In this document: positions 1-64,000 of the stretch, in pieces
Numbering within the stretch: the first letter of the stretch is position 1
Layout of the letters: the number at the start of each line of letters is the position of its first letter
NCBI GenBank assembly: GCA_000697665.1
Contig: KL197724.1
Span: forward strand, 573,126-637,125
Source: Jaapia argillacea MUCL 33604
Taxonomy: Eukaryota > Basidiomycota > Agaricomycetes > Jaapiales > Jaapiaceae
Length of the DNA stretch: 64,000 bases
Reading direction: 5' to 3'
Notes under the pieces: model-generated
What the model saw: only the letters and a program-made list of their open reading frames with translations
Databases searched by the model: none
Told to the model about the DNA's origin: nothing
Made by a program: the position numbers and the translations under genes

Positions 1-1400
1 AAGAGCAGCGAACCACCGCTTGAGAAGCACTTGCGTCGATCTGCGTGGACGATCCCGAGATTCACGCAGAGAGTCAATGTCATCACCCTCAACAGTTCGC
101 CGCCTTGCAGATAGTGCTCAGCATTACTTTGGGCACCTCACGCGGTTCGCCTTGAGGTCAAATTGACACATTGTACACAACCTTCTCGGAACCGAGCCAC
201 AGAAGCGGGAGGGGAACGATGTAGCCTGGTTGGCCGTCGGGCATTGGCGACGGAGGACTTGGATCGATAATGAATGCCTCTCGTCGTGGCAACGCTCTTA
301 AAGCTCCTGATCCCCCAGGGATTCTGTAGCCCCACAAATTATCTAGAAGGGATCCGTTAACCAACGCTGCCTTGGCAAACGAACGTTTCCCACAACATGG
401 GGCGGAGGTCAGTCAAGCGCCCGCTCGATAGTTGCCAAGGCTGTGGGGGGACATACCGCCAGGGATCTATGTTGACGTAGTGTTATCGGCAGCGAGGTCC
501 AGTGATACCGTTCTCCGTCAACCAGACAGGTTCCAGAAGGTAATACCGGCCGATGGCCTTGAGGTTTGGGCCGCCAGACTTGATGAATCGGTATCAGTCT
601 AGATCTGTGAAGAGTAGCGTGTGTTGCAACGATTCTACCCGATCGACAGCTGTAGAGTCTCCCGCCGGCCACACAAAGTGGGGGTGATCATGAAGCAGGT
701 TATTCTTGACGCCACAAGGAACACACAGCCTTGTCGGAACCGCACGGCAGTGGAAGTCGAAAAGATCGGACAAACTCCCGGCAAAAGAGTATTGGGAGCG
801 TGATCTCCAAGGTCAAGGGATTCGAGATCAGAGGTGAAGAGCCGACCGATGTTGAGAAACGAACGCAGAGGGATCGAGGTGTCGAGTTAGATGGGAAACT
901 GATGGCAACCACCCAGGCGGCCGAGCGTTATCCGCTCTTCCGCTCCGAAAAGTGCAGAAGAGGCAATGGCCAACTGCCAGATAACCCGGGTTGAAAAGGT
1001 CTGCTCATGGCTATGATAGTCTAATGGTGCACATCAGTACCCCCTCCGTTTCGAGATGCAGTAGCTTGGCTTACGCTAGTGTGAAAATGCTTCGAGGCAC
1101 TAGGAACCGATAGATAGGTGGATGAGAAGGGATGGCAGTCCGCGCATCGTATGGAAAATTGGGTGACATCCAACGCTCTTCTGCGGACTGGAACAGAGGA
1201 AGTACCCTCCTTATGAACAGAATCCGGGACCGCCTTGGGTGTCTAACAAGCGCGAGGTTCCATCGCAAGGTTTCTCGACTTTTCCAGGATGATATGGCAG
1301 AGTGTGGCGCCAAGCCAGGCGCGAAACATGGCCAAACAATAGCTTCTGCTGACGGACTTGCCAGTGACTCCTCCGCAGGAACTGTGTTGGCGATCTCTAC
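1..1400. other. Stretch without a recognisable gene
   Basis: Only short overlapping ORFs occur on both strands (up to about 95 codons) and none resembles a known family or shows a convincing spliced structure. The last few hundred bases must include the 5' flank of the phosphatase gene that starts at 1401. Confidence 0.5.
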
Positions 1401-2755
1401 ATGGCTCCGTTCGACCTAGATGCTTGTATACAGCAATTGATGCGAAAGCAGCTTCTCCATGAAGCTTTGCTGCGCGAAATATGCGAAAAAACCAAAGAGG
1501 TGCTCATGCGCGAGTCAAATGTTGTGCACATAAGTGCACCCGTCACGGTGGTTGGAGATATTCATGGGTGAGTAACCAGTCATTCATAATCACGGAAGAC
1601 TCTGATCCACGATGATTCAAGCCAGTTTTACGACTTAATCGAGATCTTCCGGATAGGCGGTTACGCTCCCAACACCAATTATTTGTTCCTTGGTGTGTGT
1701 GGTGTTAATCCCTCGCGTGAGAGTTCGGAGTGGAACACTGACGCAGTTTGTGGTCAGGGGACTACGTTGATAGAGGGCTGTTTAGTGTGGAGACGATATC
1801 CCTGTTGACGTGTTTGAAGCTACGATATCCGGATCGCGTACAACTAATACGGGGGAATCACGAGTCCAGAGCAGTCACACAAGTACGTGCCTTCCTCCTC
1901 TGTCATACAAGTATATCTGCTGGGATACTCATGGTCCTCATGGTGCTACTCTTGTAGACTTACGGCTTCTACACAGAATGTGTGCGGAAATATGGCTCAT
2001 CACATGTTTGGACATACTTCACCGACATGTTCGACTTTTTGACATTGTCTGTTGTCATTGATGATCGAATATTCTGTGTACATGGAGGTAAGTTGGAGTC
2101 TCACGTTCGCCATCGTACCTGATTCGACTGCGAGGGTTAGGACTATCACCCTCAATACACTCCATAGATCAAATTAAAGTCGTGGATCGGTTTCGAGGTA
2201 CCTTCCATGGTTATGCTCCTTCACTCCTGTCCTAACAAGTTACAGAGATACCTCATGAAGGCCCCATGGCTGACCTCGTGTGGTCAGATCCCGATCCCGA
2301 GAAGGAAGATTTCGCAATATCACCTCGGTTGGTGCCATTTACTTCTTACACTTATTACATCTCCTTACCTTATGATACAGTGGCGCAGGCTATACATTTG
2401 GTGCCGGCGTCGTTCACAAATTTCTCGAAACAAACTCAATGTCGCATGTCCTCCGTGCACACCAGCTTTGTATGGAAGGCTATGCATCTCTTTTCGATGG
2501 TCACCTATCAACAGTGTGGAGTGCTCCCAATTATTGTTATCGATGTGGGAACAGTGCGAGTATATTGGAAGTCGGGCCCGATGGGAGCAAATTTTTCAAT
2601 GTGTTTGAAGCCGCACCCGAGAACGAGAGAGACGGGCCAAGTCAGCAGGCGGCCCAGAGCGCTGGGGGGAAAGTGAGCTTCTCTCGAATTTCCCGTTTCT
2701 TATCGCCCTTATGCTGATGAGTGACGCTTTGCAGTTACCGGAATACTTTTTGTAG
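1401..2755 (+). CDS. ppg1: Ppg1-type serine/threonine protein phosphatase (PP2A-like catalytic subunit)
   Basis: This is a PP2A-family metallophosphatase in about eight exons. The ATG at 1401 opens [19 protein letters not shown]. The metal-binding signatures follow in order: GDIHGQ (split by the first intron at 1568), GDYVDRG, RGNHES, VHGGLSPSI and SPRGAGYTFG. The C-terminus is EYFL, the tail that is carboxymethylated in the PP2A group. Several blocks point to the Ppg1 subfamily rather than PP2A, PP4 or Sit4: [53 protein letters not shown] and [11 protein letters not shown]. From family knowledge, Ppg1 acts in STRIPAK/Far-type complexes and in glycogen and stress signalling. The catalytic residues visible are intact and the length (about 320 residues) is normal. 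The last exon is tiny and follows an intron ending near 2734. Confidence 0.93.
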
Positions 2756-3286
2756 ATCTCTTAATCATCCGAGTCGTTACCTCGTGACTGCCCTTACACC
2801 CTATTTGCCCTTTCTGTACTCCAACTCACACCCGACTTGACTCGCGCATGTAGCATTCGGTTTTTTATCTGGCCACGAACCCCTCGATACCCTAATGGGG
2901 ACAGAAACTGCGACCAGTGATACAGGTTCATGAAACTCGTTTTTCGCGAAACCCTACAAGCCAAGTAGCCATCGAGTTTCAGCTGAAAACATGACGAGAA
3001 GATTAGGCCGGCTCCCTGGCTACTCTATCTCTTTTGAGCTCGTCGCTTCTTGCTGGGACTTGCATGCCTTCGCGAGAGTAGGTTCCAGCCTGAGTAAGCG
3101 TTTAAACCGTTCAAGTCGTGTACAGGGCGTGTCAACTGTCAATGTGGAGCACGTCAGTCCCTGACGGGATCTTAGATAAATTACGCCGATATAAACTAAA
3201 ACGCCAATCGATGGCTGTGGGGTGTGTAGGTGGCAATCAGAGACGGGGCGATATTGAAAGGCACTGGCCAAATTTTAGCTAGAGGT

Positions 3287-3318
3287 AGGCCTGTTACCAT
3301 CCATCTAACGCCACAGAG
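3287..3318 (+). repeat. Dispersed 32-bp repeat, copy 1
   Basis: It matches 28 of 32 positions with the segment at 4648-4679. The identical core is CTAACGCCACAGAG. Three of the four differences are C/T transitions. Similarity does not extend clearly beyond the 32 bp. Confidence 0.45.
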
Positions 3319-4647
3319 TGTGAGGTGTGCTCAGAGGGTGAGAATAGCATACACTCCGCCAGTGCCGCGTTGCGAGGATCGAGATCTCTCACCTTTGGTG
3401 ACAGCGTCAATATCCACTATTAACGCGGGAGAAAATAACGTACTGACCGTCTCATTCATGTCAAGCAGAAGGCGACACAAGGCTCAACTTGGTGACGAGC
3501 GGGGCGAATGGTCCGAGATAACGCAAAGCAATCGACCTCGAGGAAGCGGACGAGGAGGGGAGGGAACACGATGAATTTATGGACCTCCTGACCCGAGAAG
3601 ACGGCGTAGGATGGTGCACCAGTCACCCTTCACACACCCACGTCAAGGGGAATAGGCCGGTTGAATCTTGGGGTGAAGTACAAGATAGTGCATTCCAGAA
3701 CGCCTATGGGTTCCCCAATCCAGCATATTGGTATCCCCTGCGAGTGGATTGGGTGACAACACGGACATGGTCGATCGGGGATCCCATCTCCCGACATTTT
3801 GGAATGGAAGGACAACACGAAGAGGGTAACCTGATATTGTGAAGTTAAGGGAGGCTGACATTGGTGAAGGTTCTCTGTTGGAGGTTTAAAGGGGATTGAG
3901 AGGCGTGCCGCGACTAACGAAAATGTCAGAGCCCGGATCCCACCAGGTGGCTAAGATGCTCCATCGATAGCACCCAATGCCGCGCACCCCGCACATCTGT
4001 GTATATGAGCTGTCTTGCGGTGAGCTCATTGATAATGAATGGTTCACGACAGGATGCCCACATTCATCTACTTATTTCCGGACAAACTAGCTTCGTGATG
4101 ACAGCTCCACATCTCGCATTATCGTCCACAACTCGGGTTTGCAGAATATTTTGGACCAGAGGAGCGAGGCGAGTAGCACGGCAATCCAGGACCAAGTGGC
4201 GAGATGTGGGTCTAGGGATTGATTGCATTCGGCAACGGTTAAAAATGGACATCTGAACGAACATGTGATCTGTCTCCATAGAAATGACAAAGTCCGAGAT
4301 GGTAGTCCGTTGTGAAGGCCGACTCTTGGTCGAGCGCAGGCCTTTCGTCATCGATGCAGTGAGAGTGCCGAATGCCAGAAAATCTTGATATCGCGTTCTG
4401 TCGTCTGGATGGTGAAGCGGGCTACGAGGCCAATTTGACGAATGACGAGGACTCCGTGGTTGCCTTTCCCTCGGTTCCGCAAGGGATATCTACCCATTCG
4501 TGCAACGACTCAGGGTCATCGCAGAGGAAGTGGCCGGAGATGTGAAATTCGGAAATAAAGGAGGAGGAGGACGAAGCCAACCTCCGAGATCATACGGGAG
4601 AGGAGATACTGTCGTAAGTTACCGAAAGCTGCAAGGCGAATGATCGC

Positions 4648-4679
4648 AGGCCGGTTATTATCCACCTAACGCCACAGAG
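4648..4679 (+). repeat. Dispersed 32-bp repeat, copy 2
   Basis: Direct-orientation partner of the copy at 3287-3318, about 1.36 kb away, with 28 of 32 identities. No terminal inverted repeats or target duplications were seen, so its origin is unknown. Confidence 0.45.
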
Positions 4680-5886
4680 GACTGGCACGGGTCGCTCGGG
4701 AATAAGGCCTGGCAAACCGTGTTCTTCGCGCGACGCGTGTCCCTGCTAGTTTCTACCGACAGAGGACGCCAAGAGGAAGTGAAACGGTTGGGAAGTGAGG
4801 ATACGGAGGTCGCACTCCCAAACGAGTAGAGAATTTCCTGGGGGACACCTGTATACACATGACCTCGAGTTAAACTGTGTCGACACAACCAGGCTTCCGG
4901 CAAAGCGCAGATTCTGGCGTGTCGCGAGAGTCATTTCGTGACCAAATGGTGTGGAATAGGCAAGCTCCCGGTAGAGCGCGGATGGAGGACGGGTATGGCA
5001 GTCGAAATCGGCCACGACGCAAATCTAGTCGGGAAAGACGATACGAGTGAGATGGAGGTGACGCCGAGGAAAGCAGAGGATGGAAGGAGGACGACGGGGG
5101 GCGAAGTGACGAAGCCTATTGAGCGACCCCCAAACTGAGGCGGGTAAAGTCGAACGCTCCTCACACCCATACTCCGCCTCCAGACCGTGTCCCACATCAC
5201 GGAACTCCCTCATTTCCAAACCCTCACTCCTCACACACCCAAACACCCCCCTGCAAAATCGTGTCGCAACCTAACCCAGTCACATCACCCAACTCTCTCT
5301 CACCCCCAGACTCATCTAATCCCTGCACTCCCGAGCCGCCCTAACCCTAACACGTCCGCCGTACACAGACTCACAAGGAGTTACGAAAGGTAGAACCAAA
5401 CTCGAAAACATTGCCATTTCTCGTCCACGAGATGAAGGATGCTATCTAATTCACCCTACGTCAGTCGACCTGAGCGTGGGAAGCAAAATAAGCAAGACGC
5501 TCACAAATACGATAATAATAAGGATAATCGAACGAGAACTTGATGTAATGGTTACACCACTCTTCTTGGATGCTCGTAGAACGGCGGTTGACGAAGAACG
5601 AAAGTTAATGTAGGTGTCTTGGATACAGATTAAGTGTAGAGGGTTTGTATGTGCGTTATTGTTGATAGGTTGATACGATAAGTATGTGCGATGCGGAGAT
5701 GTGATTGATGCTTGATGGTCGAATGGCTGAGAGGAGTGAAGAGGGCGGAATGCGTGGGGTACACCGAAGAGATGGCTGTGATTTCTCGTCGGGCCAGTCG
5801 ACGACGAGAACCCAAGACTAGGGTCATCTCCGCGAATCACATTCCCCCCCCCTCTTTCCTTCTTGAACTCCCCCCCCCAATCCCAT

Positions 5887-7976
5887 TCAAAACCCAGACC
5901 CAACCCGAACTCTAACATCCACCCCCAAAACCCACCCCACACTCTCAACCCCAAACCCCAATATATCCTCCCAAAAACCTCTCACACCCAACCCCACCAT
6001 AGTGGCCAAACCAGACCACCAAACCCTCTCCCTCCCCAATACTCTCACTACATTCTCCAAAACAGTTTCGATCCCTCTCAACCCACCCAATACCAATCTA
6101 CCCAACATCCACTCAATTCCAAGCATACTCCTCGAACCCATCACGAAGCTCCGTTCGAACCCCCTCACCAGCACCCTCCCCAAGCCCCTCCTCCCAGCAA
6201 TTACGACCAAACCCGCACTAGCAAGCGCCACAAGCCCATAAACAACAGGCCTCAAAAGACCCCCATATTTTTGGCAAAACAAGTATAAGAGCGTGCGGAG
6301 GAGGTGGGTTAGTTTCTTGTTCGTTGGTGTTGGGTAACCGAATGTTGGGTTTAGGTGGGAGTGGGGGTCTGGTAGGGGGGTTTTGCGCGAGGGGGTCTGG
6401 GTCTGGGTCGGAGGGTGTTCGGGAATTAGGGTTTGGGGAGGGAGTGGGGGTGGGGAAGGAGGTGATGGGTCTTTGGGGGTTGATGGAGGTGGTGGGTCTT
6501 TGGGAGTTGATGGAGGTGGTGAAGGCGATGGGGAAGGCGCGGGGGAGAACATCGGATCTACCGAGTCTGCTAAAGGCGGTAATGTCCCACCGTAATCTGC
6601 ACCCGACAAACATCCCTCAATGAAAAAAAAGTCGAACCAAAGTTTTGGGGGACATACTTACCACTCGGTAAACACCCATTTCCAAAATACTCGACCAATT
6701 CTTGTGAAGTGGGGAAGAAGACACGGGAGAGGATGGATTCAGGGAGCATTCGTCTAGAAAGAAAGGTGAGAAAAGGTGGGGGTTTTAGTGAATACTGTGA
6801 AAATGTGAAGGGACGCGAAAAAAAGGGGGTTCAACTTACTTGGCTATACTCCAGATCCCTGAATGTGCCCAAGAGTAATTGAGAACGAATACTATGCGTG
6901 ACAGAAGGAGAAGCGTGAGCATGTTGTCTGTGCATATGGTGAACGAAGCAAGTTGGCAGGTGATTCCGGCCCCCGGGATCACATGTATATGCACAAGAAT
7001 GCCTCCCGAGTATGGAAGCAAGGTTTCCAGAAATATCGAAACCATGTGGGTCCAGGCAAGAGGGACCGAATAGGGGGTCTCAGAACCAGTAGTTTTGGGG
7101 GTGGGTTGCGAGATAGGAGATAGATCAGGAAAGGATACGTACCGGCTGCTAGCATTCCTGGAAACCTGGGGTATAGTTCGCGGAGGTACCACGTTAAGAG
7201 ATCGATGTTCTGTGACAAAAAAAAACCAAAATTCTTAGGAGGTTGGAAATGTAGAGATTGGGACTGGACGTACCATACTTTGGATAGATGCACCCTGGAG
7301 GTCAAGCAAGAGCACATATTGCAACGTGCGTTCGGCCCCTTCACCTTCGTTGTCCACGTTCAGCACCCTCAAATGAAGGCGTAAACGCTCTAAAGCATCT
7401 ATCACACGCCCTCTCAGCTCTTCCCTCGCACTCAATTTCTCCTTCCCTTTACTTGAACCAGGAGGAGAAGAGGTGGGGTTGAGAACAGAGAGCTTGAACA
7501 CGAGGATGGGATGACCGAATGGGTCTCGTACTGTACGTGGTAAGGCATGTAAGAGATTTCCGGCATGAGATAGAGGTGGGATGTGTGTGAGACGCCAAAG
7601 GAGGTTCTCTCGTATTGATTCGAGAGCGAATGATGTTGTGAATTTCTGTCGCTATATGGAAGTTAGCACTATTGGCAGCGACGGAGCCATGGGAGAGACT
7701 GACTCGTAATATGCGAAATATCGTCTCTGTGGTGTCGTCAGGCATAGTCCAGAGCCAGCAGATGAGGAAATGCTTACCCTTGTCGCCCAGCCAAGACCTG
7801 GCCTCCTCCCACCCTCGCCTGTCCCCGCCGTCCGCATCACACTCGTCCACCAATCCCGGCAAGATATCGTCCACCACTGTCTTCTGCAGCTGGATTACAT
7901 CGGTGTAATGCTCAGCATAAAGGGCGTGGAGAGACGAGGATGTTGAATGCAGAGCAGAGTGTATCGAATTCGACAT
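5887..7976 (-). CDS. CRAL-TRIO (Sec14-like) protein with proline-rich linker and C-terminal membrane segment
   Basis: The ATG at 7976 opens MSNSIHSALHSTSSSLHALY. The CRAL-TRIO N-terminal helix motif TIFRILRRQKF is formed across an intron and followed by ESIRENLLWRLTH. The lipid-binding domain runs through YVLLLDLQGASIQSM, IDLLTWYLRELYPRFPG, VFVLNYSWAHSGIWSIAK, MLPESILSRVFFP and the closing YGGTLPPL. Proteins of this family bind or exchange phosphoinositides and other lipids. After the domain comes a proline-rich linker with a duplicated PPSTPKDP unit, then a hydrophobic segment (VVYGLVALASAGLVVIAG) and a Gly/Val-rich tail ending at the TGA at 5887. The membrane segment suggests a tail-anchored or ER/peroxisome-contact form, which is inference. 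At least six introns are needed. One of about 250 nt inside the domain is unusually long here and may hide another exon. Confidence 0.8.
6464..6517 (-). repeat. In-frame 27-bp tandem duplication in the CRAL-TRIO gene
   Basis: Two adjacent 27-bp units differ at two positions and encode a repeated PPSTPKDP-type peptide in the proline-rich linker. Because 27 is divisible by three the frame is kept. Confidence 0.7.
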
Positions 7977-8581
7977 GACCGAGGTCCGAAGCCAGCACCT
8001 TGAGGCCTGCACAACGTCCAACACCTGACAGCACCCGCCTCGCGGCAACCCCACTGGGGTTAGGGTTCGGGTTATGCCGGGTCACACTTCGATCATTCCG
8101 ACGCCAGTTTCTATCCGTTCCTTGAATGCAACCCTCAACTCGATAAGTCCCCCTCTCGCCCACTGCCTCGGAAAACTTTAATATCAACAATTCAAGCTAG
8201 TCTTACCGCAAAAAACTCTTTCCCGAACCCTCTCCTCCACTAGCTGATTTGATCCCGCTTCCTCCCTGGACAGAATATGCAATACTCGTAGTGCCCAACG
8301 ACTCTAAAACTCTCCACAAAAAAGGCCACTATCCAAAATCAGTCTCCGTTCAATGCTGCTCGGATGCAGGGTCTACGCTAGAAGCAAACCGTACCCCACA
8401 AGTAAAGTTAAACTCACAGGTACTACCTCGATGCCGATGGTACTTACATACTCTATGCATAGAACCATTTCCCCCGATCGAGTGCGCCGGCGGCCCCTAC
8501 TCGGCTCTCGGTCTCAAAGCAGTTTGGGTTTTCATATTGCCTTGCTCGGGCACACCCCGTCGTCACTCACCAGATGATAAG

Positions 8582-9161
8582 GTCTTAGCCTTACTCTAAA
8601 CTTATGCAAACTCGAACGCGCCCAAAGTCTTTTGGGCTTATTACACCCGACTTGCAACATCTCTCTATACCCCGAAACCTACCAGAACCCCCATCTCCGT
8701 AAGTCGTTATTGCCACTTCCCACCTTTTCACAAATAAACGACTAAAACGGACCCAATGTACCTGTCCAACAACAATGCATGCTATAGTAACACCACTCCC
8801 TCCAAAGATCGCGTTTTCGTTGAGCCATATAGGTACCGGGTATCGTTCCTTGGGATGGTATCCCTCGAACGGAGCCGAGCCGGATGACTACTTGGTTGTG
8901 AGTAATGGCTTGTCCTCCGAGGATCACGACGGTACCGAGCCTCTTCGCGCGACGCCTCTGCTCCCCAAAATCACTGCCCCCTTCCCTTTCCATTCCACCC
9001 CTTGGTCAAACTACCTCCTCGCCATAACCCACCACCTCCAAATCGGGCTCCTTCCCATCCTCTCCAGAATTGCTCATCCCCATGTTTCCCCCCTACCCAC
9101 CCTCGTCAAACTAAACGAAGCCATCACCAAGCTCGATCTCGCCTCCACACACACACTATAA
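8582..9161 (+). CDS. Unrecognised spliced ORF (3' part)
   Basis: Two exons join in frame across an intron with good GTAAGT...TAG signals (8699-8787). The joined product reads LLGLLHPTCNISLYPETYQN, then LTPLPPKIAFSLSHIGTGYR, SLGWYPSNGAEPDDYLVVSN, and a hydrophobic C-terminal region ending at a TAA at 9159-9161. Upstream exons probably exist from about 8200, but I cannot settle their frames or a start codon. I do not recognise the family. The alternating polar/hydrophobic strands would suit a beta-rich or membrane-associated protein, but this is weak. The gene would run divergently from the CRAL-TRIO gene (ATG at 7976) and toward the minus ORF at 9156-9494. Confidence 0.35.
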
Positions 9162-9494
9162 TCGACTCGAAAATCGGTATCCAATACTCATTTCGGGACT
9201 GAGAGCTCTATCCCTTATCCGTTCCTCAAACCATTCGACAAGGTATTGTGAGGTTCCCTTCCCACCTGCAAGGTCGTTCAACATAGATGTAGCTCGTAGT
9301 GTAAGGAGGATGACTCTAGATCGCGGGGAATCAAGGTGGAGGAATATCATTGTAGCATCCAATCCATGTGAGATATGGAGATTTGTAACGTAAATTGGGA
9401 GACGTCTTTTGAGAATAGACAGGCCTTTTTCTTGATCAGAAGAGTCTTCACCGGGTCGTACTTCACTCAAGGTCCAGTGTGAAGATCGACCCAT
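9156..9494 (-). CDS. Unrecognised 112-codon ORF
   Basis: An ATG-initiated open frame with ordinary codon choice reads MGRSSHWTLSEVRPGEDSS and continues through LPIYVTNLHISHGLDATMIF and GTSQYLVEWFEERI to a TAG at 9156. It overlaps the stop of the plus-strand ORF by a few bases. No family is recognised. It may be a genuine small gene, one exon of a larger minus-strand gene, or chance. Confidence 0.25.
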   Translation of the reverse strand: MGRSSHWTLSEVRPGEDSSDQEKGLSILKRRLPIYVTNLHISHGLDATMIFLHLDSPRSRVILLTLRATSMLNDLAGGKGTSQYLVEWFEERIRDRALSPEMSIGYRFSSRL

Positions 9495-9736
9495 AAGAGT
9501 ACCAAAGATAAGGTATCACTGTCAACCAGGCGCTTTCCGCAACAGTGTACACTGAACACCACCAACACCCCGCACCACTCCCTATCCGCTATGTCCATAC
9601 ACATGTAAATGACGATTCAAGATGTCCCTATAGTATATATAGAATATAGAAACAAGAAAGGTGTACAAGCAAAGCAAAAACACAATCACGTTCCAGCGCC
9701 GTCTACCCCACCCCAAACCCCATCTCACACAACCCC

Positions 9737-11802
9737 CTACATCTTCGAAGTAACCCCCTCCCCAGCCCCCAAAGTCCTCTCCCCCTCCTCCTTCCACCAC
9801 CTCTCCGCCTCCAAATCCGCATCATAACTAAACTGTTCCCTATTCTTCCCTTTATCAGCCCACTGATTATAACTTCCCTTCCCATCATCAACCTCCTTCT
9901 CTTCACCCCTAGCAATCCTCAAAGCCTTCCTCATACTCTCATCCCTAGCTTGCTGTTCGGGTCCGTCGGGATAATGGAAGATCTTTTGGTTGAGGCGCGC
10001 TGAAGCTTGCGTGGCGGAGGTTCGGGGGAGTCGGAGACGTTCGTAGGCGTGGAGGAAGGGTGTTATTTGGGAGGGGTGGGAGAGGCGGGAGAAGAGGTTG
10101 CCTAGGATGCAACCATCTTCGACTGCCATTGCTGCACCTTGTGCTCGATAAGGCTATTTGGAGTGTTAGTGGCTGGCGTGCGCAAGTGGGAAAGGAAGGG
10201 AGAACGTACTAGCATGGGATGGCAGGCGTCGCCCAAGAGGACTACTCTACCTTCATCGTGTACCCACTTGTGCAAAGGAGCACGATCCATAAGCTTCCAT
10301 TTCAACGTCGACGGAACCAGCTTGAGTAACTTCTCAACTCTAGATTCGAAATAAACAATACGCAGGAGTAAATTTGTATGTCCGGATTCGAAGGGGGTGA
10401 CCCACCTAGGCTCGAATCCAGCAAAATCAGCTCTAAGCTTATCAGCGCTACCCTCTGCGGTCCATGACTCCACAGATCCATCATCAGGATGAACCATCAC
10501 AAGGTTATATTCCTTCTTCGCCCTCTACAAAAACCAACCCAAAGCCTATCAGCACAAACACACTTCTTCAACCGGAAACAGGCCACTCACGATACAATAA
10601 GCCATAATATGCCTCTCAGGTCCCATCCACCCCGTCATCTCTTGCTCATCAACCAAATGTTTGAGCGTCTCATCCTTCATCATATCATCCGTACTAACAA
10701 TCGCTCTATACGCCGCATCTCCTGTAGCAACCGGTCTATCGGGTCCACCAACTACGACTTCCCTGATCATGGATTTGACACCATCGGCGCCGATGATGAG
10801 GTCTGTGGGGATTACTTGGCCTGTGGAGAGCGTTATGGAGGGGGAGGGCAGGGAGGGGTTGATGGAATCGACGCGGGAGGAGAGGTGGAGGTTTATGTGG
10901 GGTACGGCGAGATCGAAGAGGAGTTTGTGCAGGTCTGCGCGCTGTCAATGGGGTGTAAGGTTAGTTTGGGTTGAATGGGGGAGAAGAAAGGGACTTGCAT
11001 GGATGTGATAGTAAGGTGCTCCATGTTCGTTTTCCATGTCGTCGCCCCATCTTGTCCAGCCAACGAGTTCTCCATCTTTCCCTGAAGAAAACAAAGAATG
11101 TCTCAATAAATCGACCATAGGAAATGCATTGAATAGACCACTTACATCTCCTGAGCGCGATAGCACTAGGTGTAACCGTACATGCCTTCAACACATCGCC
11201 ACATCCCCATCGAATCAACAACCGAGTTAGGTTAGGCGTCATCTGAATCCCCGCTCCGACTTCACCTATCACACACGCGAAGAAATCAGCTTATCGAAAA
11301 AAGAATGAAAAAGGGTGGTGGTTTACCTATCGCAGGCGCAGATTCGAATATGGATACCTTGTGCCCAGCACGAGCAAGGCAGAACGCTGCTGCGAGACCA
11401 CCCAAGCCACATCCGATAATCGAGATATTGAGAGGGTATGACGCTGTACGGCCTGAATACAAGGTTGTGTGCTTGGGGAGATGAGGAAGGGGTAGAGGGT
11501 CAGGGTGGGGATAGATGGTGTATTTTGGGATCGACTTACTTTGATGTCGGCAGTTGATAGTTTCGCCTCTGCGAGGGGCTTTGCGGGGGGCTGAGTTTCT
11601 GTAGCCTGGAGGAACCCACGCGATCTTCGAGTCAGTTTTTGATCCTACGACGCATAGAAGAGAGGTCACTCACCATGGTACGTCGCTGTCCAGATGCTTG
11701 ACGGGGCAAAATCGTTCTCAAACCAGCAGGGATAACAGTCCTCGAAGCTCCAAACCTCACAAGTTGAGAACGGGGGAGGGAAGCAGCGAGCTTCAACACC
11801 AT
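9737..11802 (-). CDS. FAD-dependent monooxygenase (salicylate hydroxylase-like)
   Basis: This is a class A flavoprotein aromatic hydroxylase, which inserts one oxygen atom from O2 into a phenolic or related substrate using NAD(P)H. The Rossmann motif reads ISIIGCGLGGLAAAFCLARA, followed by EVGAGIQMTPNLTRLL. The second motif is DLIIGADGVKSMIRE and the FAD-ribityl motif is GRVVLLGDACHPML, which continues across an intron as PYRAQGAAMAVEDG. The domain order and the HIHRADLHKLL block fit the salicylate hydroxylase group; the substrate cannot be read from sequence. The ATG at 11802 gives a basic, Ser/Arg-rich leader (MVLKLAASLPRSQLVRFGAS) that could target mitochondria (inference). Roughly seven introns are needed; one (10942-10998) has a GC-AG border. 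The neighbours do not suggest a degradation cluster. Confidence 0.85.
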
Positions 11803-13104
11803 GGGTGGGGGGGAAGGAGCACTACTTAAACGAGATCTGAGAATACGGCAAAGAGGACGGCACCGGTGTTTGTAGGAGTGCGGTGTGCTAAGGAAAACCA
11901 AAGAGCATGGATGGATTTATGTTATCGGAGGTGGGTGAAGGGTCGGATATATAGAAAAGGATCATTGGTATTTCGGTGTGCATGGGATGGGTGTCGTGGA
12001 CTTTGGGGGTAAACCTTTTTGGCCAAGAAGCCACCGTGCCCGATGGGAGACTTGAGGGTGCGTAAGTACGCTGGATTGAACAGGTCGGAGAACAGGAGGG
12101 GTAGGTGAGGGGGGATACGTTATTAACTTTGGGCGATAGGATAGAATGAGGGGATGCGAGGATGAAGTCGATTCCAACGAAAAAAATGGAGAAAATTGAA
12201 TATCTCGAGGCGATTGCGAACGTGGGAAAATGTTGATCTTGTGCTGTAAATCTCAGATCTGATCGATCACACGACCTTGTGATTGGTCAAAAGAGGCCTA
12301 AAGCATTTTACGCCCTTGCGTCCCTGGTCAGGCATTCGACCTTGCACAGGTTCGACACGCTTAACCGTGGTGGAAAGAACCCCGACGACCGCACGAAGTC
12401 CGAGAGCCAGCAAACGCCCGACATCCAACAGGTTGCAGACAGTCAACAATGAGATACATGGACCCTCGGTCAAATATCGATACCAACCTTCGGACTTTGG
12501 GATCGAGTGAGGAAAACTAGGGGAAACTGCGGGCATCTTCTAAGACCGCCCTAAAGCCATCGATGTCTGTACAGACGAGTTGAACGGACAGTTTGATCAT
12601 CGAGAATGTCAGCGACCCTGCGTCGGCGTCCGAGAGGTGGAGTTGAGGAGGTCCTGCCATCGATATCCAATCCCCTTGTTGATGATCGAAGGGTACCGTG
12701 GAAATGAAGCAGCCGTAAAACAATGGATCTAGTTGGGAGGGGACTTGGTCGGCGCCAGAGCAGGTTGTTTCAATGTTAGGTCGATTATTGGTCAAGCGTC
12801 AAGTTCGACATTGAATATTCATTCCACGTTGCTGTGACGAACAACACCGGGACCAAATTGAAAAATAAAAGTCTAAAACCTTGCTCCTCACCAACCTGCA
12901 TCTCCCTCCTCGAAGATCCGCAATCAACAACCCAATTCCGAATCTCGCTTGTGAAATACCGGTCTATTATCCAGATTTTTCACCGATTGACGCTCAGCCT
13001 TTCGGTCCCCTGATCGTCCCGCCGTCGTCCAGCTTCAACCGCCGGCTCACACACATCGGTCACTTTCACTTATATTCGCCGGTCAACAACCATCAAGGGG
13101 AGTC
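11803..13104. other. Divergent intergenic region between the monooxygenase and SET genes
   Basis: About 1.3 kb between two divergently transcribed genes, so it should contain both promoters. A TATA-like TATATAG lies near 11948-11954. The minus strand holds a 92-codon ATG-initiated frame (12517-12795, beginning MTNNRPNIETTC) with ordinary codon use. I cannot place it in a family or link it to other exons. Confidence 0.4.
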
Positions 13105-15074
13105 ATGGATTCCTTGGTCACCTGGTTCCAATCCCATGGCGGCGTTCTCGACGTTTCAGCCATGGGTCTCACAGAATTTCCCGGAAGCGGACGTGGGGCG
13201 GTAGCTCTCCAAGATGTCCCAGTGCGAAAGTTTTCCTTCTTTTTTTCTTGGCGAATCTATTGATCATATTTCTTTTGGCGTTGAAGGAAGGACATACATT
13301 ATTCAGTATCCCTGCCCCTTGACGCTCTCCACCCGCACATCCGACCTGCCTTCACTTTTGGGCACCCAATTATGGAAGACAAATAATTTGGGAAAAGGAT
13401 GGGTTGGGCTCATACTTTGTATGATGAGGGAAGAAGCTCAGGGAGAGAGGTCAAAGTGGTCTGAATATCTCAGTCAGTTCTCCGTGACTTTCAGTACTTT
13501 CCGACTCGTAATGACTTTGGAAATGTTGGATACCCAGGTTCCCTCCCGGATACATTTGATACCCCCATGTTTTGGAGTGAGGATGACTTGGCTGAGTTGA
13601 GAGGGACGGCAGTGGTAGGTCTGTACGTTCATCTATGCCATTCTCATAACTTGCCCCTTCTCACTGAACCAACCTCAATAGAGAAAATAGGGAAAGACGA
13701 AGCAGAGAAAGATTATCTTGAAAAACTATTGCCAACCGTCCATGTGAGCCTCTACGCTGTATTTCCTTTGTTGCTCACAACTGAGGCCTTTGAAAGGCTC
13801 GACCTGATCTGTTCCCTCCAGAAACAATATCGACGTACTATACACTCGAAAGATTCCACATTATGGGCAGTCGAATCCTCTCCCGTAGCTTCCAAGTCGA
13901 AAATTCTGAATCTCGAACCAACGATGATGAGGATGAGGTAGAAAACGAGGCGAACACCAGTACGGGAAGCGCGATGGACGTCGACGGTCCTCCTCCCCCC
14001 GATGCTAATGAGGTGGGAGAGGATGGTGAACAAGAAGGAACTGAAGCCGAAGGAGATGAAGAGGATGACGAAGAGGCTGATTCAGGTGACATATCTATGG
14101 TACCTATGGCCGATATGTTGAATGCCAGGTACGGCTCGGAAAACGTAAGTTCCTTCATCCTTCAAACAAAGTGAGACACTCAAGCTGTATCCAACCCAGG
14201 CAAAACTCTTCTATGAAGAAGCAGATCTGAAGATGGTTACGACCAAACCAATAAAATCCGGCTCACAAATCGTATTCAATTCCTCTCATTCTCAACTTTT
14301 ATCGCCGAGCTAAAAAGGAGTCATTTTCTGTGATCAGTGGAACACATACGGAGACCTCCCAAATTCCGACCTCTTCCGCCGATACGGCCACGTCGATTTG
14401 TTCCCTTTACCAAACGGAGGACAAGGCAACCCCGCCGACGTAGTAGAAATACGTGCCGATCTCGTCGAAGATGCCGTATCATCCGTAACACAAGCCCTGG
14501 ATCCGGATGCGAAGAAGGAGAGGATCGATTGGTGGTTGGAGGAAGGTGGTGACGAGTCAGTATCCCACTCCCCCGGTGGCCGTGATTGAATCGCTGACCC
14601 TCGATATTGTTGTGTTGGACAGCACTTTCGTCATCGAAGCGGATTGTACCCTACCTGAATTGTTCGTCGTCTTCGTTCGCGTTCTCCTCCTCTCATCGGA
14701 GGAGTGGGAGAGGACAAAGTCAAAAAGCAAGCTTCCTAAACCAAAGATGGATGCTATAATAGCATCTGTCGCAATCACCGTTCTTACGAAACGTCTGGAG
14801 CAATACCCTACCAGTATCGAAGTGAGGTCCACCCCGCCCTTCTTCACCCCACGTGCTAATGTTTCCGCAGGAGGACGAGACTTTACTGTCGGCGGAGAAT
14901 AGTCTGTCGACGAATAAGCGCCATGCGATATTCGTTCGGCTAGGCGAGAAAAGATTATTACGTGGGTCCCTAGACAAGTTGAAGGGACTGCTGAGCGAGA
15001 GGGGTGGGGGAGAGAAGAGAAAGGCCAGTGGTTCGACCAGCAAAGATTCACGTGGGAAGAAGGCGAAGCGGTAG
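13105..15074 (+). CDS. SET-domain lysine methyltransferase, SETD6/Rkm4-like, with an apparent frameshift
   Basis: The ATG at 13105 opens MDSLVTWFQSHGGVLDVSAM. The N-terminal SET strand reads ALQDVP, intron, EGHTLFSIP. Later blocks include TRTSDLPSLLG, GKGWVGLILCMMREE, FWSEDDLAELRGT, MVPMADMLNARYGSEN, NTYGDLPNSDLFRRYGHVD and RADLVEDAVSS. The C-terminus is lysine-rich (KRKASGSTSKDSRGKKAKR). An acidic Asp/Glu insert precedes MADMLNA. The architecture is that of the Rubisco-LSMT/SETD6/Rkm family; yeast Rkm4 methylates a ribosomal protein. At 13311-13320 the reading frame after FSIP hits a TGA, while the downstream SET sequence continues in the +1 frame. A one-base loss there, or use of a later acceptor at 13306 that skips nine conserved residues, would explain it. 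About eight introns are needed. The gene converges on cwc24. Confidence 0.8.
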
Positions 15075-15246
15075 CTACTATATTTTAAGTCCCTGTCTGC
15101 ATGTTCGGGGGTGTACTGAGATTTGGTACGCTTGACTCTTCCTTCCTGCGTCTCGGAGGCTCTGGCAGTGTGATGTACTGTGTGGCAAGCTTCTGTATAT
15201 AATAATCTGTATATAGAGTCCCGAAAGATGATACAAATTGGCAGCG

Positions 15247-16384
15247 TCAATCGTCGTCTTCATCACTATCTTCCTGCTTCCGCCCCTCGGTATCACCTTG
15301 AAGACCTTCGATCTCTACACCTTGAGCATCTCCATCCCCACCCTCGGCATCTTCCTTATCCTTCTCATCCCGTTTTCTCGCCTTCTCAATCACCTTGTCA
15401 GCTCTATTGAATATCCCCGCAGTGGGTGCACCACAAGCGGCACATTTGGGAGTTTTCGCGAAACGTTTGATGGCACATGCCGAACAGAAGTAGTGGCCGC
15501 ATCGTGTGACTACGGGGTCGGTGTAATGCTTGCGACAGATGAGGCACGCGAAGGGAATGTCTTCATTGTCTGAGTCCGAGTCTGACCCGTCTTCAACTTG
15601 CTTTTTGGGATTGGCAGCGAGTTGATCCAGTTGCCAGCCGGCGAGGTCTACCAAGTAGAATGTCAGTGTAACTGCAACAAAGTTCAAAGGAAAACGAGAC
15701 GCACAGGTACCACGGTCATGCAAGAATTTACACGTATCACCAAAGCCACAGTATCCAGTCTCTACAAAAATCCCATGAATTTCGCATTAGTAAGGGGCGA
15801 AGAGCGATGAAGAAATGGAGCTTACCTTTGTAGTCCTTACAGACGTCAGGTTGATAATCGACGATAGTGACTGTCTTGATGGTACTGGAACCTCTCTGTG
15901 GTCCAACTCTCATCGCCTTCGGAATCTCCTTACTCTTCTTCAGATGTTGTGTGTATGCCTTCTGTCCTCGATACATCCCATCCTCTGGCCCAGCCTCCTC
16001 TTCCTCCTCTATATCCTTCTTCGACCTCTTCGCGAGTAACAGCGCCTCAGCCTCATCTCCAGCCAGGATATCTAACGCAGCGTTCACATGAGACCCTGCA
16101 GCCGTCCATTTCACATCAGGTCCTTCCCTCTCCACATGGTTATCGTCGTTGTACTCGTCCTGCTGGCGTTGAGACGCGGTACGTTTAGTTCCCGCACTGA
16201 GCAAGTTTCCAGTAGTCTTACGAGAGGGAAGTATGACTTCGGATTTGGCAAGTGATGATGAAGGCGCGGATATTGTTAACGCAGATGGGGGAGGGGAGGC
16301 AGAGCGCTTCCTGCTAGTTGTAGGTCGGGATTTACCCTTCTTCTTGAAGAATGGGACTTTGACGTCGTCGGATATAGATGCCAT
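15247..16384 (-). CDS. cwc24: Pre-mRNA splicing factor Cwc24 (RNF113A-like), CCCH zinc finger plus RING
   Basis: The ATG at 16384 opens MASISDDVKVPFFKKKGKSR, the conserved start of this family. A basic, Ser-rich N-terminal half ends in IKTVTIVDYQPDVCKDYKG. The CCCH finger TGYCGFGDTCKFLHDRG and the block LAGWQLDQL follow. The C3HC4 RING reads CLICRKHYTDPVVTRCGHYF and continues CSACAIKRFAKTPKCAAC. The acidic tail ends at the TGA at 15247. Cwc24 joins the activated spliceosome near the 5' splice site before the first transesterification. Two short introns flank the CCCH exon. Length (about 340 residues) and finger spacing are normal. Confidence 0.93.
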
Positions 16385-18474
16385 GCGAGATAATCTCGAG
16401 ATTTAGAACAACTGAGAAGGGTGATGGTGGGAGAAGTAAGCAACAAGTTTCAACGGTTAGTGAGCAGACAACTGAGCGAACCTCTCGTTTGGGAGAACGT
16501 TACACAACGTGACGCGTGACCGGGCACATCATCATGGCCGACGCCTTTGTCATCACGCTCAACCTCTCGCTCAGCAAACTCACCTCCACGAAAACCGGCG
16601 TACTGAGCCCGTCATTTCGAGCTTTCCGTCTCCTGGATGTCATCTTGTTGATCTTCCACAAAGAATCATTCACACAGATCTGTAGGTTCCCGTCGATTTT
16701 ACCTTCGCATACCCAACCACACTCCGGCCGGTCCGACAACGTTAATCCCTCAACTACGCTTCTCAGCTTTCACACCTCAGTTTTCTCACTCTCAAAAGGT
16801 ATTTGGCTTTTTGGTGCACATCTCGACCCGGACCGTTTTGAGAGTCTGTTCACAACCTATTCGTGATCCAGTGGCAAAACCGCAACTTGAAGGATGTCCG
16901 TCATAACCTCCAAACCGTGCTGACATTCCTTCGGCCTTCTTCGCGATCTTCATCCACCATGGGAATACACCGCATGCCAGTGTAACTCTCAGTCTATTTG
17001 ATCCTACTCCGCCGTGGGCTTCGTGACTGCGAGCTCGGCGAGCGCGTGCTGCCTGCAAGACTTACTTCTGCCGTTCGTTGGAGGTGCTTCTCTTAGCCCA
17101 TGCAAACCCCCAGTTGTTCTGGAATGTACAGACATCTGCTCCTCGCCTTCACTCTCCGCGTTTATTCCGCTGCTATATTGGTGCCCATCTCTCTTCACAT
17201 CCTGCTCTCGAATCCACCTTCAACTCCGAGATCTCACTTGTAACGCATGCCTATGTGCTTGTCGTGCGTCGTGTTTAAACTCGCTTACTTCCTTGGACTT
17301 CTTGTTTCCCTCAACGCCACCCTCTCATGGTCTGAGTATTTGCCGACGACAATTCATTGCTGACCGCGGAGGTGCGTATTATGTGAGTTTCCTTCGCCTC
17401 TCCGTCCTCAGATCATCACGGCCACCGTTCTATTCTAGTGGCTCCTACAAGCTTATTCCTATTAATCTCCCAGGTGTGCTTTTGACTACCTCCTAGAATT
17501 CTGATTGCCTAAGTACTCTCTACTCGGTACTTTTACTGCCCTCGGCACCGTCATCAAAGAACTCGATTCTGTGTTTAACGCGGCCTGCCAGGACCTGCCG
17601 TCGCAACACACCGAGAACGAGCATGCTAAATTGTAGCGAAAACGAATCTAATTTGGCCACGGTGAGGGCCGCAGTGCTTCATATGGTCAAAGTACTCTAC
17701 CGACTTCGATTCCCTTGGTTGGACGTGGAGCTGAGGTCCTCGAAGTAACCCTCCCATTCTGTAGCTCAGGTAAGCCCCCCTCCTGTCCACCTTCGCACCC
17801 CTTTGTCATCATTTCTATAGATCATCTGTCTCAGTGCACGTCGTTTGTCAATTTGGTTGCCAACCCCATTGTCTGTCGATTGTGAGGGTACGGTCTCGGT
17901 CGACTCTAACTCCATATGAGCGAATCTCCGGCTCTCCTCCCGATGATTTGTCATTTCCCCTTTGCATGATTTACCTGCACCCCGCAGCGAGTAGCCATCC
18001 AAGTCAATGGATGTTGCTCTATAGTCACTTCCTCAGCGCCTTGTCTACACTAATATTGTTATCGACGCCAGATCTGTTTCCCTCACTGATGACTGTGAGA
18101 TGGGCAACTTTAGCGAGGTCATCCCGCTTCACTGAGGCCATGTGCTCCTCTGAGTTGTTCGGGATGGTCGGTAATTTATCCGAGAATGTATTGCACGTCG
18201 GGACACCGCGTCTCGACACAACCAAGCCACACGGACAACCACTTGTGAATTCACTGAGTTGAGGACTGACGCCAGTGTGAGGCGCCATGGATAAGGTTCA
18301 CCTGCTTCGTAGAGGTGCAGGAGTGGGGAAGCCTACGAATATTACGGCTGGTAAGACTTGTGACATGCGGGGACAGGCCGAAGTCAAATGGTTGATACCC
18401 TGCAAAATTTGATTGGCCAGAATCGGGCCGCAATCGCCGAGCCGATGCTTTGTCATGCTTAGATAGAGGGCTGC
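16385..18474. other. Gene-poor interval with possible remnant exons
   Basis: About 2.1 kb. A plus-strand frame starting at 16534 (MADAFVITLNLSLSKLTSTK) lies divergent from cwc24. Hydrophobic stretches occur near 17270-17360 (FKLAYFLGLLVSLNATLSWS) and 17515-17635 (LLGTFTALGTVIKELDSVFN). They could be exons or decayed pieces of a membrane protein. I cannot join them into a gene or name a family. Confidence 0.3.
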
Positions 18475-19551
18475 ATGGGAAACGCCACTAGCTCGTCAAA
18501 TTACACCTCATCCTTCACCGTCGTCTTTCCTCTGAACTGGTGTATCGTCACCATTGCGAAGGCCGGAGCTAGCTGTGCGATGGTGCCACCGATTTTGCAG
18601 GGACTTAACATCGTCCATCCTGAACAACCCTCGAATCCGTACCTCTCCGACGCCGATTTGCTCGCGCAACTCCCACCGTTTACTGATTTTTCTGCGCAAC
18701 TTGATCTCTGGACGAACTTATCCTTCCAGTCGGACGAACCACTAATTCGGAAGGATGATAAAAAGGGGTTAGATCTCGATCGGAGTAGGGGGAGTAGTGA
18801 TGATGGAGAGAGGTATGGAGATGAAGAGGAGGACGTTAATACACCCGAAGGGACCGCACCCCTCGAGGCTCATGACAACGTGGTTGTCGGAACTCATGTT
18901 CCCAATGCTCCTGTCCCCGCTACTGCCATTCCACCCGTTCCAGCAGGCGGGGTACCTCTCGACTTCCAGGCGTTGATTTCTGGGTTCGGCTTGGATCATC
19001 TCATTCCCGGTGGTGCTCAAAACCCTAGCCCTACCACTCCATCTCTCGCGCAGTTGTTATCGTTGTACGCCGGTCAATCAGCCGCTTTCCCGACCTCAGC
19101 CCCGGCCCCACCCCCTACACCCACCAGTACTCAATTCCAGGAGCCATCACCCCCTGTTCCCAAGCGGGCCCGCACCCGCAAAGTATCCATCACAGCTTCT
19201 GAAGCTGATTACGCATCGGAGTTCCCAGACCTCGACCCCAACACCTCGACGCCCCTCACGGCTGCAGAGGATAAGCGTCGTCGCAATACAGCTGCATCGG
19301 CACGATTTAGATTAAAGAAGAAGGAGCGGGAGCAGGCCTTAGAGAAGAAGTCGAAGGAGTTAGAGGGAAGGGTCAACGAATTGGAACGGGAGTGTGAGGC
19401 ATTGAGGAGGGAGAACGGATGGTTGAAGGGTTTGGTGGTCGGGGTCACGGGGGTCCAGCAGAAACAGCAGTCACCGACCACCACCGCATCAGCAACTACG
19501 ACAACCACGGGGAAGCGGTCAAGAGATGCTGCTGAAGTTTCGGACTCGTAG
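18475..19551 (+). CDS. bZIP transcription factor, MetR/Cys3-like
   Basis: An uninterrupted 358-codon frame. The bZIP region lies near residues 265-325. The basic part RRRNTAASARFRLKKKERE carries the N-x7-R signature and is followed by a leucine zipper (LEGRVNELERECEALRRENG). The ENGWLK ending is typical of the sulfur-regulator group (MetR, Cys-3, Met28). The N-terminal half contains HPEQPSNPYLSDADLLAQLP and LDLWTNLSFQSDEP, blocks I associate with basidiomycete members, then an acidic stretch and Pro/Ala-rich linkers. The first 35 codons up to a second ATG at 18580 are less typical, so translation may start there (MVPPILQGLNI). The C-terminus is Thr-rich. By analogy it would control sulfur-assimilation genes; no target is visible here. 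Confidence 0.82.
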   Translation: MGNATSSSNYTSSFTVVFPLNWCIVTIAKAGASCAMVPPILQGLNIVHPEQPSNPYLSDADLLAQLPPFTDFSAQLDLWTNLSFQSDEPLIRKDDKKGLDLDRSRGSSDDGERYGDEEEDVNTPEGTAPLEAHDNVVVGTHVPNAPVPATAIPPVPAGGVPLDFQALISGFGLDHLIPGGAQNPSPTTPSLAQLLSLYAGQSAAFPTSAPAPPPTPTSTQFQEPSPPVPKRARTRKVSITASEADYASEFPDLDPNTSTPLTAAEDKRRRNTAASARFRLKKKEREQALEKKSKELEGRVNELERECEALRRENGWLKGLVVGVTGVQQKQQSPTTTASATTTTTGKRSRDAAEVSDS

Positions 19552-20070
19552 TTTTATTGGTCCGAATTATGGTTTTCTCTATGGGCGAGTAGATGTGCTG
19601 GTGTTTTTTATTTCTTCTCGCTAACGTGTTGTATAATCAGATTGTACTCGTAGCAGTCTCGACTCCCCTCCGTTTCTCGCAGGTTTGGATGTTTACGATT
19701 TGTTGTGCCTGTAATTTATGGCGATTATCTGTTGCGTTGGATACTTATACACGTAGTGAAGAGTTTGAAGTTAGTGTAGACACTTATTCACTACAGATTT
19801 GTTGAACGATCTATTGCTCTCCCTCGCACTACGACTCGGGGACTCCATAAGTTGACATTTCAATCTTGAGCAACACTGAGCAGTGAGGAGCGGCTCAGCG
19901 GGGAGTCACTGCGACCCTGAATTGGCATGATCTCTAGGCCACATGGCGTGATTGCCCGTTTTGGACGGTAATGACCAACCTCTGCCGCTCATTCCATATC
20001 GACCACTGGCAGCTACACCGTACTGTCTCTACAACTTCTTATTCCTCTCGTTCTTAAAGCCTGCCTTGCC
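19552..20070. other. Spacer between the bZIP and LysM genes
   Basis: About 520 bp between tandem plus-strand genes. It must hold the 3' end of the bZIP gene and the promoter of the LysM gene. No other gene is seen. Confidence 0.5.
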
Positions 20071-21419
20071 ATGGATAATCTAATCGACCTTGACGACGAT
20101 GTGTTACACAATCCCTTCGCAGATTCATCACCGGGGGAAAGTTCTTCACGGGAACGTCGGCCCATACATGCTCGCCGTCGACACGCATCCCAAGACGATG
20201 TCGCCATCCCCTCGCGGCGAAAATCTCACTCAAGATCACACACTGTCGCCAATAGCGATACTTCCTACCATCCTCTGAGAGGTGCAAATCTAAGACAGCA
20301 CGGAGATACCGCTACTCGCCCGCATCTCATGCGAATGCTGAGTGATGGCGGCCAGACTCCAGACGATAGTTCAAGTGAAGCGAGTACCTCACAAAACGAC
20401 GCCTCACGTGCCAGCAGCTCAGTTGACCTTGAGGGAGACGAGAAGCTTGTTATCGTTCACCCAGTGGGTTGCTTCCCATTCCTCGTCATCAACACATTGT
20501 CTAATGAGTTCGATTCCGCCAGGTTCGCTTGGGAGACTCTCTTGCCGGTGTTGCTTTGAGATACTGCACTAGCATTGCAGCCTTGCGTAGGGCCAACCAT
20601 CTTTGGGCTTCTGACTCCATCCATCTTCGCAAAGAACTCTACATCCCCGTTGATAGGTCACGGCCTAAAGACGCGCCGCTTCTGGTAGAGACGGAGGAGG
20701 ACGCTTCCTCTCAAATCGAGAGAAGGAGCAGTGCTTTCCGTGACTTGACCCTCCGACGAGTCCCCGTCTCCGAGTTGTCATTCTTTCCTCCGTCCACCCA
20801 TTTTTCAGAATCCCAAGCGGATTTCGTCTCGTCATCACAGTCAGGTCAACATCCTGCCTCCACGAAACCCGAACACAAGAAGAAATATGCCACTGTGGGC
20901 CGTTTCGGGTTGGGCTCGACTGCCATTCCAATTACTTCGTTTACCACACCATCCAGTCCAGCCTCCAGATCCCCTCCTCGCTTTTCTCAGAGTCCCTCGC
21001 TCACGTCGCTATTCACTGCGACTCGCGAGACGTTAGACCGCTTCACTCGGCTTTCACTTGAATCCAATGCTACCTCAACCACCACAAGTGGCGAGGGGGA
21101 ACAGGAGCACGAGTTGGAGGAAGTCAATATGTCATCGACAAGGCCTATTTCACCCCACTCCATGGGAACGTCGGCTTCCTTAGACCGCTCTGGTTTCGTT
21201 CTGTCCGAGTTGGGCAAATCCCTCTCTTCTAAGAGACCGCCGTTGCCATACATGGACGAGTTCTTGATGGTGCCACCGAAGTCGGTGGTGCGGACCGCTC
21301 AGCTAGAGCCATCCCCTGTTATGCAAGTGCCAGGCGTCCGCTCTAGCAGTAAAAATCAATTGAGGCATGTTTCCTCGTCGAGATCTGATCTTGGAGCCAT
21401 GGACGACAGTGTGAGATAG
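20071..21419 (+). CDS. Intracellular LysM-domain protein (LYSMD-like)
   Basis: The ATG at 20071 opens MDNLIDLDDDVLHNPFAD. There is no signal peptide, and the N-terminal 130 residues are Ser/Arg-rich and disordered. One intron (about 20475-20525) falls just inside the LysM motif. After splicing it reads IVHPVRLGDSLAGVALRYC and continues SIAALRRANHLWASDSIHLR and KELYIPVD. This is the variant found in eukaryotic LYSMD proteins rather than in secreted chitin-binding effectors. The remainder is Ser/Pro/Thr-rich with the segment FTATRETLDRFTRLSLES, and ends at the TAG at 21417. The role is not established. The lack of a secretion signal argues against a chitin-binding effector. Confidence 0.8.
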
Positions 21420-23285
21420 CGGCTGTCTCTCTCGCCGAACCTCCTTTTCTTCATCCCGTTGCATCAGGGGTCTTCGGCTGCCTTGCAGTGTACATATCGA
21501 AGCTCGTGAATACTTCGTGAGTTCAACCTCAAAATTTTTACCTTTATCAGGGTTGTTCTAACCCACACGTAGAATTTTCGAAGGCGGGCTTCTCGACGCC
21601 ACAGATGTCAATTTCGTCCGACATGTGTGTAATGGTTGTCCACAGTCACCTATTCACCTCGTAACACTTTCTCATGCGTTGTCCATTACTACCGTATGAC
21701 ATGGCTGTTACTCCGTCGGTCGGCGGGTGGTTGTGAAGCGGCATCGGAGGAGCGTTTTCGGTTTAATCTTCCAAAGTGAGCAATCAATGCACTTGATATG
21801 GGCCACCGACATCGTGTAACGCCCTTCCCAAGCTTTGAAGTCAACCCCTTCTTCTCGCCCATCGATTGCCTTTGTGAAAGGACAACCACGCTGCTCGGGC
21901 TGAGGATTGTTGAGCCTTTGAAACGTCATTTGTCCTAAAGCGATATCCGCGGTCTGAAGGTGGGCATCTAGGTGACTTACTGCGCATTCAACTGAGGAAT
22001 CTACAACAGCCTAATCCGTGACTATGAAGGGTGGTGTTTAACGTCCGGCCACTATCGATTGCATGCATCCAAATTTGCTGGGGCTTTCTTTAGCTGGCTG
22101 GCTCCCACCGATTCGCAGAGCCAGATTGCAATCAAGAGGATCATCTCGGGTGTCCAATTATATTTGTCGTATCTACGGAACACCATGGGGTTCTGAGGTG
22201 CTTTCTGCCTGCGTATGACCGACTGCCCTTAGGCTGATCCCCTCGGAAGGGTAACATCGCTACCCAACTTGCCTCATATCTCTTCGGGGTTATGTTGGTG
22301 GTTTAGTCCCTGCCTATCGTTGGGACATCAAGTCTTCACCGCCAGAATAGAGGCCTCCCAGAAGTCACCACCGTCGATACTGAGACATTCTCTTCAGTGA
22401 GGTTCGTCGGTTTGACGCCGACTCGCTTTTCGATGACTGTGACTCATTGTGACTGAACGTTTCTCCTGGTTGTTCTGAAGTCGGCGCAATCGTTAATGGG
22501 TAAAGCTGTGGTGGCATCGTCGCCCCCGACATTATTCCGCAATCGTCTTGGACGTCTGAGGGTATTCCAATAGGCGCACATTACTCTCAGGCTCCATAGG
22601 TCTCCGTTTCCACTGGGATTCGACCATGTCAAACAAGACCTTCTCTCCTTCGTCTCTCATGCAGCACGCAAATCGGCTATGCTTACAGATACCTCCGCGG
22701 CTGAAGATCGCGCCGTCCCGGAAGGGGAGCAGGCGTTCAGGCCTTAGGTCTATTCTGGTCTGTGAGTTTGAACCGGAAGGTAATTTGGGAAATCAGCATC
22801 GTCTCAGGCAATGATTGACATTTTAGAGATGCTTCCCAAGAACCTCAGAAGTTCATCGGGCATCACCCTAACAAGTCCTCGCTGTCTTCCAGAAAGTCTT
22901 TCGCCATAGTGCTCAATGAATCTTGCTTACTGAGATCTGCGACTGTCTGTATCGTCCTATCGTTCCGAGCGCCGACTTTCTATTATGACGGTCCCCCGCC
23001 GAGCATCTCATGGTGATGCAACTATGAGATACAACTAATGCAGACATACAAATGTGGCACGATCTGAATGCCGGTGGATATCGTACAAGCCCGATCAAAT
23101 GTCTATTTGAAGTCCTTGGTCATACTTGACCTTTTCTAAGTCCAAATTGCGGGCTCTTGCAACATGCTACATTGTGGGAGTGCGTCTAAGGCACCATTGC
23201 GTATCTGAGTGATAGCGTAAATCAATATCCTGAGGTAAGTGGCCACCAAGGCAAGTCGACTCACTTGGAAAGGTTTGAGTCAGTT
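21420..23285. other. Gene-poor interval downstream of the LysM gene
   Basis: About 1.9 kb with only short, unrecognised ORFs on both strands. It lies between the 3' ends of the LysM gene (+) and the first WOPR gene (-). Confidence 0.5.
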
Positions 23286-24332
23286 CTAGAATACACTACT
23301 GCGAGATAGAGCTCGGATCGCTTCGTCGTCGATGGGGTCTCGTCTCCGCGTGATGCCTTGGAGGTATTCTAATGGCGCAAGTCGGAGGCTGGGTCCACCG
23401 GGTGGTCGATGAGCAGAGCCAACGTCGGAGAATGGACTTGATCTTGCCGATTCAGAAGGCGGTGTCAGCCGATAGGCGGGATCTGTGTCGGAGGAGCGAC
23501 TCGACGGAGACGACGAAAATGCAAAGAACTGGCCAGGAGGGGCCGGAGCGATTGGATTGAAGCCATTCGTCGCAGACTGTTGAGGACGAGACGCGCCATC
23601 CCTCGATCTGCTGGCTCGAGCGCAGATGTACCGTGCTTCTGGGACGACAAGTCGTCGTAGCATAGGTATGTCATCAACTGTGGCGAGGTCGTCAACTGTC
23701 TCTTGTGTGTAATAAGCATCTGAGATAAGACGGTCAGCTGCATAACAGCGAGTTGGGGAGACGTGGTGCTCACTCAGATGCCACTTTCGCAGACCAGCAG
23801 AGGTGTTGACATACACTGAATATGTCTGCTTGATCATTTTTTGGCTACTGGTTAAAACGAATGAGCAAGAATGGATGATATCAACGACGACTAGAAGCAC
23901 CTTCCGGCCTTACTATTTGCTAAGGTCGAAATTTTGCTGTTGCTGCTCTTTTCATAATAGAACAGGAAATCCTGGAGAGAGGTGACCAACTTGAGAATCG
24001 GCGAGGAAGATGAACTTGAAATTGACTCACATCTCGAGCACGAGAGGGGCCCTGCAAGGACAAGATGTTAATATTTAGTGACAACTGAACCAGTTAAAAC
24101 ATACCCAGGCTCTTCCATCAGTGAAACGTTCGATACCGGGTTCGGTGGTGTCTGGTGGTCCATGCCACCTTTCTTCCCAAACGTACACACAACCTGAGCA
24201 CAACGCCATACGTTCATCGCTGTCTAGGCGGCGAACAACCATCGGCAGAATATTCAAGGCCACGGCATGGAACAAGACGTCCGCGTCGTGAGTGGATCGA
24301 ATGCGGATTCCAGTGCAAGTTGGGCGCTGCAT
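23286..24332 (-). CDS. WOPR-domain (Gti1/Pac2 family) transcription factor, paralogue 1
   Basis: The ATG at 24332 opens MQRPTCTGIRIRSTHDADVL. The first WOPR half continues through ILPMVVRRLDSDERMAL, CVYVWEERW and GIERFTDGRAW, then GPSRARD and DFLFYYEK after two introns. The second half is QKMIKQTYSVYV, RKWHL, a phase-1 intron, then AYYTQETVDDLATVDDIPML. WOPR proteins (Wor1, Ryp1, Sge1, Pac2, Gti1) bind DNA through the two halves and act as developmental master regulators. The tail is Ser/Pro-rich and ends LAPLEYLQ...RRRDPIDDEAI, a motif shared with the two paralogues. The stop is at 23286. The third intron most likely uses a donor at GGAAG/gtgctt, the only one that keeps the frame. The 2.7 kb upstream has no gene. 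Confidence 0.88.
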
Positions 24333-27060
24333 GACGATGATTGGGTCAGGGCGGGGCTGTTTTGATGTATCACCAGAAATTTACCGGTCCATTTTATACT
24401 TGTAGTCCCGTCATGTAACTGCGAAGCCTCATCAAGGTGCTTCTGTTGAATGCCGTTTCCTGTTCTGAAAGAGCTCGTAAGGGTGCTGTGAAGCGTCGCG
24501 GCCAGTATCTTCAACCATAACTGCCTTTCCCAACAAATTTTCCCAGCTGCCAAAGACGCGGTAACACCGATCTGTAAATCGGAAGTCTGTTCTTTAAAAA
24601 GGGAGATCTTGGAATTTTATCTCGTGCCGCCCATCCGCTCAGGTGAATAATTCTATGAATCACATAATGATCTGTGTATTCTATTTCAGTGCCCGTCTAA
24701 ATCCTCCAGTAGTTTCCTCATTCCACTCGAGGTCGGGTTCCGATTCGAAGGACCCATGCCGTATCTCTCGTTGGGACTCTCACAGGCCTTGGTCCCTGCT
24801 GCTTTCCCGTATCGCTGTCTGTTTGTAGACCTAGACTTGAGGGTCATAGCACGGGCAGATGCTACGCCGCAAGTTCGATGGGAGCTTTCAGCTGCCATGG
24901 CGAGTCCTCGTGAACGTAACGATTCGAGACTCACCCCTGCATCCTTCCGACTCCGAAACGACTGAGGCGGTCGTTGTGCCCCCGTTTGCGCATTAGACAT
25001 TGTTCTCATGCAATGAGGTAACGGTTAGGTGGAACAATCGGTGTTCGATGGAGTTGGAACGAGAAGGTGGTATCGCTTGTTGAACCCCTGAACCTTCACA
25101 TGGGATGTCCGTCGCGTCCATCCTTGGAACTCCTCGAGCTCGGGCTGCGCTGGAGGGCAATCATCGGCAGGATCACGAAAATGTCTCTCTTTCAATTCAT
25201 GCTGGCGCTCATTGCCTGAACAAGTTTTATATAGAGGCTTGGCTGATGCCAGTTTCACAGATATTCGGCGACCCGTCGGGATGAGTGCACAAGCTCTCCA
25301 CAGCTCACTTTCTCCGTGGGAGACCGGTATAATTACCCCATGAGGTGTCCGCTTTCCCCTGGATATGCCCGGCAACCTAGAAAGAACAACGAGCGTTTTA
25401 GCTTCCGGGTGATCGCCACCTAAAGCTCCGCGATTCTACAGTCATATTCACCGACAAAGCTTTCGTAGCCAACTATTTCATCTAAATCCAGCGATATTAG
25501 CAGGATGACGGTGAGAGGAACTGCTATTATCCGTTCCTTTCTCACACATTGTGTCCTTTGCCACCCTGATTCAACCCGAACTGTAGCACAGAATCCAAGT
25601 CTAATGTGAATACCGCCATTCTCGAGATCATCAGCACCATACCAGTCCCTATTTGCGAAGACCACGTAGGTGAACATGAACGCAATATCGCTCAGCACTG
25701 AAATATTCCCTGGGATTCTGCAGTACTACTCTGCCACTGTATCCTCCAGCCCTAGCGCTGCTACAAGAAGAGACACCGTTGCTCGCCTCACGTAGCCGTT
25801 TGTGGGCCTGTTGGTTCCTGCCCCATTTCAATAGTGGGGCGGGGATCTCGCCTTTCGGTACATTCTCAAGATTGGTGCGAGCATTATCCCATTTTGTGTC
25901 TGACAATCATGAGAACGACCTTCCTTCCTTAGGTCCTGGGCCCCATCGGGCATCACCCTCAAGTCTACATATTCCGGGATTAAAAGGCGATTTGGGGTGC
26001 TCAGCAATTGTCGCCCTTTTCGAGCCTAGAACGTCCTCCCCGCTCAGTTACGTCCCAGATGACGGGATGAGAGCGGTGACAACGCGCCCAGCATCGAGCA
26101 TCGGTGAGTCCCAGCTGTATGGTCAAACCCTCACGGGAGAATCCTCTTGTCCTCACTCTCACTTGGCCGTCTAGCTCATTGTCATCTGCAGTACAGCACG
26201 ACGAGGTCATTACGTCAAGCATGACCCATCGGCAAGCCCCCTTTTAACACACATCAAAGGCATCTCGTACTTCCGACTCACCAGAAGGTTGTTCAAGTCA
26301 CCGTAATACCTCCGGCCTCGTTGGCCGTGCCTGCATCCTTGACCAATTACTTCTGTTGATTCACCCTCAGGCCGCTCGAAGACGGCCCTCGGTACTTATC
26401 AGTATCACTGGCGGCTGCTTGGTCAAGACCGACGACCCCTCGTTCCTCATCAATATCAGGGTTACGGTATCGTGGAATCGGGCTATCAACTATCCAATGT
26501 ACAATCAAGCAGCGGGGGCAGATCTGTACGACCTCCGTGGGACTTTCATGTTCGTCGGTCGATGCCAGGAACTCCGCGGCTGTCGAAATAAGCGCTTTGC
26601 ATTGAGGTCAGCGTAAAACCTACTCCTCATTGATATTCAGGGCGTTTTCCATACTCAAAATTCGCGGTACCTTCGGGTTGATCCCCTCCACCAGGTTAAG
26701 CTGGTGTGTTTCTTTCCGGAAATTGAAGGCCGTGTTAAGATTCTTATCATGTGCAGACTAGTTTCTGGTCCTCCGTCTCCTTTTTGGCGATGAGCGGGAG
26801 TATATCTCAGGGACCCTGGCTCATCTGAATAGTTGTTTGATTTGAGCGATTTCCAAATGAAACAGGTCACACAAGGCGGTATAAAGGGGGGGTTTTGGGT
26901 TTGGGTAGGGATCCCCGCCCATGAAGGGATGTCGACCAAGTGTATGGTTCACCCCCAGTTCCTCAATGTGTACATTTTAGCCTTCAGATATGAACTATGA
27001 TTGGACGCGGTCCCACATTACAGCGGCGGAAATCATATGAGAGTTAGATGGACAGGGGGA
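24333..27060. other. Gene-poor 5' flank of WOPR paralogue 1
   Basis: About 2.7 kb between the WOPR gene start and the 3' end of the GLTP gene (both on minus). Short ORFs occur on both strands, for example a plus frame at 25779-26174, but none matches a family. It may be a long regulatory region or hold untranslated exons. Confidence 0.5.
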
Positions 27061-27895
27061 CTAGAACCCTTTGCCGTAACCACCTTTCTCGTAAAAGCCT
27101 TCCATTCTCTTCACGATGGAGTGAAGGGCAGCCAACCACTCGTCAAGCTCCGCATTGAGCTTGTCATCTGGCACTGGAGGACCACCGGCAGGGTCGGCGG
27201 CGAGCTTCTTGTAGAAGTCGGCACGGTAAGGACACGCCTTCATGGCCACCTGAGAATGGGAGAGAAATGAGGGCTGTGGCTCGGAGTCGATGCAATAATG
27301 AATACGTACGGCGAAGACTCCTTTGACGACAAAGTTGTGGAATTGCTTGAGCGTGACGCCGTAGGAATTTGTGAACGCCACGGACAACTCTTCGGATTTG
27401 TTCGCCTGGGCATTCTGAAGTGCCTTGCAGGTGAACGATAGACCTCGCAGGAGCCACATGAGGCCTTCCGTAGCCGTTCGCTTTTTCTCCCCCTTCTCGT
27501 TCTCGACAAGTTTCTCCAGAGTTACGGATAAAGTTGGAGCGGCTTCATAGCGTGCTCGCACTTTCTGCGGAGTATTGTGAGGATGACATCCTACAAAGTC
27601 CACATCACACTCACCGCGATATTTCCCTTCAGATCCGATTGTACTACAGAGAACGCGGCCGATCCGAGAAGATCTGAGCAAGAGAGTCGTCAGTAAACTT
27701 GATGAAGGGTGGAATCCTACGAGGACATACCAAACAATTTGACGAGACCCTCTGAGGCCTCGAGAAAGGCAAGTGTGTCGACGCCAGCGTCGGTGACAGG
27801 AACAGTTGCAAACGACTACTGAATACCGTCAAATTGAGACCAGCCAGTAGCGTGACCCAATGACTTGCCCTGACAGACTCAAGAAAAGGTGCCAT
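27061..27895 (-). CDS. Glycolipid transfer protein (GLTP fold)
   Basis: The ATG at 27895 opens MAPFLES, followed after an intron by SFATVPVTDAGVDTLAFLEA and SEGLVKLF. The lipid-recognition block is AAFSVVQSDLKGNIAKVRAR, with the Asp, Asn and Lys that bind the sugar headgroup in human GLTP. The tryptophan platform lies in GLMWLLRGLSF and the conserved histidine in LKQFHNFVVKGVF. The C-terminus is MEGFYEKGGYGKGF. These proteins move glycosphingolipids between membranes without energy input. Length (about 200 residues) is normal and all key residues are present. Four or five short introns. The gene diverges from the fRMsr gene over 171 bp. Confidence 0.92.
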
Positions 27896-28066
27896 TTTTC
27901 GAGCTAGATGGAGATTTTTCAATCGAGTGGTCCTCTGGAATGTCGTTGTCGATAATCAGACCAGGGCGTGGCAGGTTAGAGTAAAATAGGGGTGTACCCA
28001 TTCTTGGATCCATCAGATCTAAGCGAGGATTATCAGTGTTTACCCCAACCTCCATCTCACCACAAC
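27896..28066. promoter_or_regulatory. Short bidirectional promoter region (GLTP / fRMsr)
   Basis: Only 171 bp separate the two divergent ATG codons, so both promoters and 5' UTRs must share this space. No clear TATA box is present. The layout is seen directly; joint regulation is inference. Confidence 0.6.
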
Positions 28067-28856
28067 ATGCCCCACGCCGATTCATCTTTCGTTCCGTCGT
28101 CGATCGTGTCGAAGGCCGACTTTTGGGACCACGTCTACACTCAGCTAGTTGCTTTGTTGGAAGGTCAACGAACCTGGGTAGTCACATCCGTTTTGTCGCA
28201 TGGTGTGATGGAACTGAGCAAATATAGGTCACAAACCTGGCGAACACGTCCTCGACCATATACAACTCCCTCCTGGCTTTCCCGGCCCATTTTGGAGATG
28301 GAGAAAGAGCGGTAAATTGGTGTGGTGCGTTAAGACCCTTTTTTCCTCCTTTTTTGGTCGCACACGCTCCTGAAATTGGTGGGACGGTGTTGCGAAACGC
28401 TGCCGCAATTCTCATGGCGCCCGCTACTATGTTGTTAACGGTCTGCACACATTTCCAGGCTTTTACGTTGACTCGCAGTTTTTCCCCGTCCCCCGTATCG
28501 TGATGCCCGATGATGTCGGCTCCCCATCCAAGTTACTTCTTGGACCATTTTGCGGAAAACCCGCTTGTCAATATATCAATGTCGCACCCAGTACAGCCAG
28601 AGGGGTCTGTGCGGATGCCTTCATCCGGCAAGCTACATTACTCGTTCCCGACGTCGAAGCATATCCTGGACATATTGCGTGCGACGGTCAAACCAAGAGC
28701 GAAATTGTTTCTCCTTTAATCTTAGAGAGGGGAACGGATCGATTGGTCGTGGGAGTCCTTGACTTGGATTGCCTGGCTCTTGGGGGTTTTACGGAGGAAG
28801 ATAAATTGGGGTTGGAGAGGATAGCTGCCTTGGTCGTTAATGCGTGTGACTGGTAG
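28067..28856 (+). CDS. Free methionine-(R)-sulfoxide reductase (GAF domain)
   Basis: The ATG at 28067 opens MPHADSSFVPSSIVSKADFW. After an intron comes NLANTSSTIYNSLLAFPAHF, then AVNWCGFYVD across a second intron. The core reads LLLGPFCGKPACQYI, ARGVCADAF, VPDVEAYPGHIACDG and QTKSEIVSPLI. The end is GVLDLDCLALGGFTEEDKLG and ALVVNACDW. The three cysteines used by the yeast enzyme (in PAC, GVC and IAC) are all present. The enzyme reduces free methionine-R-sulfoxide with thioredoxin, protecting cells from oxidative damage. There is an extra cysteine in PFCGK. Length (about 190 residues) is usual. Confidence 0.93.
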
Positions 28857-28981
28857 AAGTTATCTCCATCCAAATGAAACCCTTCACTCGATTTCCATTC
28901 ATTTGGTATTAAGGTGGGGCGATTTGGGGCTCAAGGCTTGTATCTATCACATCAGGGTCTCGATCTCGAACATCCAGTAAT

Positions 28982-31900
28982 TTAAGAGCTCCCTTGCTCC
29001 CTATGCCACGCCAGGTATTCGTCATGCAATTTCTTTTGAGCAGCCCAGTCTTTCTGCACCTTCTTCCCAGCATTCTTACTCAGCTCCTTTCCCTCCGCGT
29101 CCGTCAGTGGCAAGCCATCATCACTCCAACTTCCATAGGTCCCTTCAGGGACGTTAGGGGGTCTGAACAGGTCTTGAGGGGCGACGCGGCCTCTTTCTAG
29201 CTTCTGCAACTTCCTTTGACGCTCGGCCTCGACGAGTGCCGCCTTCTTTGCGGCTTTGGCCTCCACGAGGGCGCGTTTCTCCTCGCGTGCTCTGATTAGC
29301 TCCGAGGGATGAACAAGTTTGACCAGGGCTTTCCCATCTGGCGCAGTTGGTGAGCGCCGATGAGGTAACAAATGAAAACATCACGACAAACCTTCCTGGT
29401 CATCGAGGGCAACACCCAGCGGTACCAAATCCTCATCGCGGAGCTTGTCAGAAAGGGAAAGGATATCTTTCAACGCAGTATCCCCCTTTGCAATGGCAAG
29501 CCTTCGGACCCCATCTCGGAACGAAGACAAAGTGCGCAAGTATGGCAAGAGAATTTCCTCTCGCTGAAGTGACATAACAAGGACCCTTAAAAGGTGATCA
29601 CCAATGAGATAACGGTGGTAACTCACATTGACGCTTGACTCTCCCTCGCCCTGACCCTGACCCCACCCCACCTCTGACGTTTCCCCTTCTCCCAGCCCAA
29701 ACATGCGAAGCATCTTACCAACCCACCTCGCGACATTCTCGACAACATTCAAGTTCATATTTTTTCCACTTGTGTTCATATAGACGTTGGTACGGGAGAC
29801 AAGATCACGCAAGACGTCAAGAGCACCGGGGGTGTTGAATGAGTCGCAGAGTGCTGCCCGGAAGGCCGTTTGCGAATCATACAACCTTGATGGCGTCGAT
29901 GAATAGAGCGAGGGCCATGGATAAAAGGACTCACAAGTTAGTTAGGTCTCGCTCTTGTTCTCCATATCGATGTTGACCGTCAGACTGGATGCGGTCAGCA
30001 TCTAAGAGCAGTGCCTTCACGACGGCGAAAAAGTTCTAATGTAGATCCATGATTAGTATTAAAATCAGGGACGAGAAGCCAAACAGCTCACGTTGAATGT
30101 GACTTCGATATTTCGAACCTCACCAGTCATCGAAGACTCCGAAAAATCGACTTTGGCGTTCCACGTCTGAGTCAAAAATGCGAGGCGTAGCTGACGCGGG
30201 GTGTACTTTTGCAGGATCTCCTAGATGTCAGCGTGAGTTGTAAGCATACGCAGTCCGTCGTTGTCAAGAATGACTCACGTCGATAGTAATAAAATTCTTC
30301 AAAGATTTACTCATCTTCAGTCCTTCGATGTGCAGATGACCAGTGTGCAAGAAGTAGTTGACCCATGGCGCACAGTTGTGATAAGCCTATCGAACGGTGA
30401 GATCCTGTTGTATGGGTGACATGACGCATCTAACCTCTGACTGGGCCATTTCATTGTCGTGGTGAGGAAAGGCCAGATCAACTCCACCAGAGTGGATGTC
30501 CATATTGTCTCCGAAGATGGCGCTAGCCATAACGGAGCACTCTATGTGCCATCCAGGACGGCCAGGGCCCCATGGCGAAGGCCATTCAGGCTCACCAAGT
30601 TTTGACTTCTTCCACAGGGCAAAGTCAGAGGCAGACCGGCGACCTGACGCATCCGTGAGAGCACCTTCGAAGCGAGAGAAATTCGTTGAGGAGATGGAGT
30701 GAACAACGCCGACAATGACCATTCATACCTTCACCTTCCTCCAGAAGTTTTCGGTTCCCTTTGCTCCAAGGCTCGAGCTTGGCGTAGAAATGCTGATCTG
30801 CAGAGTCGAACGCCTTCGTATCAAAATACACACTCCCATCCACTTCATATCCAAAACCATTCTGTATGATGCGTTCGACGAAGGTGACGATCTCGGGGAC
30901 ATACTCTGTGACACGAGTCAACGTATCAGGATCTCGGACACGAAGTCGAGACATATCTTTGAAGAATTGACCCTCCCAGTAGGCGGCCAAGGATCGAGAA
31001 ATGGATGGGTCAGTTACTGATGCCTTGAACTGGAGACCTTCTGTGAGAACATTGTCAAGGCTTGGCCAGATGTCAATACCGTACCTTTTGATCCAGAGAT
31101 TCTGCCAGGATATCACGAGAGTCGTCTATCAGCCGGAGTGCAGAGTCTTGCCCAGTTTCTCCCGATTGCAAGCGTACTCCAGCTGAGGCAAGGGCAGAAT
31201 GGGAGCGATCCTATCATCAGAGTGCGTGAGGGATGGATTGTTCGAATCATTAGTCATCAGAGGAATGCAGAAGGAAAGGGGACGCCCAGCAGAGGAAACA
31301 CGTACCGCAGTGGTATAATACATCTCGAATTTTTCTTCCCGCCGAAGCGCTTCTAGTTTCCAATCCTTGTCCGCCACCCTAATAACTAAATCTGCCCAAA
31401 ATTCGTCTTCCTTCCCAACAACCGATTTCAGATTTTCAGGTACTCCTTTGCTAACTCTTGACTGAACGAAGTTTGCCCATGCTTCGTGCACTTCGGAGAT
31501 GAGGGCGGGCGTCAGAGATGTCGTTTCAGAGCGAAACTTTTCGAATAGGTGATTTTGTCGTGCCCGGAGGATGATCTATGTGAGATTGTCAGCGCCTGAG
31601 TGACTTTGAATGAAGTCGCGGACGGTACCTTGTCGTCGATATCGGTGATATTCATCACGAAATGAACATCATATCCAAAGTAGTCCGTCATGATCCTTCG
31701 CAAGATATCTTGCGTTACATAGTTTCTGTTCACCGCCAACCAGCCCGCCCATTCAGTCAGTCGATTAACGGGACCAGCGGTGTTTGGGAGCTCTTACCTT
31801 GCATGACCCATGTGAGACGCATCGTATACAGTTGGCCCACAATTGTACCACTTGACAAGTCGACCATTGCGAGGTACAAATTCAGTCTACGAATGAACAT

Positions 31901-32050
31901 GGATTCAAATGATAAGCCAAGAGAACCAGAATAGCAGGAAGGAGAGGGAGCACGACAGACTTTCGTTCGTGTGAGGGAGTTGTAAACTTTGAGCACAGAT
32001 TCCTCCACGGTCCGAGTGGGTGGTGACCACGATGGCTGTTGGTTCGACAT
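28982..32050 (-). CDS. Cysteinyl-tRNA synthetase
   Basis: The ATG at 32050 opens [20 protein letters not shown]. The zinc/ATP site reads [18 protein letters not shown], with HMGH as the class I HIGH motif. It continues [20 protein letters not shown] and [12 protein letters not shown]. The zinc ligand block is [13 protein letters not shown], then [20 protein letters not shown]. The KMSKS loop is [13 protein letters not shown]. The C-terminal anticodon part ends in a charged region ([33 protein letters not shown]) common to eukaryotic cytosolic enzymes. About ten or more introns are spread over 3.1 kb. No mitochondrial leader is evident at this start, although dual targeting cannot be excluded. 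The gene converges on the fRMsr gene with 125 bp between stops. Confidence 0.94.
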
Positions 32051-35000
32051 TCGTCTCACTGAAGGCACTCGAAGCCGCGAAAGACACGATGGTGATTGAT
32101 ATCGATGGACAGAGGTGCCAACCAATCGCAACATCCATGAATACCCTCAGCTGCAGTGACTCAAATGACTCGAGCCTGACGCAATCAACAGTTCAACAAC
32201 GTTATTTAGCGAAAGCAACCCGAGACACAAATCCTTCGGTTCATGCATGCATTCTTCCACGATCTCAACGCGAAGGGAGCTCCGAATCCGTAGGACGTGA
32301 TTTCAATCATCACTCAGGCTTGTATAGCTGATGAATGATTCAGGAAAATGAACGATGATGGTGCATTATCTACTAATTATAACACTTGAGGTCTCCCCAT
32401 CTCTGCGAGGCACGCAAGGGTATGAGATGGTATGTATCAGCGCAGGAAGGACAAGAAACAGAAGCAGAAGAACGTAGGAGAGGCATAATTATTGCATGCC
32501 GTCTGTAATCTCACATCAAGTAGTTTGGTATCGAGACTAAAGTCTCACCAGGAGCATAGCTGCTCTGTCTCTGAGAAAAATATCGTGACTAGCACAGGGA
32601 ACCGTTCTTCGTTGTCTCAGCACTGTCCCTCTCATCGAATCAAAGATATAAGATAGGTGACGACGCCAGACAGAGGGAGCATGAAAGCCAGGCCCCGGAC
32701 ACCCAGATGTCACCAGCATCATAGCAAACCGTCAGGCATCCCACTTGTCGACTGACAGTAGAGCTGTTTTGTTTCATGGGATCGGCAACCTGGATCAAGA
32801 TACTATGTACGAGACCATCGTGGAACAGCACTCGATAAATCAGAAAATTTGGTGGTACTGACATTACTGCAGGATCCACGCCACGTGGAAAGCGTACCCA
32901 CATTCAACCTGGATGTTGTTTTCCTTCAACCTCACTTCAAAGCTTTGTCCTCGGAACCCGGGTCGTCTGAGCTCCATGTTGTTTCTTTTCTCCAAGCATA
33001 GCATGGGCCCACTGCATCACTCTTGAGGCGGGCAACCTGCTGACTCCGTCATTTTCGACCTACAACAAGGCCGCCGAACCCAAACTTCCAAACAGAAAAC
33101 GGTCGCACGGTGTCGATAATATGATGGCCTGTATCAATTCGCGTGTGGGCGAAGGTGACATGTACCATATGCATGCCGACTCTATCTCGGCGGATGCAGG
33201 ATTTCGAACGCATCTGCCGGCGGCCCTCAGGGACCTGACTGTATTCATCACGAGGAAACCCCAGGTGTGTGTGTGAAGGCCGCTAAGTATTACTGATCTG
33301 TGACTGATCCCTTGCATTTCAACCGTGGATTACGTCGGGCTATGAAGTGCTTGCTCTGGGCTTGGCGAATATCTTCCAACATGCCTCTAACTCGCGGGAC
33401 TTTTGCCAAGTACGTTGTGCTCCACCTCGGATTCGATGTGGGGTACCCCTCCTACGCCTCGGGATTTCCTTATTGACCGCACCAATCCACAAATGCGCAG
33501 CCTGTCGACTCTATCTGGGCGTCAATGTCGTTCTCTGGGTCGCATTGTGGGGTCGTTTGACCTTTAATCGATTGTTTCAACAGGTTCCGACAAGCACCAT
33601 GCAGAATCTTCTGGATGATCTATCCTAAACTCGGACAAACGGCAATTGGTCCTTGCTCCTCCTTGCTGGCTTCGTCACAAGCCCCATGATGTGTCAATTG
33701 GACTTCGCTGCTGCGTCTTGTCAACATGGTCTCGAGGCATTTTTGGGTCGCCGAGTTACTTATCCCCGCCACGGGGACCCCCTTGGTTCTGAATTAATAC
33801 TTAGTGATGGTGATACCTTGACCTACCCTGCAAATTCACCAACTCAGGCTAGGCGGTTCGTCGACGTGGGTTATTTTGTGCTGGCTTCTGGTCTCATCAT
33901 AAACCTCATGAGAACACGGTTCGTGATCGTCACTCTGTTCAGTTGTTCGGTTCCTGCTGATACAAGCCTCTCCAATTGTCCTATTATGTATGCACAGATG
34001 GCAAACTACCCCTCATCCCCATTACCAAGCCCCGAAACGATCCCCCTACGGATATGTTCTCTCTTTCATTCCTATGTCCCAGTTTTCCTTCCAAATGCTC
34101 GCGCATATCGTGCCTCATGTCCAGATGTGAGTCATGTGACAGCCCTATCTGCGCATTTCTCCCGTACACGACACGCAATCAGTCGACCTATCAGAACCTT
34201 CTTTGCCATCCATTTCATTTAACTGTTCACGGCGGATGCATCGGAAGGTCGTCACTCTGCTATTTTGAATTTAGGGTGAGGGGTCAGAATCCCGCGTACA
34301 GATGCGAATTTTTGACTTGGTTTCTCCGTTTGCCCACTAATACCCCCCATGTTGGCCCGAGTGGCGGTGGCGTGTCAATTGCATGGAATGGACAACCCAC
34401 CAACGAGCGTGCAATGCCAAAAACCTCCTCGATGATCACCCGTGCAACCCGTGTTTTGATCAGTTTGGGGAAACGTCCTCGCTAGAATCCCGCTCATCAG
34501 ACTTAAACTCCTGCCTGTACTTCTTTTCCTGAGGGTAGGAATCTCACTCGGCACCCCGATTCGAGGGTGCTGTCTAACTGTTATGTCACAATCATACAGT
34601 CTGTTTGCTATTTCATGCCCTCGGGAGCTTTCGTCCTGACTCCTGCTCAACCAGACTCAAGTACGATGAGCGAGACCTCATGATATGCCTGTTTCGCTAG
34701 TAAACTTTCGCCAGGTTGATGGGAACCCCAAAGCAATAATAGTATCATGTCAAATGAGTGCCTTTCGGCTGCCTGTGGACCGCGCGTCGAACTGCCTAAA
34801 ATTCATCTTCAATCAGATAGGCAGCCCGATACGCGTTTCCCGGTGCCTTCAAATTGCCTAGCGTGTGTTCCTGCTCGGGATTACGCTACCCTCCATACAG
34901 CTTCCGGAGCACTGGAGTGCGCCTTGGTTACTTAACAAAACACCGTTGCTCCATCTGACCCTTCACCGCCAAAGGAGGCACAGATTTGATTTCACCCTTC

Positions 35001-35277
35001 CTCTGTAATCATGCCGTGAGCAGAAAAGAGGGGACTCAACCAGCCGTCAAATAAGCTAGCCTCTCTTATTCTAGGTTCATTCTTTGGCCAAGGCGCCTCG
35101 CCAAACTGGAGGTGTGAGGACGTGATCTCCGTTTCTCCTTTTCCTGCTACAACTCTTTTGGGCCATTAGCTTCCATCTCACGGAAACAGTCCCCCATATC
35201 TCGTCTCACTTGGTTGGGAGAATAAAAACCTTCCCCCTCACGAACTTTTTGTTTCTGTCACAGCTACTGACTGACGA
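32051..35277. other. Gene-poor 5' flank of WOPR paralogue 2
   Basis: About 3.2 kb. The longest frame is a 189-codon plus-strand ORF (33653-34222) with no recognisable domain. Another (33347-33628) ends in TSTMQNLLDDLS. They could be chance or eroded exons. The bases just before 35278 form the promoter and leader of the WOPR gene. Confidence 0.45.
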
Positions 35278-36517
35278 ATGGCTCTGCAACGACCAACCTG
35301 CACTGGTGTGCGACTCCGATCCACAAGTGACGCACATGTCATATTTCATGCCGTCTCATTGGGCATCCTTCCAATGGTGACCCGTCGTCTCGATACTGAA
35401 GAGCGACGTAGTATCGTACCCGGTGCGGTATTTGTCTGGGAGGAGCGAAGTCCAAATACGGAGGCGACTGGGGTGAGTGAACTACTGAATACCTAAGTCC
35501 CGCACGGAAGCTAATGGAACTAACGAATATAGCTTGGCATCGAAAGATGGACTGACAGGTGGGCTCAGACTCATTCTACTTTGCTCGCGGGGCTCACCGT
35601 TCTTTTTGCTCTTCCAGCATCAAGTGGGGACCGTCGTCAGTACCATTTTCTCACTTTCTACCGAAAGACGTGACCTGACACTCCCACTTTCCCATCGACA
35701 GTCGAGTTAGAGATGTAAGATAACCGTTTAGGCTCTCATGTCCTGACCATTAACATTCTCTTTTAGGACTTTCTGCTTTACAATGAAAAAGAGGTTGATA
35801 TGAACCTTGAACCCTTTGGCCCAAGTAAAGCGTGAGTCGCAGCGCGTCATTTATGCCTCTCTTGCTAAAAGTCCGGATAGTTTTCGTTCCCCATCTCCTT
35901 CGGGACGAACATGGGGAGATCCTGCCGATCGCCTTGTGAAACAAACATACTCCGTGTTCGTGGAGAGGTCCACTGGACGCAGGAAGTGGCATCTGAGTGA
36001 GTCCCTCTCAGAAATGCCCGGTCACTGATATCTAATGTAGAAACTCCCAGTTGCTTACTTTACTCAAGAATCTCTCGACTATCTCCGCACGATTCGAGAC
36101 ATTCCTCAGCTTGCATCGTTGCGCGTCCCCGAGGGCATGTATAGGAAGGCTCGCCTCGCAAAGGGTCGAAGCCGTGAAGACTACATGTTCGACCGTCAGC
36201 CTTCCCCGATCGCGCCCTACGGTGACCCCCATACCCCCCTACCGGAGATCGTTTCTCCCCCAACTCCTTCCTCCCCATCAGAATCGCCGGTCACGTACTC
36301 CATGCCTCCTATTTCCGCTCTCACACCTCCAGGATGGCATGAACAAATGCCAGCTCGTGTTGTCAACCATACCCCTCGACTGTCTTTTCCATCGCCTAAT
36401 TTGCAAAAGGGCACTACGTTACTAGCTCCCCTCTCATACCTCGAGAATGTCCCCCACACTCGTCGTCACCCTATGGACGAGAAGGCGCTCAGTTCTTTTC
36501 ACGCTCGTCTCGCATAG
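35278..36517 (+). CDS. WOPR-domain (Gti1/Pac2 family) transcription factor, paralogue 2
   Basis: The ATG at 35278 opens MALQRPTCTGVRLRSTSDAH. The first WOPR half runs VIFHAVSLGILPMVTRRLDT, FVWEERSPNTEATG, LGIERWTDS, IKWGPS, RVRD and DFLLYNEKEVD. The pieces are separated by introns, more of them than in paralogue 3. The second half is RLVKQTYSVFVERSTGRRKW, HL, a phase-1 intron, then AYFTQESLDYLRTIRDIPQL. The tail is Ser/Pro-rich and ends LLAPLSYLEN...RRHPMDEKAL before the TAG at 36515. It is a putative DNA-binding developmental regulator. It is the shortest of the three because its tail lacks the long Tyr/Ser-rich region of paralogue 3. The same-strand paralogue 3 is its next recognisable neighbour, 5.7 kb on. 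Confidence 0.88.
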
Positions 36518-39500
36518 TCAGATGTTCTCTAGCTGGGGTCGCCCAAATCGGCCATTGATTTTCCTTGTTGTTGTGGCGGTGGACTTCATTTGGCTCAGGC
36601 TCCTCCGTTACGATACCGGATGTTAATAATAGGAGCCACGCGGACTGTATTTCTTGTATTTCTACTGCTGTATCGATCCCTCGAACAACTGAATAGTGCT
36701 CACGACTTGTATCCTGTGCGCTGATTTTGCCGGCGGCCGTGGTTAGTGAGCGACTCAGACCTGAACTTTTCCAAACGAACAAAGGTGAAGTGTGTCAAGC
36801 CGGCTCATTCTCATAGCCAAAGTTGTTCGTAAAGCTTCTAGAAGGGCAAACCCTGCAGGATTGCCGCCTTTCCTCCGCCACGAGGAGCTTCTCTAGGTTT
36901 TAACATACCCTATTTCAGTGGGACTTCTGGGCAGCCAAAGCGTAATCTTGAACAACTGCTTATGCGTACCCAGTATCCTTCGTTCCATCAGGTCCACTGA
37001 TCAACAAGTAAAAGTTAAAATTTAAGAACCAGCGCGCAACTCGGACATGGAAAAGCTTGATTAGTTGGCACAAGTGTACACACAATCCCCTCCCCCTCAT
37101 AGTGCTTCGAATAGTTGGAGCCTTCGCCTTGTACGCCCCCATGCATAGGTCATCTCCACTGGCCTAGTGGGGGCCGGCTGACCGTTCATCTGGCCATCAC
37201 GCGCGTTTGGTGCGGACGGTGATCGGACGGGCGGTGACCCGATGACACAGAGGGATATGAAGGTGAAGTCACTCCGCCAACTCTTTGCATTGCCGTCGCC
37301 GTTTCGCTTTCTCCAACGGGCAAAGGTGATGAGGCGTGGGCACCAAGGGAATGCCTCAAGATGCCGGCATATTGCCACGGGATCCAGCCACATACGGCGG
37401 TGTCAAGTAAAACGGGAGCTTGACGGAACGGTTTGTGTCGTACATCGGTTGAGGCCAGTGACGGATACTGCAGGAGAAATTTCGGACCGGCCCGATGTCA
37501 GGATCAACGACCTAACATTGTCCCATGTAAGGCCACACATTGCTGATCAGCTCATAACGCTAGCGTCTATCACCACATCCACGAAGCACGATAGGGAGCT
37601 TTAGGGAACAGTTGCTTAGCATTGATCAATGATGGAGACCGTGCGAGGAAACCTCGCCTTGTCAATCGCGAGCTCTCCGGTATAACTTCGAGTGTTTGCG
37701 GACTTCCAGGTGCTCGGGCAGCGCAGTGGGACATCAGCTCCATCGTGGAGGATGTGGCGTGCCCAGATCCTTTGCCTACTTTCTTCGATATGAGGTAAAG
37801 CGAACATGACGCTGAAGGTCACTGCGATCGACGATTTCCGAGGGTTATTTGACCAGTACTTCCTTCGGGAAGGGGGAAAAGAGTGTAGTCGGCCTTGATG
37901 TACCTCGAGAGTAGTATTGCAGAAGGGGCAACCTTGGGTAGATGGGCATGCAACACCTTGCGAGGGGGGGGGATGGAATGTCGAGGTCAAAACAGAAAAT
38001 TGATTCGAGAATGAGTAACGCACCAACCGTGACACAATCATATGACTGCGTTCTTAGCCAAACAACCCTCGAAGATTAGTCTGTTTGCCTAAGAGCAGAG
38101 AGGTAAAGGGAACAGCCGACGGCGAGATTTCTGATTGCCCAGCGTTCAGACGCTTAGGAACTTCTAAACTCTGAGCTGTACCGTTTTGGACAAGTCAACA
38201 CGCGACCCCCCAAGTCAATTTGATCCACCGTGAACAACGCCACTGTCACCCCGCATCGGTGAGAACAGCCAGATCGTCACCCGGGTCCTGTGGTGTTCCA
38301 ATTGACTTATGTGGGGTGCCCTTCGAATTGAACGTGGAGAATGGAATAGCACCCTACCTCTACAGGCCTAAACCGGGAGGATAGAAAGTAGGGATAGGAT
38401 TCCGAGGAACGGAATAGCAAATGGGGATAAGGAGAACCGGGGGAACGTCCACTGAATAGGAAGGCGTTATCAGAAAAGCCGCGAACGACGCATTGCAGGC
38501 TCACCCCCAAACTCCCAGCGGACGAAGATCGTGTGTCAAGAGTTGTAACTCTCGGAGTTTGTTGAACGTAGGAGCGGTCGCGATCGTGTCAAATAGGCGG
38601 CAGCGACTTGTGCCGGATCTACACTGGGGATTGCCTCGGTCAAAACAACAGGGGATTGGTCGATCGAGAAGAGCGATCATACTTTGGTCGCAGAAAGCCC
38701 TCAGACCGCCGACACGTGGACACGGTAGCGGTCGCACAAACATCACCTCCTGGACATCCATACAGAACTTGACCCTGTGCAAATGCAAAATTTGGAATGG
38801 TTCAGGAAAGGACTGGGACGCTAAACTCAAAAATGAGGCATCGGAACGTAAACAGAACGATTACGCTGGAAAGATTGGCAACTCAACATCCACCTTTAAT
38901 CCATTGGCCAATTTGATCGTTGACAGCTGATCACGAACATACACGCGCTGAATGTTGGACGTCACCGATAGGATGCGGGGGACGAGTAAGGCCTGGCTAT
39001 TGAAGGGACGGGGACCACGCAAGAATTTCTCGCCATTTGCAATTGGGGGTGTCCGGGCTAACGAAGATTTCAGGTCGTAAAAACACCCACGGGAATTAGA
39101 AAAAGAGGCCACATACCAGCCGTACAAGTTAAGTTTTGTGAGCTGGCCGTACATTCAGGCCTCCAACGTGCGTATACAGACAAAGTCTGATATTGTCCGG
39201 ATAGCGACCCTGGAGGGTACAAATTCTCCCGAGCCACGGGATACGATAATGTATTTGTGGGCGGAACTGTACAGCGCGAAGCATGCGTTGACCTATTGGT
39301 GGTATAACGCACCTCGACAAATTCATTCAGAGACAACTTGTCCTGAGAAGTTATTCTCGGATCCTGTGTGCTCTGAAGGCAATCCCATACCCGTTCTTCG
39401 ACGGGGGCGTCCGAATCAGGGTCTATGTCCCTGGCAGGGTACAAAGACATGTTGGCATGCCGTCAGGTCGCTGGTAGGTGGGGCGTGAAAATGTTTGTTA

Positions 39501-41085
39501 CTCATGTGTCTTTGCGTTGAAGTTTACTCGCGAGCTGAAGAGGAGCCGCAAGCATTATGCGCTGACAACCGAATTGTTTCGCCCTTCGGAACACCCTTTC
39601 CTATGTCGAAATCTAGGACAAGGAGAAAAGGTACTGATTAACCGAACCTGCCACGATTTCCTTTTGCTGGTAAGGGAAGAAGAAGATATTCACCTCACTA
39701 GGTACTAGCACTTGGGAACCATCAATAATTGGTGGCTTTCACAATGGAACATACCCTACCCTGACTCAGTGACTGAAGGGGTGAACAAGACCTTAATCCA
39801 TTGCGCTGGTACCGTGGGAAACGTGATTGCCTTGTTTCAGCGAATCCGAAGAAACCTACTGGACAACTCCCGCGGCCCACAGCCACGAAATAGTAGACAC
39901 CCCATCGTAGATCAATTGTAGATGAATGTGACGGCTAGGAAATCCTTGACCATCAGGTTTGAAACTGAATATGAGCAAGAATAATATGTAAGTCGGGCAG
40001 AGATTGCAAAATCGGGCGAAATTTTCCGTACAAGATAACTATCGTTTCGACGCGATCTGTACTGGGATTCAGGGATTACTCACATGCTCATCCGTGCTCA
40101 TCTGATGCAGTACATATCATTCGGAGAAGTCGGCGGATTTCACTGCTATGTTTCCTTCGGTGCCTGTGCTACTGAATGAACTGTACCGGGTGCAGTGGCT
40201 TCACCACGCCGCTGGAAGGGACGGAAGCGGGAATCGCAAAAAGAGTGGAGAAATCGCTGGAAATGACCTGGTGCGAGTGGAGTTATCATGAGTTTGTCGA
40301 TGGGTTCCCGTCAGCTGTGGGCGCCAACAATCTGAGCTGGCAGGGGACATCAAGGGCCCCAATCGCCAAGTCCTGGGACTGTCGTTTAGACGTCGGCGCA
40401 GCAGGCGGCCGCCTGAAGAAGACCCACCACGAGAGGAGAACCCTGCCCAAGAAAGGTCAGATTTGACCCATGATCGACACATTTTGGTCCACTGAAAGAG
40501 ACTCCACAACGCTTCGAGGAAATGGGTCCGGCCGATTGATGATTTTGATCTTAGCTTTGGATTGCCAATGTGACTTGCTTTCACAGCGACGTATGACGAC
40601 GACGCCTGGAACCAAAGCGATTTTGCTTCCGCGTAAACCAAAATCAGATGCAAGTTAGCAATCGACATCACAAACTGTCAATAGATATTTACCTTTTGAG
40701 GTTAACCAAGCTGACTTTGCTGATCGACCACCCTCCTGGCCCGAATATGGTATGTGCGTCCGAACACGGCTCCAAATACGTACTTCTTCGTACCTTCCAT
40801 CCAAAGGTTGCATAGCAGCAAGTTCAATTTGCGGTGTTAACTGGGAGGTGAAATCGATATGCCGTAGTCACACGGGATTTGAGGTGTAGTATGATAGAGG
40901 ATGGTGGGCTTGGAGGCTGGGCGGGTGATCCGGATAGAACAACCTTGCCCGACAGATATTGAATACCACGACGCTAGACCCCCACACTTAGCACGCCGAG
41001 CCAGGTTGGATGGCAAAAGAAATATGTCAAACATCGAGACGATCTGATGGCGTCGAAGGTGGCTGAATCTCAGATAGCCGAGGTG

Positions 41086-41118
41086 TTGGAAAGAGATTGG
41101 AAAAGAGTTGGAAAAGAG
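41086..41118 (+). repeat. Tandem 11-bp repeat, three units
   Basis: The unit TTGGAAAAGAG occurs twice exactly, preceded by a variant TTGGAAAGAGA, in direct contiguous array. Confidence 0.7.
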
Positions 41119-42107
41119 TGGGGAGAGGAAAGGATCCGAACACGTTGCTGAGGAGAAAGGGCATCCCGTCCCGCAGAGCGGTAAAGTTGAAGTGGAGACA
41201 CATGTTGGACAAGGTTCAGATGTGATGTTGGAAAGAAGACCTCGTTGCAATGGAGATGAACGAGAGATGAACGGCTGCTTCCGACGTGAATGAATATGAA
41301 GTTTGTATGCCTCCAAGAGCGAAACGTCCCGGTCAATTCAGCAATCCCGACGCTTTATGCCACAATTATGTAAGGAGCCCGGACGCGTGAGCCGGATGAG
41401 CCAACACGTCGCACCAATAGTGCGTTTGATCGTCCCTTGGCTAAGCTAGATGACATGACCGGTCGTTTGCCCGTGGCCCAGTTGCGACTATGCCTGAGCT
41501 GATGAAGAAGATTGACGGGAGGATTTTGGGCACAGCAACGAGGTTTCGAGCCCTCCCGCGAACATTATGTTGGAGGAAGCTGCACAATCATGCGAGGGCA
41601 ACAGATTGCAATCGTCCGGCCCAGCACTCCGGTCGATTTCGGGCTTTCCCGTTCGACCAATGTCGGACTTTGAAAAATGCTCCGCCGTCCAGCGGCATCC
41701 GCGGGAAGCGCGGACAGACTAATCAGGGAAACTGGTTACGACCTCCAAGTATAACTTTGGCGCACTATCTTTCGCCACAAAAACGAGGCTGTTCTTACGA
41801 GCGCCATTCGAATGAGTGGGGGGAACACGTCTCCCAATGAAGTGGCCAGATGTATTTTGGACGGTAGGTTCGGGCTCCCCCGCGCAGGACCCTTGGTCGA
41901 GTCTGGGCGCGATCAGAAGCTTTAAAGTTGTAAGGTGATAACGTTTTTGCTGACCGCTTATCGAGATTGGCTTCTTACCACAAAGTCGGATTTTCAATGA
42001 CCCAATCTGGCTTCTGATGTTTATTTTATGGCAATGACCCCTAATGATCCCCTTATCGAGAAAAGGCTAATGAAATCCAAAACCGACTGGCAACATTCTC
42101 GCTTGAC

Positions 42108-42174
42108 TATATATTACGTGCTCCGTCAGCAAAACCTTTACTCTGGACTTCTTCTCGTCCCTGCCCTATATATT
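42108..42174 (+). promoter_or_regulatory. Two TATA-like elements before WOPR paralogue 3
   Basis: TATATATT occurs at 42108-42115 and again at 42167-42174, about 140 and 81 bp before the ATG at 42248. A pyrimidine-rich stretch follows. The position suits a core promoter, but no start site is known. Confidence 0.45.
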
Positions 42175-42247
42175 CATCATCTTTTGTCTTCAGATTCTTT
42201 CCTTCCCGGCTCCCTTGCTCTTCCACTCCCCCTCTCAACACCCGGCC

Positions 42248-43898
42248 ATGCAGAAACCCACCCTCACCAACATCCGCATTCGGTCGACACACGACGCCCA
42301 TGTCATTTTCTACGCTGCTGTTACTGGCATCCTCCCACTCATCATTAGGCGTCTCGACTCGGACGAGCGCCAGGCTCTACGATCCGGTTGCGCCTATGCG
42401 TGGGAAGAAAGAGCTCCTCAAACCGATGTGAGTGGATTGGGGATTGAACGGTTCACCGAAGGAAGGAAATGGAGTGCCTCCAGGGTCCGAGATGTGAGTT
42501 TTATCCACCATCCACTTTTGTTTCATACACGATCCCCTTTCTGCCACCGTCAGGTTCACGAGTCGTTGGCTAATCTTCTTTCTATCTAGGAATTTCTCTT
42601 CTACTACGAGCGTTGGGACCAGCCGGCGGATAATAGAGACGGGTGCGTTATACATTTGAAATATCCCACTTGACACCGTATTGACTACAACCTGGATTCG
42701 TTACGGCAGTCGCTCTGCTCCAGAGCCACCACGGGATTGGGATGCCATGGTCAAGCAGAGCTACTCCGCTTTCATCAACTACGCTCCCAAGGGAATCCGT
42801 AAGATGCATCTCAGTACGTCTTGTTGGATTTCTAGGCCCCTCGCTTTCAGGCGAATTGAAATGTTTCATGTTTTTCCCAAATTTATAGCCGCTTATTTCA
42901 CCCAGAGAACCATCGATGATTTGTGTACTATCGACGATATCCCTGAAATCCGTGATTTACAAGTCCCGGAAGGTTTCATCCAGCACAATATCCGCACCAC
43001 GAAGAACAACCGAGGTAAAAATGCGGCGGCGGCGGTGGAATCCACTTCGTCCACTGGACGGCACTCGGATACACATGCCCGACAGGGATCTTCCCGTCAA
43101 TATGCCCCTTATCCTGCACCCAATGTGGCCCCGTCTCAATTCGAGAATCAGCACCCTTCACGGCACGAGAACCCTCTACCACCGTTGCAGACGATCAATT
43201 ACTCGTCCGGTAGTGGTGTACCTTCTTCGAGTCATTATTCGTCGCCCCCTATGTCTGCTCACTCCCCTTACTCCCATTCCCATTCGGCGCCCCCCTATTC
43301 ACCTCGTCATGGACATTCGCATGACCGAAGCTACAGTTCGCATCAGTCTTCACAATATACCCTTCCTCCGCCATCGACGATGCCATCGCCATATCCCGCC
43401 GCTCGCCCTGCTTACCCCTCAGGTACGGGTTCTTACTCGTATTCTAATCCATCGTCGACGTATGGGTACTATACATCCACGTCCTCCGGACCTGCCTACA
43501 CATATGGTTCTGGTTCGTCCACTTTATCGGACTCTCCACCTCAATCGCATGCTCGATCGCCGTCGATCTCGCCGATTTCAGCTTCCCCTCTCGCTCCCTC
43601 TGAACACTCGCAGTCGCACTCTCCGTCGTCCTTCCCCTCTTCCCCCAGTACCCAACCTCCTCGTTCAAATTCCAGTTCGTACGGCTTCCCGTCATTTCCG
43701 TCGGAAGATGGTAGAGTGCGGACGTCCCCTCGGAACTCGGATCGCGTCATACGCCCTCCATCACAAGGTGGAATGATGGACGTGGAGTCTCCGAGATGTA
43801 TGCTGGTACCTCTCGATTCGCTAAGGAGGGACCATCCATATCGGAGGGATCCCATCGACGACAGTGCCTTGCGATTGCTCAACCAAAAACCTGCCTAG
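42248..43898 (+). CDS. WOPR-domain (Gti1/Pac2 family) transcription factor, paralogue 3, with long Tyr/Ser/Pro-rich tail
   Basis: The ATG at 42248 opens MQKPTLTNIRIRSTHDAHVI. The first WOPR half continues ILPLIIRRLDSDERQALRSG, YAWEERAPQTD and GIERFTEGRKWSASRVRD without the introns seen here in paralogues 1 and 2. EFLFYYERWDQPADNRDG follows after an intron. The second half is MVKQSYSAFINYAPKGIRKM, HL, a phase-1 intron, then AYFTQRTIDDLCTIDDIPEI. From about 43000 a long tail is dominated by Ser, Tyr, Pro and His (GSYSYSNPSSTYGYYTSTSS). It ends with the shared motif LVPLDSLRRD...RRDPIDDSAL and the TAG at 43896. It is inferred to be a nuclear developmental regulator; the low-complexity tail is the likely activation or condensate region. 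Confidence 0.9.
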
Positions 43899-46203
43899 GT
43901 GTAGCGCCGATGCCATCGCTTTTCGCTTCACTCTGCTGCCCCGCCGATTATGCATGCCTCCCTTTGGTTAAAACATAGACCTCCATTTATGGATGCTTTC
44001 AATTCTGAAGGATCTCTGCTCGGCCGTCATGACACCTCTCAAATTGGCTCATGAATTACATTGGCGCCCGGTTTTGTAGCCATGTACGTGGCCTTTGGAC
44101 GCCTTCCCCACGATTTCTGCACGCCCCTCCATACACTCTGTACCATCCAACTGTACATCTGATGTTACATACATATCTTGCATTATGATACCCGTTGCCC
44201 TCGCATTTTCTTCACTTGAGCGATTGCTTGTCGGAACTCGATGAGCTGCTAGGAGATTACCGATTACACAGTCCCGGCCATCTCCATCTATCTGATCGAG
44301 TTTAATCTGATATTTTGGTACCAGAACACTGGGTTTCGTCGCGTAAATGTGACTATGACGTATATTTTGCAGTCAATAGAAGGCAATTCGGGGATTGCCT
44401 TTCGGACCCGTAGTCGTCGGAAGGATTGGTAATATTGTAGATAAGGCAATATTCACCCAGCAACCATAACCTTGCGTGCGGACGCTGTTGAAAGAGGAAA
44501 CTAACTTACAAGGCACGCTGGCTTTGAGGAACTGACTTTGGTCTCTGCGTTTCGTGTCTTGTTCCGAAAGATTTTTAGCCATGTGGAGGCTACTGGTCTC
44601 CCCTTGCTTGGTTCTTCGCCAGGCTGAACATATCCTTGAAATTGTTGATACGAACCCTCCCGCAGCATGGAGCCTGATCAGATAGCGACCGTTGGAGCCC
44701 TGAATTGGTTCATGTTTGCGAACATCGTGGTACAAACTGTCCAAAGCCAGCAAATCTTGTCATCCGATGCATCTCTCTCAGTTTCTTCTTCCACCCTCCC
44801 TTTGGTGTGGCAGGTTTCTCAGCATCTCACGTACAGCTGTGATCGCCGTCGACGCCTTTGCTCTTCGCGCTCAACTGGGGTGTCCAGACTCGGCGCAACT
44901 CAAAGCCATTGTCATTTCTACATGGACTTGGTCTCGAACTTGATCCTGGGATCTTTGTTTGGACGGGTGAACCTCGGGTTCCACGCCAATCGGGATGGCA
45001 TTGGACTTTCCTGTCTGTATGTCCTGAAATGATAGGGATTGTCCTCGCCGTCGTGACCTTGTATCGTAAGGGTCGTCGTTCTTCGCCTTCCCCGTTGCAG
45101 AAGTCCTCCACAGCTTTTCCCATCCTCCAATCCGGTTCCCTCCTATTTGCCGTCAACCTTCCCTCTACCTCCAATCATTCGCCTATTCCACAGAACATCG
45201 TTGAGCCGTGTGGAGAGAACCATCCTTGCCCTATCTGAGTGACCCTTTCCTACCTCCGCCATTCACATTGAATGCCGTAGGAGCCCTGACTATGGAATTC
45301 GCAACTTGTTCTCCTCATCGTCACTGGCTCACAGAAGCTCCGTCCTGTATCGATATTGTTTTGTCGCTACCGCCTTCGCTCCCCCGCCGACGAGGGTCAA
45401 TCAGGGTGAACCATTGAACATTATTTTACCGCTGACCCAGGCGCTAGGCGGGTGTCTCACCTCGACCTTACCCTGCATTCTTCTGGGGGCTCAACAACAG
45501 CTTGGGAATTCGACGAACGGTGTTTCCATTCGTGCGATGAAGAATCCAGCTATCGGTGTTTTGAGGGTACCTTCGTATCTACGATTGTTCCTTGCTCCGT
45601 ATGGTTAAGGAACGGCATGCGTTTACTCAGGGCACCCACCAGTGATTGTACTCCACACTTGATGCTTCTCATGACCCGAGTACCTTCTCGTTTCAAACCC
45701 CCCATTAGTAGGCTCCTTATCTCTGCGACGTCCGCAGCGGCTCGCAAAGCACGTCGACCCTAACATCTTGTGACCTGTATCTCATGTCAACGACTCTGAT
45801 CGTTTTCACCGAGTTTAGGTCCTCGGTTGACTACGCTTGACCACGCTTGGTCATTGGGTGGACTCGGGAAGCGCAAGACAACTCAGCTACCTGATCCAAA
45901 CCACAAACAAGCACCATGATATTCGGCTCTGACGAAGCGTTCCTTTAAGGGTGGTTTCCGCAGAATGCTTATATGCGGACGATGTTGACGGGACCGCGAA
46001 GGTTGTACGATATTATCATTTCGATCAGTGTCTCCGAGCGACAAAGTGCGTTCGGGTGTAATTCATTAATATTGACAGCCTTTCAGGCATGAGGTTTATT
46101 CGACTAAGACGTTGGTAATAACGGCGGCCAGACAATCCGTGAATTTGACGATGATTGAACCCCGCTTAGGATGGTCATTAATTTCAACGCAGTGCAACAA
46201 CGA
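43899..46203. other. Gene-poor interval after WOPR paralogue 3
   Basis: About 2.3 kb. Plus-strand frames near 44858-45238 include a hydrophobic stretch (VCPEMIGIVLAVVTLYRKG), and one at 45452-45763 is open for 103 codons. They could be pieces of a membrane protein, but I cannot assemble or name it. Confidence 0.35.
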
Positions 46204-47140
46204 TCACAGCTCAACGTGTACAAACGGAGATACGACTGCGGCAGGAGAAGCTGCTGCGAAATCTCCAGCTTTGCCCACCATCAACAATCCAGCTATAAAA
46301 ATTCAGCCATGCCTTCAGTCGCGTTAGCAACACTAAGGGAACGGTGACACTCACTGATGAGCCCGAACAACCCCAAAATACTTCCAAACACCTCAACGAT
46401 GAGGATCTTGACAAAGAGATTCGGGTCTGCTGCATCCGCGAGTGCGGCTGTCGATCCTGTCACGCCAACACAAATACCACACAGGAGGTTACATGCGCCG
46501 ACTGTCAGGCCGCCCCAGAATATTGCGAATCCGGTGAAGTAGTTTTCTCGTGTATAGAGTTGGGATTCGGGGACTTGGGAGAGTTTGGCGGAGTAAACAA
46601 TGCCGATGATCTGCGTGGAATTGTGAGCAACGTAGTTGCATGGGAGGCAACCAGAGGACTCACGACACCGTAGATGGCTACGACTTCGCAGAAGATGATA
46701 CTGACGCGGCATTCAGCAGCTTAAGGGTCAGAAGGTCACGAGATAGCAGACCTAATCAGATTCTTCGTTCGTATACGGGGAGCTCTAACACCTCCACCGA
46801 GGATCGACGCTCCCGTCACGAAAATACCCCTAAACCAAACAGTCTTGTTCGATACAGTGCTTGACTCTGGAAGGACGAACATACCAGCCTGCCCCCAATA
46901 CACTCAAACCAATGCACAAACCAATCCCTACTGATGCCCAAGCATATGGGCTAGTCTCCTCCAAGAATCTACCGACATTGAATGCCTCTCCAGAGCCTTC
47001 AGTTGAAAGTCATGCAAGTTCGTCAGGATTTCTTCAGAAAGGCTGGAGGGACACGAACCAGTAAAAAGAAGGTATAGAGCGATAACAATTATAAGGAAGG
47101 AGGGCAGTCCGAAAGTGAAGTAGCTGGTAGCGTAGCCCAT
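46204..47140 (-). CDS. vma16: V-type proton ATPase c''-type proteolipid subunit
   Basis: The ATG at 47140 opens [20 protein letters not shown]. The membrane segments then read [85 protein letters not shown]-like [16 protein letters not shown], and [20 protein letters not shown]. The proton-carrying glutamates are visible in FCEVV and LIVEVF. The c'' subunit is part of the rotor ring that acidifies vacuole and Golgi. After the last intron the C-terminus continues [20 protein letters not shown] to a TGA at 46204, somewhat longer than the usual end. Four or more short introns. The gene is divergent from the ARFRP1-like gene over 138 bp. Confidence 0.93.
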
Positions 47141-47278
47141 CGCTGGCGTTTGGAGTGACGATCACGCAGTCCGCGTTCGCTGCGAGGTTCGAAGGTGTTG
47201 TTTGGGTTTACTTGGTGTCGGTGGCGCCCATCATCCGTTACCACCAACTGAACATCGGATAGGACGGTGACTTGGACC
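47141..47278. promoter_or_regulatory. Very short bidirectional promoter region (vma16 / ARFRP1-like)
   Basis: Only 138 bp lie between the two divergent start codons. Both genes serve endomembrane function. No TATA box is evident. The shared spacing is direct observation; co-expression is inference. Confidence 0.6.
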
Positions 47279-48231
47279 ATGTACCATCTGTTGAAGGGCT
47301 TCCACGAATATCTCACTAGGTATGTCTCACAAACACTCACGAGGCTAATTTTCAACATTTGGTCAGGAAAGAGGAATTCTCGGTGATCATCATCGGCCTG
47401 GATGGAGCCGGGAAAACGGTATGGTTTCTTCTATGCTTTGGGTTGGTAAGGCAAACCTCTTGACTACCAATTCAAGACCTTGCTGGAGAAGATAAAGACG
47501 CTGTATACCGATACGCCAGGTCTCCCTCCTGACAAGATAGGCCCTACAATTGGCCAGAACAGTGGGTTACACCGAGTATACTAATGGTTCCCCGCTTCTT
47601 TGCTCAACTATACCTTGCAGTGGGCAAGATTACCTTGCCATCGACTATCATCCAATTCTGGGATCTAGGAGGGCAGTCAGGTATACGTTCCATTTGGCCA
47701 AGGTACTACGATGACTGTCATGCAGTCGCATATGTCATCGACGCATCCGACAGAGAGAGGTTGAGCGAAGGTTGGGAGGTTTTTGGTACGTGCTACCAGC
47801 TCAGTGTATAAGCCCCTGGATGGTACATTAACGATGTGCAAGGAATCTAAGACAACGTCTTGTCTTCTCGTCAAATTCTCGGAGTTCCATTACTTTTGCT
47901 GGCGAACAAGCAGGACAGTCCTGATAGCCTGTCCGTGGAAGAAATTCGACACGACTACGAGGATTGGCACCAGAGGAAGTTGGAGAGTGCTCGAAGGAGG
48001 TATGCAGCAGAGATGGAGATGGAGCATCGACGGGAGCGCATCGCCAGCTTAGATGTCATGGGCATATCTGCACTTGAAGGGTAGGTCTCATCCCATTGTC
48101 AACTCTTGGTACGTATTGAATCATGCTTTCAGGTCCGGTGTCAGGGAGGCTGTCGATTGGCTGTTCATCCGTGTCCAAAATAGTAGGCGAAGGTACCACA
48201 GAATCAGCTATTACCTTTTGTTCAAAGCTGA
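47279..48231 (+). CDS. ARF-related small GTPase, ARFRP1/Arl3-like
   Basis: The ATG at 47279 opens MYHLLKGFHEYLTR. The P-loop reads VIIIGLDGAGKTTLLEKIK, with an intron inside it. The switch regions are DKIGPTIGQNMGKI and IIQFWDLGGQSGIRSIWPRY. The nucleotide-base motif is LLLLANKQDSPDSL, and the SA motif lies in DVMGISALEG. The segment HDYEDWHQRKLESARRRYAA is a helical insertion. Members of this group recruit effectors to the trans-Golgi and normally lack N-myristoylation (no Gly2 here, consistent). The gene uses at least six exons. The C-terminus is uncertain. After VQNSRR a 34-nt intron would give a stop at 48229-48231. Without it the frame stays open to 48859, about 200 residues beyond the usual end. 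Confidence 0.88.
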
Positions 48232-48803
48232 AATTCCCTTCAAGAGAGGATCAGACCTGAAAGCCCGAGCCAGAGAACGAGAAGATCGATTCGACGCCGA
48301 TTTCCATCCCACCCCCTTTTCCCGAAGAATTGTTGTCATATCTTCTCCGTGTTGTGGAACCCTGTTGATCCCGCATTACGAACTCTTCCCTCGATCTTTC
48401 CTGCACGCCGTCGAGGATTCCGCGAACACGATCACTCCTAACTACACGATCGACAGTAACCCACATAGGAAAGAGTTTACCGAGTATCAACAGTTACACC
48501 GGGGCCCTCGGGCCTATCATAAAAACTCTGCAGGGTCCGTCCCAATGACATCAGAAAGCTGTCGCGAATTTAGCGACTGTGATTCTCGTCGGGCTCACTG
48601 CATCCTCACCTCACGGGAAACCAGAAGTCCACAGCACCCGAGCAACGATCACACATCCAATCGCCAAAACCAACTTCTTGCCGAGGATTCTCCACAGGTC
48701 GCGAACAACGGCGGCGTACCGTTTTACACCAACCAATCCGCTAAATGCACAATCACAACCAAATCACTGAGACATTCTCGAGAAAGAAGCGGACTGCGCA
48801 GAC
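48232..48803. other. Convergent spacer between the ARFRP1-like and SDR genes
   Basis: No separate gene is recognised. One plus frame continuous with the GTPase C-terminus remains open through this entire stretch and into the antisense of the SDR gene. Confidence 0.4.
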
Positions 48804-50066
48804 TCACTCGATGGCCATTTTGGTTCGCTCATCAATCATTTTGTAGACGCCTTCTTTGAACTGTTCCTTTTCGATTCTGTAAACCGGTCCGTCATCTGGG
48901 AGAAGCCAGGCACAACCACTGCTTTCCATGTCAGGATCCGTAGTTGCGCAGAATATAGCTCCTGCTATTCGCGCGACTGGGGTCAAAGGAATACCAGCGA
49001 GGAAGACTTTGGCGGTAGTCGGAACGATGTGTGTGTCTGTTCGGGAGCCGTACGCATCAGACAGTGTCCACGAATGTGCTTTTGGAGACGAACCCGCAAA
49101 GAACGGATGGATGACAGCAACGCGGATGCCATCTAGTTGACATGCAGTGTAGAGTGACCTCATCAGGCCGAGGATCGCATGCTTCGATGCACTATACATC
49201 GGAGCAGCTGGAATGGCCTGCCAAGACGCTGCAAGGGGTGCATTAGCATTGGCGGACAACGAGCAAAAATAACTCTAACCCATAGAGCCTATGAACACCA
49301 GCGCTTTCAGCGAGCCCTTGGTGTGGTTTTTCTTGATGTAGTGAAGTCCCAGGTGCGTGGCTTCATTTCAATCAGGATAGTACAGTTAATGAAAATAAGG
49401 CTAGGTCTTCCTTACTGTACATCACACCGGTCAAGTTGACTTCCAATGTTAACAATTTGGGCTTTGAGAGCTTTCCGTCAACCAGGTTAAAGCGGCCAAA
49501 CGTGCCAGCTTCAGCTACGCCAGCATTCGGGACCTAACAAGAACTGAGATGAGATGTTGACGCGGGGAACGGATAGGCAAGCGTACCACGACATCGACTG
49601 AGCCGTACTCCTTCATAGCAAGCTCGAACAAAGAGAGTTGTTCGTCCCAATCAAGAACATTGCAACGCTGGAAAACGGCCTCTCTGTCCATAGGAATAAA
49701 TTCATTGAAGATTCGAAATCAGTCTACCAAGAGTGAAGACCAACCCTCCATATCCGCGAATCTCCGCAACAGTCCCTTCTCCCCCCTTCACGTCCAAGTC
49801 GCCAATGACCACTTTTGCCCTGCACGCAAAACAATGAAGTTAACTCTCGGCCTCAAGCTGAAAGACGCGTGAAAGACGCGAACCCGTGTTTGGCGAAGAG
49901 CAGCGCTGCTTCTTTGCCGATACCATTCGCTCCACCTGAAAATACCAGTCAATCTACGGCTCGGGTGCCATCACCGTGCCAAAGAAATAATACCTGTGAT
50001 CACGGCAACTTTGCCTTTTGCTCGGCTGGCGTGAGCCAGCAGTTGTTCGTCGCTAATCGTAGTCAT
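48804..50066 (-). CDS. Short-chain dehydrogenase/reductase (15-PGDH-like)
   Basis: The ATG at 50066 opens MTTISDEQLLAHASRAKGKV. The cofactor motif spans an intron: AVITG then GANGIGKEAALLFAKHG. AKVVIGDLDVKGGEG follows, with the Asp that favours NAD. After further introns come CNVLDWDEQLSLFELAMKEY, VPNAGVAEAGTFGR and VNLTGVMY. The catalytic serine lies in ALVFIGSMASW and the YxxxK motif is YSASKHAILGLMRSL. The C-terminal part ends KEQFKEGVYKMIDERTKMAI before the TGA at 48804. It oxidises or reduces an alcohol/ketone; the natural substrate cannot be told from sequence. The structure matches fungal classical SDRs annotated as 15-hydroxyprostaglandin dehydrogenase-like. About six introns. Confidence 0.88.
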
Positions 50067-50514
50067 GGTTCAGGGAGATCTTGAGACGGAACAATATGCG
50101 TCGCCAGGGTTCAAGAGAGGAGGTATTGTTCACAGAACCCACAATCAGAGGAGAGGACGTGGCCAAAAGTTTCAGCGAATCACTTTGCAGGTGGATGGGG
50201 GGAGACTCCGAATCAGCGCCCAATTTACGTGCGTTACCCCAAATGGATACACGGCCACTCTCGAAGCGACGATGAAGTTGAGGACAATAACACTGAAGAC
50301 ATCTGGTTGTCGAGCAGCTCAATGTTCAGACTGGAACAAGGAGCAACCTAGGAATTGATTATCTCCAAGTACTGTCAGTGAAGTGTGGACTGACAATTAA
50401 AGAGTGCCTACCGAAAGTATATTCAAATCCTGGATCGTTGAAGTCCAGTTTCCCACGTTTGTTTCAACCAGTCCCCACGTTTGGCTAGTGTGGAATGACA
50501 AGGGCGCAGCTCTC
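50067..50514. promoter_or_regulatory. Divergent promoter region (SDR / CLC)
   Basis: About 450 bp between divergent starts. An open plus frame here (50065-50358) has no recognisable content. No distinct core elements were identified. Confidence 0.4.
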
Positions 50515-53500
50515 ATGGACAGCAGCCGCTTGGATGAAGATGAACTCGAAATAATCCAGTGCGTGTTGCGCTCAATACTGACGAGTTGCTGACTGAACTC
50601 GTCACCCAGGAAGTATGAAGACTTCACGACAATTGGTATGTGCGCCGGCCACGCGTCGTGGAATGCACTAAACTGTGTTGGTCGCAGACTGGATCCAAGA
50701 TTCTATCATTGAACGAAATAGACGGATAAGGACTTCGCGAAGAAGTACTCGGGATGGCCGACGAAGACCCAACGAGCGGGTTAGCCTGCAATGGTTATGG
50801 TCGCAACTCAGCGATGTCATGTACGCAGGCCAGAGCTGGTTCGTTGTCAGTCTCGTCGGTCAGTTGCCTGACTATTGATGAGGGACCCCTCATTGACTTC
50901 ATTTTCCCTCTGTGTAGGCGTATGCATCGGTCTCAATGCTGGTCTAATCTCCATCATCACCGAGTGGCTCTCGGACATCAAAATGGGGTATTGCTCGGAC
51001 GGTTGGTGGTTAAATCAACAGTTTTGCTGCTGGGAGGTTGAAGGTGATGAGATTTGTGATTCGTGGCATTCCTGGAGTACCGTTACCGCAGCTAGATGGT
51101 TGATTTATGTGATTTTTGCGGTTCGTAGACCGACTGTCCACGGTGGGCATTATCGAATCTAACAACTTTCTAGGCAGCCTTCTCTTCTGTTGCCGCGCAC
51201 CTTGTCAGATCTATTGCAAAATACGCGGCTGGTTCTGGAATTTCTGAGATAAAATGCATTCTAGCAGGATTTATCATGAAGGGTTTCCTAGGATTTTGGA
51301 CTTTTGTTATCAAGAGTTTGACCCTTGTGCGCTTAACGTTCTCCTTCCATCCGCCTTACTGACTGTCATCCAGCCTTTTGTTATCGCGTCAGGACTTTCC
51401 GTGGGCAAGGAGGGGCCCTCCGTCCATGTAGCATGCTGCATTGGTAACCTCGTCGCAAGTCTCTTCAACAGGTTCCTACGCAGTCACGGTACCGCCCTAT
51501 AATTAACCAGAGAGTTATTACTGAATGTATGCTAGGCAAAATGAGAGAAATATTGACCGCCGCTAGCGCTGCTGGTGTTGCCGTGGCGTTTGGCTCGCCC
51601 ATAGGTGGTGTTCTCTTTTCAATCGAGGTATTGCCCTTCTTTCTCCCTGAATTATGTTGGTTGAATCGATTTATTTAGGAAATGAGTCACACGTTCAGTA
51701 TACAAACGATGTGGAGATCCTTCTTCTGCGCACTTGTGGCTACGGTCACGCTTTCTGTACGCACATATTTTTGGAACTCTCGCTTATTCCTTACTCTGCA
51801 ATAGGCAATCAACCCCTTCAGAACCGGGAAGCTCGTACTGTTTCAGGTCACATATGACCGCGATTGGCACTTCTTCGAGATCATCTTTTTCGTTATCCTT
51901 GGAGTCTTTGGGGTACGTTCAAACATTCTACCTGTCTTATGAAGTCTCATTTATGGACTTGCAGGGTTTATATGGCGCCTTCGTCGTCAAATTCAACTTG
52001 CAAGTCGCCGCTTTCCGTCGTAAACACTTGGCAAACCACGGCGTGGCGGAGGCTGTCACATTAGCGACCTTAACGGCAATGGTTGGGTACTTCAATCGAT
52101 TCATGCGGATTGACATGACGGAAAGTATGGCCATCCTCTTCCGAGAATGTGAGAGTGGAGGTGACTATGATAATCTCTGCCAGTATGTCATCTATCTCTC
52201 GTCCGGACACAGTGTCTCAGTCATTGTTTCTTTCTTTCACAGAACATCGGTGCAGTGGCGAATGGTCAACTCCCTCTTTCTCGCCACTATCATCCGCACC
52301 GGATTCGTGGTCATATCCTATGGGGCTAAAGTTCCAGCTGGTATCTTCGTGCCATCCATGGCAATCGGTGCCACGTTTGGTCGAATGATAGGTATCATGG
52401 TCAAGGCTTTGTATCGGTGCGTATTCCTTTGGACTTGGAGTATTTGCTAGACCAATCGCCTCAAAAGAGCTTATCCTCAGTCGGGAATATTTGCTGTTTG
52501 CCAGCCGGACGTTCCTTGTATCACTCCTGGGACATATGCATTTCTGGGTGCTGCTGCTGCACTGAGGTACGCCATACTTTCATGCTGCGATAACATATCG
52601 CTGATGGAATCTATGTGCAAAGCGGTATCATGAGGATGACTGTGACTGTGGTTGTTATCATGTTTGAGCTGACAGGAGCGTTGACCTACATTCTCCCCAC
52701 TATGGTGATCTCCCTTTGACTCTCTGACCTCGGTATCGTGCTTAACGCTGTCCTTCTCAGATTGTACTGCTGGTTACGAAAGCTGTTGGCGATTTTCTGG
52801 GTACGAGAGGCATTGCGGACGAGATGATCCGATTCAATGGTTTCCCTTTCCTCGAGAAGGAGGAGCATGCTTTCAATGTTCCTGGTGAATGCTCTCCGCA
52901 TCTCGACCATCCTCGCCACTAACTGTGGGTTCGTTGCTAGTATCGACCGTCATGACCTCCGACCTTCACATTATACCCATCTCGGGTTTACGAGTGCGTG
53001 ACGTCGGTGAGTACTGTTTTGAGCATTCCTAACCCTTTACTCATCTTCTTTGAAGAGTCGATGCTCGCTAGTACCACCGTTCAGGGTTATCCCATCGTTT
53101 CCGCAGACACTTCACGAACTCTGATGGGATACATCGGAAGGGCAGAACTTCGCTATGTCCTTGGTATGCCTTCGTACCTTCTTTGTCGAGTCTTTGTTCT
53201 GATCGGTTTCCATTCCTCAGATAGATTACAGAGGATGAATAACGTCTCCCCTGATACCCCCTGTATTTTCAGTTCAGCAAGAGGAGGGCCGAACAATATT
53301 GATATCCAAGATCTTGCTTCCAGTCCTGCGATCGGCATGGATGAGGATACGTCTGTCGAGCTTCTCCAGACCACCTCCTCTCACGGCTCCTTGAACTTTT
53401 GGCCCTGGATTAATCAGGTAAAATTTTCTTCGTTTGTGGATCTCACATGAGCTCACTGGCATGCACAAGACACCGTTGTCAGTATCCCCTCAGCTTCCTC

Positions 53501-53797
53501 TGGAGATCGTCATGCAAATGTTCAAGCGCATGGGGTGAGTCAATCGTATCACTGGACGAACGCTTCTGGAGCTAATGTTCCTTCAGTCCACGCATCATCC
53601 TAGTGGAAGACCATGGCTCGCTGGCAGGATTGGTGACCGTGAAAGATGTCCTCCGATTTACGCTGACAGAAAAGCACGATGAGGCCTTTTCCTGGGATCG
53701 TGGTGGTTTGGATGGCATGATGGAGGAGGTGATGACATGGACGTTACAGACGAAGGACAGAATTGTTTACTGGTGTAGATCACTTCTTGGGCGATAA
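50515..53797 (+). CDS. CLC-family chloride channel/transporter with C-terminal CBS domains
   Basis: The ATG at 50515 opens [15 protein letters not shown], followed over introns by [20 protein letters not shown]. Membrane helices begin at [19 protein letters not shown]. The selectivity regions are [18 protein letters not shown] and [19 protein letters not shown], which contains the gating glutamate. They are followed by [40 protein letters not shown] and [20 protein letters not shown]. The first CBS domain covers [19 protein letters not shown] to [17 protein letters not shown]. The second covers [20 protein letters not shown] and [16 protein letters not shown]. Fungal relatives (Gef1) act in Golgi/endosome chloride balance and copper/iron handling. 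At least twelve introns were inferred. The protein is close to the expected 750-800 residues. Confidence 0.93.
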
Positions 53798-54166
53798 TTT
53801 ATTTCTATTGGATCTCTCTCATATGCACATGGTTGAAGGACATGGCTTGCGACGCCATTTGTCGAGCGATATGCTACCCAGCCTTTTGCCGTCAGTGTCT
53901 ATTAGCAGCCTCAAGGGTTCTCACCAACTTTATTTGGACTCGCATCAGATGACCACTAAATTTGCCGGTCCACGCTGAACTTCAATGATCTTTCTTGCCA
54001 AGGCACTCCACTTATCGGATGCCGGTCATGCCACCATGTTCGGTCGAGATAAAGACCGATTATTATAAGCGCTGAATATTTGAAGAACATCGCTCCCATG
54101 CTTATCTTGGTGTTTCCTGAACTCGCAGACTGAACTGACGACAATCCAACTTGACTTGCATCCTCG
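53798..54166. other. Spacer between the CLC and amidase genes
   Basis: About 370 bp between tandem plus-strand genes. It must hold the CLC 3' UTR and the amidase promoter. No gene was seen. Confidence 0.5.
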
Positions 54167-56299
54167 ATGGCGAACCTCACAAGTTGGCAAGCGTTGGTAG
54201 AAGACAAGCGACGGAGGCAGAAAGAATCGATTCCAAAGGAGTGGCTGGAGCTCATTATCGCCCCTCCTCCTGACGTCTTGAACGTGACGAAAGTGCCAAA
54301 GGAGTGCAAGTTGTTATCAGCCAAGGAATTGGAGATCACAGAGACCTCAAACGTCGATGTAATACTTCAAAAACTTGCGTCCAGCGAATGGTCATCTGTC
54401 GAAGTCACGACTGCGTTCTACAAGAGGGCTATCATTGCCCAGCAAGTGGTGAGAGTGTACCCAACCATCTTTTCAATTCCTTTACCCTTCACGATTTTAG
54501 GTGAACTGTTTGACCGAGATATTTGTTGAGCGAGCTTTGGCTCGTGCCGCTGAACTGGACGCCCATCTCGCGAAGACGGGGAAGGTAGTTGGTCCGTTGC
54601 ACGGTTTGCCAATATCTTTGAAAGATCAGTTGTGTGTGAAAGGGCTAGAGACAACCATGGGTGAGAAATATCTGACCGAGACCTACCACGAAGATTGAGA
54701 CGTAGTTCACCAGGATACGTTTCCTGGATTGGTAAATATGCTGATCGAAACGCCGTCTTGGTCGACATTCTTTACGAATGTGGCGCAGTGCCCTTTGTGC
54801 GAACGAATATCCCCCAAACCCTGATGGCAAGTTGTGACATCCATTTGAATCTTTCAACTCCCTCATCATTTTGTGTTCACAGTGGCCGGAAACTTTTAAC
54901 AATGTATTTGGGAGGACCAGTAATCCTTATAACCGTGCCCTCACTTCGGGTGGTTCTTCTGGAGGTGAAGGCGCTTTAATCGCCCTCAAAGGCAGTCCCC
55001 TGGGTATTGGATCTGATATTGGAGGGTGAGCCAAATGCATTCTCAAGTCCTTATTTCGTTTCTCACATTGCGTTTCTCTTGATTAGATCTGTCCGAATTC
55101 CAAGTGCCTTCTGCGGCCTGTATGGTCTTCGCCCATCTTACAACCGTGTCCCATACGAAGGAGCAGTTAATTCCCTGGAAGGCCAGGACTCTGTTGTATC
55201 CGTTTTCGGCCCGATGTCAAATAGTCTCTCTGGCATCAAGACGTTTATGAAGGCCGTGGTTGGCAGCAAACCATGGACCAAGGACCCGATGGCCATAAGA
55301 AAGAAGTGGGACGAGAATGAATATTCCCTGGTCGAACATGGTGGAGGAAAGCAACTCTGCTTCGCTTTTCTGACAGATGATGGACTTGTGACACCCCATC
55401 CACCTATCATCCGGGCTTTGGAGATGACCAAGAACGCGTTAGTTGCCGATGGGCATAAAGGTGAGCATACATCCACGGCTGCAGGTAATTTGTTACTGAC
55501 AATGATGTAGTCGTAGACTGGGTCCCATTGAAACACAGGGAAATCTACGAGAACTTGGTTAGTGCATCTTCTGGGAGGTTGGCACTTCCATCAATTTCCT
55601 CTTTGTAGGCTGGAATCTGGGGTGCCGGCGCCTCTGAAGATTACGCCGTGACCACCGCCTCGACTGGCGAGCCTATTCTTGCCTCGATGTCCTTCGAGTC
55701 CGACCAAGTCGATGAAGCGCCTTTCCTGCCTTCGAAGGGTATTTCTGCATACGAGCTCTGGCAGTTGCACAAGAGAAAGCGGGAGCTTCGTAAGGAGTAT
55801 CTGGACCACTGGGAGAAGACTGTTGATATCACAGGAACGGGGAGACCTGTGGATGCTATCATCTGCCCGGTTGCTCCCTATGCAGCCCCACCTCATGGAA
55901 AGAACAGGTTAGTTGCATGTCTGTCTCTCCGCGCTGAAACTCACCCATCAGCAGGAGCGCGAATTTCACAATGGTCTGGAATGGCCTCGATTACCCTGCT
56001 TGTGTCTTCCCAGTTACGCAAGTCATTGAGACTATCGATGTCAAGAAACCACCTCATCAGTTCCTAAGTGAAACCGACAAAACGACATATGAGTTATGTG
56101 AGTTCGGGGTTCCTGTCTCGGCAGGCCACAGCCTTGACTGACGAGCGAGTTAGATGACCCTACGACATTTAATAACGCACCTGTCGCTCTCCAGTTGGTG
56201 GGTCGTACGTTGGAGGAGGAAGCTGTGATTGGAATGACCGAGGTCGTTGATGCTGCACTTCGTCAAATGTTTATGAAGTATCACAAGGGATCATGGTAG
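54167..56299 (+). CDS. Amidase (amidase-signature family, acetamidase-like)
   Basis: The ATG at 54167 opens MANLTSWQALVEDKRRRQKE. The N-terminal block LSAKELEITETSNVDVILQK and the helix SSVEVTTAFYKRAIIAQQ are typical of fungal amidases. The catalytic triad is visible: Lys in LHGLPISLKDQ, Ser in TSGGSSGGEGALIALKGS, and Ser in GSDIGGSVRIPSAFCGLYG. Later blocks are GPMSNSLSGIKTFMKAVV, VDAIICPVAPYAAPPHG, WNGLDYPACVFPVTQV and APVALQLVGRTLEEE. The end is MFMKYHKGSW. The enzyme hydrolyses a carboxylic amide to acid and ammonia; acetamide or a related amide is likely but unproven. One intron (54827-54882) is of the GC-AG type. About eight introns in all. The stop lies 125 bp from the convergent muskelin stop. 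Confidence 0.92.
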
Positions 56300-56424
56300 G
56301 TAGGATTATACCCTAGGAGTCAACAATAAATAATCCGCGGAACTGCTTCAACGTGACTATACTACAAGAGTCCCGAGGACCGCTTCACTATATCATACGC
56401 GAGGGGAGTGTGGTCTACTGCCCG

Positions 56425-59400
56425 TTACGGATCGACGTCCCTGTCAATGAAATCCACTAGGTCACCTTCTGGCTGCTTGGCTTCTTGGTTGATGAGAGTC
56501 AAAAGATCTTCGAAAACCTCGGTACGCTGCTGGAAACGTGAAGCAGACACCTTGTGTCGCAGCTCCATTCCCGAGCCAAACTTTGCCTCATTTGGGTCCT
56601 CCTGATATGATATGAGGGGATGGGGGAGACTAGCGGGATCTCCAGACGAATTCGGAAGAGCAACACTTGGGGCTCCGCTACCAGATTCATCTGAGAGGTT
56701 ATGGTCGAGATCTTCAGGGGTATTTGGACGAGATCGCTTTCTGGGGGGTTCAACATCATCATCCCCATCTCGACGGACATCATGACCTGCTTCCGGAAGT
56801 TTTGGCGGAGGGATGAGGCGGGGTGAGAGAACGGGAGACTGGGAGACAAGATGGGAAAGGAGTGACCGGAAGAGGTTCTGTTCCTCCGTGTTTTTATGAT
56901 CCACGACGGCAGACACTTCTGTCTGCAAAAAAGTGAGTGCCTTTACGAGTGGACCGTCTTCACACATTTCTCGGAACCTAGAAAGAAGGTACATCAAATC
57001 TGAGCTGAACTGGGAGTGCCAACCATGGTTGTGACTCACTGCTGTCGTCTCAGCCGGAAAACAGCATTCCGAATAATGTCCTTCCTGGGAGGTCGTTGAA
57101 GCTCCATGCGCCAGAAATCATCCAATCTCAGCTCCCTGTCTTCTGCATCCTCCGCAGCATCCTCATCACCATTATCATGGTTTCCCGCATTTCCACCATG
57201 CATATATACAACTCTGGAACGACGGTCATACACCACCTGATGAGCGTATCGAGGCTTCGGATTGTTTTCTGCGAGGCCAACGCTGGTACTGTGGTGACTG
57301 TGGACGACTTCCGAGGGTTGGATGCTCGACCACTGACCCTTGGCAGCAGGATTGGCGGGATTGTATCGGTAGAGCCAGCTAAGTGATTTGCATTCAAGGG
57401 TAAGTTGCGACCCTAGGGGTGGTCGAGTGAGTCCACAGAACCTAAAATAGACCAGGGTCAGATCGGTCAAACGATGAATTGAAACCACAGATTTACACAT
57501 AAATCTCTCGAAGATCGGGGTCCAACACCGCTCGTTGTGTGAAAGAGTGTTCGGGACCACCGAATGGGGTATAATTTGAGAACACTTCTGTGGCGGTGTC
57601 GGCGTCGATGTCATACGCATACATATCAGACAAGTATTTGCTCTCCCTTTGCCCATTGTCTCGCTGTCCAGCAAATATGAAGAGGGTTCGGGAATTCGGC
57701 TCCAAGACCATGGAATGGCCTGAGGGATGGAAGGTGAATTTGAGTGATCACAAACTCAAGAGAAGGAACGCACCAAATCTTGACGGGATGCAGACTTGAT
57801 GGGGAGTTGCTGCAATGTTATCTGCCGGCCTTCGGGCAGGCGATGTCAGCCAATGGGCCGCACGATATCGAGGTGTTCGGAGCACTTACTGCAACATCAT
57901 CCACTTACTCGTTCGTACGTTGTAGCTGTACATTCCCGAGTACTTGTGCGAACTCATGTCAGCATCCACGACACGTCCACCAAAGACATATAGTATCTGA
58001 TTATCGGCGTCCATGACCATTTGGTGGTCGAAAAGGAGCGGCGGTCCACCTGATGACTGAAAACCCAAACGAATTTCAGATCCACCATTAAAGAAACCGA
58101 GAAGTTGCCCGCTTACCGAGGTGTCGATGCAAAGCAAGTCCCACGTCCCACTGTCCAACCCCCTCGTGTGATACCGATAGAACTCAGAGCAGAACGAAGA
58201 CCCACTACTCCCCTCAACGCGTCCAGCTTCATCGCCATTCCGCGACGCACCCTCAGGCTTCACCTCTTCACCTTCATCCAACCGACCTAACAAATAAATA
58301 CACCCCATCTTCCGATCAAAAGCCATCTTATGACAACTCCTCCTCCCAGGTCCATTCTTCTCCTGAGATGTATTATGACTTACGACGCTCCACCTATCTT
58401 GGTGGATGTCGTACACCCAAAAATCGTCCAAGTTCTTATGTCCGTCCCACCCGCCAAGTAGGTATATCAATCCATTTTCGTCATCGATGCACATTGCGTG
58501 TCCGCCACGTCTACTCGGAACGTCTCCGTCTGCATTTGTGCCAGTTATGCGGGACCAAGAGGTTTTGGCTGGACAAGAGTTGATATAAACGTCGAATAGC
58601 CCTGCTTGAGCGACGGATTGTAAGACTTCCTCTGCAGAAGAGAAGGCGCCTTGTAAGACTAGATGGTCGTAGAGAGAGCTTATGAGAGGGTGCTCGAGCT
58701 GAACGTCAACACGAGACAATAGAGATTGGTAAGGTGTTAGGAATCGACGCTGGCGAAGGTGCTTAAGGATGAGACGAAGGACAGCATTCTCTCGGTACTA
58801 GTCGAGTAATGAGAAACTGCGTAGTTGCAAGACTGTTCACTTACATACCTCGTCGTACGTGTTCTGGACTTCTGCAACTACATCGTGATCGATGACACCG
58901 GAGACGGAGACAAACCAAATAGATGTGTGGAAGCTCTGACCATGGGCGCTTCAACAAGGGTCAACTGATAAGGTTGTGGATGAAAAGTGGTATGAACACA
59001 CGAGAGTGGCGTAATCTTGAGAAACCGACATGGGATATAAACACCAGCCGCATTCACGTGCTTGAGGGCGAAAGTCTCTGGTATTGAATCATTCTTCAAT
59101 CCACCATGTAAGACTTCAATCATGTTATCCTCCACCATGCCAACGAAGATCTTGAATTCCTTCATGTTGCATGGATGGGCTACACGCATATATCAGAGCC
59201 GATACCACTTATCTATGTTGACGTCCTCACGTTTGTGGAACTACACGGAAGCGTCAGTCATGAGGGGGCGGGACAAGCATATACCGACGTACCTTTCCAA
59301 ATGTTATGCTCTCTGTTCACGACGTAAGGATAACAAGACATCCAAGAACGAAAATGCACTCAACTGACGACGCTGGTAGTCTCCAGTCGCAGAGAAATCC

Positions 59401-59578
59401 ACTGCTTCACGCTCACTGTCTGCCCAGCACCACTCCATCTACTGGTTTGCTCATTGGGTGCATCGACCATGATGTTTTCTGCGACATATCGACCACTGTG
59501 TTCAGAGCAGCCAGCAATAGCATACAGAAGAGGCTCCGAGGGTATATGGTGTAGCGTTGCAGGAGTTCTGGACGCCAT
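56425..59578 (-). CDS. Muskelin-like kelch-repeat protein
   Basis: The ATG at 59578 opens MASRTPATLHHIPSEPLLYA. The N-terminal discoidin-like domain includes YVAENIMVDAPNEQTSRWSG, ITFGKFHKPHPCNMKEFKIF and VGMVEDNMIEVLHGGLKNDS. A LisH-CTLH-type region follows with HPLISSLYDHLVLQGAFSSA. Kelch repeats then appear (GHAMCIDDENGLIYLLGGWD, FDHQMVMDADNQILYVFGGR, YAHQVVYDRRSRVVYMHGGN), alternating with DDFWVYDIHQDRW-type strands. The C-terminal part contains ACKE-like acidic/basic segments and ends VDFIDRDVDP. In animals muskelin is a substrate-recruiting subunit of the CTLH/GID ubiquitin ligase; the same role here is inference. About ten introns. The layout matches full-length muskelin, and nothing is obviously missing. 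Confidence 0.9.
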
Positions 59579-60062
59579 CGAGGATAGAAGTTCAGATGGG
59601 TTGTGACGGTCAAGGTCACAATGACTATGCTGTGGTCTGCTGTGGTTTCTGGTTGAGGTTCGGCTAGGCGCACCGCAATCTGCATTCGAATCTGAAATCA
59701 CAGCGGGAAGGGGAGACGGTGCGGGACAGTAGAGAGTGGAAAATAGTATATTTGCTTTCAAGGGAGACGGTACACGCAGATGCTACAGGATGGGGGTGGT
59801 GAGACTGCATCAAAGATCAGACGGACACAGACAGGAATGACAAGGATGAGAAACGAGCGATAACGACGTCCAGAAAACAAACAAGCTAGGAGACAAAAGG
59901 GGGCATCAAAGGACGGGAATGGAGGATGTGCATTATATATACCAAAATGTCGGGCAGGATTGTGGTGGGATGAAGGTTCCAATGAAACAGGGATGAAGAA
60001 TGTGAAGGAGATATTTAGTGTGAAATAAAAGCGTTGTATACGGAAACAACCTCAATTACACC
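59579..60062. promoter_or_regulatory. Muskelin 5' flank
   Basis: About 480 bp between the muskelin start and the Ccr4 stop, both genes on the minus strand. A TATATATA element at 59934-59941 lies about 355 bp before the muskelin ATG and may be a core promoter element if the 5' UTR is long. Confidence 0.4.
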
Positions 60063-62548
60063 CTATGAGAAGGACCCATTTGAGTTGGGGAAGACTGGGA
60101 GAGGTGGGCGTGGTTGAGCTTCCCGTGGAGGTTTTACGCGGAACTCGCTCAGGATACAGATGTGGCTGGAATGATAGAAAAGTAAGTGAGCCATCAAACA
60201 AAGAGACGGAAACGACACGTACTCCGAAGGGAAATGTGCATTCGGGAACCCTACAACCTTCTCCAAGTACGCCTTATCCACCTCCCCAAGCACCGCATTG
60301 ACAGTCAAGTTGCCCGTCGTGTACCAGATATAATCGATGACGCCCTGGAAGCTCGGCGTGTGGTTCGTCAATGGCAACTCTCCCATGCCAGCATACGAGC
60401 TCTTCATTCCCAAACGATGTCTCAACCCATCCGACGTGTACTTGCCGTATGTATGACCCAGGAACTCTGGATGGTGAGGGGGCAAAGTCCCATTCGACAG
60501 GAACTCATAAACCCCACTTTGCGGAACAGAGTTGAAATCACCGCATATGATCGCAGGGATTTTCGCCCCATCAGAATAAATGGGAGGTGGACGTGACGAT
60601 GAAGGTGTGATGGGAGATTTGTGGTCTGTGCTCGAGGTGATGTCTGTAGGCGTCGATGCTGTCGAATCTGACGCCGCAGAGGAGGAATGGACGGGCGGTA
60701 GTCGTGGTGGGTATTTTGCAAAGTTATCCGCAATCTTCTCCATCTCTCCTATCAGCAATGCGGTTTGCACGAGTTTGACATCGCTGTACAGAGGATCCCA
60801 ATGAATATGGGCATTCGTGATGATCAACCGTGAGCCCGTTTCCTTGTGTTCAAACAAACAGACTACGGCGATATGGTCCTTGCCGAGGACACGGTTGAAC
60901 ATGTCATCTGTCTTTCTGAAATCTGCTCGCTGCATGGCTGCGGAGCTGAATTCAACCAGCTGCTTCTCAACGAGTTGGTATCTGCACAAAGCCATGACGT
61001 CAGTCCATCTACACTGGAGAAGCATGGGATAACACTCACTTCGATGGCTTATAGAACGTCGCACACCCATCGACCTGCCTCCTCTCAGCATCCGACATCG
61101 TCTTGTACCTCGACTTGGGCCAATAAACTCCCTCATACCCATTATCCGTCAAATGCGGGATAAAATAATCCTCGTACTGCCCAATATCCACCTCCTGCAA
61201 GCACAAGAAATCCGCATCGTAGTTCATGATCTCCGTCAAGATCAACTCCTTTCGATAATCCCACGCCAAAGCCCACGAAGGAGTATACCCGTACATCCGT
61301 TCCGTCGCGTACTTTTCGCAGAGGATGTTGTAGCAGAGCACGCTAAAGGTCTCGACGTTCGGATCCGATTGTCCCGCATCGCGTTCGGCTTGACTGACGA
61401 AATTCTTCCAGGTACGTTCCGGGGGTGGTGTGGGTATGGGGCAGGAATCACGGAGGTAGGATATCAGAGCTGGGGTCCCATCCTTCTGAACGATTTGCTT
61501 CAAGGATGCGTCCAGGGGGTTACCCTCTATACCTAGAGTCTGAAGCTGGTGCAAGCTTCCCAACTCTGGAGGAATCGTGGAGATGTGATTATCGAATAGG
61601 TATAACTCCTTCAACTGGGTGAGCATGCCCAATTCCGGAGGTACGCTGATCAAGTTATTCCCTGATACATCAAGCAATTCCAAATGACGTAGTTTCGCGA
61701 TCTGGGGTGGGATAGACGTAAGGGCGTTATGATTGAGATAAAGGTTGGTAAGGAATGTGAATGAGAAAAGACCAGAATCCGCTGGGATGTTCTTGATGAG
61801 AACACCTCCCATGTCGAGCGAGTTCCAGGTGTTTTCCGGTGGCTTTGTCGCTGTGGGACGAGGAGCTTCGGAGACAGGGGCCGTGGTCGAGTTTGGGTGG
61901 TTCACCGATGCGCCTGCGCTCATTGGCGAGGATTCAGCCACCGAAACCTTATCACTTTTATCTGTTCCCCCGACTTCTCCATCCTTCAACACTCCGTTAG
62001 CTTCGGGTTTGGGTAGATTGGGGTTCGTAATGGGAATAGCAGACTTCGCCACCGTTCGGGATGCCATTGCGCTTGCACGAGCGCGATGATGCGGTGAACG
62101 CGACGCACGAACCATCTAGCATTATACCGTAGATTCAGCGTGAAACTAGCTGGATTAAGCTCCAGGGCCTACATACCTCACATTTCAGCAGTTGCTGCTG
62201 CCAATGAGGGGTAATGATCTGGCTCGCTGCACTTCCCGGCGATCCTTGACCCACAGAATGCTGTTGCTGCGTATGGCCGTTCGGCGGGGATGGGAAATGC
62301 GAGAGCGACGCTTGGTGATGGTGTTGCATTGTCGGATGGAGGGGGTGTGGATGGGATGGGTGGTGGTGGTGCATATGACCAAGTGCACCGTTTGTGTAGA
62401 GCGGATAAGCGGAGGACGTCTGAGGTCCGACACTACTTTGAGGCCCTGGGGGTCCGAGACTGGGATGGTGTGAACGACCCCATGGTGACTGGTCATGGTG
62501 TCCCGGCAACTTGTGGGCAATGCCTGGGGATTGTTGCGGATAATACAT
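60063..62548 (-). CDS. ccr4: Ccr4 deadenylase (LRR plus EEP nuclease domain)
   Basis: The first in-frame ATG at 62548 gives MYYPQQSPGIAHKLPGHHDQ and a His/Pro/Gln-rich N-terminus, joined by an intron after LLKCE to MVRASRSPHHRARASAMASR. Leucine-rich repeats follow (LTNLYLNHNALTSIPPQIAK, LELLDVSGNNLISVPPELGM, LKELYLFDNHISTIPPELGS). They bind Caf1/Pop2 in the Ccr4-Not complex. The exonuclease-endonuclease-phosphatase domain reads FSVLCYNILCEKYA, DFLCLQEVDIGQYEDYF, ITNAHIHWDPLYSDVKLVQT, PAIICGDFNSVPQSGVYEFL, FQGVIDYIWYTTG and NAHFPSEYV-type ends, with the catalytic Glu, Asp, Asn and His in place. It shortens mRNA poly(A) tails. Only about four introns. A splice acceptor just upstream of the ATG (CTGCAAAG) hints at a non-coding or short coding first exon. 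Confidence 0.93.
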
Positions 62549-64000
62549 CGCATTTGGCGAGGTCCAAGCCACCTTTGCAGATTAACGCGGGGCAGATAGT
62601 CCTTGAGCTATCTTGAGGCAAGAGCCAATCTCTTGTTGCGTATGCGTCAAGCAGAATAGAATTGATCCTAAGCTTCAAGAAGGGAGAATAATTTGTAGCC
62701 AGATGATTTGACTGGTTTATTATGTTCGTCGTCGAGGTCGTCAACAAAAAGAGTGGGACGAAAGGCGGGCAGCAAAGATAACAAGAGTCGGTCGTTGTGG
62801 AGGATGACAAGCGGATGTGGCGGTCTTTGTTGCTGCTTTCCCACGGCCATTTGCACAACAAACCCAGCTGCTGTGGCGTTTCGGAATCTGAGACCCGACC
62901 ACCACCGACATCCCTGCCTCCGACCGGAAGACTTGAACGCCCGAGAATTCAGAATCCCTTGTTCACGCTGTCTCTTTGCCTCGCGAAATCCCGCTTTTTT
63001 TTCCAAGTCGATTCAATGCACCAGCAATGCCTCAGAGCATGTTGGGCGATTCGGACAATCTCCTGGGATACTGTACCAGTCAGCTTGAATGGGCTCTTGT
63101 CTCATTGGGTGGATTAGGATGGACCCCTCCCATCGCTGGCTATCTGGTTGTACGATTTGATTGGAGCGGTGACGCAATACACGGTACCTGAAGCCTACAA
63201 AGCAAATTCGTGAGACCTACTAGTCAATCAACAGTCCCGTGGGCTGTGAGTGTGGTGGGCGTCCGACAGTTCCCAAGGCTCAAACACTGGAGTTCGGGAG
63301 CTCATCCGACGAATACTGGTGAGGTAGATAACACAATTCCCGATGATATCATCACTCCTCTCAACAGTTCACCATGCCTCTGACCGTTACGACAACTGTA
63401 ACTTTCTTGCGCACTCGTTTCTCCTTACCTGTCACTATCTGCCTTGACTCTTGTGGTTGATTTATCTCTCGCTGCTTAATGCAAGGCCCTAGGCTCCTTC
63501 ATTTATCTCGGTGCTTGCGTAGCAAATGGATGGATTCAGACTGCATTTATTACGGATGATGATGATGATGAACTCTCGATTTATATACCACAACAAGCTA
63601 ACTACACCACCATACCGGGGGGATGTTTTCCAGAGGTCAATTCAGAGGCACGACAACGGTCTTGTACTCGAGGTCACCTTGGCATTGATTGAGCTCGTTT
63701 TGACGTACCTAGCGCAAATCAATTGAGCATCAACTGATCTTGTATGTCCATGCGACGTTTGACATTCAGACCTCAACGAGACATTTCTTGCAACCTCCGG
63801 TAAATGGTTAATTCAACCTTGGCAAAACAACACACTGTGGTAACACGAAGCTTTATGAATATATTTTATTCAATTATTATTCCAATGCTTGGATGTATCT
63901 AAAGTTGGTTTGGGCAGACATGGAGGAAACAGTCTTGACATTGCATGGTAATACGGACATCGGACCTCAACAGTGATTGTGGTTATCTCCATAATACAGC
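62549..64000. other. Right-end interval without a recognised gene
   Basis: About 1.45 kb upstream of ccr4. Short frames occur on both strands, for example a plus frame at 63028-63191 beginning MPQSMLGDSDNLLGYC, but no family is recognised. A (GAT)5 microsatellite lies at 63555-63569. An AT-rich stretch near 63855-63885 could be a 3' UTR of a gene beyond the window. Confidence 0.45.

Follow-up and report, generated by a model that had tools for sequence, protein, structure and literature searches.

Three divergent WOPR-box genes within 20.6 kb of a fungal genome: a probable old tandem expansion of a known transcription-factor family

In fungi other than the one analyzed here, WOPR proteins are controllers of cell-state switches. 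The members of this Gti1/Pac2 family (PF09729) share an N-terminal two-part box, in which the halves WOPRa and WOPRb are separated by a variable linker. For the Sge1/Wor1/Gti1 group, a putative PKA site of the form KRWTDS/G has been reported (PMC2762075), and several members carry the nuclear localization motif PGEKKRA, which is missing from Ros1 (PMC4917244). The C-terminal part of the family has been described as being without conservation (PMC6243373), and conservation of this part within Aspergillus has been reported as well (PMC4567300). The core motif of Wor1, Ryp1 and Mit1 is given as TTAAAGTTT (PMC4567300). Furthermore, Ros1 has a long promoter, which is bound by Ros1 itself (PMC4917244).

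Two family members each have been reported for U. maydis (PMC4917244), A. nidulans (PMC4567300) and C. neoformans (PMC6243373). More than two members each were stated in 2009, with data not shown, for Coprinus cinereus and Rhizopus oryzae (PMC2762075), and 23 Gti1_Pac2 sequences have been reported for Cryptoporus qinlingensis (PMC11856377). In Flammulina primordia, a Gti1/Pac2 gene takes fourth place in the list of the most induced genes, and for six other Agaricomycetes a developmental regulation of the family is stated (PMC7567395). In mycorrhiza, a member from Laccaria belongs to the genes with the strongest regulation (PMC8708209).

Here, three WOPR genes, called A, B and C, are described from a window of 64,000 nucleotides (G000:C16:573126-637125) of a 43.7-Mb assembly consisting of 95 contigs (Table 1). 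The genes were modeled by hand from the sequence and their introns were verified by script. After splicing, all three give complete proteins with GT-AG introns, and their starts and stops match exactly the coordinates proposed for them in an earlier note on this DNA. The model of B is the least certain one, because it contains three very small exons (26, 18, and 13 nt) as well as an intron of 40 nt whose acceptor is weak.

Table 1. Positions of the WOPR genes, of the genes between A and B and of the upstream spacers, numbered within the window.
Feature	Position	Strand	Remarks
WOPR gene A, 275 aa, 5 exons	23286-24332	-	Gti1_Pac2 82.8 bits
A exons	24332-24105, 24051-24031, 23971-23901, 23847-23774, 23719-23286	-	
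Spacer upstream of A, 2.7 kb	24333-27060		without second copy
Glycolipid transfer protein ORF	27064-27828	-	PF08718, 101.9 bits; between A and B
GAF-like ORF	28374-28853	+	PF13185, 17.5 bits, below cut-off 28.6, E 0.0049; between A and B
Cysteinyl-tRNA synthetase exons	29384-31793	-	PF09190 at 29384-29941, PF01406 at 30390-30722; between A and B; outer limits approximate, ORFs judged by eye
Spacer upstream of B, ~3 kb	32200-35277		without second copy; open-frame content like shuffles; left limit by eye
WOPR gene B, 302 aa, 7 exons	35278-36517	+	Gti1_Pac2 98.6 bits
B exons	35278-35472, 35533-35558, 35618-35635, 35702-35714, 35767-35831, 35872-35996, 36051-36517	+	
Spacer upstream of C, 5.7 kb	36518-42247		without coding sign or second copy
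WOPR gene C, 470 aa, 4 exons	42248-43898	+	Gti1_Pac2 72.3 bits (box)
C exons	42248-42493, 42590-42642, 42710-42813, 42889-43898	+	

In a Pfam scan at E <= 0.01, in which A and B were used as whole proteins and C as its 164-residue box, Gti1_Pac2 is the sole match of each gene, with scores (Table 1) above the cut-off of 23.6. For the three further WOPR loci of the genome, D, E and F, the scores are 92.5 bits (D box), 162 bits (E box) and 172.4 bits (F, from the family search). In A-D, the highest scores fall on the WOPRa half and the similarity to the Pfam family ends before WOPRb, in which they differ from the family as described; an insertion of 7-8 residues before the IERFTD segment, common to A-D, is a second difference. 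The WOPRb half is seen by alignment, with 16 invariant columns in A-D, and it also aligns with E, F and YHR177W. Thus, both halves of the WOPR box, which the earlier note had assigned to all three genes, are present, WOPRa above the Pfam cut-off and WOPRb by alignment. The motifs quoted for this assignment do not recur in all three as literal strings and are found as variants instead. Here, RSTHDA and RRLDSDER are present in A and C (RSTSDA and RRLDTEER in B), AYFTQ is present in B and C (AYYTQ in A), and among the three IKQTYSVYV occurs in A only. Against solved WOPR structures, C gives weak matches (E 2.5e-4 and 0.0067). Since the similarity of A-D to the Pfam family does not reach WOPRb and C matches these structures weakly, DNA binding of A, B and C at a Wor1-type site is not assured.

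A family search of the whole assembly revealed at least six WOPR loci, namely A, B and C, D on contig C6, E on C8 and F on C10, with E and F belonging to the same family as A-D. No seventh locus was found by searches with the C box and a WOPRb blend at E <= 10, and these counts are lower bounds. Judged against published counts, six loci represent a moderate expansion. Coprinus cinereus and Cryptoporus qinlingensis are mushroom-forming fungi that likewise carry more than two members of the family, and they are compared with A-F here by counts. Three of six genes fell within 20.6 kb, a span taken from the finding itself, in 47 of 4,000,000 random placements, and clustering of the trio by chance is unlikely.

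Among the matches listed for WOPR or Gti1 in basidiomycetes or mushrooms, a query that did not itself include clustering, the titles and abstract openings contain no earlier report of a WOPR cluster. The locus, once put forward as a candidate for an undescribed system, is not one on present evidence, since more than two members had already been reported for Coprinus in 2009 (PMC2762075). The trio is best read as a tandem expansion of old date, with divergent members, within a transcription-factor family already known from fungi; a role as a dedicated control locus, acting as a unit in development, would be hypothetical. The clustered and diverged WOPR set provides defined deletion targets.

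Trees were calculated by IQ-TREE, with LG+G4 as fixed model, and by FastTree, the taxa being A-F together with parts of Wor1 (PDB 4qtj) and YHR177W (PDB 4m8b). Both trees split A-D from E, F, Wor1 and YHR177W (100/100 in IQ-TREE, 1.000 in FastTree). The A-D clade lies on a long branch of ~1 substitution per site, and its place within the family is therefore uncertain. Within the clade, A and C group together (87.5/86 and 0.95), and neither tree resolves the order of B and D (48.7/61 and 0.37), so that it is not proved that precisely A, B and C arose in tandem. The earlier note had named a placement in three separate, ancient WOPR clades, together with the same neighbors in distant species, as the result that would speak against recent local duplication; instead, with E, F and the parts of Wor1 and YHR177W as references, A, B and C fall into one clade with D.

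Over the WOPRa and WOPRb columns, the identity is 63 percent for A-B, 63 percent for A-C and 55 percent for B-C. It reaches 49-53 percent between D and the trio, 59 percent between E and F and 34-43 percent between A-D and E or F; to the available parts of Wor1 and YHR177W, A-D are 29-38 percent identical. The four genes A-D have three intron positions in common, all of which are missing from E and F. The first is in phase 0 after RD or RE of the SRVRD segment, the second in phase 2 in the linker and the third in phase 1 inside HL-AY. Beyond these, C has no intron, A and D have one each and B has three. Furthermore, the C-terminal tail is conserved in A-D, which is noteworthy because this part of the family has been described as being without conservation (PMC6243373).

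Because A-D share their clade, the three introns, the insertion, a K-to-E change and the C-terminal tail, local duplication is likely and is the simplest reading of the trio. Three separate WOPR lineages, brought together without local duplication by rearrangement or by chance, would fit a box identity of just 55-63 percent among A, B and C as well as the order of B and D in the trees. However, the single clade, the shared introns, the shared tail and a chance of ~1e-5 for the clustering make such an origin very unlikely, and it is not placed lower still because the trees leave B and D without a resolved order.

The synonymous divergence among A, B and C is saturated (pS 0.83-0.89; pN 0.25-0.30; 139 codons). 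With pS saturated and pN low, the duplications are old and the proteins are under purifying selection, which has acted on A, B and C over the long term. A recent local duplication, as the earlier note had assumed, is thereby ruled out, and what stands of this claim is the local duplication itself. The tiny exons of B and its short intron with the weak acceptor could be taken to indicate that one or more of the copies are decaying into pseudogenes. Complete frames, conserved box residues and low pN in all three argue against such a decay, which is highly improbable.

With a probability of roughly 0.7, the trio consists of intact transcription factors of the WOPR-box (Gti1/Pac2) type, derived by old tandem duplication from a three-intron ancestor, which would also have yielded D elsewhere in the genome. 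By analogy to the family, WOPRa and WOPRb would fold into a single DNA-binding domain in each protein, and this domain would read a TTAAAGTTT-like site. The conserved tail may act as a docking surface, and gene sets would be switched on or off. If the fungus is a mushroom-former, as the earlier note presumed in treating it as an Agaricomycete, the likeliest role would be a stage-specific control between mycelium and fruiting, exerted by diverged rather than redundant copies.

The trio is distributed over both strands and is indeed interleaved with housekeeping genes, as had been noticed before, since the glycolipid transfer protein and the cysteinyl-tRNA synthetase lie between A and B. A bZIP ORF and a LysM ORF are found to the left of A. 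The spacer before C completely contains 17 ORFs of >=80 aa, and the 10 of them that were scanned yielded no Pfam family at E <= 0.1; the total of open frame in 36700-42247 was matched or exceeded by 31 of 100 shuffles. Upstream of A, no family was found for the 3 of 13 ORFs of >=80 aa that were scanned. Here, the open frame exceeds that of all 100 shuffles, and therefore an unrecognised gene is possible. Neither tRNA genes (ARAGORN, bacterial code) nor Rfam families (gathering score) were detected in the window, and a 5.8S rRNA query was without a match in the assembly. A home-made codon model was set aside, as it called nothing in the tRNA-synthetase region and favored low-complexity frames. 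The C box, used as single query, yielded no confirmed relatives among viral or prokaryotic contigs, as expected of a fungal gene.

A segmental duplication together with D was rejected, since 515 window ORFs of >=60 aa gave WOPR matches only against C6:500001-590000 around D. The same 515 ORFs match WOPR exons only in C8:832001-850000 around E and in C10:876001-894000 around F. One window ORF (63480-63689) has a match in the 30 kb flanking the window on either side. Repeated spacers were rejected as well: the stretches 36800-42200, 32200-35250 and 24350-27050 have no second copy at E <= 1e-10 in a search that skips common words and thus does not fully exclude an abundant repeat.

The absence of a second copy of the spacers, together with the saturated synonymous divergence indicating old duplications, would also be in line with an old cluster kept across many related fungi, perhaps through shared regulation. 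In addition, with its 5.7 kb the spacer before C is reminiscent of the long promoters found in WOPR core regulators (PMC4917244). On the contrary, the trio is interrupted by other genes and lies on both strands, and such a conserved synteny is rated at somewhat less than even odds. It is compatible with the old tandem duplication preferred here and differs from it only in how widely the cluster has been kept.

Within 36518-42247, TTAAAGTTT occurs five times with at most one mismatch versus 1.14 expected, and 3 of 200 shuffles reach five, which is weak because three regions were tested. This might point to a cross-regulating switch locus, in which WOPR proteins would bind the spacer upstream of C, similar to Ros1, which binds its own long promoter (PMC4917244). 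However, the five near-matches are three places, two of them being overlapping pairs; none is present upstream of A or upstream of B, and the whole window contains 8 versus 11 expected. A switch locus of this kind is unlikely.

Compared to Wor1, YHR177W and the Sge1/Ryp1/Gti1 group, A-D have the WOPRa core R[WF]T[DE][GS] and W..SR in common. In contrast to the Wor1/Sge1/Ryp1/Gti1 group, the putative PKA site KRWT is absent from A-D and by a K-to-E change reads ERFT or ERWT, namely ERFTDG in A, ERWTDS in B, ERFTEG in C and ERWTDG in D; it is retained in E and F. A further difference to this group is the lack of glutamine runs longer than two in any of the six proteins. PGEKKRA is also absent from all six (A-F), which is a weak distinction because Ros1 lacks this motif, too. 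A grouping of A-D with Wor1 was not found in the tree (100/100 split), in which Wor1 is a partial sequence and A-D lie on a long branch.

The replacement of K by E in KRWT, like the insertion of 7-8 residues directly before this site, suggests that the regulation of A-D is unlike that of Wor1/Sge1 and perhaps without direct PKA control. A far more extensive proposal would see A-D as a third WOPR class apart from the Gti1 and Pac2 groups, free of PKA control and with a C-terminal docking tail, and A-B-C as a switch locus for cell states in mushroom-forming fungi, whose genes would regulate one another; as a whole, this is quite unlikely, at about one chance in ten. With the change to ERFT or ERWT, it can be tested directly whether the putative PKA site is important in all WOPR proteins.

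The 2.7-kb spacer upstream of the WOPR gene A (24333-27060) might hold an unrecognised gene. Here, the open reading frame content of the spacer exceeded that of all 100 shuffled sequences, and a Pfam scan of 3 of its 13 ORFs of at least 80 aa returned no family match. Further ORFs of the window are listed in the table.

Additional ORFs in the window
ORF	Position	Remark
bZIP transcription factor	18463-19545	PF07716, 37.6 bits
LysM domain	20508-21413	close to the bZIP ORF
Possibly chloride channel-like	51686-52450	tentative resemblance
Possibly amidase-like	54155-56067	tentative resemblance

In the WOPR gene B, WOPRa, the N-terminal half of the two-part WOPR box, contains three tiny exons of 26, 18, and 13 nt (35533-35714). 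Short exons are also present in WOPRa of gene A (21 nt) and of gene D from another contig (40 nt), at positions which differ from those in B. The linker intron of gene B, located between WOPRa and WOPRb, comprises 40 nt and has a weak acceptor. Furthermore, gene E, likewise from another contig, contains an apparent GC-AG intron with the donor GCGAGT (L002, 1928-1979), whereas the intron at the same position in the WOPR gene F is of the GT-AG type.
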